A stretch of 64,000 bases of DNA from an uncultured Opitutia bacterium. GTDB taxonomy: Bacteria; Verrucomicrobiota; Verrucomicrobiia; Opitutales; Opitutaceae. The position numbers and the translations under genes were made by a program. Below the pieces are notes generated by a model. The model ran no database searches, was not told where the DNA came from, and saw only the letters and a program-made list of their open reading frames with translations. Shown here piece after piece: positions 1 through 64,000 of this stretch; positions within the stretch are counted from its first letter, which is position 1; every line of letters starts with the position of its first letter. The DNA is taken from assembly GCA_903896015.1 (NCBI GenBank), contig CAITWF010000009.1:1-64000 (forward strand), written 5' to 3'.

Positions 1-14
1 ATCACCGCAGCGTC

Positions 15-60
15 GCCGCCGCTTGGCGGCTCGCCGCGGAAACCTGGCTCCGCTGCCAGG
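15..60. repeat. Two adjacent perfect hairpins
   Basis: Positions 15-20 and 25-30 form a 6-bp stem with a GCTT loop. Positions 43-48 and 55-60 form a second 6-bp stem with a TCCGCT loop. The first ten bases of the second hairpin (CCTGGCTCCG) recur in the perfect palindrome at 40025-40044, which suggests a dispersed REP-like element. The rest of 1-242 shows no gene I can support. Confidence 0.4.
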
Positions 61-242
61 GCCTGATTACCGTCTCAATCAACCAAAACGTGTTACCCAA
101 TTTACCGCGAAAATACGCCTGTAGTTAGGTTGGCAGCACAAAGCAAAGCCTTCTGAACCCACGTCGCGTTCGGTCACCCCATCCAATTACGATTGCACCG
201 AGAGCCTTCGCCATTCGTGATAGAAACCTCCCGATTCTCCCC

Positions 243-926
243 ATGCCACCTACCCTATCAAAACTATTTTTCGGCCGCCTCGCCGTAGCCGGTCTCAGCC
301 TCCTCGCTGCGATCGGTCTCAGCGCAGCACCCAAGGCCCACCCCGACACTTCCGGTTGGCCTTCGCTTTTCGCTGAGGATTTCTCCAATGCCACCACGAC
401 TCCCGGCGACTGGGCCTTCGAAAACGGCGTGCTCGTAGCCAAGAATCACGAGTCGCTCTGGACGAAGAAATCGTATGCCAACTTCGTGCTCGATCTGGAG
501 TTCAAGGTCGCGAAGGAGTCCAACAGCGGCGTGTTTCTTCACTCGGGCAACATCAAGGACGTGCTCGCCGCGCTCGAAATTCAAGTGCACGAGAACACCG
601 ACGGCGCGCTCTATGGGATGGTCGGAGCGATTTACAACGCCCAGCCGCCCTCGAAAGACATGGCCAAACCCGTCGGCGAATGGAATCACTTCACGATCAC
701 CTGCAAAGACAGCCATGTGTCGCTCATCTTCAACGGCGAGGAAGTCTTCGACGCCGACCTCAACACCTGGACTGAGCCGCACAAGAATCCGGACGGAACC
801 AAAAACAAATTCGCGAAGGCGCTGAAAGACTTCAGCCGCATCGGCCCCATCGGTCTCCAAGGACTCCACGGCAAAGCCCAAGCACCCGTTTGGTATCGTA
901 ACATCCGCATCATGGAAACAAAGTGA
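243..926 (+). CDS. Exported DUF1080 (3-keto-disaccharide hydrolase-type) protein
   Basis: The 227-residue product has a signal peptide (hydrophobic stretch about residues 11-28, then APKA). The rest is one DUF1080 concanavalin-like beta-sandwich with the usual landmarks: GDWAFENG near the start, the SNSGVFLHSG motif, an LEIQVHEN strand and a closing GLQGLHG...WYRNIRI segment. Family members are secreted or periplasmic and linked to sugar or 3-keto-glycoside hydrolysis in Verrucomicrobia, Planctomycetes and Bacteroidetes. It stands alone; the next gene is convergent. The substrate cannot be read from the sequence. Confidence 0.88.
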   Translation: MPPTLSKLFFGRLAVAGLSLLAAIGLSAAPKAHPDTSGWPSLFAEDFSNATTTPGDWAFENGVLVAKNHESLWTKKSYANFVLDLEFKVAKESNSGVFLHSGNIKDVLAALEIQVHENTDGALYGMVGAIYNAQPPSKDMAKPVGEWNHFTITCKDSHVSLIFNGEEVFDADLNTWTEPHKNPDGTKNKFAKALKDFSRIGPIGLQGLHGKAQAPVWYRNIRIMETK

Positions 927-1422
927 TATCGTTGGCGGAACCGGAATGCCCGGCGTGCGCCCTGCGGCGGAATCTCGTCCTGTGCTAGGGCGGGAGGCGG
1001 TCCATTCGGAGCGCAACAATCCACTGCATCGCCAGAATTTCCGCATAATATTTACTAACGACTTGGACCCGTCGGTCCAAACCCGGCACGGCCAGCGGAT
1101 GGCGGCTTGGCAGGGATAAAAGTCCAGCTGGGATGGGAGGCCTAGCGGCGGACGATCGACGCAATTTCCATCCAAACGGCGGTGAAAGGTCGCATTGATG
1201 CGTGCAAAATCGCGGGTCCCATCTGCAAAAGAAACGCGGCATCCTACATGGTCGCTAAAATCATCTCGTCGTGGGGCGCTGAGCGGATTGCCAAATGTTA
1301 ACCAGGTGCGCCGTGGCCTATTTCCATCTACTATTCTTAAAAATAATATCGTTCCTTTATCGCTGCCCGCGGGGGCTCCAGCTCCACCGGTTAAAGTCAA
1401 CCGACTCGGAGTGCGCGTCAGG
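927..1422. other. Intergenic region between convergent genes
   Basis: This 496-bp gap lies between two convergent stop codons. The only clear structure is a 7-bp perfect hairpin (1063-1069 with 1074-1080, loop CGTC). It has no downstream T tract, so it is not a typical intrinsic terminator. An AT-rich patch lies at about 1321-1360. No convincing coding sequence was found on either strand. Confidence 0.5.
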
Positions 1423-2301
1423 TCACTTCGACAATTTTATTTTCGCCGCGGGTGGCACATCCACCTGCGTAGTACCGATATCGGTCAACTCGACGGTGAT
1501 CGTCTCGTTTATTCCGCCGGACACAATTACCCCGCCCGGTCCGTTGTCGGCCTTGAGCTTGAGTTCATACTTGGTCACAGCCCCGTCTCGTAACCAGAGG
1601 CGAAAGGTCCCTTCCGCTCTGTCTGGCGGCGACTCCGTCCAGCCCGGCGGCGACAGCAGCAAGTCTGCGCCCCAGTCCGTGAGTTTCCCGGTGACGGTGT
1701 CTCCTTCGATCTTCATGTCCGTGTAATTCGCCGCGACGATCGCCAGTTCTTCGTGCGGCAGGTTCACGCCAGCAGGCAATTTCGGCCGGCCCGCCGAAGC
1801 CGATTCGGAATCGCTCCCAGACGATGAGCGGCGCTGTCCGGAGCTGGCACCTCCCGCGCCTCCGCCGACCCCGCTTCGGCTGCGTTTGCCTCGGGCGCTG
1901 GCCGAAGTCGTATTGCCCGGTTCGTTCCGGCTGCCGCTGTCCGAGCCAGTGCTCGCGACGAACGCAGTCGTGGGGGTCACCCACGTCCCGTTGTTGTCGA
2001 CGACGTATTTGCTGTCGCCGAGAAACACCGTGTTCACCTCCCCGGCGGCGCCGGACTTCGCACTGGACGGAGCCGGCCCCGCGTATCCGGCAAAGGTCAG
2101 GAGTGAGTAGCCGTCGGCCGTCGTCTTGCCGCGCATCTCCAGCGTGCGCGATTTCAGGGCGATCTTTGTTGTCCAACTGTAATTTCCCACGGTGGACAAC
2201 TTCATCGCCGCCACGATTGCGTCGTCCGTCGGATCAGCCCTGACCAACGCGGCGGCACTGAGAAGCAAGGCTGATGCGAAAAGAGCAGTGAACAATTTCA
2301 T
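1423..2301 (-). CDS. Exported protein of unknown function with a Ser/Gly/Arg-rich linker
   Basis: The 292-residue product has a clean signal peptide (residues 1-22, ending AALVRA). A predicted beta-rich N-terminal part follows (about 25-110), then a low-complexity Ser/Gly/Arg linker (about 115-165), then a second beta-rich part (about 170-292) with alternating hydrophobic strands. The pattern of strands around a linker loosely recalls LolA/LppX-like lipid-binding folds, but I see no diagnostic motif. A LexA-like inverted repeat lies about 65 bp upstream of the start. No function is assigned. Confidence 0.7.
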   Translation of the reverse strand: MKLFTALFASALLLSAAALVRADPTDDAIVAAMKLSTVGNYSWTTKIALKSRTLEMRGKTTADGYSLLTFAGYAGPAPSSAKSGAAGEVNTVFLGDSKYVVDNNGTWVTPTTAFVASTGSDSGSRNEPGNTTSASARGKRSRSGVGGGAGGASSGQRRSSSGSDSESASAGRPKLPAGVNLPHEELAIVAANYTDMKIEGDTVTGKLTDWGADLLLSPPGWTESPPDRAEGTFRLWLRDGAVTKYELKLKADNGPGGVIVSGGINETITVELTDIGTTQVDVPPAAKIKLSK

Positions 2302-2365
2302 GTGGGCAAAGCGTGGGTAGTAGTTGGTGGGTCAGACGGCGGCTGAATACAGGAGTTCCGTTACA

Positions 2366-2379
2366 CGAACACATGTTCA
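2366..2379. promoter_or_regulatory. LexA-like inverted repeat
   Basis: The sequence CGAAC-ACAT-GTTCA contains GAACA-CA-TGTTC and matches the CGAAC-N4-GTTCG type of LexA box at all but the last base. It lies 65-78 bp upstream of the exported-protein gene that starts at 2301. One short site could occur by chance. Confidence 0.25.
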
Positions 2380-2574
2380 GATTCACGCACGTTGACTGAG
2401 TGCCGCAAGCGCACCTGCGCAGCGGGGCTCCAGTGGACACTCGGTTATCACTCCACGGATGAAATGAAACCGATTCCGAGCCTGCCCATGGCGGCTCGCC
2501 TTTTCCGAATTTTCTGCGGGCACACATTTCGGGGCGCGGGGCAGGTCGATCGGGCCCTCCGTTCGGGCGAACCA

Positions 2575-4008
2575 TCACTCCGTATCGCCTGCGGCTTCGG
2601 TGCGGAGCCCGTGAAGTTTCAGTTTCTCGCGCACGGTGAGCCGCGACCAGCCGAGGAGCTGTGCCATCTGCGTGATGTTGCCCGTAGTCGTGGCGAGCGC
2701 CTGCGCGAGCAGCTCGCGCTCGACCGCCGCGAACACATTAGCAATCGCCCCCGCGCTCGGCTCGCGTCGCGCGCGCGCCAGCGCCTCTTCGCACAACACC
2801 ACCAGCGTCCGTGCCCCGCTGTCCGCGCTCGCGCCCGACGGGCCCTGCGCCAGCGCCGTGCGCGCGAGTTCCTCCGTGATCGAATAGCCATGCGCGCCGA
2901 GCAACATGCGCTTCACGACGTTTTCCAACTGCCGCACATTGCCCGGCCATGGTTGCGCCGAGAGAAATTTCACTGCGGCCGGCTGCACCGCCGCTACGCC
3001 GCCCAGATCCGCACCGTGGCGCGTGACAAAGTATTTCACGAGCGCCGGGATATCCTCTCGCCGATCGCGAAGCGGCGGCAACGGAATTACCACGACGTTT
3101 AGCCGATACCACAGATCCTCACGGAATTTTCCGGCCGTCACGAGCGAAGACAAATCACGGTGTGTCGCAGCAATCACGCGCACGTCGACCGGAATGGAGT
3201 CGCGCCCGCCGACCCGCGAAAACACACGCTCCTGCAAAACACGCAACAGTTTCGCCTGCGTATCCAGCGAAAGATCGCCGATTTCATCGAGGAAGAGCGT
3301 GCCGTGATCGGCCTGCTCGAAGCGGCCGATGCGCCGCTGATCGGCGCCGGTAAACGCGCCCTTTTCGTGGCCGAACAGTTCGCTCTCAAGCAGGTTAGCC
3401 GGAATGGCAGCGCAGTTGACCGCGACGAATGCACAGCCCTTGCGATCGCTGTGCTGCCAGAGTGCGCGGGCGACGAGTTCCTTGCCCGTGCCGGTCTCAC
3501 CGAGAATCATGATCGAGACGGGTTTTTCTGCGACGCGACCGATCTCCTTGTAGACCGCCTGCATTGCTCGGCTTTGGCCCACGAGCGCGATCTCGCGGGA
3601 GGCCTCGGTGCCGAGCGCGACTTTTTCCCGACCGCGGCGGCCCGCGTTCGCAGCCTTGGCCAGGACCGGAAACAGCTCCTCCATCTCAAACGGTTTGAGA
3701 ATGTAGTCGAAGGCGCCCCGCCGCGTCGCCTCGATCGCTGTCTCGGTCGTGCCATGCGCCGTCATGAGCACGACCGGCAGGTTCGGCAGTTCGTCGCGCA
3801 GCGTATCTATCAGTTCGAGACCGGAGACACCGGGCATTCTCAGATCGGTGAGCACGCAGTCAAAATCCTCTTCGAGCGCCGCCTTCAGTCCGCGATCGCC
3901 GTCGGGGAAGCCGACCACTTCGTAACCCTCGCCCGTAAGCACGCGCTCAAGGGCACCGCGCGCGGACGCATCGTCGTCGATCAGACAGATTCGGTGTGGC
4001 GTGCTCAT
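2575..4008 (-). CDS. NtrC-family sigma-54-dependent response regulator
   Basis: The 477-residue product has the full NtrC architecture. An N-terminal receiver carries the acidic cluster DDD at 11-13, phosphoacceptor D55 (VLTDLRMPG) and the conserved Lys in ILKPFE. The AAA+ domain (about 140-375) has Walker A GETGTGKE, the sigma-54 contact loop GAFTGA and Walker [11 protein letters not shown]-terminal Fis-type helix-turn-helix ends with [10 protein letters not shown]. It should activate sigma-54 promoters after phosphorylation by the kinase encoded just upstream; the two genes overlap by 4 nt. No target operon is evident nearby. Confidence 0.95.
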
Positions 4009-5390
4009 GGGCGGCTATCCTGTGGTGATGCCTTATTGAGCGGCAAGCGCACGGCGAAACGCGAGCCCGAGCCGGGCGCACTTTGAAACGTGATCTTGCC
4101 GCTCTGATTTTCGACCAGCCGCGCCACAATGGAGAGACCGAGTCCCGTGCCAGTCGACTTAGTTGTAAAAAAAGGATCGAAGAGGCGCGTCTGGATTTTG
4201 GCCGGAATGCCGGGCCCATTGTCCGTGACCGAAAGCACCGCCACTTCCGCTGATTTGCCGAGGGACGGGTCGCGCTCGCGACTGACCGCGAGTTCGATCC
4301 GCCCCGGCCCGCCTTCCATCGCCTCGCGCGCGTTGCGGACTAAATTCAGCATGATTTGCCGAAGTTGGTTTGCATCAATTTTGACCGTAACCGGAGCCGA
4401 CGCGTCCACCGCAAGTTCCACGCCGGCCTCTGCCAGTTCCGGTCCGACGAAGACCGCAAATTCGCGCAGCCATGCGGCGAGTTCGGTCTGGCCCAGCGCC
4501 GCTTCAGCGGGCCGCGCGTAGCCCAGCACATCGCGGACGATGCGCTCAAGGCGGTCGACTTCGCCGGTGAGCGCCGCCACGTCTTCGCGAGCCTCCTCCA
4601 CCAGCAGCGTCCGTCGGAGCGTATAGAGCCGGGCTTTCATTGCGGTGAGCGGATTGCGAATTTCGTGCGCGACGCCCGTGGCGAGCGTGCCGAGGGCCGC
4701 GAGTTTCTCCCGCTTCGCAAGGAGCGCCTCGCTGTCCACGAGTTGTTCGCGGAGCGGGCGGACGACATCGCCATAAAGCAACGCGGCGACGGCCGCGACG
4801 GCTGCCAGCAGCAGCACGAGGCAGCCGAAGATCAGATTCCGCATCCGCAGCAGCGAATTGAGCGATGCTCCGAGGAACGCGCGCACTTCCTCGTCGTGCG
4901 CTGCGGCAAAATCGTCCGCCGTGCTCTGCAAGCGATCCACGGTGTCGTCGAACATCACGACGGTGTCGCGATTGAGAGGCTCGGTCCAGTTGTGCGTCGA
5001 AACTTGCAGAGCGTCGAGCTTGATAAAGTACGTGCGGGTTTCTTCGGCCATCTGCCGGGCAATGCGCCGCTCGCTTTCGCTGAGTTCGCCCGCCAGTCGC
5101 GCACCGAGCCACGCGACGAGCTGCTGCCGCCTTTTCTTGATGACGATCGCGCTGTCATCCGAGGCATCCGTGCCAATGCGCAGCAACGCCCCGTGCAGGT
5201 CGTCAATGGCGCCCCGAAACTGGCGCGCCAGCGAAGTGGCTTCCAACTCCGCGTGTGCCAGGCGTTGGAGTTTGTCATCCGCATCGCGTTGCACCGCGAC
5301 CGCCAGGACTCCGCAGATCAGCAGCGTCAGGCCGAGCCCGGCCAGCAAGAGGATAAGTCGGCGCTGAAACGCGCGGGAGAGCGTGGTCAT
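4005..5390 (-). CDS. Membrane sensor histidine kinase (NtrB-like partner)
   Basis: The 461-residue product has a first transmembrane helix at about 11-33, an extracytoplasmic helical sensor of roughly 150 residues, and a second helix at about 186-207. Then comes a HisKA domain with H242 in AHEIRNPLTA and a HATPase domain with N box (NLVRNAREAM), DNGPGIP, and TGLGLSIVARLV. It presumably autophosphorylates and passes phosphate to the sigma-54 activator, whose start codon overlaps its stop. The extracytoplasmic part resembles four-helix-bundle sensors; the ligand is unknown. Confidence 0.94.
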   Translation of the reverse strand: MTTLSRAFQRRLILLLAGLGLTLLICGVLAVAVQRDADDKLQRLAHAELEATSLARQFRGAIDDLHGALLRIGTDASDDSAIVIKKRRQQLVAWLGARLAGELSESERRIARQMAEETRTYFIKLDALQVSTHNWTEPLNRDTVVMFDDTVDRLQSTADDFAAAHDEEVRAFLGASLNSLLRMRNLIFGCLVLLLAAVAAVAALLYGDVVRPLREQLVDSEALLAKREKLAALGTLATGVAHEIRNPLTAMKARLYTLRRTLLVEEAREDVAALTGEVDRLERIVRDVLGYARPAEAALGQTELAAWLREFAVFVGPELAEAGVELAVDASAPVTVKIDANQLRQIMLNLVRNAREAMEGGPGRIELAVSRERDPSLGKSAEVAVLSVTDNGPGIPAKIQTRLFDPFFTTKSTGTGLGLSIVARLVENQSGKITFQSAPGSGSRFAVRLPLNKASPQDSRP

Positions 5391-5533
5391 GGTGGTCAGC
5401 AGTTTACCGGTCAGTGGTAATCAAGCGGCCAGCGGCATGGGTTACGAGACGAAGGTCGATCGCTGTAAACCACGGCATGACAGCATGATGTATTCTAAAA
5501 CCCGGGAGGCACGCGAGGTGCAAAACGGCGGCC

Positions 5534-5959
5534 ATGAACTTTCGACACGACGACTCATCGCTCGGTGCCGCACCCGTCGAAATTTCGCCAGCTACGATGC
5601 CGCCGAAGGTGCTCGTGGTGGATGATTCGAGGGAGATTCGAGCGTGCATCGGATTTATTCTTCGCACCAGCGGCTATCGGGTACGTGAAGCGGAAGACGG
5701 CTTGGAGGCACAATTGATTCTCTTCAACGAGCACCCCGCCCTCGTGATGACCGACTTGGAGATGCCGGTCTGCGATGGCTGGGACGTGATCGCATTCTGC
5801 CACGCGCATCAGCCCGCCACCCCAGTCATCGTGATCTCGGGCGTCGCCTGCGGCCAGCGGCCGGACCTCGAGTGCTGGGCCGCCGCCTATCTCACCAAGC
5901 CTTTCAGCATCGCGCGTCTGCGCGCGGAAGTTCAACGCCTTGTTCCCCTGGCCGCCTAG
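5534..5959 (+). CDS. Stand-alone receiver-domain response regulator
   Basis: The 141-residue product is a single CheY-like receiver after a 22-residue leader. It has the acidic pair VVDDS, phosphoacceptor D74 in MTDLEMP, the conserved Ser in VIVISG and the Lys in YLTKPF. There is no output domain. It begins a plus-strand series: an exported repeat protein and another lone receiver follow within 700 bp. An internal ATG (codon 22) is an alternative start. It is probably a phosphorelay intermediate or an allosteric partner; the cognate kinase is not identifiable here. Confidence 0.9.
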   Translation: MNFRHDDSSLGAAPVEISPATMPPKVLVVDDSREIRACIGFILRTSGYRVREAEDGLEAQLILFNEHPALVMTDLEMPVCDGWDVIAFCHAHQPATPVIVISGVACGQRPDLECWAAAYLTKPFSIARLRAEVQRLVPLAA

Positions 5960-6029
5960 CGCGGCCTGCATAAACCCAACAACCGGTCGGCCGCCGCAAC
6001 CTGGAGGACGACCGAAAATTTACCGCGCC

Positions 6030-6614
6030 ATGCTCAGTGAGCTCCTCTACCGCCCCCACCTCTTGAAATTCACGATGGCCATGTTTTTCGCCGCGCAGAT
6101 GCTCGGATGGATCACCTATGCGCAGGCCGCGGAGGGCGCGGCCCCCGCCGCCTCCGCTCCGCCACCGCCGCCGCCCAATTCGCTCACCGCCGTGCGCCGC
6201 AGCCTGCGCGAGTTTGATCGCTTCCTCGATCACCACCCGCTGCTGGAAGACAACTTGCGTCGCGAACCGACGCTGACGACCGACCGGGCATTCCAGGCGA
6301 AGAACCCGGACCTGCAAATCTTCCTGACCGCCAACCCCAACGTCATCTCCGGTCTCCAGATCTACCCCCGGTACTTTCTCAACCGCGCCCTGCTCCGCGA
6401 GGCGAACGCACCGCTCACGTTCGGCGAACTCTCGCCGCTGCGGGATTTGTTTGTGCAGGAACCCGGATTGGAGCGCGCCCTCACCCAGAATCCGATGCTG
6501 ATCCGCGATCCGGCGTTTCTCCAATCGCACAAGGCCCTCGGCGATGTCCTCGGCGGAAATCCGGTGCTCGCCCGCGTCTTTCTGCCGGCCGCCGCGCCGT
6601 CGGACCCCAAATAA
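6030..6614 (+). CDS. Exported protein with FL..HP/NP repeats
   Basis: The product is about 194 residues from the ATG at 6030; the ATG at 6075 is an alternative start that fits the hydrophobic segment better. A signal peptide ends at AQAAEG, followed by an Ala/Pro linker. The body repeats a pattern of the kind FL..HP.L...L...P.L..D..F...NP.L..FL...NP. The same pattern occurs in the lipoprotein at 15157-15753, and both lie next to lone response regulators. I do not recognise a named family. The helical repeats suggest a periplasmic scaffold or binding protein. Confidence 0.75.
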   Translation: MLSELLYRPHLLKFTMAMFFAAQMLGWITYAQAAEGAAPAASAPPPPPPNSLTAVRRSLREFDRFLDHHPLLEDNLRREPTLTTDRAFQAKNPDLQIFLTANPNVISGLQIYPRYFLNRALLREANAPLTFGELSPLRDLFVQEPGLERALTQNPMLIRDPAFLQSHKALGDVLGGNPVLARVFLPAAAPSDPK

Positions 6615-6615
6615 C

Positions 6616-7062
6616 ATGCCCCCCATCCGCCCACCGAAAACACGGCCCGCTGGCCCAACCGCCCGCATCGCCTGCCGCCCGGCACCAGCCGCAACCGTTC
6701 TCCTCGTCGATGACGACGCCGCAGTGCGCAGCAGCCTGCAACGCGTCCTCGCGCTGGAAGGCTGGCAAATCGCGGTCGCCACCGATGGCGAGAATGCCCT
6801 CGACCAACTCGCCACCCTGCAACCCGACCTCCTCATCACTGATCTTTGCATGGCTGCCGTCAGCGGTTGGGACATCCTGTTTCACGAAAGCCTCCAGCGG
6901 CCCACGCTGCCCATCTTCGTCATTTCCGCGCTTCCGGCCTCCGCATTCGCCGGCGCGGATCGGTTCGCGACCGCGTTCTTCCAGAAGCCGCTCGATCTCG
7001 ACGCACTCGTGGCGGCGATTCACCGCCAGTTGAAAACCGCCGGCGCGCACGCTGTGACCTGA
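6616..7062 (+). CDS. Stand-alone receiver-domain response regulator
   Basis: The 148-residue product starts at the ATG one base after the previous stop codon. A proline-rich leader of about 26 residues precedes a single receiver with VDDDAAVR, phosphoacceptor D76 (LLITDLCMA), the Ser in FVISALP and the Lys in FFQKPLDLDAL. It is a close paralog of the frameshifted receiver at 14142-14602, sharing the block PDLLITDLCMA. There is no DNA-binding domain. It is almost certainly co-transcribed with the repeat-protein gene upstream. Confidence 0.9.
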   Translation: MPPIRPPKTRPAGPTARIACRPAPAATVLLVDDDAAVRSSLQRVLALEGWQIAVATDGENALDQLATLQPDLLITDLCMAAVSGWDILFHESLQRPTLPIFVISALPASAFAGADRFATAFFQKPLDLDALVAAIHRQLKTAGAHAVT

Positions 7063-7105
7063 CGTCACCCGCACTCAATTCGCCCAACGTACACCGTCCC
7101 GCGCC

Positions 7106-7177
7106 ATGATTATCATAGTCACGATTCTCGCCCTCCTCGTCGCCCTCGTCGCCACCGAAACCCACGGCACCGAGTGA
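7106..7177 (+). CDS. Possible 23-residue membrane peptide
   Basis: ATG at 7106 opens a 23-codon frame encoding one hydrophobic helix (MIIIVTILALLVALVA) followed by a short polar tail. It lies between a receiver gene and the pilin-like gene. No Shine-Dalgarno sequence is evident. Small single-helix proteins are common and often missed, but a chance reading frame is equally possible. Confidence 0.25.
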   Translation: MIIIVTILALLVALVATETHGTE

Positions 7178-7238
7178 GTGACGCACTTCCCTCCCTTTCA
7201 GCCGTCGTAAAACCAAATCGCCTATCACGGTTCCTCCC

Positions 7239-7592
7239 ATGAATTCATCTCTCCGTAGCGCCCGCGGCTTCACCCTCGTCGAAATAATGATCGTCGTCGT
7301 CATCATCGGTCTCCTCGCCGCGATGGCACTCCCCGCGTTTCAGCGCGTCCGGCAATCGTCGCAGGACAAGACCGTCCTCAACAACGCCCGCCAGCTCGCC
7401 GCCGCCGCTGATCAATATTTCCTGGAAAACGGCGTCTCCTCGGTCCTCCAAACCGATCTCGTCGGCTCCACCAACTACGTCAAGGCGCTCAACCTCGTCG
7501 CCAGTGAGTCCTATCCGTCCGGCTTCACCGAGGGCGTCACCATCACCGTCAGCGGCGTCGCCGGACAAAGGACCATCACCTACTCCCCCTGA
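7239..7592 (+). CDS. Type IV pilin-like (prepilin) protein
   Basis: The 117-residue product has a class III signal: a short basic leader, then the prepilin peptidase site G10/F11 in RGFTLVEIMIVVVIIG, with the conserved Glu at position +5 (E15) of the mature protein. The long hydrophobic N-terminal helix and small C-terminal domain fit a pseudopilin or the short major pilin-like proteins of Verrucomicrobia and Planctomycetes. No pilus or type II secretion assembly genes are in the window, so the machinery must lie elsewhere. Confidence 0.92.
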   Translation: MNSSLRSARGFTLVEIMIVVVIIGLLAAMALPAFQRVRQSSQDKTVLNNARQLAAAADQYFLENGVSSVLQTDLVGSTNYVKALNLVASESYPSGFTEGVTITVSGVAGQRTITYSP

Positions 7593-7661
7593 GTAAACCC
7601 GTGAATTCACCCGAGCGTTCCTCCACCGAATCCACCTCTTGAACCACAGACTTTCTTCATC

Positions 7662-8345
7662 GTGAGCTATCTCCCCTCCATACCGTTTCCCAGTGGCGCA
7701 ACCTCCGCTCGCAACCTCCAGGCAGACGGTGATGCGCCCGACCGCCTCCCGGCCAATTCCGCCGCGCTCCTTGAGCTCGTGCTGATCGCGCGCGCCGGCG
7801 ATCTGGAGGCACAATCCGAACTTTTCCATCGGTACGCCAAACGCATCGGAGCCTTCGTGCGCACGATCGTCCGTCAACCGAGCGGCGTGGACGACATCGT
7901 CCAAGTCACCTTCATCAAAATGATTCGCCGTCTGCCGCAGCTCCGCGAGGCGGCGACGTTTGAGCCGTGGCTGTTCACGCTCGCGCGCAACACCGCCTTC
8001 GATGCGCTGCGCCGCGCGCGCCACCAGCCCGCGACGGTGTCGGACGACGGCACGTTCATTCACGCCTGCGACGAAACCGACGCCCGGCTGCTGCCCGAAA
8101 TCCACGAGGCGCTTGAGTTCGCTTTGGCCAAACTCAGCCACAAGGATCAAAATCTCGTCCGACTCATCGTGCAGGGAGTCAGCTATGAGGATGCGGCCCG
8201 ATCCGAGGGCCTCACGATCGGCGCGGTCAAGCTGCGGCTCAATCGTGTACGACCGTTCTTGCGCGCCAGCGTCGGCGAAGCCATCGGCCGGCCGGCTCCT
8301 CTCGAGGGAAATTTCCGGGCTCCTCCCCGCGCGCGCGCGGCCTGA
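7662..8345 (+). CDS. RNA polymerase sigma-70 family factor (ECF type)
   Basis: The 227-residue product, from a GTG start, has region 2 (about 45-115: LFHRYAKRIGAFVR, DDIVQVTFIKM, FEPWLFTLARNTAFDALRR) and region 4 (about 145-205: LSHKDQNLVRLIVQG, GLTIGAVKLRLNR). It is related to the second sigma factor at 49539-50180, with a near-identical recognition-helix block. No anti-sigma gene is adjacent. It sits between the pilin gene and a PRC-barrel gene in an accessory region. The ECF subgroup is not assignable by eye. Confidence 0.88.
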   Translation: MSYLPSIPFPSGATSARNLQADGDAPDRLPANSAALLELVLIARAGDLEAQSELFHRYAKRIGAFVRTIVRQPSGVDDIVQVTFIKMIRRLPQLREAATFEPWLFTLARNTAFDALRRARHQPATVSDDGTFIHACDETDARLLPEIHEALEFALAKLSHKDQNLVRLIVQGVSYEDAARSEGLTIGAVKLRLNRVRPFLRASVGEAIGRPAPLEGNFRAPPRARAA

Positions 8346-8366
8346 GGCCCTGATCACCGTCGGGAT

Positions 8367-8392
8367 CGCGCGCGTTGTCCGCAACGCGCGCG
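8367..8392 (+). terminator. GC-rich hairpin after sigma factor gene
   Basis: A perfect 11-bp stem with a 4-nt loop lies just downstream of the sigma factor stop codon. It lacks the T run of an intrinsic terminator, so it could instead be an RNA-stabilising hairpin. Confidence 0.35.
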
Positions 8393-8472
8393 CTGCGCGC
8401 CCGACCCGGCAACCGCCATGCCGGGCGCGGCACCTTGTTGATTCACGCTCCATCGACTAATGCGGGAATATC

Positions 8473-8530
8473 TCCGGGGAGCGTCTGCTTCCCGCCGACA
8501 CCCGGACGCGGGACGCCTGCGCTCCCCGGA
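8473..8530. repeat. Inverted repeat, possible dispersed intergenic element
   Basis: The arms TCCGGGGAGCG (8473-8483) and CGCTCCCCGGA (8520-8530) are perfectly complementary. The left arm runs into AGCGTCTGCTTCCCG (8480-8494), which recurs with one mismatch in the intergenic stretch at 34913-34927. Confidence 0.45.
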
Positions 8531-8972
8531 AAATAGGTCGCTATGCTGTCAGTCTGCAACGCGAGCCTCCGTCCCTTCGCGGGGCGGCGCACGCCCGCTG
8601 TCGCCGGAGACTCGCGGCACCTTGGCTGCGGCGACGCGCCGTGCGCCGATCGCGTGCGCCCCGCCGCCGATGGCGACGAACGCGCCCCCTTGGTTCGCCA
8701 CTGGCCACCCACTGACACCTGCCTTACCGATCGCCTGCGGTAGCAGTCGTGCCCGAAAAAAACTTTTCACGCCCAAATCCACGCCGTTGGACGGCGGCGA
8801 TCACCGGCGCACACGCCACGCCGCATCTTCGCAAGCAACTCAACTCCAAGCAGGATTGGTCCGTCTCCGCACTCCGGCGCGGGGTTCGTTTTCGCCCCGG
8901 TCCGGCGCCGGGATGCGCCGCAAATTTCCCGGAAAAACCTGCGTGGCACCGGCCGTGCAAAGGGAACGGTGT

Positions 8973-9779
8973 ATGAAAAACCATCTCAACCTTCGCCTCG
9001 CAGCCCTTGCGCTTTGCGGAGCCCTCGTGGCTCCTGTTCTGTTCGCGTCCGCTCCTTCCGCCGCCAGCACCACTCCGACCAACAACCCGGCTCCGAGCAC
9101 TGCGGTCCGCGGCAAGTCCGAACTCGGCGCGACCGTGTATTCTCAGGACGGCCTCACCGTCGGCACGGTCTCCGACTACGTGCTGCAATTCGGCACGCTC
9201 CCGCAACTTCGCTATGTCATCGTCCGCACCGCCGCCGGGGTCGGTCACCGCGCCACCCAGCGTGCGGTCCCCGCCGACGCCATCACCGACACTAACCGCC
9301 GGCTCAACCTGAGCCTCAACGGGACGGACTTTGCGGCGCTCCCGGTCCTACCATCGAACCATCGCGCGTTTCTGGCCTCCGGCGAAAACCAGACACAACT
9401 CGCCAAGCTCGCCCGCACGCCCCTCGATCACGCCACGCTGGCCGGCGATTTCGTGATCTACAGCGAACTCTCCGATCTGTTCACGGTCGTGGCCAAGGAC
9501 GGCGGCGAACTCGGCACCTTCACCGATCTGTGGATCGACTTTAATGCCAACGAGGCGCCCTACCTAGAATACGATCCGATCAAGGGCGAGTTGGATTTCA
9601 CCGGCGAGACCCAATACGATGTCCCGACGGTTGCCCTCACGCGCGTGCAGACGGGCGAAATCCATTTTTCGCTCGCCGAAGCCGAATTGGAGAACCTGAA
9701 ATGGATCGATGATGCCGGAGCCTATGTCGCAGCCGCGGGCGATAAATTGGAAGCAATCCAAAACAAATCCGAACGTTAG
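8973..9779 (+). CDS. Exported PRC-barrel domain protein
   Basis: The 268-residue product starts at the ATG preceded by AGGGAA at good spacing. It has a signal peptide (about 1-30). The first PRC-barrel-like unit (about 45-110) contains LGATVYSQDGLTVGTVSDYVL followed by a strand and AVPADAI. A second, weaker unit (about 165-215) contains DGGELGTFTDLWIDF. PRC barrels of this type occur in envelope and stress proteins of many bacteria, usually without known biochemistry. The location next to a sigma factor gene hints at stress control, but no shared promoter can be shown. Confidence 0.82.
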   Translation: MKNHLNLRLAALALCGALVAPVLFASAPSAASTTPTNNPAPSTAVRGKSELGATVYSQDGLTVGTVSDYVLQFGTLPQLRYVIVRTAAGVGHRATQRAVPADAITDTNRRLNLSLNGTDFAALPVLPSNHRAFLASGENQTQLAKLARTPLDHATLAGDFVIYSELSDLFTVVAKDGGELGTFTDLWIDFNANEAPYLEYDPIKGELDFTGETQYDVPTVALTRVQTGEIHFSLAEAELENLKWIDDAGAYVAAAGDKLEAIQNKSER

Positions 9780-9814
9780 CCGCTCGCGCGGGTCTTCCCG
9801 GGATCGACTCCTTC

Positions 9815-12800
9815 ATGTCACAGCTCCACGCTCCCGCACTGCGCCCCTTGGTTCTGCTGGCGAGTCTCCTCGCCGCAGCCGGGGGGCGCGCTGCCCCCGC
9901 CCCGGCGCCGGGCGAAGCCCGCGCTGTTTTTGCCCAAAGCATCGCCCCCGTCGCACCGGCCGCTGCGGGGCAGTCGGCGCGCCCCTACATCTCGCGCACC
10001 GCGCTGCAGGCCGGCGAGACGGGGGCAATCATGCCGTTCGAGGTCGCGCTCAAAATGCGCAACTTCGACGAACTTGAGGCGCGCCTCGCGCACAGCGAAA
10101 TCATTTCTCCCGACGAAATGGCGGCGCGCTATCTTCCGCTCGCCGCTGATCACGACCGTGTCCTGCGCTGGCTCACCGCAGAAGGCATGGAGGTGACGCG
10201 CACCGACGTGAACCACTTGGCAATCTTTGCGCGAGCGAGCGTCGCCGACGTAGCCCGCGTTTTTCAAACAACCTTCGCGCGCGTCGCGGCCAGCGGCGTC
10301 GAGTTCACCTCCGCCATTTCCTCCCCGAGTGTGCCCGCGACGCTCGCGCCCGCCGTGCGTGGCATTCACGGACTGCAACCGCACCAGCGCCTGCGGCAGC
10401 GCCCGCACCCGCAGTTGCTGCCGCTCGCGGGCACGGGCAACTCGCTCCCTTATTATCCGGCGCAAATCAAGCAGGCCTACAACGCCGGCAGCCTCACGCA
10501 GACCGGCGCCGGCCAGACGATCGCCATCTACGCGCTCGGTTTTCCGAAGACGACCGACCTCACCACCTTTTGGACCACGACCGGTGTCGCGGCCTCGCTC
10601 ACCAATATCCAGCAGGTCAACGTCGCGGGAGGCCCGGCGACCAACACGAGCGCCGGCAGTCTCCAAGAGGCGACACTTGATGTGCAATGGGCCAGCGCGC
10701 TTGCCCCCGGCGCCACGATCCGAATCTACGCTGCGAGCGAAACTGATCCCGTCGGCGACGACGAACTCATCCAACAAATCCTCGCCGATCTGCCGACGCA
10801 GCCCACGTTGCACCAGCTTTCCATCTCCTTCGGCCTCGACGAAAACGCCGCGGACCGCGACTACATCGCGATCGAGGCGCAATACATGGCGAACCTCGTG
10901 AGCGCCGGCGTCACGGTCTTCGCCGCCTCGGGGGACAACGGCGCACTCGATAACGAAGTGGCCACCGTGCAAACGGGATTTCCCGCGAGCATGCCCGATG
11001 TCACCGCCGTCGGCGGCACGACGCTCACGCTCGACACCACCGGTAACGTCGCCACCGAAATCGCTTGGGGTAGCCTCGCCAACCCCGGCACGAGCGGCGC
11101 AAGCGGCGGCGGCGTGAGCGTGATATTCAACCGCCCGAGCTGGCAGAAAAACATTCCCGGCGCACCGCCCGGCACGATGCGGTTGGTGCCCGATGTCGCC
11201 TCCGTCGGCGACCCGGCCACCGGCGGCCTGCTCGTATACAGCGGCCGCAGTTCCACCATCGGTGGCACCAGCCTCGCGTCGCCCACGTGGGCCGCGTGGT
11301 GCGCGCTCATCAATCAGGCGCGCGCAAACGCCGGCAAGACACCGCTTGGTGCGCTCAATCCACGCATCTATCCGCTCGCGGGCACGGCTGCGTTTCGCGA
11401 CATCACAAGCGGCGGCAACTCCGTCTTCCAGGCCGGTCCTGGCTACGATCTTACGACGGGCATCGGCGTGCCCAACGTCGCCGCGCTGCTGCAAGCAACA
11501 ACCACGGATACATTTGCGCCGGTTGTCGAAGTCCAAAGCGGCAACCGTTTCACGACGACGGGCCAGGGCGCGACGTTCTACGCGATCGCCACGGCCAGCC
11601 CGACACCTACTTATCTCTGGCAGCGTCTTGCCGCGGGAACGTCAACGTGGACGCCGCTCACGACCGGCGCGAACTACGCCGGAACGAATTCCTATGCACT
11701 GTCCGTACTCGGCGCCACCGCCGCGATGAATGGCGATCAGTTTCAATGCATCGTCAGCAACGCCCTCGGCAGCACTACAATTTCTCCGGCAACCCTCACG
11801 GTCGCCACCAGCGGCGTCACCACCCTCGCGGGTTGGCCCGGCTGGTCGGGCTTCGCCGACGGCCAGGGTTCGGCGGGCCGTTTCAACTACACCGGCAGCG
11901 TGCGCGTCGGCCCCGACGGCACCATCTATGTCGCCGATGCGAGCAATCATACCATCCGGAAAATTACCGCGAGCGGTTTCGTCTCCACTTTCGCGGGCGC
12001 GCCCGGCGTCGCCGGTTCGATCGACGGTGCTGGCTCGATCGCGCGGTTCAACGGCCCCGCCGGCGTCGCGATCGATGGCGCGGGCAACGTGTTCGTCGCC
12101 GATTCGCAAAACTTCACCGTGAGAAAAATTACGCCGGCCGGCGTGGTCTCCACGTTTGCCGGCAGCGCCGGCGTCGAAGGGCACACCGACGGCACCGGCT
12201 CCGCCGCGTCCTTCTGGGATCCGGAAAATCTCACGATCGATGCGGCAGGCAACCTCTACATCGCCGATGGCGCGGGCAACTCCGTGCGCAAGATCACGCC
12301 GGCCGGTGTCGTCACCACGCTCGCGGGTGCCGCGCAGTCGGGCACGACCAACGGCACCGGCACGGCCGCTCGTTTCAACTTTCTCACGGGCATCGCGGTC
12401 GACTCGGCGGGCAATGTTTATGTCGGCGAATATAACAACAACGCCGTGCGCAAAATCACCGCGGCCGGCGTCGTCACCACGCTCGCCGGTTCGCCGGGCA
12501 CGCGCACTGCCAACGTCGGTTTTGTCGATGGCACCGGCACCAATGCGCGTTTCAATGCCCCGACCGGCCTCGCGGTCGATGCAAACGGCAACGTGTTCGT
12601 CGCCGATTCCAACAACAACGCGATCCGCGAAATCACGCCCGCGGGCGTCGTCACCACGGTCGCGGGTTTGCCGACTGCCCCGGAGAATATCGACGGGCCG
12701 CTCGGGGTCGCTCGCTTCTACGGTCCGGCCGACGTCGCGTTTGATGGCAACGGCGTGCTCTACGTCGCCGATGCACTGAACTGCACGATTCGACGGATCG

Positions 12801-13894
12801 TTTTCCCGACGGGCACCGCCCCTGCGATCACCGCGGCGCCGCTCTCCGAGACCGTCGTGCTGGGCAGCACCCTTGCACTCGGAGTGACCGCGAGCGGCAC
12901 GGGACCATTCACCTATCAGTGGAGTCAGAACGGCGTCGCACTCGCGGGCGCGACCGCGTCGACCTACACCGTCAGTGGGATTTCGGCGGCCACGACCGGC
13001 AACTACACGGTCACAATAACAAGTGCCAGCGGCACCGCCACGAGCGCGCCCGCCACCATCACCACTGCGGCCACGGGCGTGAGCCGGTTGACAAATCTAT
13101 CCGTACGCACCGTCGCCGGCACCGGTGCGCAGACACTCATCGTCGGTTTTGTCGTCAGCGGCACGCCCGGGAAAACGCTCCTCGTGCGCGGCATCGGTCC
13201 GGGCCTCGGCGCGTTCGGGATCACCGGCCTGCTCACCGATCCCGCCCTCTCGGTCCTCGGCCCAAATTCCTCGACGCTCGTCGCCGCGAGCAACGACAAC
13301 TGGAATATTGCCGATGCCTCCACGATGAGCGCCGTTGGCGCTTTTCCCCTCACGCAGGGCAGCTTGGACTCCGCCGTCGTAGCGACGCTCGCCGCTGGAA
13401 ACTATAGTGCAGTCGTCACCGGCAACGGTGGCAGCACCGGTCTCGCTCTCGCCGAAATTTACGACACGGCGCCCTCGGCCACGACGGGCGCGCGCCTCAT
13501 CAATCTCTCCACCCGCGCACAAGTCGGCACGGGCGGCGGCGTGCTCATCGCCGGCTTCACGATCACCGGCAACGTCGCCAAGACCGTGCTCATCCGCGGA
13601 GTCGGACCCGGTCTTGCCGCGGCACCATTCAACGTCACCGGCACGCTCGCCGATCCGCGGTTGGACGTCTTCAACGCCAGCAGCACGCTCGTGCAGAGCA
13701 ACGACGATTGGAGCGGCCTGCCCGCGCTCACGGCTGCCTTTGCGCAGGCGGGCGCATTCGCGCTGCCCAGCGCGACGAGCAAGGATGCCGCCGTGTTGAT
13801 CACATTGCCTCCCGGCAGCTACACCGCGCAGGTCAGCGGCGTCAACGCCACTACCGGCGTCGCACTGATCGAAATCTACGAAATCAGTCCGTGA
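9815..13894 (+). CDS. Secreted sedolisin (S53) protease with NHL propeller, Ig-like and tandem C-terminal domains
   Basis: The product has 1359 residues. After the signal peptide (1-27) comes a pro-kumamolisin activation domain (about 60-190). The S53 catalytic domain (about 205-560) has E285 and D289 (EATLDVQWA), oxyanion D374 (SGDNG) and nucleophile S486 (GGTSLASPTWA), plus a C-terminal calcium-site pattern (DIT.GGN...GPGYDLTTGIG). An Ig-like domain (about 570-668) is followed by six NHL repeats (about 670-995, each with GN.(F/Y)VAD and a closing VRKIT..GVV.T.AG), a second Ig-like domain (about 1000-1085) and two copies of the about 130-residue C-terminal domain. It should be a self-activating acid-type extracellular endopeptidase held at the surface by its C-terminal domains. 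Confidence 0.93.
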   Translation: MSQLHAPALRPLVLLASLLAAAGGRAAPAPAPGEARAVFAQSIAPVAPAAAGQSARPYISRTALQAGETGAIMPFEVALKMRNFDELEARLAHSEIISPDEMAARYLPLAADHDRVLRWLTAEGMEVTRTDVNHLAIFARASVADVARVFQTTFARVAASGVEFTSAISSPSVPATLAPAVRGIHGLQPHQRLRQRPHPQLLPLAGTGNSLPYYPAQIKQAYNAGSLTQTGAGQTIAIYALGFPKTTDLTTFWTTTGVAASLTNIQQVNVAGGPATNTSAGSLQEATLDVQWASALAPGATIRIYAASETDPVGDDELIQQILADLPTQPTLHQLSISFGLDENAADRDYIAIEAQYMANLVSAGVTVFAASGDNGALDNEVATVQTGFPASMPDVTAVGGTTLTLDTTGNVATEIAWGSLANPGTSGASGGGVSVIFNRPSWQKNIPGAPPGTMRLVPDVASVGDPATGGLLVYSGRSSTIGGTSLASPTWAAWCALINQARANAGKTPLGALNPRIYPLAGTAAFRDITSGGNSVFQAGPGYDLTTGIGVPNVAALLQATTTDTFAPVVEVQSGNRFTTTGQGATFYAIATASPTPTYLWQRLAAGTSTWTPLTTGANYAGTNSYALSVLGATAAMNGDQFQCIVSNALGSTTISPATLTVATSGVTTLAGWPGWSGFADGQGSAGRFNYTGSVRVGPDGTIYVADASNHTIRKITASGFVSTFAGAPGVAGSIDGAGSIARFNGPAGVAIDGAGNVFVADSQNFTVRKITPAGVVSTFAGSAGVEGHTDGTGSAASFWDPENLTIDAAGNLYIADGAGNSVRKITPAGVVTTLAGAAQSGTTNGTGTAARFNFLTGIAVDSAGNVYVGEYNNNAVRKITAAGVVTTLAGSPGTRTANVGFVDGTGTNARFNAPTGLAVDANGNVFVADSNNNAIREITPAGVVTTVAGLPTAPENIDGPLGVARFYGPADVAFDGNGVLYVADALNCTIRRIVFPTGTAPAITAAPLSETVVLGSTLALGVTASGTGPFTYQWSQNGVALAGATASTYTVSGISAATTGNYTVTITSASGTATSAPATITTAATGVSRLTNLSVRTVAGTGAQTLIVGFVVSGTPGKTLLVRGIGPGLGAFGITGLLTDPALSVLGPNSSTLVAASNDNWNIADASTMSAVGAFPLTQGSLDSAVVATLAAGNYSAVVTGNGGSTGLALAEIYDTAPSATTGARLINLSTRAQVGTGGGVLIAGFTITGNVAKTVLIRGVGPGLAAAPFNVTGTLADPRLDVFNASSTLVQSNDDWSGLPALTAAFAQAGAFALPSATSKDAAVLITLPPGSYTAQVSGVNATTGVALIEIYEISP

Positions 13895-14141
13895 GCTGAG
13901 TCGATTTGGAGGAATATCGCCAACGCTCCCGTGCGCTTCCGTTGGCCGCGGTGGAGTGCGTTGCCCTCGGCGCGTTGCGCACCCCGCTCCGCGATTACTG
14001 GTCAGCGAATGACCAATCCCTGACAACACACCGACCGAAGGGCTTGCCTATTCGGCCCATCATGAAATCGCTAGCTGCTTGGGAGCAGTCTCTTGCGCGA
14101 TTTCTATCCGCTGGCACATCTCAGGCAATGGAGAACGCAAG

Positions 14142-14602
14142 ATGCACGCTCTCCTTTTAACTCTGCTTCCGCGGTGGCCCGCGAGGCTCGCTTCCTCCGC
14201 CACCACCCCGGGAACCCAGAAGACGCCAAGCGTGCTCTTGGTGGATGATGATTCCGCCGTCCGCGAGAGCCTCCGCCGGATGCTCAGCACCGAGGACCTG
14301 ATGGTCACGACCGCAGCGGGCGGCGCCGAAGCCATGCGCGCGATCGAACTCCATGAGCCCGATCTTCTCATCACCGATCTTTGCATGGCGTCGACCGACG
14401 GATGGGATCTCATCGTGCGCGAAAATCGCCTGCGGCCCGCGATCCCGATTTTCGTGATCACGGCGTTGCCGGCCCGTGAGACGGGCGGCGCCGATCAGCT
14501 CGCCAAGCAATTTTCCAAAAACCGTTGAACCTCGAGGCGCTGTTGTCGGCCGTCCGCCGCCAGCTCCACGGACCGGATTCGGCGCCGAAAACCGCCAGTT
14601 AA
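14142..14602 (+). pseudogene. Frameshifted lone response regulator
   Basis: The frame from the ATG at 14142 encodes a receiver like the one at 6616-7062, with VDDDSAVR and phosphoacceptor D79 in LLITDLCMA. It stops at 14526-14528, just after FSKNR. In the -1 frame the reading continues as PLNLEALLSAVRRQL... to TAA at 14600, matching the paralog's KPLDLDALVAAIHRQL. The break falls in the AAAAA run at 14517-14521, directly at the conserved lysine. The causes could be a real mutation, a sequencing indel or, less likely, programmed slippage. The truncated protein would lack the last receiver helix. Confidence 0.8.
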
Positions 14603-14615
14603 AAATCAAGTCTCA

Positions 14616-15131
14616 ATGAAATCGTCCTCCGTCCGCGCCCTCTCCATCTTTCTGCACGCGAGCCTCGCGCTCGCCCTCGGCTCGTTTCTCCCACTGTCCG
14701 CCGCCACTCCAGATGAAACCAATCCGCTCTTTGCGCCCCGCACCGCCCCGAACACCGTTCAGCTCGTCGTCGCTGCGCCGGCCAGCCTCAACCTCGTCGG
14801 CGCCGAAAACATCACGGGCACCCTCACGCAGCTGATCAAATCCGTGTTTCAGGACAGCGGATTCAGCGGCCATCTGACCGCGCTGGTCGGCCACGAAGCC
14901 GCCCAGGCCGATCTGCCCATGCTGGAGATCTATCTGCTCGACTGGCGCATCACCGCCGCCGGCGTAGAAGAAAACCTCGGACTCTTCGATGGGACGTCGC
15001 TGCCGATGCTCGGTCTGCGCAATGCCTTGAACCGCGCCGAAGCCTTCGACCAAGCCGCCATCGCCTCGATCGACAACCTCTACGGCGATCTTCGGTCCAA
15101 GAACTTGCTCGCCGCCACTCTCGTCGATTGA
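14616..15131 (+). CDS. Exported protein of unknown function
   Basis: The 171-residue product has a signal peptide (about 1-29, ending LSAA). The mature part is mixed alpha/beta, with a strand VQLVVAAPA near its start and an acidic YLLDWRITAAG segment around residues 106-118. It follows the frameshifted receiver by 13 bp and precedes the repeat lipoprotein by 25 bp, so the three are probably one transcript. I do not recognise a family. Confidence 0.7.
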   Translation: MKSSSVRALSIFLHASLALALGSFLPLSAATPDETNPLFAPRTAPNTVQLVVAAPASLNLVGAENITGTLTQLIKSVFQDSGFSGHLTALVGHEAAQADLPMLEIYLLDWRITAAGVEENLGLFDGTSLPMLGLRNALNRAEAFDQAAIASIDNLYGDLRSKNLLAATLVD

Positions 15132-15156
15132 CGCGAACCTAAAAAACCATCCAACC

Positions 15157-15753
15157 ATGAAAACAGACCTGTTCGCTCCCTTCGGCATTCCGCTCAGCGG
15201 AATCCTTCTCGCCCTCTTCGCGCTTACCGCCGGTTGCACGGCCGCCCCGACCAAGGCCACGCCGCCGCTTGTCGCCACGCCCGTTAAGACCGACAGCGCG
15301 ACGTTGCAGGCCAACCTCCTCCAACTCGACGCCTTCCTCGATCAAAATACCAACACCACGCTCGAAGCCGATCTTCGGCAGGACATCCGCCTCGCGGAGG
15401 ACGCCGAGTTTTTGAAAAAATATCCCACCTGGAAGCAGCTCCGCGATGAGCGCCCCGCGCTCGTCCTCGCGCTCCGTTCAGAGGATCACTTCCTCCTGCA
15501 TCGCGCGCTCGCGCGAATGACCGGCAACCTCCCGCTCGAGGCCCGCCATCTCCAACGCCTCGACAGTTTCCTTGAGTCCCATCCCACGATCCAAGCCGGA
15601 CTCGAAGCCGATCCGAGCCGCCTCATCGACGGAGATTTCTTGGTGAAGAATCCGCCGCTCGCCGCGTTCTTCTACAGGCACCCAGACCTTTACACGGTAT
15701 TTTTTGATAACGCGGCAAAACAATCCGCGCTCCCGAAACCTGCCGCGGACTAA
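15157..15753 (+). CDS. Lipoprotein with FL..HP/NP repeats
   Basis: The 198-residue product has a lipoprotein signal with lipobox LTAGC at about residues 24-28. The mature body shows the same repeat pattern as the protein at 6030-6614: LDAFLDQN...LEADL, then FLKKYP, FLESHPTIQAGLEADPSRL and FLVKNPPLAAFF. The two are clear paralogs, each linked to a lone receiver gene. Function is unknown. The repeat register suggests short paired helices. An outer-membrane or periplasmic location is expected from the lipobox. Confidence 0.75.
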   Translation: MKTDLFAPFGIPLSGILLALFALTAGCTAAPTKATPPLVATPVKTDSATLQANLLQLDAFLDQNTNTTLEADLRQDIRLAEDAEFLKKYPTWKQLRDERPALVLALRSEDHFLLHRALARMTGNLPLEARHLQRLDSFLESHPTIQAGLEADPSRLIDGDFLVKNPPLAAFFYRHPDLYTVFFDNAAKQSALPKPAAD

Positions 15754-15879
15754 ATCGACTCCTTTTGCCCAGCGCGCTCGCACGACTAAGCGGGAGGCTG
15801 GGGCCAGCGTTCAGGCAATCGCTTATTCAGCAGGCTCAGAACATCGAAAAACGCGGGCGCAGTCGCTCTTGCCTCCTGT

Positions 15880-17811
15880 TTAGCTGTTCTCCCCGCGCCG
15901 GCCGCGCTCTAGTTTCGCGATGATCGCTTCAGTGTCGTAAACGCAGCCGCCCCAAGTGCCGCCGCTCGCGTTTTGCAACGCCGCCCACAGCCGCGTGTCG
16001 GCCGGCACACGCGGATCGGGGCGAAGATTCGGATGCGGTGGACGTGCCGCGAACTCCGCGGGCAAAATCGAAATCACGTCCACGGAGCCTTCGAGTATTT
16101 GCGTATCGACCACCAGTCGAATCACGTCGCCGTCCCGCACGCGAGCGATCGGTCCGCCCGCCCACGCTTCGGGACTCACGTGGCCGACACACGCGCCCGT
16201 TGAAACGCCGGAGAATCGCCCGTCCGTGATGAGAGCGATGCGCTGGCCGCCCTTCACGTATTTCAGCGCCGAAGTGATTTGATACGTCTCGGGCATTCCG
16301 CTGCCCGGTCCGATCCCGATCAGCACCATGACATCGCCGGGCTTCACGCTGCCCGCCTTCACCGCGGCGATTGCGTGCGCCTCGCTCGCAAACACACGCG
16401 CCGGTCCTTCGTGGCGAAACACCCCGTCGGCGTCGACCAACTCCGGCGCGATCGCCGTGCTTTTCACGAGCGCCCCCTCGGGCGCAAGATTGCCGCGGAG
16501 AAACGTGATCGTGCTCGTGAGGCCGCGTTCACGCGCTCGCACCGGTGACATGATTACGTTGTCCGGATCGATGCCGTCGAGGGCGTGAAGTTTTTGGCGC
16601 AGTCGACGGCGGCGCTCCGATTTCTCCCACCACATCAGATTCTCACCGATCGTGCCGCCGGTCACCGTGCGCGCGTCGAGGTGCAGCAAATTCGCATCGC
16701 GCAACCGCAGCATCACCTCGGGCACACCGCCGGCGAGAAACACCTGCACCGTCGCATAGTGCTTCGGTCCGTTCGGCAAAACGTCAACCAGTCGCGGCAC
16801 CTCGCGATTTATCCGCGCCCAGTCGTCGACCGTCGGTCGACGCAGTCCCGCCGCGTGAGCAATGGCCGGCACGTGCAGCACGAGATTGGTCGAGCCGCCG
16901 AACGCCGCGTGCACAACCATGGCGTTGTGGAGTGCATCCTCCGTGAGAATGTCACGTGTCGTGACGCTTTGCGCTTCAAGCGCCATCAGCGCATGCGCAG
17001 AGCGGCGGGCGAGATCGCGCCAGATTTCCGCGCCCGATGGAGAGAGCGCACCGTGCGTGAGCGCGAGCCCCAGCGCCTCGGCGACGACCTGGCTCGTCGC
17101 GGCGGTGCCCATGAACTGGCAGCCACCGCCCGGCGAGCCGCAAGCGCGGCAGCCCATGTCAGCGGCGTGTTCGAGCGAAATTTCATCGCGCGCGAAACGC
17201 GTCGCGAGCGTCTGCACTTTCCCTGTGTCCTCCGCGCCTTCGGCCAGCAACGTGACGCCGCCCGGCACGAGCACGGTCGGAAGGTCCAGCGTGCCCGCGA
17301 GCGCCATGAGCATCGCGGGCAGACCCTTGTCGCATGTGGCCACGCCGAGCACGCCACGCCGCGTCGGCAGCGATCGGATGAGCCGGCGCAGCACAATCGC
17401 GGCGTCGTTGCGATAAGCGAGCGAGTCGAGCATACCGGCGGTGCCGTTGGTGCGCCCGTCGCATGGATCGCTGACGTAGCCGGCGAAAGGAATCGCGCGC
17501 GCCGCGGAAAAAACTTTCGCCGCCTCCTCCATCAGCAGCCCGACTTCCCAGTGACCCGTGTGATAACCGAGTGCGATCGGCGTGCCATCGGGCGCGCGGA
17601 TGCCGCCTTGCGTACTGAGAATCAGAAATTGCTTTCCAAGCAACGCGGCCGGCGACCACCCCATGCCGGCATTTTGTGTCCAGCCGAACAAATCGCCGCT
17701 GCTCATCTGCCGAAGCTGGCTCGGCTCGAGCGGCAAGCTGCCGGCTGGCCCGACCGCCGTCGTGCGCAGATCATAGATCGCGTCGTTCGCGGAATCGAAA
17801 ACTAAATCCAT
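15880..17811 (-). CDS. yjhG: D-xylonate dehydratase, YjhG/YagF type (IlvD/Edd family)
   Basis: The product has 643 residues from the ATG at 17811, which lies one base after the previous stop codon, so translation is probably coupled. It matches the long YjhG/YagF subfamily throughout: [62 protein letters not shown] and a GTWGGCVYD end. The conserved cysteines supply the Fe-S cluster. It should convert D-xylonate to 2-keto-3-deoxyxylonate. It is the last gene of a three-gene operon with a KDX dehydratase-type protein and a semialdehyde dehydrogenase, which supports the xylonate assignment over other sugar acids. Confidence 0.92.
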
Positions 17812-17812
17812 T

Positions 17813-19414
17813 TTACTTTGATTCAAGCGGCTGGCGTGTGGGCTGGCCATCGACGAGGCGCAGCAGCCCGAGCGGATTGGCGCTCTTCAGCGCATCCGGC
17901 AAGAGCCCGTCGGGCAGGCTCTGATAACAAACAGGGCGAGCGAAACGCAGCATCGCAGCGGTGCCCACCGACGTGTAGCGCACGTCGGTCGTCGCCGGAT
18001 AAGGTCCACCGTGATTCATCGCGGGCGAAACTTCCACGCCCGTCGGAAACCCATTCAGCAACACGCGACCGGCCTTCTGCTCGAGCGTCCCGATCAGCCG
18101 GCGCGCGGAGGCGAGATCGTCCTCGTTTCCGTGTAGCGTCGCGGTCAACTGGCCGTCCAGCGTGCGGGCGCAGGCAGAAAATTCTTCGAGCGTATCGGCG
18201 ACGATCACGAGCGTGAACGGCCCAAACGCCTCAGTGGCGAGCGCGGGATTCGCTAGGAAATTCTTCACGGTCGTCGTCGCCACGCTCGGCTGGCCTTCGG
18301 TACGCGCTGTGTCGGCGGCGTTCGTGCCCGCGGCTAGTGGCTGGACGCCGGCGACGCCAGTTATCTGCGCGCGGTTTTCCTGAAACGTATCGCGGATGCC
18401 CCTCGTGAGCATCGTCGCGTTGGGCGCCGCGCGGACGAGTTCGGAAAGCTTGGTGATGAACGCATCCGTGTCCACGCCTCGCACGGCGAAGACGAGCCCC
18501 GGCTTCGTGCAGAACTGGCCGGCGCCGAGGGTAAACGAGGCCAGCAATCCCTGTGCGATCGCCGCACCACGCTCACGCAGCGCTCCGGGAAAAATAAACA
18601 CAGGATTGATGCTGCTCATTTCCGCGAAGACCGGGATTGGATGCGGTCGCGCCACCGCAGCGTCGAACAGCGCGCGCCCGGCTGTGTGCGAGCCCGTGAA
18701 TCCGACGGCCGTCGTCGCGGGGTGCTTCACCATGGCGATGCCAACCGTCGCGCCGCCGCCGTGGATCATCGAGAACACTCCGGCCGGCAATCCGCACGCC
18801 GCGGCCGCTCGGACGATTGCGCCAGCGACGAGTTCGGACGTGCCGGGATGAGCGCGGTGCGCTTTGACAACGACCGTGCATCCCGCCGCGAAAGCCGAGG
18901 CGGTGTCGCCACCCGCTACCGAAAACGCCAAGGGAAAATTGCTCGACCCAAACACCACCACCGGTCCAAGCGGAATCAACATCCGCCGCAAATCTGGCCG
19001 CGACAGCGGCTGCCGATCGGGCAGCGCGGGGTCGATCCGCGCGTCGATCCACGATCCCTCGCGGGCGACTTGGGCAAACAGTCGGAGTTGGCCGCACGTG
19101 CGGGCGCGTTCGCCCGTGAGGCGCGCGATTGGCAGTCCGGTCTCGGCGTTTGCGCGTTGGAGGAGTGCGTCGCCCAGCTTCTCGATTTCCTCAGCGATCA
19201 CCTCAAGGAGTTTCGCGCGTTCGGCGCCCGAACGCGTGCGGTATTCGCCGAACGCCGTGGCCGACGCTTCAAGCGCCCGCGCGACTTCGGCTTCGGACGC
19301 TTCGTGAAATTCCGGGGCGAGTTGCTCGCTCGTCGCGGGATTCTCCGCGCGAAAGGCTTTGCCGCCAAGTGCGCCGAGCGAGCCGGCGATGAAACTTTTC
19401 CCGTGGAGTGTCAT
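17813..19414 (-). CDS. 2-oxoglutarate semialdehyde (2,5-dioxopentanoate) dehydrogenase
   Basis: The 533-residue product is an aldehyde dehydrogenase of the alpha-ketoglutaric semialdehyde type. Catalytic residues are N159 (SSNFP), E265 (FAEMSSINP) and C302 ([10 protein letters not shown]). The MSSINP and [12 protein letters not shown] segments are characteristic of this subfamily. It oxidises 2,5-dioxopentanoate to 2-oxoglutarate with NAD(P)+, the final step of the Weimberg route. It lies 3 bp after the upstream fumarylacetoacetase-family gene and 1 bp before the dehydratase gene. Confidence 0.93.
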
Positions 19415-19417
19415 GAG

Positions 19418-20239
19418 TCAGGCGACGACATTAACGAGTGTCCCCACCGGCTCAATCGTGATGCGGATTTCATCGCCGCTACGCAACGTAAACGAATCGG
19501 GCGGCACGATGCCGGTGCCCGTCATCAAGTAGCAACCGTGCGGAAACGCATTCTCGCGAAACAGCCAATCCACCAGCGACGGCAGCGGCCGTTTGATTTG
19601 CCCCACCGTTGTCTCGCCAGAAAACACCTTCTCTCCCGCCCGCCTGATCTCGATCGCGATCGTCGCTGTCGCGCCCGGCAGAGTGTCCGTCACCACGAGG
19701 CACGGGCCGAGCGCGGTACTGCGATCGTAGACTTTCGCCTGCGGAAGATAGAGCGGATTCTCGCCCTCGATGTCGCGCGAGCTCATGTCGTTACCCGCCG
19801 TGAAGCCGAAGATTTTTCCGGCGGCATTGACCGCGAGCGTGAGTTCGGGCTCAGGGACATTCCATTTTGAGTCGGCCCGGATGCGCACCGGCGACCCCGG
19901 CGCCGCAACGCGATGCGGCGTGCCCTTGAAAAATAACTCGGGCCGATCCGCGACGTAGACCCGATCGTAGAAACTGCCGCCGCCCGCATCTTTCGACTCC
20001 GCCATCCGCGCATCGCGGCTGCGAAAATAGGTTACGCCCGCCGCCCACACTTCCTGCGACTGCAGCGGTGCCAGCAAGTGCGACGGCGCCATCGCCGGGC
20101 GCGCCTGGTTCAGCGCTTCACGCACAAGCGCGATCGGATCGGGCGCGCTGAAGAGTTGGTCGAACGACAGCGCAAGCGCAGACCAACCTCGATCGTGTTC
20201 GATGAGAAGTCCGGCGGGAGTGGCGAAGAGGCGGAACAT
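19418..20239 (-). CDS. Fumarylacetoacetase-family protein, probable 2-keto-3-deoxyxylonate dehydratase
   Basis: The 273-residue product has the FAH C-terminal fold with metal-ligand acids in VPEPELTL and the AGNDMSSRDIEGENPLYLPQ block, which fits KDX/KDA dehydratases (XylX-like) better than true fumarylacetoacetases. The expected reaction is 2-keto-3-deoxy-D-xylonate (or L-arabinonate) to 2-oxoglutarate semialdehyde and water. It is the first gene of the operon with the semialdehyde dehydrogenase and xylonate dehydratase. The substrate is inferred from that context. Confidence 0.88.
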   Translation of the reverse strand: MFRLFATPAGLLIEHDRGWSALALSFDQLFSAPDPIALVREALNQARPAMAPSHLLAPLQSQEVWAAGVTYFRSRDARMAESKDAGGGSFYDRVYVADRPELFFKGTPHRVAAPGSPVRIRADSKWNVPEPELTLAVNAAGKIFGFTAGNDMSSRDIEGENPLYLPQAKVYDRSTALGPCLVVTDTLPGATATIAIEIRRAGEKVFSGETTVGQIKRPLPSLVDWLFRENAFPHGCYLMTGTGIVPPDSFTLRSGDEIRITIEPVGTLVNVVA

Positions 20240-20278
20240 GGCGGGGTGCGACGAAGTTCACAGCACATCTTGCCGCGT

Positions 20279-20318
20279 CCGACACGATCAAAAGCACCGC
20301 GATCGAATTTAGTGTCGG
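20279..20318. promoter_or_regulatory. Inverted repeat between divergent sugar-use genes
   Basis: The arms CCGACAC (20279-20285) and GTGTCGG (20312-20318) lie 26 bp apart within the 146-bp divergent spacer between the Weimberg-type operon and the CE15-like esterase. It could be an operator controlling both, but a 7-bp match alone is weak evidence. Confidence 0.3.
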
Positions 20319-20385
20319 CCGGCGCACCTCCGCCGCAATAACGTTGAGTGTTCGATGCGATTCCCGCCACCCTTCGCATCACCCG

Positions 20386-21855
20386 ATGTTCCGCTTCGCT
20401 CTGCTTCGACAGCCCGGCCCGACTGCCGCTCTTTTCGCCCTAATCCTCCACGGCGCTCTGCGTGCGCAAGTCCCGGCACTGCCCGCGGCACCCGACGCCA
20501 CCGCGGTCGCTGCTACGCGCCAGCGCAACGCCGAACTCGCCGCCATCGATCGTCGCGAAATGATGGCGCGCCTCGGCCTCTCGGAGCCTGCCGCACTGCC
20601 CTCGCCTGAGGACGATCCGCATCGCCCCGCCGGCGTGCATCACCCCGCCGACCGGCCGCAGAGTTGGACCGACGATCAACCGGGCCACTCGATCTCGCGA
20701 TCGGGTTGGGGTCATTGGACCAACTACGATCTCACAAAGTCCGCGGCCGGCCCGCTGCCCGATCCGCTCACGTTGAAAAACGGCGAACGCGTGCGCGATG
20801 TCGACGCGTGGTGGAAAAAGCGCCGGCCGGAAATCTTCGAGGATTTTCAGCGCGAGATTTACGGACGCATTCCCACCGCAACACCGAAGGTGAAGTTCGA
20901 AGTCCGCTCGATCGAGCCGGCCTCGCTGGACGGAACCGCCAAGCTAAAGCACATCATCGGCGTGATCGACAATGCGAGCTATCCCGCGGCAAAGCCCGAA
21001 ATCGATGTCGCGCTCTATACGCCCGCTCATGCCTCCGGCCCCGTGCCCGTGATGGTCGTGATCGGGGGTTTCGGTTTCGGCCTCCCGCCCGGTAAGGCGA
21101 CGCCCGCCGGACCGAATGCGCTTCAGCAACTGCTCGCGAAGGGCTGGGGCTGTGCGACGTTCAATCCGACGAGCGTGCAAGCCGACTCGGGCGCCGGTCT
21201 CAACGCCGGTATCATCGGTCTCGTTGGCCACGGCCAGCCGCGCCAACCCGACGACTGGGGCTCACTCGCCGCGATCGCGTGGGGCCTGAGCCGCACGATC
21301 GACTATTTCGAGACGGACAAGGACGTCGACGCGAAGCGCCTCGGCGTCGAGGGGCATTCGCGCTGGGGCAAGGCGACCGTGGTCGCGATGGCCTACGAAC
21401 CGCGCTGGGCGATCGGTTATTCGAGTTGCTCCGGCGAGGGCGGCACCAAGCTTCATCGGCACGACATCGGCGAATGCGTCGACAACGTCTGCGCCGCGAG
21501 CGAATACCACTGGATGGCGGGCAACTTCCTCAAATATGGCGGCCGTTGGGCCGCGCTGCCGATCGACCAGCATGAGCTCATCGCGCTCGTCGCGCCACGT
21601 CCGATTTTCGTCACTGGTGGCACCACGGATCTTTGGGCCGATCCGCTCGGCGAGTTTGAGGCCTGCGTCGCCGCCGGTCCGGTTTACCGGCTGCTTGGCA
21701 AGAAGGATGTCGGGCAGACTGAAATGCCCGCGCCCGATGTCGAACTCATCGCGGGCGACATCGGTTTCCGGTGTCACGCGGGCGGCCACACGGACACGCT
21801 CGACTGGCCGACTTTCCTGAAGTTTGCCGACAAATATTTCGCGCCGGCGAAATAA
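20386..21855 (+). CDS. CE15-like glucuronoyl esterase / carbohydrate esterase, exported
   Basis: The 489-residue product has a signal peptide (about 1-24) and a linker, then an alpha/beta-hydrolase domain. Nucleophile S325 lies in GVEGHSRWGKA. The downstream segment LPIDQHELIALVAPRP and DLWADPLGEF is typical of bacterial CE15 enzymes, and the candidate catalytic histidine is H464 or H468 (RCHAGGH). Where canonical enzymes read ESGCGG, this one reads CSGEGG (C348, E351), so the usual acid position holds Cys. CE15 enzymes cleave lignin-glucuronoxylan esters. Its divergence from a xylonate-degrading operon fits hemicellulose use. Confidence 0.86.
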   Translation: MFRFALLRQPGPTAALFALILHGALRAQVPALPAAPDATAVAATRQRNAELAAIDRREMMARLGLSEPAALPSPEDDPHRPAGVHHPADRPQSWTDDQPGHSISRSGWGHWTNYDLTKSAAGPLPDPLTLKNGERVRDVDAWWKKRRPEIFEDFQREIYGRIPTATPKVKFEVRSIEPASLDGTAKLKHIIGVIDNASYPAAKPEIDVALYTPAHASGPVPVMVVIGGFGFGLPPGKATPAGPNALQQLLAKGWGCATFNPTSVQADSGAGLNAGIIGLVGHGQPRQPDDWGSLAAIAWGLSRTIDYFETDKDVDAKRLGVEGHSRWGKATVVAMAYEPRWAIGYSSCSGEGGTKLHRHDIGECVDNVCAASEYHWMAGNFLKYGGRWAALPIDQHELIALVAPRPIFVTGGTTDLWADPLGEFEACVAAGPVYRLLGKKDVGQTEMPAPDVELIAGDIGFRCHAGGHTDTLDWPTFLKFADKYFAPAK

Positions 21856-21881
21856 AAAAGCGCCGCAGGAAAATGCGGCGC
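21850..21881 (-). terminator. Intrinsic terminator of ndk
   Basis: An 8-bp perfect stem (21860-21867 with 21874-21881, loop GGAAAA) is followed on the minus strand by CTTTTTTATT. It is well placed 28 bp after the ndk stop codon. On the plus strand the hairpin follows the esterase stop but lacks a good T run. Confidence 0.85.
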
Positions 21882-21908
21882 CGTTTCCGTCGGAAATTCT
21901 CTCGCGGC

Positions 21909-22328
21909 TCAGACCGCGAAGAGTTCCTCGGGCTTGAAGAAGCGCGCGAGTTCAGCTTTCCCGTTTTCGACGCTGTCCGACGCGTGGACGACGTTCTTCA
22001 TCATCTCCGTGCCAAAGTCGCCGCGGATTGTGCCTTTCGCGGCCTTGCGCGAGTCGGTCGGCCCGAGCAAGTCACGGACGCGTTGCACCACATTGTCGCC
22101 CTGCAACCCGATCATGATGACCGGACGCGAGGCCATGAAAGCCTCGATCTCGGGATAAAAGGGCTTGGTCGCTACGTGCGCGTAGTGTTCGCGCAGCAGC
22201 GCGGGCGCGAGGCGCGTCATCTTGCACGCGATCACGTCGAAGCCGGCAGCCTCGAAGCGGGCGAGCACGGTGCCCACCAGGCGCTTTTCCATGCAGTCAG
22301 GCTTAAAAATAACGAAGGTCTTTTCCAT
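21909..22328 (-). CDS. ndk: Nucleoside diphosphate kinase
   Basis: The 139-residue product has the usual family length. It has K9 in FKPDCM, the phosphorylated histidine H115 in NVVHASDS, and the G-D-F motif IRGDFG. It transfers the gamma-phosphate of ATP to NDPs to balance nucleotide pools in the cytoplasm. It is followed by a strong intrinsic terminator and lies 59 bp downstream of the epimerase gene. Confidence 0.97.
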   Translation of the reverse strand: MEKTFVIFKPDCMEKRLVGTVLARFEAAGFDVIACKMTRLAPALLREHYAHVATKPFYPEIEAFMASRPVIMIGLQGDNVVQRVRDLLGPTDSRKAAKGTIRGDFGTEMMKNVVHASDSVENGKAELARFFKPEELFAV

Positions 22329-22387
22329 ATGAACTGACCAAAGTAGAGAATCCGCCCGTCGGTTGGAAAGCCTAGACTTTTAGCGCG

Positions 22388-23284
22388 TCAGCCGGCCAGT
22401 GCCGCCCGAAGCGCGGGCGCGATGGCCGGGTAGCGAAACCCGTATCCCGTCTCGATCAAACGTGCCGGCCGCGCTCGCGTGCTCACGAGCAACGTCTCAG
22501 TCGCCATCTCCCCGAAGATCGCGCGCAGCACCCAGGCCGGCACCGGAAATAACGCGGGGCGGCCCAGCGCATCCGCGAGCGTTGCCGTGAACTCCGCATT
22601 CGTCACCGGCGCGGGCGCGACGACATTAATCGCTCCGCGACACTCCGCGCGATCGATCGCGTGCAGCACGGCGCCCACCACGTCGTCGAGGCTAACCCAG
22701 CTCATCCACTGCGCGCCCGCGCCGAGGCGGCCGCCCAGCCCGATTCGAAACACCGGCAGCATCTTCGCCAGCGCCCCGCCCTCGCGCGCGAGCACAACGC
22801 CGAAGCGGAGCAACACCGTGCGAACGCCAAGCCGCGCCGCTCCCTCGGCATTCGTTTCCCAAATCAAACACGTCTCCGGCAGAAACCCGAGTCCCGGCGG
22901 ACTCGCTTCGGTCACCTCGGAGTCACCCGTTTCGCCGTAGATTCCGACCGCCGACGCGTTGACGAACACTGCCGGCTTGCGCGCCAGCTTAGCGCACGTA
23001 GTCACGAGCGTGCGCGTGGCCTCCACCCGGCTGCTCAGGATTCGCTGTCGCCGCGCCGCCGTCCAGCGCCCGCCGGCAATATTCTCACCCGCGAGATTTA
23101 CGATCGCATCCACGCCCTCGATCGCCGTCGGGTCCAGCTCGCGCATTGCGGGTTGCCAGAAAATCTCGCCCGGCTCCTTGGCCGGACGCCGCACCAACTG
23201 GCGGACGTCATCGCCGCGTTCGTGCAGCGCCGCCACGAGCGCGCGTCCGATCAAACCCGAGGCTCCGGCGACGACGATTTTCAT
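22388..23284 (-). CDS. TIGR01777 (SDR39U1/YfcH) family NAD(P)-binding epimerase-like protein
   Basis: The 298-residue product has the N-terminal Rossmann motif GASGLIGRAL, the family motif INLAGENIAGGRW-type segment (VNLAGENIAG), a YGETGDSEVTE segment with WE downstream, and the conserved C-terminal DUF1731 region ending in FRYP. Members are extended SDR proteins of unsettled biochemical role. The start codon overlaps the stop of the photolyase gene by 4 nt, so they are co-translated. Confidence 0.92.
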   Translation of the reverse strand: MKIVVAGASGLIGRALVAALHERGDDVRQLVRRPAKEPGEIFWQPAMRELDPTAIEGVDAIVNLAGENIAGGRWTAARRQRILSSRVEATRTLVTTCAKLARKPAVFVNASAVGIYGETGDSEVTEASPPGLGFLPETCLIWETNAEGAARLGVRTVLLRFGVVLAREGGALAKMLPVFRIGLGGRLGAGAQWMSWVSLDDVVGAVLHAIDRAECRGAINVVAPAPVTNAEFTATLADALGRPALFPVPAWVLRAIFGEMATETLLVSTRARPARLIETGYGFRYPAIAPALRAALAG

Positions 23285-24732
23285 GCGGTGGCGCGAAGTT
23301 TTTTCAACGCCGCAAGCGCCGCATCGCGCGCCGTCCCGTGATCAACGATCGGAGGAGGATATGTTTCGCCGAGCCGCACTCCCGCCTCGGCGAGCACGTG
23401 CATCGGTGCTTCCCATGGAGCGTGAATGTGCTCGGCCGGCAGCCGCGCGAGTTCCGGCACCCAGCGCCGGACGTAGTCGCCGTTCGCGTCGAACTTCAGG
23501 CCCTGCAACACCGGCGCAAAAATTCGAAAATACGGCGCCGCATCCGCACCGCAGCCCGCGCTCCACTGCCAGCCGAGTGTGTTGCTCGCAAGATCGGCGT
23601 CAACCAGCGTGTCCCAAAACCACGCCGCACCGTGCGTCCACGAGAGCCGCAGGTGCTTTACTAGAAACGAGGCGACGACCATCCTCAAGCGGTTGTGCAT
23701 CCAGCCGGTCTGCCAGAGCTGCCGCATCCCGGCATCAACAATCGGATAACCCGTCTGACCACGCTGCCACGCCCGCAGTTTTTTGCCGTGCGCATCCTCC
23801 GCCCACGGGAAACGCGCGAACTCCTCCCGCAGCGGCGACACCGGCGTCGTCGGAAAATGAAACAACAGGTGATGCGCGAATTCCCTCCAGCCAACCTCCG
23901 CGAGAAACACCCGCGCACCGTTGCTGGGCGGAAACACCCCGCTGTCCTTCGCGAGCGCCTTCACCGCCGCCCAAATTTGCCGCGGCGACACTTCGCCAAA
24001 GTGCAGCGCGGGCGACAGCATCGACGTGCCGTCACGATCGGGAAAATTGCGTGCGTCCGCGTAGTCCTCCATCGCGCGCGCCGCGAAAACTTTCAGTCGC
24101 CTTGCCGCGCCTTCCTCGCCGGGCTGCCACACGGCGCCGAATCCGGCGTCCCACGAAATCGTCGGGAGCAGTTTCAACTCCGCCAACTCCAGCGATCGGG
24201 GCCAGCGCCACGGCGATGGGAATTCCGCCACCGCCAGCTTGATCGGTGCCGCGACCGGCAGTGTGAGGCAGTGGCGCCAATAGGGCGTGAACACCTGAAA
24301 CGGTCGCCCCTGCTTGTTCGTGATCGTGTGCGGCTCGTTCAGCAGTGCGCCGTTGAAACTCTTCACGTCGATTCCATTGGTCGCCAGCCGCGCCTTTATC
24401 GCGGCGTCGCGCGCGATGGCGGCGGGCTCGTAGCGCCGGTTCCAAAACACGGCCGTCGCACCCACCGCCTTGACGATCATTTCGAGTTCATCGGCCGCCT
24501 CGCCGCGCGCCAGCGTCAGCCGCGAGCCGCGTTCGCGCAGACTGGCATCGAGCGCCGCGAGCGAGTGATGCAGCCACCACCGGCTTGCGCCGCCCGGCAC
24601 CCAGCGCCCTTCGCCAACCTCGTCGAAAATGTAGACCGGCACGATCGGCCCGCCGCGCGCGATCGCGGCGTGCAGCGCAGGATTGTCCTGCAGGCGCAGG
24701 TCGTGGCGAAACCAGACGATCGAGGGAGTCAC
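23281..24732 (-). CDS. phrB: Deoxyribodipyrimidine photolyase (class I CPD type)
   Basis: The product has 483 residues from the GTG at 24732, which gives the canonical beginning TPSIVWFRHDLRLQDN; no ATG is better placed. The N-terminal antenna-binding domain (about 1-130) is followed by the FAD domain with GTSMLSPALHFGEVSP, GQTGYPIVDAGMRQLW, WMHNRLRM and DADLASNTLGWQW. It repairs UV-induced cyclobutane dimers with blue light. It is probably in one transcript with glgA upstream and the epimerase gene downstream. Confidence 0.95.
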   Translation of the reverse strand: MTPSIVWFRHDLRLQDNPALHAAIARGGPIVPVYIFDEVGEGRWVPGGASRWWLHHSLAALDASLRERGSRLTLARGEAADELEMIVKAVGATAVFWNRRYEPAAIARDAAIKARLATNGIDVKSFNGALLNEPHTITNKQGRPFQVFTPYWRHCLTLPVAAPIKLAVAEFPSPWRWPRSLELAELKLLPTISWDAGFGAVWQPGEEGAARRLKVFAARAMEDYADARNFPDRDGTSMLSPALHFGEVSPRQIWAAVKALAKDSGVFPPSNGARVFLAEVGWREFAHHLLFHFPTTPVSPLREEFARFPWAEDAHGKKLRAWQRGQTGYPIVDAGMRQLWQTGWMHNRLRMVVASFLVKHLRLSWTHGAAWFWDTLVDADLASNTLGWQWSAGCGADAAPYFRIFAPVLQGLKFDANGDYVRRWVPELARLPAEHIHAPWEAPMHVLAEAGVRLGETYPPPIVDHGTARDAALAALKKLRATA

Positions 24733-24793
24733 AGTGCGGCGAAGTGAATCTCCTGATTCGCGCGAAGCCGGCGCTTGGATGCGACGGCGACGC

Positions 24794-26236
24794 TCAGAGC
24801 GAATCCGAGTAGAGCTGTTCGTAGCCTTTCGCCGCCTTCGCCCAGCCGAAGTCACGCGCCATGCCGCGCTGCTGCGCCGTGGCGTAGCGCGCCTTGTCGG
24901 CGAACAGCGCCAGCGATCGACCGAGCGCCTCGCGCAGGCTTTCGGCGGTCGGCGCGCACATCAGGCCCGTGCCCGTCGCGGGATTCTCATCCACATCGCT
25001 CACCGTGTCCGCCAATCCGCCCACGCGGCTCACGATCGGAATCGTGCCGTAGACCTGGGAATACATTTGGTTGAGTCCGCACGGCTCGAACTTCGACGGC
25101 ATCAGGAAAAAATCCGATCCCGCTTCGATCAGATGGCTCATGCTTTCGTCGAGCCGCGCGCTCAGGGAAATTCTCTCCGGCGCCTCCGCGGCGAGTGCCT
25201 GCATCGCATCCTGGAGTGCCTTGTCGCCCGCCCCGAGCACGACGAGGCGGCAGTCGGTGCCGAGGAAAAAGTCGCGGTTGTCGAGCACGAGGTTCACGCC
25301 CTTCTGCTCCGTGAACCGCGCGACCATGCCATAGATCGGACCCTTGAAATTGGCCGCGAAGCCGCAGCGCTTCAGCAGTTCCGCACGGCACGCCAGCTTG
25401 CCCGCCATGTTGGCCGGCGAGTAACGCGCCGGCAGCAGCGCATCGATCGCGGGATTCCAGATCGCGGCATCGACGCCGTTCAGCAGCCCCACGATATCCT
25501 CCGTCCGCGTTTGCGCCACACCGTCGAGCCCGCAGCCAAATTCCGGCGTCTGGATTTCCTTCGCGTAGCGCGGACTCACCGTCGTCACGCGATCGGCAAA
25601 CAGGATGCCGCCTTTCATCAGGTTGATCTGCGAATAGTATTCGAGGCCGTCGATGTTATAGAGTTCGTCCGGCAGGTTCGTGTGCGCGAACAGCGTCGCC
25701 GGGAACAGCCCCTGATACGCGATGTTGTGGATCGTGAAGACGGTCTTGAGTGCAAGCGTGACGTTGTGGCGCCGCTCCGCATCGCGCACGAGCAGCGGCA
25801 GCAGCGCCGCCTGCCAGTCGTGCGCGTGCACCACGTCCGCCTGAATGTCGATCAACCGCAGCGATTCGACCACGCCTTTGCAGAAAAAGATAAACCGATC
25901 CGCGTTGTCCTCGTAGTCACGCTCGCCGTTGCCGTAGGGCGCCGAGCGATCGAAATACTCTTCGCGGCAGATCAGAAAAACCCGGAGGTTTTTCCGCGGC
26001 GAAAACACCCGCACTTCGCCCGCGACAAATTGGTCACCCATCTCGATCTTGAGGCGCAGCTTGCGTTCCGCGCCGGCTGCATCTTTGTGTGCCAGAGCCG
26101 CCCGGTAGCCGGGCAAAAATACCGACACTTCGTGCCCGTTGTCCGCCAGTGCGCCTGTGAGCGCTCCTACCGCATCTGCGAGTCCGCCCGTCTTCATATA
26201 CGGGAAAAGCTCGCTGGCCGCATGAACGATTTTCAT
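24794..26236 (-). CDS. glgA: Glycogen synthase (ADP-glucose glucosyltransferase, GT5)
   Basis: The 480-residue product has the N-terminal KTGGLADAVGAL motif for ADP-glucose binding, HAHDWQAALLPLL, and the C-terminal SKFEPCGLNQMY and GGLADTV segments of GT5 bacterial glycogen synthases. Length matches the family. It extends alpha-1,4-glucan chains in the cytoplasm. No glgB, glgC or glgP lies in the window. It diverges from rnr with a 76-bp spacer that should hold both promoters. Confidence 0.96.
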   Translation of the reverse strand: MKIVHAASELFPYMKTGGLADAVGALTGALADNGHEVSVFLPGYRAALAHKDAAGAERKLRLKIEMGDQFVAGEVRVFSPRKNLRVFLICREEYFDRSAPYGNGERDYEDNADRFIFFCKGVVESLRLIDIQADVVHAHDWQAALLPLLVRDAERRHNVTLALKTVFTIHNIAYQGLFPATLFAHTNLPDELYNIDGLEYYSQINLMKGGILFADRVTTVSPRYAKEIQTPEFGCGLDGVAQTRTEDIVGLLNGVDAAIWNPAIDALLPARYSPANMAGKLACRAELLKRCGFAANFKGPIYGMVARFTEQKGVNLVLDNRDFFLGTDCRLVVLGAGDKALQDAMQALAAEAPERISLSARLDESMSHLIEAGSDFFLMPSKFEPCGLNQMYSQVYGTIPIVSRVGGLADTVSDVDENPATGTGLMCAPTAESLREALGRSLALFADKARYATAQQRGMARDFGWAKAAKGYEQLYSDSL

Positions 26237-26312
26237 CGCCCAAACGTAGGCCGCCTATTTGCTGAGTCCATTCCGAAAGCGCCGCCTGCGCGCCGCGCCA
26301 TCCAACTATTAC

Positions 26313-28769
<2,457 letters not shown>

Positions 28770-28807
28770 TTTTGCTTTTCTCGCGCATCGGTGGTTAACT
28801 GCGGGCG

Positions 28808-29341
28808 ATGAAAAACTACGACTTTGCCCAGAAATTTCGCGCGCTTTACGACAAGGCCGTCGGGCTTTACGCCAAGGGTCAGCGCGGCGCGGAGACGTTT
28901 TTCTCCGCGGACGAGTCGGCGTGGCTCGCCGCCAATGGGCTCGCGGCACAGAATTTCTTCGACTACGCCGAGGATCACGCCGGCTACGGCGAGCCCGGCC
29001 CCGACAACGCGCTCGCGATCGAGATCGTGCGCCGCGACTACTTTCTCACGGCACAGCAGCGCCAAGCTTCGACGGTCGTGCTCGACGTGGTCAGAATGCC
29101 GGCCAAGAGCGACACCGTCCGCGGGATCGATTGGCTGCCCCGGCTTATCCCCAAGGCGAAAGCCAAGCTCCGCGGCGAGTTGCCTACCTCGCTGATGTAT
29201 TGCTGCGGCGGCGATCGGAGTTTTTTCAAAACCCACGACATTTTCCCAGCAGAATTTCTCTCCGTCGCCTGGCGGCACGAGCACAACGACAACGCGATCG
29301 TCGAGTGGGTCGTGCAGCGCAGCGTGGCGGCGAAGAAGTGA
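28808..29341 (+). CDS. DUF5069-type protein
   Basis: The 177-residue product has no signal peptide or membrane helix. The central GIDWLPRLIPKAKAKLRGEL segment and CCGGDRSFF are what I know from DUF5069 proteins of Verrucomicrobia and Planctomycetes. The C-terminal VAWRHEHNDNAIVEWV is predicted helical. It lies 38 bp after rnr and probably shares its transcript. Function is unknown. Confidence 0.75.
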   Translation: MKNYDFAQKFRALYDKAVGLYAKGQRGAETFFSADESAWLAANGLAAQNFFDYAEDHAGYGEPGPDNALAIEIVRRDYFLTAQQRQASTVVLDVVRMPAKSDTVRGIDWLPRLIPKAKAKLRGELPTSLMYCCGGDRSFFKTHDIFPAEFLSVAWRHEHNDNAIVEWVVQRSVAAKK

Positions 29342-29371
29342 CGAACGGCCCGGCGCGTATTTTAACAACGG

Positions 29372-29405
29372 ACCGCGGCTCACTCGTTGACCGCGGTTTG
29401 TTTTT
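29372..29405 (+). terminator. Likely intrinsic terminator after the rnr transcript
   Basis: A 7-bp stem (29372-29378 with 29391-29397, 12-nt loop) is followed by TTGTTTTT. It lies about 30 bp after the DUF5069-type gene and before the molybdenum hydroxylase operon. Confidence 0.7.
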
Positions 29406-29468
29406 CGTTACGGTCAGCAACGTTTTCTGGCGCTCCCGCGTCTCGCTCGTCAGCTCCCCACTCTTCTC

Positions 29469-29983
29469 ATGAGCAAATACACTCTGACTGTTAACGGCCA
29501 ATCCCGCTCCGTGGAGGCCGCTCCGGACACTCCCCTCCTTTGGGTGCTCCGCGATCATCTCGAACTCGTCGGCACGAAATTCGGCTGCGGCGTCGGCCAG
29601 TGCGGTGCGTGCACCGTGCACGTCAATGGCGTGCCGACCCGCGCGTGCCTCACGCCCGTATCGACCGTCGGTCGCATGGCGATCACCACGATCGAGGGGC
29701 TCGATCCGAAGGGCGCGCACCCGCTCCAGCAAGCGTGGTGCGAACTCGACGTGCCGCAGTGCGGCTACTGTCAATCGGGTCAAATCATGACGGCCGCGGC
29801 GCTGCTCAAGAGCAACCCCGCGCCGAACGACGAGGACATCGACGGTGCAATGGCCGGCAATCTGTGCCGCTGCGCGACCTATCTCCGCATCCGCTCGGGC
29901 ATCAAGCGCGCCGCCGAAATCGCCGCGACCGCGACCGCCGCGCCCACGGGCAAGCCGCTCGTTACGACCAAAGGAGGCCAGCA

Positions 29984-29987
<4 letters not shown>
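29469..29987 (+). CDS. [2Fe-2S] subunit of an IorA-type molybdenum hydroxylase
   Basis: The 172-residue product has the two-cluster layout of xanthine-oxidase-family small subunits. The plant-ferredoxin cluster is in [12 protein letters not shown], with its last ligand in TRACLTP. The second cluster lies in CGYCQSGQI and [10 protein letters not shown]. It passes electrons from the molybdenum site of the large subunit, whose start codon overlaps its stop by 4 nt behind a strong AAAGGAGG ribosome site. There is no FAD subunit gene, as usual for the IorAB type. Confidence 0.94.
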
Positions 29988-32209
<2,222 letters not shown>

Positions 32210-32235
32210 TCGACACGAACGCGAAACACTTCCGA

Positions 32236-32265
32236 GGCCGCGCGGCAACGCGCGGCCTTTTTTTT
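32236..32265 (+). terminator. Strong intrinsic terminator after the molybdenum hydroxylase operon
   Basis: A 9-bp perfect stem (32236-32244 with 32249-32257, GCAA tetraloop) is followed by eight T residues (32258-32265). It ends just before the convergent DNA polymerase stop codon. Confidence 0.92.
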
Positions 32266-32269
32266 CGCC

Positions 32270-34450
32270 CTACAGAAGTTCGCCCTGCCCGTCGCCCAGC
32301 GGCTTCACGCCGAGGAAACCTCCATATCGCTCAAGCCAATCGTCGAGCTTCTCCAAATAATAATCCGGATCATACGGCGCGGTCGCTATGTCGTAGAGCG
32401 AAAGCGCGCGGGCCCGCTGCCAGTCGCTCGTTTTGCCCTTCGCCTTCGCGGTGATGTAATACGACACGCGCTCGCCCATACGGGGACGCGGCGTCAGCTG
32501 CAAAGCGACTTCAGCGGACGCGCGCCGCGGCTTCTCGCCCTCGGCGATCAGTCGCTCATAGGCATCCGGCGCCTGATTCAGAGTTTCGCTCTTCGCGAGT
32601 TCAACCACTGGCACGCCGCGCACCGGGAGCCGCTTGCGATAATCTTCAATAAGCGCCACCGGTGATTCGGCCGAAGCGCCGACCAAGAACTTAATCATCT
32701 GGTCGCTGAGCGTCTTCAGAAACGGCTCCATGCCGCGCGAGCGCAACGCACTGCCCTTCAGCGTGATTTTCTTTCCGTCGTAGAGCGCGTAGTTCTTGGC
32801 CTTGTAGCACACCATGGCGGAGTAGCGCCCGTCGTATTCGAGTTCGATTCCGTCGGGCAGCGTCGGCGCGACGAGCGCAAGCAACGCCTCCGGCTTCGCA
32901 AAATAGCTTTCCGACGAGAGGTAGATTCCGTCCGTGTCGGCCTCGAGCAGCACGCACTCGTGCTTTCCAAATTCATCGATCAACTGCTGCAACAGCTCGC
33001 GGCCGCGTCGTGTGACTTCGGCGGCGAGTTCGCCATCGCCATAGCGCGCGGCCGAAAACCCCAGATAGCCGTAAAACGAGTTGATCAGAATTTTGAAATT
33101 TGCCTGCCGCGCCTGCGCCTCCGCTCGCTCCTCGGGCGCCGGCGCGCTGCGCGCGAGCAGCTTGTATTTCAGGCGATACTCGCGGAGCCGGCGCAAGAGC
33201 GGAATGAAGACGCCAAGCGAATCGCTCTTCGGATTTCGGCCGATGTTCAGCAGCAAGCTCGGATAAAGCGATGCCACGTCGAAATGCAGCACGTGCCGGA
33301 AGACGCCTTCTTGGAAACTTCGTGTGTAGCCGCCGTCGAACGGCGCGACCTCCTGCGACTGCGCCGGACACGACTGCCTCGCGTGGTAATACTCCTCAAG
33401 AAACAGCAGGTCGATTTTTGACGTCGCGCCGCGCAGCGTTGCCTCCTGCAGCAGCGTGGGAAAAGTCCGCGCCTGCTCAAAATACGTCGGCAACAACTGA
33501 TCGGCCAGCCCGCGCGTTTCACGGAGATCATCCTCAAGGTAGGCGCAGAACCGCGCCCGATCGCTCTTGAAGACGTCCTGAATCTTCGAGCCCTCGATGT
33601 AAGTCCGCTCCGCGCTGGCTTCCTCCGTGATGCCAAAATGCACCGCGACATCCTTCAGCCCATACGACGTAAGCTCACGCGTTGTGATGTCGTAGAGTTG
33701 CACCAGCAGATACGTGTCGATCACCGCGCGCCCGGGCAGATCGCAGCGCGGAAAATCGATCCACCGCTCGGCGACCTTGAGGCGCGAGTTGCGAAACGCC
33801 GCGCGCTGCCCGAAGCGCCCCCACGCAACCGACACCTTCAACCGGCGGCACCGCTGCCGCAGGTAATCGAGATCAAATTTGAAGATGTTGTGTCCCTCGA
33901 TCACATCCGGGTCGATCGCGGCAAGCGCGGTGTTGAATGACTCAAGGAGATTTCTCTCCGCGGCATCGGTCATCTCCTCAATCAGCAGCAGTTGGCTCTT
34001 TGCTCCGTTCCTCAAGCCGATCGCGAGGATGCGATCGGCGGGCCTCGCGGCGTCGGGAAATCCTCCGTCGGCCGACGTGGTCTCAATGTCGAGCTGGCAG
34101 CGCCGTAGTTGGGCGAAGCTCATCTCCTGAAAAAGCCGGCGGCGTGTTTGCAGTAGAAACTGGCTCTCCAACGGGCGAAGCACATCGGCGCCGCCCTCAC
34201 CTTTCATGCTCTTCACAAATTCATCGAAGCGCCCCAGACTCTCCGCATGCACGAGCCGATCGAACGGCGCCTCACCGTTGAGTCGCTCCAGCGTGAGTCC
34301 GTGCAAGTTGGCATCCGCCGGCGTGTCCGTCAGCCACGCGAACGGCCGGAACTTTTCGCTCCGTTCCTCGCGTCCGCCCTCTGCGGTCGCCACGCTCGTG
34401 TGGACACTTCCGGTCTCGTCCACCCAGACGCCACAGAGCGAGCCGGTCAT
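32270..34450 (-). CDS. Family B DNA polymerase with 3'-5' exonuclease
   Basis: The 726-residue product keeps every diagnostic motif. Exonuclease motifs are LDIETTSADGG (Exo I), GHNIFKFDLDYL (Exo II) and YLEDDLRE (Exo III). Polymerase motifs are DVASLYPSLLLN, ILINSFYGYLGF and EADTDGIYLS, plus KGSALRSRG. It is shorter than E. coli Pol II (783). It probably acts in repair or damage-tolerant synthesis, since bacterial replication normally uses family C. The four-helix membrane protein gene lies 13 bp upstream in the same direction. Confidence 0.92.
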   Translation of the reverse strand: MTGSLCGVWVDETGSVHTSVATAEGGREERSEKFRPFAWLTDTPADANLHGLTLERLNGEAPFDRLVHAESLGRFDEFVKSMKGEGGADVLRPLESQFLLQTRRRLFQEMSFAQLRRCQLDIETTSADGGFPDAARPADRILAIGLRNGAKSQLLLIEEMTDAAERNLLESFNTALAAIDPDVIEGHNIFKFDLDYLRQRCRRLKVSVAWGRFGQRAAFRNSRLKVAERWIDFPRCDLPGRAVIDTYLLVQLYDITTRELTSYGLKDVAVHFGITEEASAERTYIEGSKIQDVFKSDRARFCAYLEDDLRETRGLADQLLPTYFEQARTFPTLLQEATLRGATSKIDLLFLEEYYHARQSCPAQSQEVAPFDGGYTRSFQEGVFRHVLHFDVASLYPSLLLNIGRNPKSDSLGVFIPLLRRLREYRLKYKLLARSAPAPEERAEAQARQANFKILINSFYGYLGFSAARYGDGELAAEVTRRGRELLQQLIDEFGKHECVLLEADTDGIYLSSESYFAKPEALLALVAPTLPDGIELEYDGRYSAMVCYKAKNYALYDGKKITLKGSALRSRGMEPFLKTLSDQMIKFLVGASAESPVALIEDYRKRLPVRGVPVVELAKSETLNQAPDAYERLIAEGEKPRRASAEVALQLTPRPRMGERVSYYITAKAKGKTSDWQRARALSLYDIATAPYDPDYYLEKLDDWLERYGGFLGVKPLGDGQGELL

Positions 34451-34463
34451 GAGACGAGCGCGC

Positions 34464-34820
34464 TTAGGAACTGAAGGGTTTCACGTAAACCATCGCCACC
34501 GCCGTGATCGCGAGCGCGAGTGCGACGAGCATGAGCAGGTTGGCCGCGTCGCGCTTGCGGTAGGCGACACCCGACAGCGCCGACAGCCCAAGCCAGCACA
34601 CAAGCTTGATCGCGATCCAGGCGAAGAAATGGAAACTGTAGACGCCCTGCCAAAGGCGGACGCCGGTCAGGAGCACGAGCAGGCTCCCAATCCCCGTAAT
34701 CATCAGCACGCGCTTGCGCGTCTCCGGTGCGCCAGCAAAGGCGAAAAACGTGTAGGCGAGCAGCACAAGCACCGAGGAGACGTGCAGGACGTGAAGCGTG
34801 TCGAGTTCGTGGGGATTCAT
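34464..34820 (-). CDS. Small membrane protein with four helices
   Basis: The 118-residue product has four predicted transmembrane segments at about 12-30, 38-58, 65-85 and 94-113. It has a His-rich N-terminus (HELDTLHVLHV) and another His-Phe-Phe segment between helices 2 and 3. The layout loosely recalls SirB-like or heme-handling small membrane proteins, but I cannot assign a family. It lies upstream of the polymerase gene in the same direction. Confidence 0.72.
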   Translation of the reverse strand: MNPHELDTLHVLHVSSVLVLLAYTFFAFAGAPETRKRVLMITGIGSLLVLLTGVRLWQGVYSFHFFAWIAIKLVCWLGLSALSGVAYRKRDAANLLMLVALALAITAVAMVYVKPFSS

Positions 34821-34912
34821 GGGAAAGATTCGAAAGTTAAAGTGACACCCCGCCTGTGCCGTGCGCTCAAAGGCTCAAGACCTTTTTAGGTTAAGGTGGG
34901 CGCCTCCTCCGC

Positions 34913-34927
34913 AGCGTCTGCTTTCCG
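34913..34927. repeat. Second copy of a short intergenic sequence
   Basis: AGCGTCTGCTTTCCG repeats, with one mismatch, the AGCGTCTGCTTCCCG stretch inside the inverted repeat at 8473-8530. The remaining 34821-35065 gap holds no gene I can support. Confidence 0.35.
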
Positions 34928-35065
34928 ATGGACGGCCTAGCATCTTCCGCGACGGTTTCAGCTCCCGTAATAATTCTAAGGCAAAGAGCAGTTATTAAAA
35001 CGCCTCGAACACTGCAGGGTGTCAGTGCCCACGGTAGGTCGCACCCGCCCGCCGTCAAACGCGAA

Positions 35066-35527
35066 TCACGATTCCAAGATGCTCGAATCAAGATGCTGAA
35101 TAATCAGCTCCTGCACCGTCGCCAGAAACAGATAACACGTGAACGCTTTACGAAGCGGCTCGTCGAGCGTGGTCATATCCACATCGCCGGTCTCAAGCGA
35201 CTCGTCACCGAGCGGCTTCAGGTAGCGCTCGCGCAGCCGCAGCCGCACCGCGGCGCACGCGCGCACAATGCTTTCCGCGTTGTCTTCGTCGAAAGCAACC
35301 ACGCCCTCGCGGAAAAACTCGTCGTCAAATAACCCAAGCAGCGCGTGCACGTCGTCGTTCTGCGCGCTGAGCAGTTCGCCCGTCCAAGCATCCGCGAACT
35401 CCGGATCGAGGTCGGTCAGCGCGAGCGGCGCGGCGAGATTCTTCTTCAACCCATCCGCCAGCTCCCGAATCACGTCGAGCAGCGGCGCGACAATCGGGAG
35501 CGCTAGTTTGACCTCAATGCGTTTCAT
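35066..35527 (-). CDS. ClpS-linked acidic helical protein (DUF2017-like)
   Basis: The 153-residue product starts at the ATG at 35527, inside the end of clpS (14-nt overlap). It is strongly acidic and mostly helical, with EPLRKAFTCYLFLATVQELIIQHL near the C-terminus. A gene of this kind (DUF2017) follows clpS in Actinobacteria, which is the main reason for the name. The tight overlap implies translational coupling and a possible role in Clp adaptor function or N-end-rule degradation, but this is inference. Confidence 0.7.
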   Translation of the reverse strand: MKRIEVKLALPIVAPLLDVIRELADGLKKNLAAPLALTDLDPEFADAWTGELLSAQNDDVHALLGLFDDEFFREGVVAFDEDNAESIVRACAAVRLRLRERYLKPLGDESLETGDVDMTTLDEPLRKAFTCYLFLATVQELIIQHLDSSILES

Positions 35528-35813
35528 CGGGTTCAAGGATCGCGGTGAGATGCCATTGTTGCAGCGTGAACGCATACGCCTCCGCCTTCTCGCGCAGCCC
35601 GCTCCACACGATCGATCGCCCCTGCTCGTGGACTTCGAGCATGTGTTTGCGCGCGGTCTGCTCGTCGAAGCCGAAGACCTTTTTGAACACGAGCACCACG
35701 TAGGACATGAGATTAACGGGATCGTTGAGCACGACGACACGCCAGACACCCTCCAGCCGCAACTCGGTGACGGCGTGGGTGGATGGTGACGTTTGCTCGT
35801 GCTCGTCCGACAT
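35514..35813 (-). CDS. clpS: ATP-dependent Clp protease adaptor
   Basis: The 99-residue product shows the ClpS core: WRVVVLNDPVNLMSYVV, the N-degron pocket segment, and the MLEVHEQGRSIVWSG helix, ending with AEAYAFTLQQW. It delivers substrates with destabilising N-terminal residues to ClpAP. It lies 7 bp after proS and overlaps the DUF2017-like gene, forming a proS-clpS-DUF2017-like operon. Confidence 0.95.
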   Translation of the reverse strand: MSDEHEQTSPSTHAVTELRLEGVWRVVVLNDPVNLMSYVVLVFKKVFGFDEQTARKHMLEVHEQGRSIVWSGLREKAEAYAFTLQQWHLTAILEPDETH

Positions 35814-35820
35814 GATGCGA

Positions 35821-37593
35821 TCAGGCGTTTGCTTTGCTCTGCGCCTCGGCCACGGCGGCAGTGATGCGCGCCTCGATTTCGGCGAGCGGAACCTTGGCAA
35901 CGTCTTTCGACGTGCGCCACTTCAGTTCGACGATCCCTTCCTTGAGGCCTTTGCCGCCAATCGTGAGCCGAAGCGGAACACCGACGAGATCGGCGTCCTT
36001 GAATTTCACGCCTGGCCGCTCGGCTCGATCATCGATCAACACGTCGGCGCCCGCGCGTTCGGCGGCGCCGGCCAGTTTCTTCGCGAGGTCCATCGCCTCC
36101 GGCAGCTGAGGATCCAGCACGCACACCAGCACGTGAAACGGTGCGCTGTTCCAAGGCCAGACGATGCCGTCCGCATCGTGACACTGCTCAATCACCGCTT
36201 GCAGCGTCCGGCCGACGCCGATCCCATAGCAGCCCATCACCATCGGATGCGACTGCTTCTGATCGTCGGTGAAAACGGCGCCGTATTTTTCGGAGTATTT
36301 GGTGCCGAGCTTGAAGATGTGCCCCACCTCAATGCCGCGCTTCACCTGCAGCGGTTGGCCCGACTTTACGTCCGGCTCGCCCGCGCGCACGCGCCGGAAG
36401 TCGCCGAATTTCGTGATCGCGAGATCGCGGACGACGTTGACGTGACGGAGGTGGAAACCGTCCTTGTTCGCGCCGGTCGTGCCGTTGCCGACGAGCCGGA
36501 TGGCGTGATCGGCGAACACACCGACGAGCGCCGCCGCGTCCTTGATCGTGCCTTTGACCGCCCCGAGGCTGCCCGGTTTTGCGCCCATGACAGGCTCGAT
36601 CTCATCCGGCGTCGCCGGACGAAACAGCGTGAAGCCCAGCGAGCCCAGCTTCGCCTCTTCGAGTTCATCGCAACCGCGCAGGATCACGGCGAACGGTTGG
36701 CCATCACCCATATAGATGAGCGTCTTGAACTGCTTGTCAGCCGCCACCGAGTAAGGCGCTGCCTCGAGCGCGGCGATCGTCACGACGCCCGGCGTGGCAA
36801 ATTCCTCGAGCACGCCTTCCGGCGTCGCATCCCTCAAGTCGCCCGGCACAATCGCACTGGTGGCCTTTTCTCGATTAGCCGCGTAGCCGCTCGCCTCGTT
36901 GTAAATCACGTCATCGTCGCCGATTTCGGCGGGCACCATGAACTCGTGCGAAAAGCTTCCGCCCATCACGCCCGTGTCTGCCTCGACCGCGATCGCGTGG
37001 ATGCCGATGCGTTTAAAGAACGCCTCGTAGGCCGCCTTCATCGCGAGGTAGCTCTTGATCGCATGATCGTCGTCCACGTCGAATGAGTAGGCGTCCATCA
37101 TGACAAACTCCCGCGCGCGCATCAGCCCGTAGCGCGGACGGATCTCATTGCGGAATTTCGTGCCGATCTGGAAAAAATTCTTCGGCAGATCGCGATAGCT
37201 CGTAATCTCGGTCTTCACGAGCGGCGTGATCACTTCCTCGTGCGTCGGCCCGAGCACGAACTCCGGCTCTTTGCTCCGGCCGCGACCGGCACCAGCAGTA
37301 TCGGTGCGAAACATGATTTCGCGCGCGGCTGCCCAGCGCGGACCTTGTTCCCAATTTTCCGCCGGGTGCATGTGCGGCATCGACAGCTCGATGCCACCGC
37401 CGCGCTCAATCTCCTCGCGACAAATCTGCGAGAGCTTCTGCATCACGCGCAGCCCGAGCGGCAGATAGGTGTAGAGCCCGCCACTCAACTTGCGCACGAG
37501 TCCCGCGCGCACGAGGAGCTTGTGCGAAGCGATCTCGGCGTCAGCCGGGCTTTCTTTCAATGTCGGGATAAAATACTGCGACCAGAATTTCAT
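35821..37593 (-). CDS. proS: Prolyl-tRNA synthetase (bacterial type)
   Basis: The product has 590 residues from the ATG at 37593 (MKFWSQYFIPTLKE), matching the class II bacterial-type enzyme. The N-terminal part has GGLYTYLPLGLRVMQKL (motif 1 region), then YRDLPKNFFQIGTKFRNEIRPR (motif 2), an INS-type editing insertion (about 220-400) and GCYGIGVGRTLQA (motif 3), ending in an anticodon-binding domain (about 490-590). It charges tRNA-Pro. Confidence 0.97.
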   Translation of the reverse strand: MKFWSQYFIPTLKESPADAEIASHKLLVRAGLVRKLSGGLYTYLPLGLRVMQKLSQICREEIERGGGIELSMPHMHPAENWEQGPRWAAAREIMFRTDTAGAGRGRSKEPEFVLGPTHEEVITPLVKTEITSYRDLPKNFFQIGTKFRNEIRPRYGLMRAREFVMMDAYSFDVDDDHAIKSYLAMKAAYEAFFKRIGIHAIAVEADTGVMGGSFSHEFMVPAEIGDDDVIYNEASGYAANREKATSAIVPGDLRDATPEGVLEEFATPGVVTIAALEAAPYSVAADKQFKTLIYMGDGQPFAVILRGCDELEEAKLGSLGFTLFRPATPDEIEPVMGAKPGSLGAVKGTIKDAAALVGVFADHAIRLVGNGTTGANKDGFHLRHVNVVRDLAITKFGDFRRVRAGEPDVKSGQPLQVKRGIEVGHIFKLGTKYSEKYGAVFTDDQKQSHPMVMGCYGIGVGRTLQAVIEQCHDADGIVWPWNSAPFHVLVCVLDPQLPEAMDLAKKLAGAAERAGADVLIDDRAERPGVKFKDADLVGVPLRLTIGGKGLKEGIVELKWRTSKDVAKVPLAEIEARITAAVAEAQSKANA

Positions 37594-37675
37594 GAAGTCG
37601 GCCAACGAAACAGTCCCCGCTGGCCGGCGCAAATTTATTTGCGAGCGCGCGCCGGGCTCGAGTTAATCACCACCC

Positions 37676-38287
37676 ATGTCCGCTGCACCGTCGTCCCGCA
37701 AACCCTGGCCCATGAAGTGGGTCGTCGTCGCGATCATCGCGGTCATCGTCCCCTATACCTTCCTGACCCTTTACTACCGGAAACCCGGCAAGGCGTTCGA
37801 GCCCTACCACGACATGCAGGACCGCGCGAATACCCTGCGCCTCCTCTCCGCCGGCTTTCAACGGGTCTCGCTCGCCGCCGCGCGCCCCGCCGATCCGATT
37901 CATGGCGCAACCGTCCCAACCACCTCCGCACCCGGCGGCGTGCCGGACGCGTTGCGCGCCACCCTCGTGATCACGCCGCTGCTTCCCGCCGAAATCCTCA
38001 GTGTCTCCGCCGCGCCGAGCACACCGGCAAACGCGTCCTACGCGATTCCGTTCACATGCACCGTTCCTGACAACAAAGAGCAGTTGGGCGGCGCCGAACT
38101 CTATCTTAAGGGCGACGAAGTTTGGATCACGCCGAATTTCGAGCGGCTCACCGGCGGGCTGATCGCCCGCAGTCGCGAGAATTTGATTCTGCTCACCGTG
38201 CCGCCCGCGACACTCAAGCCCGGTCATTACCGCGTGACCCTCGTCGGTCAGACCGCCTCGCGCACGTGGACACTGCAAGTGCATTGA
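37676..38287 (+). CDS. Membrane-anchored protein of unknown function
   Basis: The 203-residue product has a single N-terminal membrane helix (about 14-33) after a short basic cytoplasmic start, then an extracytoplasmic beta-rich domain ending in PGHYRVTLVGQ...WTLQVH. The architecture recalls an anchored Ig-like domain. It is divergent from proS and lies 43 bp before argA, with which it may be co-transcribed. No family recognised. Confidence 0.72.
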   Translation: MSAAPSSRKPWPMKWVVVAIIAVIVPYTFLTLYYRKPGKAFEPYHDMQDRANTLRLLSAGFQRVSLAAARPADPIHGATVPTTSAPGGVPDALRATLVITPLLPAEILSVSAAPSTPANASYAIPFTCTVPDNKEQLGGAELYLKGDEVWITPNFERLTGGLIARSRENLILLTVPPATLKPGHYRVTLVGQTASRTWTLQVH

Positions 38288-38330
38288 CGCGCCGCCGCGC
38301 ATCGTCGACAACTGCGCGCCCAATCCATCG

Positions 38331-39668
38331 ATGAGCAACGGCAACGGCCAACCCACTCCGCCTCTTGCGGCCACCGCGACGACGATCAAGCCCACGGACC
38401 TCCGCGGGATCCTGCAATACGTCCCGCGCTTTCGTGGTCAGATCTTCGTCATTGCGATCGATGGCGCGATCGTGGCCGATGAAAATTTTTCGAACCTCCT
38501 CGTCGACATCGCCGTCCTCCGGTCGCTCGCGATCAAAGTCGTGCTCGTCCACGGCATCGGGCTCCAAATCCAGGAACTTTCCACGACGCGCAACATCCCG
38601 ATCACGAACACCGATGGTACCGGCGTGACCGACGCCGCCACGCTCGATCTCGCGATTCGCGCTTCGTCACGCGTCTCGCACGCGCTCGTCGAGGGCCTCA
38701 CGCAAAACGGCCTGAAATGTGCGACCACGAATTCCGTGCGGGCGCTCCCGACCGGCATCATCCGTGGCGTCGATCAGCAGTTCACCGGCAAGGTCGAGCG
38801 CATCGACAAGGATTTCCTCGGTTCGCTCATTGAACAGCAGATCGTGCCCGTGCTCTCGCCGATCGGTTTCGGCCCCGACGGTCGCTCGCTGCGCGTGAAC
38901 TCGGATCTCCTTGCCGCCGAACTCGCGGAGGCGTTGCGCGCCACCAAGATCATTTATCTCGCCCCGCAACTCGGCCTCGAAATCGACGGCAAGGTGCGCC
39001 GCGAAATCTCGATCGATGCGCTGAAAAAGGTCCTCGCCGATCACCCCGATCAGCTCGCCGATGCCAGCCGCAGCAAAGCCGAAAACGCCATCAAGGCGAT
39101 CGAAACAGGGACGCCGCGCGTGCACATCCTCGATGGCCGCGTCTTCGACGGCCTGCTCAACGAAATTTTCTCCAACGACGGCGTGGGCTCACTCGTCTAC
39201 GGCAACGATTACCAGCAAATCCGCCAGGCGCGGAAGGGCGACGTGCGCCTAATCTACAATCTCACGCGCAGCGCCGTCCGGCGCGAAGAACTCATCCATC
39301 GCACGCAGCAAGCGATCGAAAAGAACATCGATCAGTTCTTCGTGTTTGAGGTGGACGAGAACATCATCGCAGTCGTCACGCTCTACTTTTATCCGGACAA
39401 GCCGCTACTCGCAGAGGTCGGCTCGCTTTACGTCATGCCGTTTTACCACAACCGCGGCATCGGTAAGAAGATGGTCGAATACGCCTGCATGCAGGCCACG
39501 GAGCGCGGCGTGAAAACTATTATCGCGCTATCGACGCAGAGCTTCGGCTTTTTCTCGAACGTCATGCAGTTCGAGGAGACGACGAAGGAAATTCTCCCCG
39601 AAGCGCGGCTAAAACTCTACGATGAGAGTGGCCGCAATGCGAAGGTGTTGGTGAAACAACTCGGCTGA
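38331..39668 (+). CDS. argA: N-acetylglutamate synthase (ArgA type)
   Basis: The 445-residue product joins an amino-acid-kinase-like domain (about 20-290; VVLVHGIGLQIQ, VLSPIGFGPDG) to a C-terminal GNAT domain (about 300-440; GSLYVMPFYHNRGIGKKMV). This is the classical ArgA arrangement and length. It makes N-acetylglutamate from acetyl-CoA and glutamate, the first arginine-biosynthesis step, and is usually feedback-inhibited by arginine through the kinase-like domain. Confidence 0.95.
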   Translation: MSNGNGQPTPPLAATATTIKPTDLRGILQYVPRFRGQIFVIAIDGAIVADENFSNLLVDIAVLRSLAIKVVLVHGIGLQIQELSTTRNIPITNTDGTGVTDAATLDLAIRASSRVSHALVEGLTQNGLKCATTNSVRALPTGIIRGVDQQFTGKVERIDKDFLGSLIEQQIVPVLSPIGFGPDGRSLRVNSDLLAAELAEALRATKIIYLAPQLGLEIDGKVRREISIDALKKVLADHPDQLADASRSKAENAIKAIETGTPRVHILDGRVFDGLLNEIFSNDGVGSLVYGNDYQQIRQARKGDVRLIYNLTRSAVRREELIHRTQQAIEKNIDQFFVFEVDENIIAVVTLYFYPDKPLLAEVGSLYVMPFYHNRGIGKKMVEYACMQATERGVKTIIALSTQSFGFFSNVMQFEETTKEILPEARLKLYDESGRNAKVLVKQLG

Positions 39669-39690
39669 CGCGGGGTCGCAGTTGGGCGCC

Positions 39691-40092
39691 ATGCCCCGCT
39701 GCGCTGCCTCCGCCGCCCTGGTTTTTGCGCTAATCGCTCTGAGCGCTGAAGCGGAAGAAGCGAGCGCCGCACCGAAGAGCGCGCTGCGACAGTTCATGCG
39801 CGACACAGCTAAATCGAAAATCAACGACGCTAAGCCCGAAGAGCTCACGCCACCGCAAACGGCTCCCACCAACGCAGAACCGCTAAGGATGGCTCCGTTC
39901 GTCGTAGAGGAGAAGCGGGCACGGAAGCTCGTCGGGATTGAAGAGGAAATGCGAAAGCAAAACGGACTGGAGTCGCACGCACTCTACCACACTGAATTTA
40001 AGGGAAAAGTTAGGCTGGAGATCGGCCTGGCTCCGGAGCCAGGCGGCAAAGGCGGGGGCTTTTCCTTACCTTTGCTACGGCTCTCCTGGTAG
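39691..40092 (+). CDS. Small exported protein of unknown function
   Basis: The 133-residue product, from the ATG at 39691, has a signal peptide (about 1-21). A charged linker follows, then MAPFVVEEKRARKL, a phrase seen in several Opitutaceae exported proteins. The last 25 codons overlap a 20-bp perfect palindrome (40025-40044), so the C-terminus may reflect insertion of an extragenic repeat rather than selected protein sequence. Confidence 0.55.
   Translation: MPRCAASAALVFALIALSAEAEEASAAPKSALRQFMRDTAKSKINDAKPEELTPPQTAPTNAEPLRMAPFVVEEKRARKLVGIEEEMRKQNGLESHALYHTEFKGKVRLEIGLAPEPGGKGGGFSLPLLRLSW
40025..40044. repeat. Perfect 20-bp palindrome (REP-like)
   Basis: The sequence GCCTGGCTCCGGAGCCAGGC is fully self-complementary. 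An imperfect outer arm pair (about 40002-40009 with 40059-40067) could extend it into a longer stem. Its CCTGGCTCCG half also forms the hairpin at 43-60. It lies inside the 3' end of a small open frame. Confidence 0.55.
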
Positions 40093-40107
40093 CGAGCACT
40101 CCCGAGT

Positions 40108-40569
40108 TCAGCCCTTCACTTCCACCACCACCTGCACCTCGACGGTCGTGCCGCGGGGCAGGCCGTTGGTCGCGACGGCGGCGCGGGCGTGTTTGCCGGC
40201 TTCGCCGAAAACTTTCACCAGCAGATCGCTCGCGCCGTTGATCACCGCGGGGCTGTCGCTGAAACCGTCGACCGCGTTGACGAAGCCGTTGACCATCACG
40301 ACGCGCGTCACCTGATCCAGCGAGCCGACGGCGGCCTTGATGTTGGCAAGCGTATTGAGGATGCAGATTTCGGCGGCTTTTTTCGCGGTTTCGATCGTCT
40401 GCTCCTTGCCGACCTGGCCGACATGCGTCTGCTGGCCGTTGAACACCGCTATCGTCCCGGCGCAGAAGAGCAGGTTGCCCGTGCGCACGGTAGGCACGTA
40501 GCTGCCGGCAGCGGCGGGCGGATTCGGGAGCGTGAGGCCGAGGGCGGCGAGTTGGGCTTCGGGATTCAT
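40108..40569 (-). CDS. RidA-family protein (COG0251)
   Basis: The 153-residue product starts at the ATG at 40569. The fold markers are LLFCAGTIAVFNGQ, an ICILNTLANIKAAVGSLDQVTRVVMVNGFVN block and the C-terminal ARAAVATNGLPRGTTVEVQVVVEV with the conserved Arg of imine deaminases. It belongs to the longer RidA-like subgroup with an N-terminal extension. It probably hydrolyses reactive enamines or imines. Confidence 0.92.
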   Translation of the reverse strand: MNPEAQLAALGLTLPNPPAAAGSYVPTVRTGNLLFCAGTIAVFNGQQTHVGQVGKEQTIETAKKAAEICILNTLANIKAAVGSLDQVTRVVMVNGFVNAVDGFSDSPAVINGASDLLVKVFGEAGKHARAAVATNGLPRGTTVEVQVVVEVKG

Positions 40570-40616
40570 GGGGAAAGTAAAAACGACAATGTTCGCAAAA
40601 GACACGCGCGAAAATT

Positions 40617-41660
40617 TTACCGCTGCGCTGGAGGCAAAAATTCCGTCGTGGCCACGTCGCGCACGCCGATTGGTGCGTCGAGCAACTTCAGGTCGAGCAG
40701 AACGTCGAGTTGCTCGGATAGGCGCGTGAGGGAAATCTGCCCGACATCCTCCCCGCGCACTGCGTCGCCCGCCACGAGTCCGCGCAAAATTATTTCGCTC
40801 CGGGAGAACGCAAGTTGCTCGGGCGTCATCTGTGGGTTGCGCTTGAGGATGAGCGCGTGGGCCGGCGTCGGATCGCCGGACAGGTAGTCACGCCATCCGC
40901 GGATCGACGCGGCGATGAATGCGCGCACGACACGTGGCTCGAGTCGCGCGAGTTCGCGCCGGCAAAAGACCGCATGATAGACGTCGTAGCCCGCATCCGC
41001 GAGCGGCAGCGTGCGCACAGCGGCACCGTGTTGTTGCGCGAAAAACGGCTCGTTCGTCATAAGGCACTGCTGGATCGCGTTGGGATCTGCCAGAAAGCTG
41101 GCGAGACCGTAGGTGTTTGGCTTCAGGTTGAACTTCAGAACATATTTTTTTTGCAGAAACGGAATCCAGTTCATGCTCAGCGAGGCCGTGATCGTACGAC
41201 CCTGCAGATCCTTGAACGTCTTCACCGGGCTGTCCGTGTGCACCATCAACGCCTGCGGATCGTGTTGAAACGTCGCGGCGACGATCACGAGGGGCATGCC
41301 GCGGCTCGCCGCCACCATGAGGTCGTCGCTGCGGTTCATGCCAAAGTCCGCGTCGCCTTTCGCGACGGGCAGCTTGATGCCGACGGCGTTACCGCCTGGG
41401 CGGATTTCGACCGACAAACCGGCCTCGCGATAAAAACCTTTCGCGAGCGCCTGATAATACCCGCCCTGCTCCGCCTGGGGAAACCAGTCGCTCTGAAACA
41501 CCACCCGGCGAAGGGCGGGCGCTGCCGTCGTCGGCGATTCAGCCGGCTTCGTCCGCGAGCAACCCGCCGCGCAAGACACGGCGAGCACAGCGGCGAGCGT
41601 GGCGAAACGAAGATTCACGCCGCAGCTAGAATCATTTTCCCGCCGGCGCGCGAGCTTCAT
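40617..41660 (-). CDS. NMT1/THI5-like ABC-transporter substrate-binding lipoprotein
   Basis: The product has about 347 residues from the ATG at 41660; the ATG at 41678 is an alternative. A lipoprotein signal ends in SCAAGC. The NMT1-like periplasmic-binding domain follows, with QSDWFPQAEQGGYYQALAKGFY, a GGNAVGIKL phosphate-type loop and FGMNRSDDLMVAASRG. Such proteins bind thiamine precursors, hydroxymethylpyrimidine or aromatic sulfonates. No permease or ATPase gene is adjacent. It diverges from the amidase gene, so pyrimidine or amide scavenging is possible. Confidence 0.88.
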   Translation of the reverse strand: MKLARRRENDSSCGVNLRFATLAAVLAVSCAAGCSRTKPAESPTTAAPALRRVVFQSDWFPQAEQGGYYQALAKGFYREAGLSVEIRPGGNAVGIKLPVAKGDADFGMNRSDDLMVAASRGMPLVIVAATFQHDPQALMVHTDSPVKTFKDLQGRTITASLSMNWIPFLQKKYVLKFNLKPNTYGLASFLADPNAIQQCLMTNEPFFAQQHGAAVRTLPLADAGYDVYHAVFCRRELARLEPRVVRAFIAASIRGWRDYLSGDPTPAHALILKRNPQMTPEQLAFSRSEIILRGLVAGDAVRGEDVGQISLTRLSEQLDVLLDLKLLDAPIGVRDVATTEFLPPAQR

Positions 41661-41704
41661 CCGCCGGGGTTGCGTCATAGCGTCGCGCGCGCCAGCGTCC
41701 GCCC

Positions 41705-42952
41705 ATGAATTTTGGCGAATGGCGCCAGCTCTCTCCATCCGCGGCGGCGCGCGAACTCCACGCGCGCATCCAGACGCGCCTTTCTCTCAGCCAGCAACGC
41801 GCGGTAATCGCCTGGCTGGAATCCGAAGACGGACTCGCCGCACGCCTCGCCGCCGCTCCGGTCGCTGCACCGCTCGCCGGCGTGCCCTATTTCGCTAAGG
41901 ACCTTTTTGATGTCGCGGGCGTGCCAACGTTCGCAGGATCAACCTTTCTTCCGGAGGTTCGGCCCACCCCGAAACTCGATTCGACACTCGTCGCGGCGCT
42001 ACGTGCGAAGGGTGCCGCACTCGCGGGCAAAACCCAGCTCCACGAGTTCGCCTACGGCATCACCGGCGAAAATCCGCACTACGGCGACTGCGAGCACCCA
42101 CGCTTTCCCGGCCGCACCACGGGTGGATCGAGCAGCGGCTCCGCGGCGATTGTCGCCGCCGGAATCGCGCCGCTCGCGCTCGCCTCCGACACCGGAGGAT
42201 CAGTGCGCGTGCCGGCGGCATTTTGCGGGCTTTACGGCTTCCGCCTGACCCCGCGTGACCGCTGGATTAGCGATGCGTTTCCGCTCTCGCCAAGTTGCGA
42301 CACCGCCGGCTGGTTCACCACCAACGCCGCCGATCTGCGCGAAACCATTGGCGCGCTCGTGGGCCTGCGCACCAGCGGGCGCAAGCCGCACGGCTGCTAT
42401 CTAGCCCTGCCCGATCTCGATCCTGACGTCGCCATTGCCTGCGTCGCGGCCGCGGAAAAAATCGCCCCAGCCGCCGAGCCGATCGTGCAAAGCGATTTGC
42501 TGCACGCGTTCGCTCCGGCACTCGAAGCCTACAACGTCCTCGTCGCGCGCGAAGCGTGGGAGGTGCACCTGCCGTGGGCGGATCGTTTCCGCGATCGCTA
42601 CGACCCCGCCGTGTGGCAGCGCCTCAGTCGCGTGCACACGCTCACCACTGGTCAGATCGATGCGGCGGAGATTGCTCTCACGGTGTTGCGGCTGCGCTGG
42701 ACACAATTTTTCCTGACTTACGATTTTCTCGTGATGCCCGCGACACCCTGCCCCGCGCTGACCAAGGCCGAATGCACGCTCGCCAACCGCAGCCGCCTGC
42801 TCGCGCTCACCACGCCGGTGAGTCTCGCCGGTTTGCCCGTGCTGAGTGTGCCGGTGCCGTTACCGTCGGGGCTATCGACGGGACTGCAGATCGTGGTGAA
42901 CCATCCGCAAAGCCCGGCCGTCAACTGGGCGTTGCAGCAATTCAGCCCATGA
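41705..42952 (+). CDS. Amidase-signature family hydrolase
   Basis: The 415-residue product has the Ser-cisSer-Lys triad of the amidase family: K65 (VPYFAKDLFDV), the cis-Ser in the GGSSSGSAA block (about 141-148) and nucleophile S166 in DTGGSVRVPA. The C-terminal part is short, as in AtzF-like or bacterial general amidases rather than GatA. It releases ammonia from an unknown amide. Its 3' end overlaps the convergent amidohydrolase by 11 nt. Confidence 0.92.
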   Translation: MNFGEWRQLSPSAAARELHARIQTRLSLSQQRAVIAWLESEDGLAARLAAAPVAAPLAGVPYFAKDLFDVAGVPTFAGSTFLPEVRPTPKLDSTLVAALRAKGAALAGKTQLHEFAYGITGENPHYGDCEHPRFPGRTTGGSSSGSAAIVAAGIAPLALASDTGGSVRVPAAFCGLYGFRLTPRDRWISDAFPLSPSCDTAGWFTTNAADLRETIGALVGLRTSGRKPHGCYLALPDLDPDVAIACVAAAEKIAPAAEPIVQSDLLHAFAPALEAYNVLVAREAWEVHLPWADRFRDRYDPAVWQRLSRVHTLTTGQIDAAEIALTVLRLRWTQFFLTYDFLVMPATPCPALTKAECTLANRSRLLALTTPVSLAGLPVLSVPVPLPSGLSTGLQIVVNHPQSPAVNWALQQFSP

Positions 42953-43811
42953 ACAGCCGCGCCGCGTTACCGCCGAGCACCGCGTCGCCCGCACCAGCGG
43001 CCCGCGCTTCGGCGAGGAAGCGCGCCATCTCGGCTTGAGCTTCCGATTTGGGGTAGAGATTCAGAGGAAAATCCGATCCGAACAGCACGTGGTCCGCAGG
43101 CACGGCCGCGAGAAAACGACTCCAGATTTCCGGCTCATACATCAATGGCGAAGCGGCGGTGTCGTAGAAAACGTTCTTCAGTTCTCGGACCGCCGGCTCG
43201 CGGAGTGGCAGCAGCCCGCCCCAGTGTGCGAGAATGAAGTTTACCTTCGGAAACACCCGCGCGAGCGCCACGAACTCAGTCAGCGGCGTGGCGACGCGCC
43301 CCGGAAAATCGCGCCCCTCGGGATCCGTGACGTGGAGGTTGACCGGCAGCTTCCAGTCCGAGGCGAGCGTGAGCACATCGTGAAATCCCGCGTCATCCAT
43401 CGCGTAACCCTGCGCGTGCGGCGAGAGTTCACCCAGTCCAATCAAGCCATCGTCGCGCGACCGGTGCATTTCTTGGAGCGTCGGGACGTGCCCGGCCAGC
43501 GGATTGATCGCGGCAAACGCCGTCAGCCGATCCGGATGGGCGCGGACGCACTGACCCAAAAAACGATTTTGCCGGGAGCAGGTGGCGGGCTTCTCCCAAT
43601 ACCAGCCGAGCAGGACGGCCCGGCCAACGCCGGCCCGATCCATTTCGCGCAGGAGTTCGTCCACACTCGGAAAGCTCTGCACGGGCCGTCCGTCTGTGCG
43701 GAGCCGCGTGCAGAGCGCGGCGAAACGCGGCTCGCCATTCGTGGCGGCCCAGCCCGCGGGGTCGCGGTTCACTTCGGGTGGATAAAGGTGGACGTGGCTA
43801 TCGATGATCAT
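42942..43811 (-). CDS. Amidohydrolase family 2 (metal-dependent TIM-barrel hydrolase)
   Basis: The 289-residue product starts at the ATG at 43811 (MIIDSHVHLYPP), where DSHVH is the metal-binding strand-1 motif. The rest has PVNLHVTDPEG, ILAHWGG and LFGSDFPL, the standard amidohydrolase-2 markers. It probably hydrolyses or decarboxylates a small carboxylate or lactone. The amidase lies convergently downstream and a purine NUP-family gene diverges upstream with an 8-nt 5' overlap of the open frames only. Confidence 0.9.
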   Translation of the reverse strand: MIIDSHVHLYPPEVNRDPAGWAATNGEPRFAALCTRLRTDGRPVQSFPSVDELLREMDRAGVGRAVLLGWYWEKPATCSRQNRFLGQCVRAHPDRLTAFAAINPLAGHVPTLQEMHRSRDDGLIGLGELSPHAQGYAMDDAGFHDVLTLASDWKLPVNLHVTDPEGRDFPGRVATPLTEFVALARVFPKVNFILAHWGGLLPLREPAVRELKNVFYDTAASPLMYEPEIWSRFLAAVPADHVLFGSDFPLNLYPKSEAQAEMARFLAEARAAGAGDAVLGGNAARLFMG

Positions 43812-43890
43812 TGCGATGGAAAAGATGAAGATTGTCGCAGGCTCCCGCCCGGCACAAGCCGTGCTTAGATTATGCCACGCTCTTCCGCCG

Positions 43891-44955
43891 ATGTTTTTCC
43901 GAACTCTTCTGCGATTCAGTCTCACCTTTTCGCTCGGCTTGGTCGCCCACGCTGAAATCCTCAAGCCACGCGTCGTCATCGTGGCCATGTTCGAGGTCGG
44001 AGCTGACACCGGGGACAAACCCGGCGAACTCCAATACTGGGTCGAACGCGAACATCTCGATCGCGTCATCCCGCTGCCCGCTGCCTACCACGGCGTCCGC
44101 GCGAACGCCGACGGTAGCGTCATCGCCGTGCTGACCGGCGGCGGCAACACCAATGCCACCGCGACCCTCATGGCCCTCGGCCTCGATCCGCAGTTCGACT
44201 TGCGGCAATCGTATTTTCTCGTCGCCGGTATCGCTGGCATCGATCCGGCCGACGGTTCGATTGGCTCCGCCGTGTGGGCGGACTACGTCGTCGACGGCGA
44301 CCTCGCCCATGAAATCGATGCCCGGGAAATTCCGGCCGATTGGCCGACCGGCTACGTGCCGCTCGGAAAAAAGACGCCCTACGAACAGCCTCCGCTTGCC
44401 GCCGACTACGCGGCGGGACAGTTCTACAAGCTCAACCCCGACCTGCTGCACTGGGCCTTCGCGCTGACGAAAGACACGCCGCTCGACGACAACCCGCAGA
44501 TGAAAGCCCGCCGGGCTGCCTATGCCGGATTTCCCAAAGCCCAACAGCCGCCGACCGTCATGGTTGGCGCAAATCTCGCCGCATCGACTTACTGGCATGG
44601 GAAATTGATGAACCGCTGGGCCAATGACTGGGTAAATTACTACACGCGCGGCCAAGGCAACTACGTCACAACCGCGATGGAAGACAGCGGCACGCTCCGC
44701 GCGCTGACCAATCTTGACCGCGCCAGCAAGGTCGACGCCCAACGCGTGCTCGTGCTCCGCACCGCAAGCAATTACGACATGCAATGGCCCGGTGGCACGG
44801 CCTCCGACAGCATGAGCGGCGAAAGCCTTGGCGTTTACAGCGCCTACCTGCCCGCGCTCGAAGCCGCGCACCGGGTCGGCAGCCGCGTCGTCCACGAACT
44901 CGCCGAGCACTGGGATCGCTACGCGTTGGCGCTGCCGGGCACCGCGGCAAAGTAG
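43891..44955 (+). CDS. NUP-family (purine nucleoside permease) protein, exported
   Basis: The product has 354 residues from the ATG at 43891, giving a good signal peptide (about 1-20, AHA). The mature part matches the NUP family: VVIVAMFEVGADTGDKPGE, TGGGNTNATATLMALGLD, YFLVAGIAGIDP and ALTKDTPLDDNP. It was named a nucleoside permease from fungal work, but it has no clear membrane helices here and resembles phosphorylase-type folds. It probably handles nucleosides in the periplasm. The NCS2 permease gene follows 33 bp later. Confidence 0.9.
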   Translation: MFFRTLLRFSLTFSLGLVAHAEILKPRVVIVAMFEVGADTGDKPGELQYWVEREHLDRVIPLPAAYHGVRANADGSVIAVLTGGGNTNATATLMALGLDPQFDLRQSYFLVAGIAGIDPADGSIGSAVWADYVVDGDLAHEIDAREIPADWPTGYVPLGKKTPYEQPPLAADYAAGQFYKLNPDLLHWAFALTKDTPLDDNPQMKARRAAYAGFPKAQQPPTVMVGANLAASTYWHGKLMNRWANDWVNYYTRGQGNYVTTAMEDSGTLRALTNLDRASKVDAQRVLVLRTASNYDMQWPGGTASDSMSGESLGVYSAYLPALEAAHRVGSRVVHELAEHWDRYALALPGTAAK

Positions 44956-44988
44956 ATCGCTGAATTTCTCCTCACCTTACCCGCCCCC

Positions 44989-46323
44989 ATGCTCCAGCGT
45001 ATTTTCAAACTCGACGAAAATCACACAACGATCGGCCGCGAACTGCAGGCCGGGCTCACCACCTTCGCGGCGATGGCCTACATCCTCGCCGTCAATCCCG
45101 CGATCCTCGCCAACACCGGGATGGACAAGGGCGCACTCGTCACCGTCACCGCGATCACCGCGGCGATCGCGACGACGCTGATGGCTCTGCTCACCAACTA
45201 TCCGATCGCGCTCGCGCCGGGCATGGGCATCAACGCGTTTTTCACCTTCACGATCGTGCTCGGCCGCGGCGTGCCGTGGTCGGAGGCGCTCGGCATGGTG
45301 TTCGTCAACGGCTGCGTTTTTCTCGCACTCTCCGTGACCGGGGTCCGGGAAAAAATCATCGCCGCAATCCCTCATCATTTAAAGATCGCCGTGACCTGCG
45401 GCATCGGGCTGTTCATCGCCTTCATCGGCCTGAAGAACGGCGGAATCATCGTGAAGAATGATGCGACCTTCGTGTCGCACGGTGATTTCTCCTCCGGGCC
45501 GGTCGCGCTGTGCCTAGTGGGCATCGCGCTCACGGCCATCCTCGTCGCACGGAAAGTTCCCGGGGCGATCGTCGTGAGCATCGCGGCGATCACGCTGATT
45601 GGGCTCGTCGTGCCGGCGGGTGGCGGCGCACGCGTGACGGCACTACCGGCCAGCCTTTTCTCGGCACCCGCCTCGCCCGCTCCGGTGTTCCTCAAACTCA
45701 CGTTTCAATTTCTCACCAACTCGAATGCCATCTTCATGGCGCTTCCGCTCATTCTCACGCTGCTGCTCGTGGATATGTTCGACAACATCGGCACCTTGTG
45801 CGGCATCAGCGTCCGACTCGGGATCATGCGCCCCGATGGCACCATCCCCAGAGCGGGGCGCGCCCTGCTCGCCGACTCGACCGCGACGATCATCAGCGCG
45901 TTGTGCGGAACATCGACGGTCGTCAGCTACATTGAATCGGCGTCCGGCGTCGAGGCGGGCGGCCGAACCGGCCTCACCACAGTCACGACCTCGATCCTCA
46001 TGCTTCTCGCGCTGTTTCTCACCCCGCTCATCCTCATCATTCCCTCTGCGGCTACCTCCCCCGCGCTCGTGATCGTCGGCGTCTTCATGATGCAATCGAT
46101 CGCTGAAATCGACATGAAGGACTTCAGAACGGCCGTGCCCGTGGTGCTGACGATCATCGGAATCCCGCTTACCTTCAGCATCGCCGAGGGCATCGGATTG
46201 GGAATCATCTCCGCCTCGCTGCTGGCGCTCGGACTAGGCGAATCACGGCGAATGACGGGCCTTGGCTACGGAGTGGCCGTGGTGTTCTTTCTGGAATTTT
46301 TCAAGATCTGGCCGTTCAAGTGA
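44989..46323 (+). CDS. NCS2-family purine permease (AzgA/PbuG/GhxP group)
   Basis: The 444-residue product has about 12 predicted membrane helices. Markers of this group are the start LQRIFKLDENHTTIGRELQAGLTTF, NAFFTFTIVLGRG, LLLVDMFDNIGTL, and the LLADSTATIISALCGTSTVVSYIESASGV stretch that includes the substrate-site region. It imports adenine, guanine or hypoxanthine by proton symport. It lies directly after the NUP-family gene. Confidence 0.95.
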   Translation: MLQRIFKLDENHTTIGRELQAGLTTFAAMAYILAVNPAILANTGMDKGALVTVTAITAAIATTLMALLTNYPIALAPGMGINAFFTFTIVLGRGVPWSEALGMVFVNGCVFLALSVTGVREKIIAAIPHHLKIAVTCGIGLFIAFIGLKNGGIIVKNDATFVSHGDFSSGPVALCLVGIALTAILVARKVPGAIVVSIAAITLIGLVVPAGGGARVTALPASLFSAPASPAPVFLKLTFQFLTNSNAIFMALPLILTLLLVDMFDNIGTLCGISVRLGIMRPDGTIPRAGRALLADSTATIISALCGTSTVVSYIESASGVEAGGRTGLTTVTTSILMLLALFLTPLILIIPSAATSPALVIVGVFMMQSIAEIDMKDFRTAVPVVLTIIGIPLTFSIAEGIGLGIISASLLALGLGESRRMTGLGYGVAVVFFLEFFKIWPFK

Positions 46324-46509
46324 GCCGAGACAGGATATTCGTTTTCTTACTGGAACTGCATCGCACAGATTAACCGCTATGTTTTGAGGTTCGCATGGGG
46401 TTTTAAACAATGCGCCGCGTCGGACTGTACCCCCTCGTCGAGCCAAGCCCACGCCGATAGAAGTTTTAGCGAGCGCTCATCGAAGCAATGATATCGAACG
46501 GCCGGACAC

Positions 46510-49500
46510 CTACTCGGGCACGACGTAGAGTTCGATGAGGGCCGTGCCGGTCGTGTTGCCGACGCCGCTCACGACGGCCGAATAGGCGCCGGGAGAGAGA
46601 GTCGCGAGGATCACTGCATCGCGGCTGCCGCTCGGCAGCACAAACGCTCCGACCGCGCTGGCAGTCGCGGCGATCTCGTTCACATTCGGCGCACTCGACC
46701 AGTTGTCGTTCGCAGCGATAATCGTGCTGCCACGGTAGAGCGTCAGGGCGGGATCGGCGATCGCGTCAATGACACCAAACGAACCCAGCGTCGGCCCGAT
46801 CGCACGAATCAAGAGCCGCAACGTACCGCTCCCACCTATCACAAAACCGGGAATGAGAACGTTGTCGCCGGTGCCCACATAAGCGCGTGTTGAGGCATTG
46901 AGCACTGCGGCCGTGGTCGCCGTCGAGGCATCATAAACCTCAAGCAGCGCTACTCCGCTTCCCCCGTCGGGGGCCGTGAGCGGCGCGGTGTAGGCACCCG
47001 GCGCGAGTGCGGTGACGAGCGCGGCGTCTTTGCTGCCGGGTATGAGCGCGAACGCTCCGGTCGCAGTCATCGTGGCAGCATCGGCCGCGAGCCAGTTGTC
47101 ATTTGTCGCGATCGTTGTGCTGCCGCTGAAGAGTGAAAGTTTCGGATCGGCGAGCGTGCCGCTCAAACCGAACAAGCCGAGAGAAGGGCCAACCGCGCGA
47201 ATCAACATTGATCGGTTCGCGCTGCCACTCAGCACGAATCCGGGAATCGGTGTGCCGGCCACGCCGCCGACGAGCACCCGCGTAGCGACGTTGATCAGCC
47301 GCGCAGTGCCCGTCGTGCCGGGATCGTTGGTGGCGGCAACCGGGCCGCGGACTGCAAACACCGGATAATTCGACGCCATCACCTCGTAGCTGATGAGGCC
47401 TTGGGCGTTGCGCGTCGGGCCGTTGGCAGCGGGCACGGAGTTATTGACGCCGAACTCGACGAGCCACGCTTGGGTGGCGGTCGCGTTTCCGCTGGGCCGT
47501 AAGACAGTCGAGGTCCAATACGCCGTCGCGGGCGTAGTCGCGGTCGGGAAGAGCACGCGGTTGAGCGGAGCCAGCGCGCCGTTTTGGGTCGAGGCAGTCG
47601 CGAGCGTGAAATCCACGAGCGTTTGCAGTTCCTTGACGTTCGGCAGCCGCCAGTCGGCGTAGCCGGCGAGTGTGAGATTTTCAGCGTAGTCGAGCGCAGC
47701 GGTCCACGAACGCGCGGGCGCGGGCACCTGCGTCCACATCAAGCCGGTATCGAGATCGGTGATCGTGCCGTCGAGGTTGTTGAGATAGTTGTGGCCGTTA
47801 GTGGGCTTGGTGCCGCGGACATAACGCGCACTGTAGCGGAACGTGCCGCCGGCACTGAGCGTTTCGCTCTTTGGCTTCGGGCCCATGCCGCCACCAGCGT
47901 TGACGCACCAAACTTTCGTCGCGTCGCTGCCGTAGATGTCACTCGACCACCAGTATTCGGCGGCACCGGCGGGATTGCTCGGAAAATATTTCGTGTCGAG
48001 GGCAGCGGGGTTGCCGTTGTTGTGGTTCATGATCGAGAACAACTCGGTCGGCGTCGGCAGCCGCCAGTCGGTGTAGGCGCCGGTGGCGATCGCCGCCGCG
48101 CGACTGACGGCGGTGTCCCACGTCGACTCGCCGTTGTCGGTCTTCTGCCACATGAGACCGGTGACGTTGTCTGTGATCGTGCCGTCATTGTTGTCGGTGA
48201 AACTCTGTGGGTTGATGGTGTAGTCGGCATCCTGGCCTAACGTCGTGCCGGCTTTGATCGTCTGGCTGGTGTCGGGCAGCTTCAGCAGGCTCGGAGCGGC
48301 CATGCCATAGGTGGTGAGGCGATTGCCAGAGTTGTTATACGTCGTCGTGGTCGCGGAAATCGTGGGAAGGCGCCACGTGACGGTGACCGTCTTGGGGTTG
48401 GCGTTGCGATTGAGGCGCCAGCACTCGTCGTAGTTGGAGTTTCCGATTTGCACGCGCATGAGAAACTGATCCGCGGACGGCGTGCCGGTTGTCGATTCGG
48501 ACAGGTTGCCCGCGGCATCAGTGTCGAGTGCGACGGGATTTTTGAACGCGACGATCTTCGCGCCGTTAACCGGTTGGGCGGTGTAACCGCCGGTGCCGGA
48601 TTGCCGGATCGAAGCGACCTCGGGCTGGCCGTCGACCTGGCCGCCGTAGTTGACGACCGTGCCGTGAAAGGCCGTCGGCAAATACGGATTTTGCGGCCCC
48701 GTCGCGGCGCTGCCGATCGCGTGATAGTGGTAGCTCCAGGTGCCATGCGAATGACCGCCCTCGGTGTCGAGGGCGAGCCGCGCCGATCCGTCGGGCTCCG
48801 TGTAGCCGTAGATTGGGTAGCCGTCCAAGGCCCACGCGATCGGCTTGTCGATGCCCGTCACCGCCTGAAGATGCACGGGAGCGATGTGGTAGTGGTAGTC
48901 GTCCGCGAGTCCGCAGTGCCCGCCGAATTCATCAAGTTCGCCGATCTCGTAGGAAACACGGCCGGTGTTGTTGCGCGGATTAAAAATCGCGATGCCGTCG
49001 GCTGCGATCGCGATCGCGCCGCGCTGGAAATTTCCCACGGAGATCGGAATCGGCGAGATCGACGGCACGGGCACGAGCGGAAGGCGCCACACGTTGGGTT
49101 TGCCGAAACCGATCGAGGCGTTGTCCTTTTCGGGATTGGTAGTCGCGGCGAAGTAGGACGTGGGCAGCGGAAACTGCTGCTGCCATGAGGTGATGCCGAC
49201 CATCGGCGTCGGCACCAAAGCGGGATTAGGCACGTTGTCCGATTCGACATAGAATGTAGTCGTGTCCCAATAAAACCGCACGCGCGGCTCCATGGTGCCA
49301 AACGAAGCGGCCATGGTCGCGCCGTTGCCGGCGGGCGCCAAGGCGGCGATTGGTTTGAGGGCCGCTTGGGCGGATTGAGCCGCTTCGTATTCGGCGATCA
49401 TGGCGTCGAGCGCCGGGCTCCCGTGGGAGCCAGTGTGCGCCTGTGCCGTCAGGCCGAACAACCCGATGGTGAGCACCATCGACCAGTGCGCGCCGGGGCT

Positions 49501-49542
49501 GCGACAAAAATCCCCGGCCGGGTGGAAGTTGGTTTGCTTCAC
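46510..49542 (-). CDS. Exported YHYH protein with two DUF1566 (Lcl) repeats and tandem C-terminal domains
   Basis: The product has 1010 residues. After a signal peptide (about 1-36) comes a YHYH domain (about 70-330) with two YHYH motifs, in LADDYHYHIAP and WSYHYHAIGS. Two DUF1566/Lcl-type repeats follow (about 440-740), each with DGTITD..TGLMW and DWRLP. The C-terminus is the tandem about 130-residue domain (about 750-1010). The role of YHYH domains is unknown; the conserved His-Tyr motifs suggest metal binding. It is the last gene of its operon, overlapping the sigma factor gene by 4 nt. Confidence 0.92.
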   Translation of the reverse strand: MKQTNFHPAGDFCRSPGAHWSMVLTIGLFGLTAQAHTGSHGSPALDAMIAEYEAAQSAQAALKPIAALAPAGNGATMAASFGTMEPRVRFYWDTTTFYVESDNVPNPALVPTPMVGITSWQQQFPLPTSYFAATTNPEKDNASIGFGKPNVWRLPLVPVPSISPIPISVGNFQRGAIAIAADGIAIFNPRNNTGRVSYEIGELDEFGGHCGLADDYHYHIAPVHLQAVTGIDKPIAWALDGYPIYGYTEPDGSARLALDTEGGHSHGTWSYHYHAIGSAATGPQNPYLPTAFHGTVVNYGGQVDGQPEVASIRQSGTGGYTAQPVNGAKIVAFKNPVALDTDAAGNLSESTTGTPSADQFLMRVQIGNSNYDECWRLNRNANPKTVTVTWRLPTISATTTTYNNSGNRLTTYGMAAPSLLKLPDTSQTIKAGTTLGQDADYTINPQSFTDNNDGTITDNVTGLMWQKTDNGESTWDTAVSRAAAIATGAYTDWRLPTPTELFSIMNHNNGNPAALDTKYFPSNPAGAAEYWWSSDIYGSDATKVWCVNAGGGMGPKPKSETLSAGGTFRYSARYVRGTKPTNGHNYLNNLDGTITDLDTGLMWTQVPAPARSWTAALDYAENLTLAGYADWRLPNVKELQTLVDFTLATASTQNGALAPLNRVLFPTATTPATAYWTSTVLRPSGNATATQAWLVEFGVNNSVPAANGPTRNAQGLISYEVMASNYPVFAVRGPVAATNDPGTTGTARLINVATRVLVGGVAGTPIPGFVLSGSANRSMLIRAVGPSLGLFGLSGTLADPKLSLFSGSTTIATNDNWLAADAATMTATGAFALIPGSKDAALVTALAPGAYTAPLTAPDGGSGVALLEVYDASTATTAAVLNASTRAYVGTGDNVLIPGFVIGGSGTLRLLIRAIGPTLGSFGVIDAIADPALTLYRGSTIIAANDNWSSAPNVNEIAATASAVGAFVLPSGSRDAVILATLSPGAYSAVVSGVGNTTGTALIELYVVPE

Positions 49543-50180
49543 GTGGAAATGGAATGACGCAGCCGGATCGTTGGCTGATCGCTCAGCGCCTTTCGCACGC
49601 TCTGGCGCAGTTGCAGCCGCAGGCGGTGGAGCCGCAATTTAATCGCACCGATCGTCAATCCCTCGCGGCGCGAGATCTGGGCGTAGGAGTCGCCCTCGAT
49701 CAGGCGATCGAGGACGCGCCGGCTGATGGCGTCGCAATCACGCACCGCAATTCTCAGAGCTTCGTGAATTTCCCAGCTCCGGTCGTCGGTTGCCACGGTT
49801 TCTCTCTCAAACAGTTCGGACTCATCGCGGACGAGGACGGGGCGGCAGCGTGAGCGCCGCAACTGATCGAGTGCGGTGTTGCGGGCCATGGAGAACAACC
49901 AGTACTCAAACCGCGCCGGGTCGCGCAGGCTAGAGAAGCGGAGCACCAGCTTGATCGCGACGGTCTGCATGACGTCCTTCACGGTCTCCTCGTCGCGGAC
50001 GATCGGGCGCACAAATCCAGCGACCCGCCGCTCGTAAAGTCGGATGATCTTTCCCTGGGCGTCCACATCGCCCCGCCGCGCACGAACGATGAGGCACTGC
50101 AGGTCCGTTTCGCAGGAAGTTTCGGGCGGATGGCTGGGGCCCGCCGGGCCGGCAAAGCGCCCTTCAATATCGAAATTCAT
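49539..50180 (-). CDS. RNA polymerase sigma-70 family factor (ECF type) inside a structural operon
   Basis: The 213-residue product has region 2 (about 40-110: IIRLYERRVAGFVR, VMQTVAIKLVLRF, YWLFSMARNTALDQLRR) and region 4 (about 140-195: LIEGDSYAQISRREGLTIGAIKLRLHRL). It is a paralog of the sigma factor at 7662-8345. Its start overlaps the end of the metallophosphoesterase gene by 4 nt and its end overlaps the YHYH gene by 4 nt. No anti-sigma gene is present, so it may be controlled mainly at the level of expression. Confidence 0.88.
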   Translation of the reverse strand: MNFDIEGRFAGPAGPSHPPETSCETDLQCLIVRARRGDVDAQGKIIRLYERRVAGFVRPIVRDEETVKDVMQTVAIKLVLRFSSLRDPARFEYWLFSMARNTALDQLRRSRCRPVLVRDESELFERETVATDDRSWEIHEALRIAVRDCDAISRRVLDRLIEGDSYAQISRREGLTIGAIKLRLHRLRLQLRQSVRKALSDQPTIRLRHSIST

Positions 50181-52438
50181 GGCGAGGAAACCTCGTAGAT
50201 TTCAACGAGGCCGACGCCCGTCGTATTCCCGACACCGCTGACTTGCGCGCTGTAGGTACCCGGCGGCAACGTGACCAGCATCGCGGCGTCGCGCGAATTC
50301 GCGGGCAGGGCGAACGCGCCCACGGCGCTCGCTGCGCTCGCGATTTGGGCGGCATTGGCGGCGGTGCTCCAGTTGTCGTTTTGCTGAAGCGGGGAGCTGA
50401 CGCCCTGTTGGAACAGCGCGAGCTGCGGGTCGGCAAGGACACCGGGCACGCCGAATGCAGCGAGCGTCGGTCCGACTCCGCGGATGAGCAGTTGCTTCGG
50501 TGCCGTGCCCAGCACGACGAAGCCCGCGATCAACACCGCGCCACCCGTGCCGACCTGCGTGCGGGCGGAGACATTGATGAAACGCGCAGATGTTGCGGAA
50601 CTGCTCGCATCGTAGGCTTCGATCAGCGCGGTGCCCGCTGCGGCGTTCTTGCCCGAGACCTGCGCGGTGTAGGCGCCGGGCGACAGTGACGAGAGTAGCG
50701 CGGCGTCGCGGCCCCCGGCGGGAAACGCGAACGCGCCGACTTGCGCGGCCGCGGCCAAAATCTGCGTGACGTTGTTCGCGGCACCCCAGTCGTCGTTTGA
50801 GGCCAGCACGGCGTTGTTCGATGACCAGAGCGTGAGAACCGGATCAGCAAGCGTGCCGGTGACGCCGAACGCGTTCAGGGCGGGCCCGGAGCCGCGTAAC
50901 AGCACGGACAGCGGATCGCCGGAACTGACAACGAAGCCCGCAATCAGGGCGGCGTTGTCACCGCCTGCGGTCGATCGGACGGAGAGATTGACGAGGCGGC
51001 TCGTGCCCGTGGCGGAGGCAGCCGCGTTGATCGTGTAGCGATGCTGGACTGCGCCGTTTCCGATGCCCGCGCGGGTGTCGGTGGCGTTGACCCCACGGAC
51101 ATATTCCACCGTGGCTTGCGTCGGCGCGACCGTGACGCGCACGTGACCCGAGCTGGGATACATCACGCCGGTGCGGTAGCCGTAGGGCACAGCCGATGTG
51201 ATGTTCTGATTGGTGCGGCTGGGTTGCGGCACTTCCTGATAGACGAGTTGCGAGGCGCCGTTGGCGTCGAGCAAGTCCTGCTTTATGTAGAGGTGATCGT
51301 GGCCGTGGAAGACGGCGCTCACCTTGTTGGCGAGCAGCAGGTCCTGGATCGGCATCGCCCAGCCGGGGCGCTGGCTGGCGAAGCCGTTGGTGTCGTCGAG
51401 ATTCTTGCCGCCCCATTCGAAATAGGGTGCAAACTCCACGCCCCCTCGGGCGAGTGCATCGAAGCTACCTCCGACGAGGTGATGCATGAAGATGAATTTG
51501 AAGGTGGCCTTGCTCTGCGAGAGCGTTCGCGTGAGCCAGTCGTATTGCGCCTTGCCGAGCGTCCACGCCCATGGGTCGTTGGACTTTTTTACCGTCTGGT
51601 TGCTATACCAGAACGGATCGAGCGCAATGAAGAGGGCGTTGCCCCATTCGAACGAATAGTAGGCGTCGCGCACCGCGGTCGTATAGGGATCGGTTGCGGT
51701 GCTGCCGGAGTAAAAGGTGCCGGGTACGGGACACGGGAAATAGAGTTGGCGCATTTGGGTGCCCCACACGGCGGGATTGGCCTGCGGAGTCGTCGCGCTG
51801 AGCAGCCAGCCCAGCTCTGGGTCATGGTTGCCGCTGACGAGAAAGAGCGGAACGGACGCGCCGATTTGCGCAAAGCCGGTCGCGCGCACGACCTGCCGGC
51901 TTTTGGTGATATCGGAGAGCGCGAGCGTGTTGGTCTTCTCGTCCATGAACGTGTCGCCGAGGTCGATCAGGAAGTCGGGTTTGTCCGCGACGACGTTCGC
52001 CAACGTTGTCGTCCAGGCGGGCGGCTCGTTGTCTTGGTAGTGCGGGTCGGCCTCGATATCGAACGTGAAGGTTTTTCCGACGGCGCGCTGCGTTGAGAAA
52101 CTCGCCTCCGGTGCGTTGGAGAACGCCGTCGTGCCGGCGGTCCGGTGGCGCACGCGATAAAAATACGACGTGTCGGGCTGCAAGCCCGCGAGCGTAACCA
52201 CAGTAGGTGCACCGGCCGGCAAGGTCGTGAGTGCCGACTGGTTCGCGTAGGTGCCCGACTGCGTGCCGTAATCGACGATGATTTCGCGGGAGTCCGTTGA
52301 AAGCAGACTGACCGCGATCGAGCGATCTGTGGGACGGCCGAGCAGAACGTCGAAAGGCAGCGGATTCACATACTGGGCGCGGAGGGATAGGCTCAACGCG
52401 CCAAGAACGATGAAGGGTAAGGGTGAGCGGAGGTTCAT
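50177..52438 (-). CDS. Secreted metallophosphoesterase with tandem C-terminal domains
   Basis: The product has 753 residues from the ATG at 52438; a GTG at 52453 overlapping the previous stop is an alternative. A signal peptide (about 1-21) is followed by an Fn3-like purple-acid-phosphatase N-domain (about 25-125) and a metallophosphoesterase domain with EADPHYQD, IDLGDTFMD, VSGNHDPELG, FMHHLVGGS and FHGHDHLYI. Two C-terminal about 130-residue domains end the protein (from about 475). It presumably releases phosphate from an extracellular ester; the two related enzymes nearby suggest overlapping substrates. Confidence 0.92.
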   Translation of the reverse strand: MNLRSPLPFIVLGALSLSLRAQYVNPLPFDVLLGRPTDRSIAVSLLSTDSREIIVDYGTQSGTYANQSALTTLPAGAPTVVTLAGLQPDTSYFYRVRHRTAGTTAFSNAPEASFSTQRAVGKTFTFDIEADPHYQDNEPPAWTTTLANVVADKPDFLIDLGDTFMDEKTNTLALSDITKSRQVVRATGFAQIGASVPLFLVSGNHDPELGWLLSATTPQANPAVWGTQMRQLYFPCPVPGTFYSGSTATDPYTTAVRDAYYSFEWGNALFIALDPFWYSNQTVKKSNDPWAWTLGKAQYDWLTRTLSQSKATFKFIFMHHLVGGSFDALARGGVEFAPYFEWGGKNLDDTNGFASQRPGWAMPIQDLLLANKVSAVFHGHDHLYIKQDLLDANGASQLVYQEVPQPSRTNQNITSAVPYGYRTGVMYPSSGHVRVTVAPTQATVEYVRGVNATDTRAGIGNGAVQHRYTINAAASATGTSRLVNLSVRSTAGGDNAALIAGFVVSSGDPLSVLLRGSGPALNAFGVTGTLADPVLTLWSSNNAVLASNDDWGAANNVTQILAAAAQVGAFAFPAGGRDAALLSSLSPGAYTAQVSGKNAAAGTALIEAYDASSSATSARFINVSARTQVGTGGAVLIAGFVVLGTAPKQLLIRGVGPTLAAFGVPGVLADPQLALFQQGVSSPLQQNDNWSTAANAAQIASAASAVGAFALPANSRDAAMLVTLPPGTYSAQVSGVGNTTGVGLVEIYEVSSP

Positions 52439-52449
52439 GCGAAAAAATC

Positions 52450-54957
52450 TCACGGCACCTCGTAAATCTCCACGAGGGCTACACCAGTGCCGCCGCCAAC
52501 GCCGCTAACCTGTGCAGTGTAGGAGCCCGGATCGAGCGTCATGAGAATCGCGGAGTCGGGAGAGTTAGCCGGAATGGAAAACGCGCCGACTTGTGCAGCA
52601 GTGAGGCCGATTTGCGCGGCGTTGGGTGCCGTGAGCCAGCCGATGTTCTGTTGCAACTGGGCGGAGTCGCTGGAGCGGTAGAGCGAAAGCTGGGGTGCGG
52701 CGAGCACGCCGGTAACTCCGAACTGCGTCAGCCCGGGGCCGATCCCGCGGACCAGCACGGTTTTCGGCGCATCACCCTTGATCGTGAATCCTGCGATGAG
52801 GATGGAGGCGCCCGTGCCGACAAAGGTGCGGGCGGACATGTTGATGAAGCGCGCCGCAGTCGCCTGGGTGGAGGCATCGTAGGCCTCCATGAGCGCGATG
52901 CCCGTGGCGGCGCCCTTGCCGCTGATGACGGCAGAGTAGTTGCCGGCGGAAAGATTGGCGAGGATCGCGGAGTCGAGGGCGCCTTTCGCCAGTGCGAACG
53001 CGCCGACCTGCGCCGCCGTCGCGGCAGTCTGGTTCGAATTGGTCCCCTTGTCCCAGTCGTCGTTCGTTGCGACCGCGTTGCCCTTGCCATCATCCAGCGT
53101 GAGCACCGGGTCGGGCAGAACGCCGGTGACGCCAAACTGCGTGAGCCCAGGACCGACGCCCCGCACCAGCACCGCCAAGGGATCGCCCGGCCCGATCACG
53201 GCACCGACAATCAAGGTGCTGTTTCCCGTGCCGGCGGTTGACCGAACGGACATGTTCGAGAGGCGGCTGGTGCCGAGCGCGAGCGTCGCCGGGGCCGAGA
53301 GTACGCTGCCGGCTGAAGTCGAAACGAAGACGGTGTAGCTGCCGGCATCGGTTGTTTGCGCTTTTGCGATCCCGAGGACCGCCGTCGTCGCACCGGGAAT
53401 ATCACTGCCGTTGAATTTCCATTGATAGCTGAGCGGAAGTGAAGCGCTGGCGCTGACGCTGAAGGTCACCGCGGATCCCAGGGAAACGGTCTGGGAGTTG
53501 GGCTGCGTGGCGATCGATGGCGTCGGGCTCTGGGCGGCGCCGGCGATGTAGCTGAAAGCCACCGTGCCGTTGACGCGCGTGGGACTTTCATCCGCGGGCG
53601 GATAAGTGCGGACGTAATCAACCTTCACGCCGCTCGGCCCGACCGTGACGCGCGCATAACCAGAATTGGGAAACCGCTCGCCCGTCGCGTAGGCATCGGA
53701 ATTGAACAGCGAGTAGTTCGGATCAGCCGGGTTACCTAGCGCCTGGTAGGTCACGCCGTCGAGTTGCTGGTGAACAAAAATATGATCGTGGCCCTGAAAG
53801 AAAATCGTGACGTGATTCGCGGCCATCAACTGGTGGATCGGCAGGGCCCACGTCGGGCGGTTCTGCGCGAAGCCAGCTGTGCCGTTGGCGTTTTGACCGC
53901 CCCATTCGTATTTCAGCGCCACGTCGACGCCACCACGCTGCGTGCCCATGACGTGGTGGGCGAAGACGAATTTATACTTCGCCTTGCTCTGTTCGAGCGT
54001 GGTTTTCAGCCAGTTGTATTGCAGGTCGCCGTGGGTGACTTGCCAGATGTCGGGTCGCTTCGTGACGCTTCCCGTGCTGTCGAAGAGGTTCGTGTCAACG
54101 CACACTGGCGAGCCCCAATAGGGATCGAGGGTTACGAACAGGGCGTCGCCCCAGGTAAACGCAAAAAAATTCCGGAGCAGCCCGATGTAAGGAATCTGCT
54201 CGGTGTTGCCCGAGTAGAAATTGTCGGGCGCGGGCTGCGCGTAGTATGAGTTGCGGGCATTCTGCGCCCAGACGGCCACATTATTCGGGGTGCCATCCAG
54301 CAGATACCGCGCGGCATTCTCGTGGTTGCCGTTGACGAGAAAGACCGGGATCGTGCGGCCGATCAGATCGAGGTAGGGGCGCTGGATGAGGTAGCGGTTG
54401 ACGACCTGATCCTGCGTAATCGCGGAAGGATTGCTGGGATTAATCGTGTCGGTGCTGAAGTCGTCGCCGAGCGTCAGGTAGAAGTCCGGCGACGAGGCGT
54501 CCGCGGCGACCGTCTGGAGCGTGCGTGTGTAGTAGGCGGAGTTGAACATGTTGTTCACACGCTCCGGGTGCGAATCGCCCTGCACGCAAAAGGTGAACGT
54601 GCTGCCCGGCGGGCGCTGCGTCATGAACGAATACTCCGGCGTCGCATCGAACGTCGCCGCCCCCGGCGCCTGAAACCGCAGTCGGTAATAGTAGCGTGTG
54701 TTCGGCTTGAGCGCGGCAATGGTCTGCTCCTGCGGGACGTTGGCGGCGAGGTTGGCCGTCGCCGTCTGGGCGGTATAGCTCCCTGAAGTTGCGCCATATT
54801 CGAGATAGAACGTGAGCGCCGTGGGCGCCAGCACGTTGGCCGCAATAGTGACATCTGTGGGACGACCCAGCACGAGCGAGCCGGCGAACGTGGCGGCATG
54901 TGCGGTGGAAATTAACCAGGCGCAGCTACAGATGAGAATCAGGCGCGGGAAACGCAT
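52450..54957 (-). CDS. Secreted metallophosphoesterase with Ig-like and tandem C-terminal domains
   Basis: The 835-residue product has a signal peptide (about 1-21), an Fn3-like N-domain (about 22-115) and a phosphoesterase domain with VQGDSHPERVN, LTLGDDF, NGNHENA (GNHE instead of the usual GNHD), FAHHVMGT and FQGHDHIFVHQ. An Ig-like domain (about 480-560) and the tandem C-terminal domain (about 565-835) follow. It is the first gene of its operon. A 9-bp inverted repeat (54976-55020) lies immediately upstream. Confidence 0.92.
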   Translation of the reverse strand: MRFPRLILICSCAWLISTAHAATFAGSLVLGRPTDVTIAANVLAPTALTFYLEYGATSGSYTAQTATANLAANVPQEQTIAALKPNTRYYYRLRFQAPGAATFDATPEYSFMTQRPPGSTFTFCVQGDSHPERVNNMFNSAYYTRTLQTVAADASSPDFYLTLGDDFSTDTINPSNPSAITQDQVVNRYLIQRPYLDLIGRTIPVFLVNGNHENAARYLLDGTPNNVAVWAQNARNSYYAQPAPDNFYSGNTEQIPYIGLLRNFFAFTWGDALFVTLDPYWGSPVCVDTNLFDSTGSVTKRPDIWQVTHGDLQYNWLKTTLEQSKAKYKFVFAHHVMGTQRGGVDVALKYEWGGQNANGTAGFAQNRPTWALPIHQLMAANHVTIFFQGHDHIFVHQQLDGVTYQALGNPADPNYSLFNSDAYATGERFPNSGYARVTVGPSGVKVDYVRTYPPADESPTRVNGTVAFSYIAGAAQSPTPSIATQPNSQTVSLGSAVTFSVSASASLPLSYQWKFNGSDIPGATTAVLGIAKAQTTDAGSYTVFVSTSAGSVLSAPATLALGTSRLSNMSVRSTAGTGNSTLIVGAVIGPGDPLAVLVRGVGPGLTQFGVTGVLPDPVLTLDDGKGNAVATNDDWDKGTNSNQTAATAAQVGAFALAKGALDSAILANLSAGNYSAVISGKGAATGIALMEAYDASTQATAARFINMSARTFVGTGASILIAGFTIKGDAPKTVLVRGIGPGLTQFGVTGVLAAPQLSLYRSSDSAQLQQNIGWLTAPNAAQIGLTAAQVGAFSIPANSPDSAILMTLDPGSYTAQVSGVGGGTGVALVEIYEVP

Positions 54958-54975
54958 GGTCGAAGATACCGCTGG

Positions 54976-55020
54976 TTGATTAACAAAACCCGCGTTCTCC
55001 GATTAAAAATAGTTAATCAA
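54976..55020. promoter_or_regulatory. Inverted repeat upstream of a phosphoesterase operon
   Basis: TTGATTAAC (54976-54984) and GTTAATCAA (55012-55020) are perfect complements 27 bp apart, in an AT-rich patch 19-63 bp before the start codon at 54957. The sequence between them is AT-rich enough to hold a -10 element. The arms could be an operator for the adjacent OmpR-type regulator or another factor. Confidence 0.45.
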
Positions 55021-55181
55021 GTTTTCCGTTGTGCGACGTTTGTGCCGGCCGCCGGCAGGCGCGCAACTTTTGACTATGGCCGAACAAACCCAGACCAGAA
55101 GGTGTCGGCGTCCCGGACGGGGATTTTGATGCGACCTGTTCATGGCCGGGCTTACCGCACGCCGCCACTGCGCCCATGCGC

Positions 55182-55937
55182 TCATTTGAACGGGGCGTCA
55201 CTGATGTCGAGGTCGGGCTTCGTATTCCACCGCGGCTTCCATCCCGGCTTCTCCACCCGCGTGCGGAAGATCACAGTGTTGTCCAGATCGAGGTCGTCAC
55301 TCCAGATGAACTTCGCCCCTTTGAAATCCGCTTGATAGAAGGGCTCCTTCGGCCCGACCCGCTCCTCGGAGAACTCGGTGGCATTCGGCCACGTGCTGTC
55401 ATCGAAGTTTACCGCCCACCATCTGTCAGGGATCGGCGTAAGCTCCACCTTGGGATGCTGCACGTCGCGACCGAGCGGGCCCTTGAAAAAGTTCTTCGCT
55501 TTCCACGTGGCGTTCGAAACCGTCCCGTCGGCAAACTTGATGATAAAACCGCCATCACCGATGTGGTCGCCGTATTCGAGCCCGGTTTTCGGATCGGCGT
55601 TGTCCTTCGCCATCACGGCGATCGTCATCGGGTATTCCGGCAGAATGTCGAGCGAAACGACGTTGTGTGGAGTGAAGGGAATCGGATCCACTGCAGTCAA
55701 ACGGCCGTTGATGAAGAGCACGAACCAGTTGTCCGCATAGACGTTCACTTTGATCGTATCGGCCATCGTCGGCTTGATCAGGCCTTTGTCGTCGGGCCCA
55801 CCGCCGCCTTTGCCACGTGGCCCGCCCGGCCGTCGTGGTCCACCGGGTGGTCCGTCCTGCGCAACGACGACGAGGGCGAGGCCAAGCAGCAGGGAGAGAG
55901 ACAGAGCGAGGCGGGCAACAGAGTGGGATGGCTTCAT
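55182..55937 (-). CDS. Exported beta-rich protein of unknown function
   Basis: The product has 251 residues from the ATG at 55937. A signal peptide (about 1-25) is followed by a Gly/Pro/Arg-rich linker (about 27-48). The rest is beta-rich with VNVYADNWFVLFINGRL, FDDSTWPNATEF and DLDNTVIFRTRV, features of galactose-binding-like jelly rolls found in carbohydrate-associated proteins. It is the last gene of the upstream operon. It may bind sugars or the cell surface; the family is not firmly recognised. Confidence 0.75.
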   Translation of the reverse strand: MKPSHSVARLALSLSLLLGLALVVVAQDGPPGGPRRPGGPRGKGGGGPDDKGLIKPTMADTIKVNVYADNWFVLFINGRLTAVDPIPFTPHNVVSLDILPEYPMTIAVMAKDNADPKTGLEYGDHIGDGGFIIKFADGTVSNATWKAKNFFKGPLGRDVQHPKVELTPIPDRWWAVNFDDSTWPNATEFSEERVGPKEPFYQADFKGAKFIWSDDLDLDNTVIFRTRVEKPGWKPRWNTKPDLDISDAPFK

Positions 55938-55959
55938 GGGAGAATGGTCGGATATTTCG

Positions 55960-57420
55960 TTACCGCGCGGCATCCGCTTGCGGGCTCACACTGTAACTGT
56001 GGGTGACCGCCCCGGTTTTGCGCCTGCCATTCTCGGCCGCGGCTGGATAGGATCGGACGTATTCCACCAGCGCCCGATCGCGAGCGACGGTTACACGCAA
56101 AATTCCGGACGCGCCTTGGATCACGCCGCTCTTGTAGCCGTAGTCTTCGGTGCCGGGCTGGTTGTCTGCACGCTGATGCCCCGGCTGCGGCACGAGCTGG
56201 TAGATAACGCCGTCGCGCTCCTGCCGTGCATAAAAATGATCATGACCGTGAAACACCACCACACCGCCGCGCCGGGCCAGCAGTTCGTGGATCGGTGACG
56301 GCCAGCCGGGACGGTGCTGCGCAAACGTGTCGCGGCCATCGAGGTCGCGTCCACCCCATTCGAAAAATTGCGACGCCTCGGCGCCGCCCCGGCCCTCGCG
56401 CGTCTCACCGCCGACCAAGTTGTGCACGAAAACGAACGTGAACCTTGCATGGCTCGTCGCCAGCGTTCGCGCGAGCCAGTCGTATTGCGTGCGACCGAGC
56501 GATCGGCCCCAGTTGTCGCGATCGCGTTCATTGCTGAACCAATATGGGTCGAGCGCGACAAAAAGCGCGTCGCCCCATTCGAACGCGTAGAAATCTTCGA
56601 GCGGGCCCGCGCGCGGGTGCGGTGTCGAGTTGCCCGAGTAAAATCCGTCCGGCTCCGGATTCGGAAAATACTCTTTTCTCATTCCGTTCGCCCAAACCGC
56701 CATCGCCTCGCCGGCGCCCTTCGACGGTGACTCCCCGTCGTGATTGCCGAGCACGAGCAGTAGTGGAACCGCACGTGACTGCGTTCCGAAATAGTAGCGC
56801 TGCGCAAGATATTGCGGCAGGGCATCACGATAGTTGTTGCGCTTGTCCGTCATGAACGTGTCGCCGAGATCGATTTGAAAATCGGATTCAGTGGCCTGCG
56901 CGTTCGCCAGCGATTTTTGGTAAACCTCGGTGTCGGTGCCGAAGTCGAGATGGGAATCCGCCTGCACGCAGAAGGTGAAAGTCGCGCCCGGCGCCCGCGC
57001 GGTGAAAAACGTGCCGCCGGTTCCCGGCACCGCCGCCGCCTCGGTCGGTGCCGGACGAAGTTCATACGCATAGCGCGTGTTCGGCTTCAAGTTATTGAGC
57101 AAGAGGACGGCAGGCTGGCCCTCCTTGAACTCGCGCACAGGTAGCGCTGCCTTCAATTCGCCGTGCGTTTCGCCGCAGAAGACCGCGGCGCGAAAACGTT
57201 GGTAGGCCAGCAGGCTCAGTGTGACGGAGTTCGCTGTCGGGCGCGCGAGAAGCAAGTCGTAGGGATGGGCGGGCACCTCCGTGCGAAACGCGAGCGTGGG
57301 CATGCGACCGTTGCTTTCCACGTCCGGTCCGCCATCGCGGGGCCGTCGCGGCTGACCTTGCACTACCGGCGCCAAGGTCACGCATCCGACCAACACACTC
57401 CAAGCGACGCAGCGTTTCAT
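55960..57420 (-). CDS. Secreted metallophosphoesterase without the C-terminal tandem domain
   Basis: The 486-residue product has a signal peptide (about 1-22), an Fn3-like purple-acid-phosphatase N-domain (about 45-140), and a metallophosphoesterase domain with VQADSHLDFG, IDLGDTFMT, VLGNHDGE, FVHNLVGGE and FHGHDHFYA. It is paralogous to the two enzymes downstream but ends soon after the catalytic domain, so it may be free in the periplasm rather than surface-held. It overlaps the sulfatase gene by 4 nt. Confidence 0.92.
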   Translation of the reverse strand: MKRCVAWSVLVGCVTLAPVVQGQPRRPRDGGPDVESNGRMPTLAFRTEVPAHPYDLLLARPTANSVTLSLLAYQRFRAAVFCGETHGELKAALPVREFKEGQPAVLLLNNLKPNTRYAYELRPAPTEAAAVPGTGGTFFTARAPGATFTFCVQADSHLDFGTDTEVYQKSLANAQATESDFQIDLGDTFMTDKRNNYRDALPQYLAQRYYFGTQSRAVPLLLVLGNHDGESPSKGAGEAMAVWANGMRKEYFPNPEPDGFYSGNSTPHPRAGPLEDFYAFEWGDALFVALDPYWFSNERDRDNWGRSLGRTQYDWLARTLATSHARFTFVFVHNLVGGETREGRGGAEASQFFEWGGRDLDGRDTFAQHRPGWPSPIHELLARRGGVVVFHGHDHFYARQERDGVIYQLVPQPGHQRADNQPGTEDYGYKSGVIQGASGILRVTVARDRALVEYVRSYPAAAENGRRKTGAVTHSYSVSPQADAAR

Positions 57421-58820
57421 GGGCTGTCACGCCGCTTTCCCCCTTTGCCGCCGGCGCCGGGTCGATTGTCGGGCGCGATGCCAGCTTTGGTCGGATCGTA
57501 GTCGGGATTCACGATCGCGAGTTGCGCGTTCACAGCCCTGAGGTAGGCGATGAGGCGTGCGTCGAGCTCGGCGGTTTTCTCCGGCAGCTTTGCCGCGAGA
57601 TCGTGCTCTTCCGCTGCGTCGACCGCGAGATCGTAGAGCCGGCGTGTGCCCGTCTCGTCGACGCGGATCAATTTGTAGTGTTCGAGGATCAGCGCGGTCG
57701 CCGGGCCGAAGTTGCCGTGGTCGTAATGCGGAAAATGAAAGACGATCTCTTCACGCACGCGCTTCACGGCGCCGTGACCCGACGGGTCGCGCAGAATGCC
57801 GGCAAAACTCCCGCCCTCCACATCTTTGGCAGGTGCCGTCTGTAGGTGAGCGAGTTCCGCGATCGTCGGCAACCAGTCCATTGCGGTAACGGGAACGTGG
57901 GAGCACACCCCGGCTGCCACGCCGGGCCCGCGCACGAGGAACGGCACCCGCAAGCCGCCTTCTAGGACGAACCCTTTGCCGCCGCTCAGGGGTTCGTTGG
58001 CCGTCCGGCCCTGCGCTCCGTGGTCCGAGGTGTAGAGCACGTAGGTGTTGCCGGCGAGTCCGAGCCGGTCGAGCGCGTCGAGCAACTGGCCGACAGTTTG
58101 ATCGACGTCGGCCGCTTCGACCACTTCGGCGTCCTGCCGCGCCGCACCTTTCTGATCTTGATTCGGGTAGTGCGAGAGCTGGAGGTAAAATGGACGCTGC
58201 GCTCGCGCCATGCGCGTGATGAAATCGATTCCGCGTTCGGTCATCGCATGCGCTTGCTTGGGATTGGGATTCGCCACGATGTCAGGCCCGCCATTGTTGG
58301 TGGCGCCGTCGCTTTCGTCGAAGCCATGCTTCGCCGGGCTCACGCGGCCGAGGTGCCACTTGCCGAAATGCGCCGTCGCATAGCCCTCGTGCTTCAACAT
58401 CTCCGCCACGGTCGTCTCGCCCGTCGGCAATTCCAGCAACGGCTCCGGCGGAATCAGCGCGCTGCTCGTCCGCGAAAACGCGCTTTCGCGCCCGCCACCG
58501 ACGAACGTCATGTGCAGATACGCTGGGCTCACACCAGTCAGAAGCGCCGCGCGCGAAGGCGTACAACGCGGCGACGCCGCATAGCCGTCGGAAAACCGCA
58601 TGCCTTCACCGGCGAGGCGCTCCACCGCCGGAGTTTTTAAGATGCGGCTTTTGGAAGCCTGCACGCGATCATCCATCGCGACCGAGGTGTTGGACCAGCC
58701 CTGCGCCTCCGTCAGAATTACGACAAAATTTGGCGGAGGTATTTCCGCCGCCCCCAGCACAGCGCAACCCGCGATCGTAACCGCACCGGCCAACGCACCG
58801 AAGAAATTCTGCGTCTCCAT
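57417..58820 (-). CDS. Sulfatase of the formylglycine type, exported
   Basis: The product has about 467 residues from the ATG at 58820; a GTG at 58826 is also possible. An N-terminal signal contains an IAGC lipobox-like site. The formylglycine signature CTPSRAALLTG is present, as are TAHFGKWHLG, YTSDHGAQG and a C-terminal YDLAVDAAEEHDLA. The usual metal-binding Asp pair near the N-terminus (ILTDD.GW) reads ILTEAQGW here, a variant I associate with a subgroup of planctomycetal and verrucomicrobial sulfatases. It needs a formylglycine-generating enzyme, which is not in the window. Confidence 0.9.
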   Translation of the reverse strand: METQNFFGALAGAVTIAGCAVLGAAEIPPPNFVVILTEAQGWSNTSVAMDDRVQASKSRILKTPAVERLAGEGMRFSDGYAASPRCTPSRAALLTGVSPAYLHMTFVGGGRESAFSRTSSALIPPEPLLELPTGETTVAEMLKHEGYATAHFGKWHLGRVSPAKHGFDESDGATNNGGPDIVANPNPKQAHAMTERGIDFITRMARAQRPFYLQLSHYPNQDQKGAARQDAEVVEAADVDQTVGQLLDALDRLGLAGNTYVLYTSDHGAQGRTANEPLSGGKGFVLEGGLRVPFLVRGPGVAAGVCSHVPVTAMDWLPTIAELAHLQTAPAKDVEGGSFAGILRDPSGHGAVKRVREEIVFHFPHYDHGNFGPATALILEHYKLIRVDETGTRRLYDLAVDAAEEHDLAAKLPEKTAELDARLIAYLRAVNAQLAIVNPDYDPTKAGIAPDNRPGAGGKGGKRRDSP

Positions 58821-58827
58821 TCGCACG

Positions 58828-60465
58828 TCAGTGTCCGCGGTCGTCGGGCCGCGTGTAAGTCACCTTTAATTCCGCGCTGTCGAGCACGAGCCCGTTCATC
58901 GCCGCCAACAGCACGGCGCGACTCGTCTGCGCGGGAGGCACGGTGATCACCGGATGCGCCGACAGGGCGTAGACGGTGATCACGTAGGTCTTCGCGCCGG
59001 GCCCTTTCGAATGAGGCGGCGCATAGCCGGACCGGCGATCGATGCTGTTGTTACCGGCGATTCCGATTCGATGGACGTCTTTCGGCAGGGCATGCACGTC
59101 GGCCGGGATATCGTAGAGCGTCCAATACCATTTCGTGAGGCCCTCCGGATCGATGTGGTGCATGATCACGGCAAGACAGTTCGTGCCGGTGGGCGGACCG
59201 CTCCACTCGAGCGGCGGCGAAATGCTCGCGCCATCGCCGGTAAATTCGACCGGCAGCACGCCGTCCTTGCCGACGGCCGGACTGCGCAAAGTCATCGCCC
59301 CGCTGCGCGGCACGGCGATCTCCGGGGCCGGCGCCGCTTCCCGGGTGGGCCTTCGCGGCGGCGGTTCGCGTTCGGCCTGCGGCGGCCCGCGCCGCGCGTC
59401 GCCTTGATAGATATCCTCGCGCGTCGTGCCTTCTGTGGAAGCGAACTGAAATTTCCACGCGCCATCCCGTACCGGCGCATACTGCACTTTGCCGCCAGCT
59501 CGGTCGTTCACGGTGTAGTCGAGCGAGAAAGCCTTTTGATCAGGACTCACGACAAATCCGGTGATCGTCGCGCCGCGCAGCGGGGGTTGGGCGGGCCGCG
59601 GACTCCACGCGCGCGGCTGCGGATCAACCTGGCCCTCGAGTTCGACCACGGCGCCATGGAAACCGCCGTTCACGTAGGGATATTTCGTCGATGCATGATA
59701 GTGATAGCCGAGGCCCGCGGTCTCGTGGCCATCGAACGCATCGAGGTTCGTCGGTGCGCTGCCATCCGGTTCGGTGAGTCCGTAGATCGGATAACCATCG
59801 AGCGCGATCGCGATGGGCAAACCGCGTCCGAGCACGCTTTGCAGATGCAGCGGCGCGACGTGATAATGATAGTCGTCCGCCCGCCCGCAATGGCCGCCCC
59901 ATTGGTCGAGTTCGCCGATTTCCGCCGAGAGTTCGCCGCGGTTGTTCTGCGGGTTGAAGATCGGGATGCCGTTCGCCGCAATCGCGATCGCCCCGCGCAG
60001 GAATCGCCCCTTGATCGAAACCGGATGAGTCGAGGGTTCGGGATGCAGCGGAATGCGCCATGCGTTCACGCCGACATACGCCTGCGGCAGGGGCACCTGC
60101 TGCTGCCACGCGGTGATGCCGATCATCATGCCGTGCGCAGGTAAGCCATTCGACTCTACAAAAATAAATCGGTCCGTCACGCGCACGCGCACCGCCGGAG
60201 TAAAGCGTTCGAAAAGCTGCGCCGCCCGCGGCAATACCCCTCCGCCTCCACCCTCATCCGTTGCAACGATCAGCGATACGTCCGGCGGAGCAAATTCCCG
60301 CGCGAAGCGCAGCGCCGTCGTGTCGTGTTCGGCATTGCCGATCAGGTGCGCGCGACCGACTGGTGACGCAGCGGCGAACAACAGAATCGTCATCCATCGG
60401 TTGAATGGGTTTGCGGCTCGGCAGGCAGGGGCGCGTAGCATCCCGTCAGTAAACGCGGGCAGCAT
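58828..60465 (-). CDS. Exported YHYH-PEBP fusion protein
   Basis: The product has 545 residues; starts at 60465 or 60441 are both possible. A signal peptide (ending VGRA) is followed by a YHYH domain (about 70-310) with RADDYHYHVAPLHL and GYHYHASTKYPY, then a Pro/Arg-rich linker (about 345-390). The C-terminal YbhB/PEBP (Raf-kinase-inhibitor-like) domain (about 395-540) has VEFTGDGASISPPLEWSG and YTLYDIPA-like WYWTLYDIP. PEBP domains bind anionic ligands such as phosphate groups, which fits the phosphoesterase genes downstream. It is the first gene of the operon. Confidence 0.92.
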   Translation of the reverse strand: MLPAFTDGMLRAPACRAANPFNRWMTILLFAAASPVGRAHLIGNAEHDTTALRFAREFAPPDVSLIVATDEGGGGGVLPRAAQLFERFTPAVRVRVTDRFIFVESNGLPAHGMMIGITAWQQQVPLPQAYVGVNAWRIPLHPEPSTHPVSIKGRFLRGAIAIAANGIPIFNPQNNRGELSAEIGELDQWGGHCGRADDYHYHVAPLHLQSVLGRGLPIAIALDGYPIYGLTEPDGSAPTNLDAFDGHETAGLGYHYHASTKYPYVNGGFHGAVVELEGQVDPQPRAWSPRPAQPPLRGATITGFVVSPDQKAFSLDYTVNDRAGGKVQYAPVRDGAWKFQFASTEGTTREDIYQGDARRGPPQAEREPPPRRPTREAAPAPEIAVPRSGAMTLRSPAVGKDGVLPVEFTGDGASISPPLEWSGPPTGTNCLAVIMHHIDPEGLTKWYWTLYDIPADVHALPKDVHRIGIAGNNSIDRRSGYAPPHSKGPGAKTYVITVYALSAHPVITVPPAQTSRAVLLAAMNGLVLDSAELKVTYTRPDDRGH

Positions 60466-60549
60466 TAACCGCCCACCGGGAATTTTATTAAAATACTTTC
60501 ATTATTCCCCGCTTGACCCTGCCAGCGAAGCGGCGGCGGATGACAGGCG
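60466..60549. promoter_or_regulatory. AT-rich divergent control region
   Basis: This 84-bp spacer separates the minus-strand operon from the plus-strand two-component genes. It is far more AT-rich than its surroundings and contains the palindrome ATTTTATTAAAAT (60482-60494), with GGGAAT and ATTCCC flanking it. It should hold promoters in both directions and is a natural site for autoregulation by the OmpR-type protein. Confidence 0.5.
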
Positions 60550-61242
60550 TTGAAAATTCTGCTGGTCGAGGACGATCCCAAACTGGCGGCGCTCGCGGTC
60601 AAGGGACTGCGTGCCCGCGGCTTCGTGGTCGATCACGCAGACAACGGGGATGATGGTTTCACCCTCGCGACGACCCGGAGTTACGACTCACTGGTGCTCG
60701 ATATCATGCTGCCGGGGCGAGACGGCCTGAGCATTCTTCGACAGCTCCGAGCGATGAACCTCGGCATACCCGTGGTGCTGGTCACCGCTCGAAATGCGCT
60801 GAACGAGCGCCTTGAGGGCCTCAACCTCGGAGCCGACGACTATCTTGCAAAACCGTATTATGTGGAGGAACTCATCGCCCGGCTCCAAGCCGTGGTCCGG
60901 CGTGCGAGCGGACTCGGGCTTAGCATCCTGCAGAATGGCGGCGTAACGGTGAATCTTGTCAGCCGCGAAGTTCGCATCGGGACGGCCTCCGTTGAATTGA
61001 CCGCGCGGGAATTTGCGTTGCTGACCTACCTGATGCGCTCTCCCGGTCAGACCTTCACCCGGGCACAGATTTGTGAGCATGTGTGGAGCTACCACTTCGA
61101 TCCCGGAACGAACCTCGTCGACGTCTACGTCCAGCACGTACGCAAAAAACTTGGCGAGCAAGGGACTGGCATCATCGAAACCGTGCGCGGCGTGGGCTAC
61201 CGCGTGCGCGCCGTACGGGACGTCGACCCGGCGCGGTCATGA
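60550..61242 (+). CDS. OmpR/PhoB-family response regulator
   Basis: The 230-residue product, from a TTG start, has a receiver with VEDDPKL, phosphoacceptor D51 (VLDIMLPGRDG), the Thr in LVTAR and the Lys in LAKPYY. A winged-helix output domain follows (about 130-222) with VELTAREFALLTYLM and ETVRGVGYRV. It resembles CusR/CopR-like members of the family. It is divergent from the phosphoesterase/sulfatase operon and overlaps its kinase gene by 4 nt, so it is the prime candidate regulator of that cluster. Confidence 0.95.
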   Translation: MKILLVEDDPKLAALAVKGLRARGFVVDHADNGDDGFTLATTRSYDSLVLDIMLPGRDGLSILRQLRAMNLGIPVVLVTARNALNERLEGLNLGADDYLAKPYYVEELIARLQAVVRRASGLGLSILQNGGVTVNLVSREVRIGTASVELTAREFALLTYLMRSPGQTFTRAQICEHVWSYHFDPGTNLVDVYVQHVRKKLGEQGTGIIETVRGVGYRVRAVRDVDPARS

Positions 61243-62687
61243 GTTCGTTCCGTTTCCGCTTCGCACTGCTGGCAGGAGCCATCGCGGCGCTACTGCTCGT
61301 TGCCACCGGCATCTATGCCTGGCGGCTGACCACGCACTTCAATTTTGATCGCCTCGACCGCGAGCTCCGCAATCTCGGCGCCGCCAATTTGGACCGCGTC
61401 GTGGGTGATGAGCACTGGCGCCGGGTGGAGACCGCGCTCCGTTCGGTTTCGGGTGCGGATCGCTCGCCCGGTTATGCAATTTCGGTGATAAACTATGGGC
61501 GCCCAGTCTACCAATCGCCCCAGTGGCCTTCTGGTATCGATTTCGAAGCGGTCAAGCCGGCCGAAACCTACGAGGGCGGCAGAGACCTTGCGGCAACACC
61601 GCAACCCCCGCGCTCCGGCGAGCCGATCTCGCCGCGCAATCCGGCGCTCCCGCGGCGAGAACCGCGCTTCTTCACCACCCGGGCCGACGGCGGCACGTGG
61701 CGCGTGGCGGTGATGGGCAATCCCTACACAATCTTCGTGCTCGCGGCAAACATCGACGAGTTTGACGCCGGCCTTGCCGGACTGCGCCGCGCGTTCCTCG
61801 CCGCGCTGCCGGCTGCGCTTGTGCTGGTTGGAGCGGGGGCATGGCTGCTGGCGGGTTGGGCCCTGCGCCCATTGCACGCGTTGACCCAGGCAGCCGAGCG
61901 TGTGACCGCGCGAGGACTCGATCAACGAATCGAAGCTCCAAATAACGTCCGAGAATTTCAGCGGCTCGTGCAAGTTTTCAATGAAATGCTCGACCGCCTC
62001 GAAAAAAGCTTTCACCAAGCGACACGGTTCAGCGCCGACGCTTCGCACGAACTGAAGACGCCGCTCGCGCTGCTGCAGGCCGAGTTGGAAGAGGCCCTCG
62101 CCACGGCACCCGCCGGTTCACCGCACCAACAGACCTGCACGAGCCTCCTCGAGGAAGTGCATCGTCTCAAAGCCATCGTGCAAAAACTTCTCCTGCTATC
62201 GCTCGCGGATTCCGGACGACTCGAGATTCATCGCGAGCCGACGGACCTCGCCGCGCTGCTCACCAACGTGATCGAAGACAGCGCCGCGCTCGCACCCACG
62301 CTGACCATCGAAACAAACTTGGCCGCCGGCGTCATGGTCGAGTCGGACGCAGTGCTTTTGGAACAGGCGCTGCAAAATCTCGCCGGCAACGCGATCAAAT
62401 ACAACCGAGGGGGCGGCAAAATCCAGTTCACGCTGCGCGTCGTTTCCTGCGTTGCTTTCGTCGAAGTCGGCAACACCGGTTCAGGTATCGCCGCCGAGGA
62501 TCGGCCGCGCATGTTTGAGCGATTCTTTCGCGGTGACCGCTCGCGCCGTCGGGGTTCTGCCGCTGGCGTCGGTCTCGGCCTGAGCTTGTCGCGGGAAATT
62601 CTGCGAGCGCACGGGGGCGACCTTAAATTGGAGGCCTCACGTGACGACTGGACGCAATTTGTCGCATCCCTACCGTGCATCGCCTGA
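61239..62687 (+). CDS. Membrane sensor histidine kinase
   Basis: The product has 482 residues from the ATG at 61239 (ATGA overlap with the regulator gene). Two membrane helices (about 9-31 and 187-209) enclose a periplasmic domain of about 155 residues rich in Pro and Arg. Then come a HAMP domain (about 210-262), HisKA with H270 in ADASHELKTPL, and a HATPase domain with N box NLAGNAIKYN, NTGSGI and GVGLGLSLS. The kinase type matches heavy-metal or cell-envelope sensors; the signal is unknown. Confidence 0.94.
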   Translation: MSSFRFRFALLAGAIAALLLVATGIYAWRLTTHFNFDRLDRELRNLGAANLDRVVGDEHWRRVETALRSVSGADRSPGYAISVINYGRPVYQSPQWPSGIDFEAVKPAETYEGGRDLAATPQPPRSGEPISPRNPALPRREPRFFTTRADGGTWRVAVMGNPYTIFVLAANIDEFDAGLAGLRRAFLAALPAALVLVGAGAWLLAGWALRPLHALTQAAERVTARGLDQRIEAPNNVREFQRLVQVFNEMLDRLEKSFHQATRFSADASHELKTPLALLQAELEEALATAPAGSPHQQTCTSLLEEVHRLKAIVQKLLLLSLADSGRLEIHREPTDLAALLTNVIEDSAALAPTLTIETNLAAGVMVESDAVLLEQALQNLAGNAIKYNRGGGKIQFTLRVVSCVAFVEVGNTGSGIAAEDRPRMFERFFRGDRSRRRGSAAGVGLGLSLSREILRAHGGDLKLEASRDDWTQFVASLPCIA

Positions 62688-62688
62688 C

Positions 62689-64000
62689 TCAGCCGGCCAC
62701 CAGTTTCCCTGCGAGGCGGTTGGTTTCTTCCACCAGCCGAGGCAGCTCGACAGTGGTCAGCCGCCCGTGATCGACGACCCGGCGGCCGTTGATAAAACTG
62801 AAGTCCACGGCGTCGGCCTGGCAGAGCACCAGCGCCGCCACGACGTCATGCTGCGCTCCGGCAAAAGCCGGCCGATCTAGGTCGAACGTGATAAAATCGG
62901 CCGACATGCCCGGCGCGATGCTCCCAATGTCGTCGCGGCCGAGCACACGCGCCCCGCCAAGCGTAGCGAGTTCCAGCGCTTCACGCGCAGTCATTGCCGA
63001 GGCGTCCTGCGCGGCGACGCGCGCGAGGAAGCAGGCCGCGCGCGCTTCGTGCAGCAGATTCGTGGCGTCGTTCGACGCAGCACCGTCCACGCCGAGCCCG
63101 ACGGGCACGCGCGCACAGAGCATTTTCTTGATGGGCGCGATGCCGCTCGCGAGGCGCATGTTGCTGCACGGACAGTGCGCCACGCCCGTGCCCGTGCGGC
63201 CAAACTTCGCGATCGAGTCGTCGCTCAACTGCACACAGTGCGCATGCCAAACGTCGGCCCCCACCCAGCCAACGCTCTCGGCATAGTCGCCGGGCGTCAG
63301 GCCAAATCTCTCCAGACTGTAGGCGACGTCGGATTTATTCTCTGCGAGATGCGTATGCAGCCGTACGCCCGGATGCGCCCGCGCGAGCGAAGCCGATTCA
63401 CGCATCAGGTCGCGCGAGACGGAAAACGGCGAGCACGGCGCGAGTGACACGCGCGTCATCGAATAACGCGCGGGGTCGTGGTGGTCCTCAATGAGACGCT
63501 GGCTGTCGCGGAGGATGGCGGCTTCGTTTTCGACGAGCGCATCTGGCGGCAGCCCGCCCGCGCTTTCGCCGACGCTCATGCTGCCCCGACACGCATGAAA
63601 GCGCAGGCCAATGTCGCGCACCGCCCGAATCTCGTCGTCGAGCGTGCAGTCGTTGGGAAAGAGATAGAGGTGATCGCTCGAAGTCGTGCAGCCAGAGAGC
63701 ATGAGTTCCGCGGCCGCCATCTGGGCGCTCACGTAGACACCCTCAGCGGTGAGCCGTGACCAAATCGGATAGAGCGTCTTCAACCATTGAAAAAGATCGC
63801 AGTCCTGCGCGGCGGGAATGGCACGCGTCAGCGTCTGGTAGAAGTGGTGGTGGGTGTTGACGAGCCCGGGCAACACCACGTGGTTTCCGTGCAAATCGAG
63901 CACTTCGTCGGCGGTGGCGGGCAGCGTGGCCGTCGCGCCGATCTGCTCGACTACGCCGTCACGGGCGAAGATCGCGGCGCCGCGCAATTCCTCGCGCGCG
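62689..64000 (-). CDS. 8-Oxoguanine deaminase (amidohydrolase), N-terminus beyond the window
   Basis: The frame stays open to the right edge, so the first 10-30 codons are missing. The visible 430-plus residues match 8-oxoguanine deaminases: NTHHHFYQTLTRAIP (metal histidines), SGCTTSSDHLYLFPN, CRGSMSVGES, HTHLAEN, WHAHCVQL and GVDGAASND with the metal Asp. It converts 8-oxoguanine to urate, part of oxidised-purine clearance and scavenging. Its stop codon lies 1 bp from the convergent kinase stop codon. Confidence 0.93.
   Translation of the reverse strand, partial: AREELRGAAIFARDGVVEQIGATATLPATADEVLDLHGNHVVLPGLVNTHHHFYQTLTRAIPAAQDCDLFQWLKTLYPIWSRLTAEGVYVSAQMAAAELMLSGCTTSSDHLYLFPNDCTLDDEIRAVRDIGLRFHACRGSMSVGESAGGLPPDALVENEAAILRDSQRLIEDHHDPARYSMTRVSLAPCSPFSVSRDLMRESASLARAHPGVRLHTHLAENKSDVAYSLERFGLTPGDYAESVGWVGADVWHAHCVQLSDDSIAKFGRTGTGVAHCPCSNMRLASGIAPIKKMLCARVPVGLGVDGAASNDATNLLHEARAACFLARVAAQDASAMTAREALELATLGGARVLGRDDIGSIAPGMSADFITFDLDRPAFAGAQHDVVAALVLCQADAVDFSFINGRRVVDHGRLTTVELPRLVEETNRLAGKLVAG

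Follow-up and report, generated by a model that had tools for sequence, protein, structure and literature searches.

We analysed a window of 64,000 nucleotides (the whole stretch of DNA under study) and found that four exported proteins encoded in it each carry two copies of a unit of about 130 residues. An HMM profile, built from the eight window copies and iterated once with their matches, recovered all eight with scores of 146-181 bits. In the S53 protease (9815-13894, forward strand), which a Pfam scan identified as a pro-kumamolisin protease that also has NHL and Ig domains, the units lie at 13079-13471 (score 146) and 13487-13888 (171), with the stop one residue further on. The other three proteins are encoded on the reverse strand. 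A YHYH/Lcl_C protein (46510-49542) has unit 1 at 46924-47307 (146) and unit 2 at 46516-46914 (163), again one residue from the stop. Two calcineurin-like metallophosphoesterases follow: P0003 (50177-52453), with units at 50603-51004 (160) and 50186-50590 (181; pLDDT 97 when modelled alone by AlphaFold), and P0004 (52450-54957), with units at 52870-53271 (157) and 52453-52857 (167), the latter reaching the stop. The distance from the second copy to the stop was 0-2 residues in all four proteins, and the three other window pairs were 52-61% identical to the P0003 pair. Ig matches in these proteins fell upstream of the units. The preliminary description had reported eight copies in four proteins, their landmark motifs and the nature of the passengers (an S53 protease, a YHYH protein and two phosphoesterases), and all of this was borne out. 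Its interval of 46510-54957 holds three of the four proteins and leaves out the S53 protein.

The reverse-strand region 46510-60465 of the window is occupied by a series of closely spaced or overlapping genes, several neighbours sharing 4 to 14 bases. Its first part encodes a YHYH-PBP protein, a sulfatase, a unit-free phosphoesterase and a 263-aa exported protein; the rest comprises the two unit-bearing phosphoesterases, a sigma-70 family gene and the unit-bearing YHYH protein. The sigma-70 family gene (49539-50180, reverse strand; region 2 and a weak region 4) overlaps both neighbours by 4 bases and is likely to be co-transcribed with the unit-bearing genes. Similar clusters are kept in related loci, some of them with a sigma gene.

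The window thus holds one unit-free phosphoesterase (55960-57420, reverse strand) together with two that bear the pair at the C-terminus. The unit-free paralogue is 40% identical to P0003, starts with a signal-peptide-like sequence and offers a natural comparison without the pair. In the metallophosphoesterase clusters of relatives, unit-free, N-terminal-pair and C-terminal-pair paralogues stand side by side, and in a tree of the family each of these three forms largely occupies its own clade. Since placement varies within one enzyme family, the module needs no free C-terminus. The nearest relative of P0003 by identity bears its pair at the N-terminus; we do not claim that P0003 derives from an enzyme with an N-terminal pair that later moved to the C-terminus, as the tree gives no firm placement.

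Occurrence, pairing and position of the unit

We searched the genome of origin (4.96 Mb in 123 contigs) with one unit and obtained 78 matches with E-values down to 1.5e-81, which excludes a chance origin of the likeness. All 78 places were fetched and re-scored with the unit HMM. Intact pairs numbered 34, of which 32 were found at the extreme C-terminus, 0-2 residues from the stop, and two at the N-terminus (contigs C108 and C78). Three proteins had a single unit, and the remaining matches were cut by contig ends or interrupted by stops. Unit copies with stop codons or frame changes were seen at three loci (L049, L060 and L061) and are possibly pseudogenes or assembly errors. N-terminal pairs in this genome are carried by DUF1800 proteins with CHRD domains (L138:1924-5277, reverse strand; L139:1196-4735, forward strand). 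A DUF1501 gene adjoins the former, and the neighbour of the latter looks alike.

Related loci gave a similar picture, with 110 pairs at the C-terminus and 16 elsewhere. Fourteen of the 16 sit directly behind the signal peptide, on phosphoesterases and on proteins that we labelled, by reading their sequences, as multicopper-oxidase-like and kelch-like; the other two (L081 and L089) lie mid-protein between folded regions. The terminal position, previously described as constant, is therefore mostly C-terminal, with N-terminal pairs as a second form. Nearly all intact unit-bearing proteins have a signal-peptide-like start, as called by a simple hydrophobicity and charge heuristic rather than by SignalP.

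Most unit-bearing proteins have exactly two units. In a tree of 323 units, first and second units were mostly separate: the best single split, which was 89% correct, gathered 131 second units and 5 first units. This separation suggests that the pair was fixed early and spread as one piece. Residues G23, R37, G40, P41, L43, D101 and E130 are present at 98-100% in both units.

The passengers are very diverse. In the genome of origin they include enzymes (S53, S8, M10 and M12 proteases, PhoD and calcineurin-type phosphatases, GH28, pectinesterase and a GH113-like protein), CotH, YHYH, cyclophilin, CHRD and DUF1800 proteins, repeat proteins (RCC1, NHL, DUF5122 and FG-GAP propellers) and bare stacks of Ig or Big_7 domains. 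What they have in common is export and not a substrate.

Of 387 sampled Verrucomicrobiota genomes, 22 have the unit, and 18 of these belong to the same family as the window. Among the 22, G134 gave a weak match that the pair model does not confirm. Positive relatives hold 1-91 tandem pairs each, and tandem pairs were absent from related genera. Two genomes from other families of the same class (G013 and G257) have 27 and 16 pairs, which indicates a patchy spread. When one genome per bacterial or archaeal species was searched, the best 80 matches fell in 76 loci; the titles of these name Opitutae, Opitutia, Opitutaceae, Opitutus or just Verrucomicrobia or Verrucomicrobiota. Searches of viral contigs and plasmids found no relative of the unit. 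We found no description of the module in the open-licence literature, and the tandem module, which is real and genome-wide, appears to be hitherto undescribed.

Predicted fold and kinship with PPC domains

The fold prediction suggested earlier was run with AlphaFold. The pair, together with 73 natural pairs, gave a pLDDT of 95.9 and a pTM of 0.91, and a single unit gave a pLDDT of 97.0. In the model, the pair is predicted to form two jelly-roll domains with a defined mutual position. The top Foldseek match of the pair was the ColG tandem collagen-binding domain (5iku, E 1.6e-8), with a poor global superposition; that of the single unit was the PPC domain of Bacillus anthracis collagenase (5sv5, E 8.9e-5, TM 0.69 by target). 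VIA comparisons of the single unit gave Z 9.0 with 5sv5 (92 residues, rmsd 2.4), 9.4 with the Tk-SP jelly roll (98 residues, rmsd 3.5), 9.2 with ColG s3b (92 residues, rmsd 2.7) and 9.1 with a periplasmic lysozyme inhibitor (93 residues, rmsd 2.3); as differences in Z below 1 count as ties, structure by itself does not settle the kinship. A viral structure library returned generic beta folds as its sole matches.

We used profile comparison as a further line of evidence. A PPC profile of 28 sequences aligned with the unit profile in hhalign at probability 93 (E 2.5e-7, score 44, 56 columns), placing the DP.L.L....ND stretch of the unit on the PPC core; relative to PPC, the unit carries an insertion of about 22 residues. 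One hundred column shuffles scored at most 18.8 and a reversed profile 12.4. A narrower set of 15 PPC sequences matched weakly (probability 8). The Pfam PPC model (PF04151) matched none of the four window proteins and only one of 63 units, at E 0.03. Canonical PPC domains are also present in unit-bearing genomes, sometimes apparently within the same protein.

Searches of Pfam, NCBIfam and PDB sequences with the unit gave nothing credible. The best Fn3 match over the units was 0.21, in one of 63 units, and the CWB2 and SLH models of Pfam matched none of the 63. The statement that the unit is not an Ig, Fn3 or PEP-CTERM motif was thus upheld, none of these models matching it. On whether it belongs to a known domain the answer is divided: Pfam and NCBIfam hold no matching model, and the unit nevertheless falls within the known superfamily of PPC-type jelly rolls. 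The unit is a divergent, tandem relative of these jelly rolls, neither a member of PF04151 nor a new fold, as judged from the predicted structure and the profile alignment. With no Pfam or NCBIfam model for a module that stands on up to 91 exported proteins per Opitutaceae genome, a large part of the surface proteome of this family is unannotated. The module allows putative surface proteins to be listed directly, in a phylum whose surface biology is poorly known.

Possible roles of the pair

We favour, by analogy and with about even confidence, the reading that the pair is a terminus-independent, non-covalent surface-retention module that would work in the manner of SLH or CWB2 repeats. A matched tandem pair would be attached at a terminus of Sec-exported proteins, in most cases at the C-terminus and in some right after the signal peptide, and would keep very different passengers, by non-covalent binding, on the cell surface or within the extracellular matrix of the cell itself. 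We infer that the pair binds a ligand in the cell surface or matrix and that retention is its purpose. The tandem repeats, their placement close to either terminus, the dozens of unrelated passengers with signal-peptide-like starts and the use of the module throughout a restricted clade were all observed computationally, and together they make up the pattern of a surface anchor. Cleavage after secretion is a frequent fate of published PPC domains (PMC3327674) and would be ill suited to an anchor. A scan of the neighbours of the loci revealed no partner gene that is dedicated to the unit and recurs at many of them. A sensor-kinase cluster near 11 loci was considered as a partner and set aside as an apparent chance gathering of a large family. 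A sorting, anchoring or adhesion role had been proposed from the window; anchoring or adhesion is now the best-supported part of that proposal, and strictly C-terminal sorting is unlikely, given the N-terminal pairs.

The neighbourhood of a GspD-like secretin deserves separate description. At four loci (L193:11513-16313, L035:757-8949, L242 and L239) a secretin operon consists of a GspL_C-like gene, the secretin and then a giant pair-bearing protein. These giant proteins have 1154-4238 aa, and those that were scanned contain Big_7 repeats. Most unit-negative genomes have no gene of giant size in the position that follows the secretin; in one genome (G099, L234:765-4640, reverse strand of the locus) this position is taken by a large Ig-like protein in which no units were detected.

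The strongest alternative is that the pair folds into an export domain, which a type II-like secretion system would recognise and pass folded through the secretin. Its position in the chain would be free, the folded structure being read and not a terminal peptide. We regard this as possible though clearly not probable. A giant unit-bearing gene stands directly behind the secretin in six checked genomes (G000, G283, G160, G010, G018 and G091) and in four further MAG loci (L116, L120, L123 and L130), and coordinates suggest the same arrangement in G271 and G375. In the genome of origin the adjacency occurs twice, with two different secretins: the second (contig C109, L038:6112-9054, reverse strand) is encoded in a frame of 981 aa, shares about 32% identity with the first type and has a unit-bearing frame 4 bases downstream. 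The gene upstream of the secretin weakly matches GspL_C, with a score below the cut-off. The repeated adjacency also fits an export role. However, secretin orthologues are also found in unit-negative genomes (in the eight checked, the secretin came without a unit gene), and the adjacency may reflect one inherited gene cluster. Five unit-positive genomes (G310, G348, G351, G013 and G257) gave weak secretin matches, about 28-35% identical; some unit-positive genomes thus lack this orthologue, and the secretin is not the general partner of all units. The unit-free paralogue at 55960-57420, moreover, has a signal-peptide-like start too. A type II export route for the unit-bearing proteins is possible. 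An undescribed surface-display route of Opitutaceae, with the pair as the mark of its substrates, is in our view rather unlikely; in such a route a folded, terminus-independent tag would lead to export through the secretin and then to retention at the surface, independently of exosortase and T9SS.

The pair could also serve to bind substrates and would then direct extracellular enzymes to insoluble protein or polysaccharide, in the manner of PPC and collagen-binding domains. The nearest solved folds are the ColG collagen-binding domains and the Bacillus collagenase PPC domain, and several passengers are hydrolases. PPC domains in proteases bind protein substrates, those of protease E495 among them, and the E495 PPC domain needs four conserved residues for this (PMC3327674). 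A binding role for the unit therefore has precedent, and a sorting role need not be assumed. On the other side, many passengers have no plausible common substrate, some being just Ig stacks or propellers, which favours location over substrate binding, and the none-or-many pattern across genomes resembles that of a general location tag. We consider substrate binding improbable as the main role.

A stabilising cap, possibly calcium-bound, is doubtful in the extreme. The Tk-SP jelly roll, a top structural match (VIA Z 9.4), is calcium-binding. From the sequence, the invariant D101 and E130 and the conserved D54 and D72 could bind metal; D101 and E130 may equally be structural. A role in thermostability was described for the PPC domains of protease MCP-03 (as cited in PMC3327674). 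Against this, a cap adapted to a single enzyme would neither swap among so many folds nor change ends.

A last alternative is that the pair acts at the C-terminus as a sorting signal, like those of the T9SS-CTD or exosortase type. Exosortase was found in 38 of 40 genomes irrespective of units, and two genomes with 18 and 20 pairs (G310 and G351) had neither an exosortase match nor a PEP-CTERM match. SprA matched none of the 40 genomes, and no control genome either. Phosphoesterase homologues that were read in unit-negative genomes (L173, L174 and L184) had no PEP-CTERM end. The idea that units replace PEP-CTERM was dropped, as both co-occur and each is also found without the other. Most pairs do end exactly at the C-terminus, but N-terminal pairs (14 in relatives and two in the genome of origin) largely refute such a signal, unless these forms reach their place by a different path. 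The unit also shows no link to exosortase or PEP-CTERM, and we hold this reading to be the least credible.

Comparison with known systems

The T9SS CTD and PEP-CTERM resemble the pair in being C-terminal tags common to many unrelated exported proteins of a genome. The unit differs from both in that it also occurs at the N-terminus and in genomes without exosortase. PEP-CTERM consists of a short PEP motif, a TM helix and a basic end, whereas the units are predicted to end in a beta strand.

Closer parallels are found among the non-covalent anchors of surface proteins, and here the likeness lies in the way of working. SLH domains occur in tandem and anchor unrelated exoproteins non-covalently to the surface (PMC4973711). 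They differ in having another fold and three repeats and in binding a pyruvylated wall polymer, and no sequence relation to the unit was seen. Three non-identical CWB2 repeats are found at the N- or C-terminus of 29 C. difficile proteins, and anchoring requires all three (PMC4973711). By analogy, CWB2 and the pair share tandem non-identical repeats, placement at either terminus and many unrelated surface proteins. The separate clades of first and second units suggest that the pair is one old module, comparable to the non-interchangeable CWB2 repeats (PMC4973711). CWB2 belongs to another protein family, however, with three repeats, a Gram-positive wall and PSII as its ligand, and a ligand of the unit pair is proposed here by inference.

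In structure the comparison is with PPC (PF04151) and ColG s3a/s3b, and the predicted jelly-roll fold and the PPC relationship are both results of computed models. The unit shares with these domains the jelly-roll fold, the DP.L.L...ND core and the end strand, and they too can stand in tandem and at the C-terminus of secreted enzymes. Compared with PPC, the unit is longer by about 22 residues, which include a helix and the W..GAF motif, and it has a conserved N-terminal half with LLIRG.GP.L. It is also near-strictly paired, has a much wider range of passengers and can be placed at the N-terminus. The PPC-type fold thus appears here as a genome-wide end module, beyond its part as an accessory of proteases.
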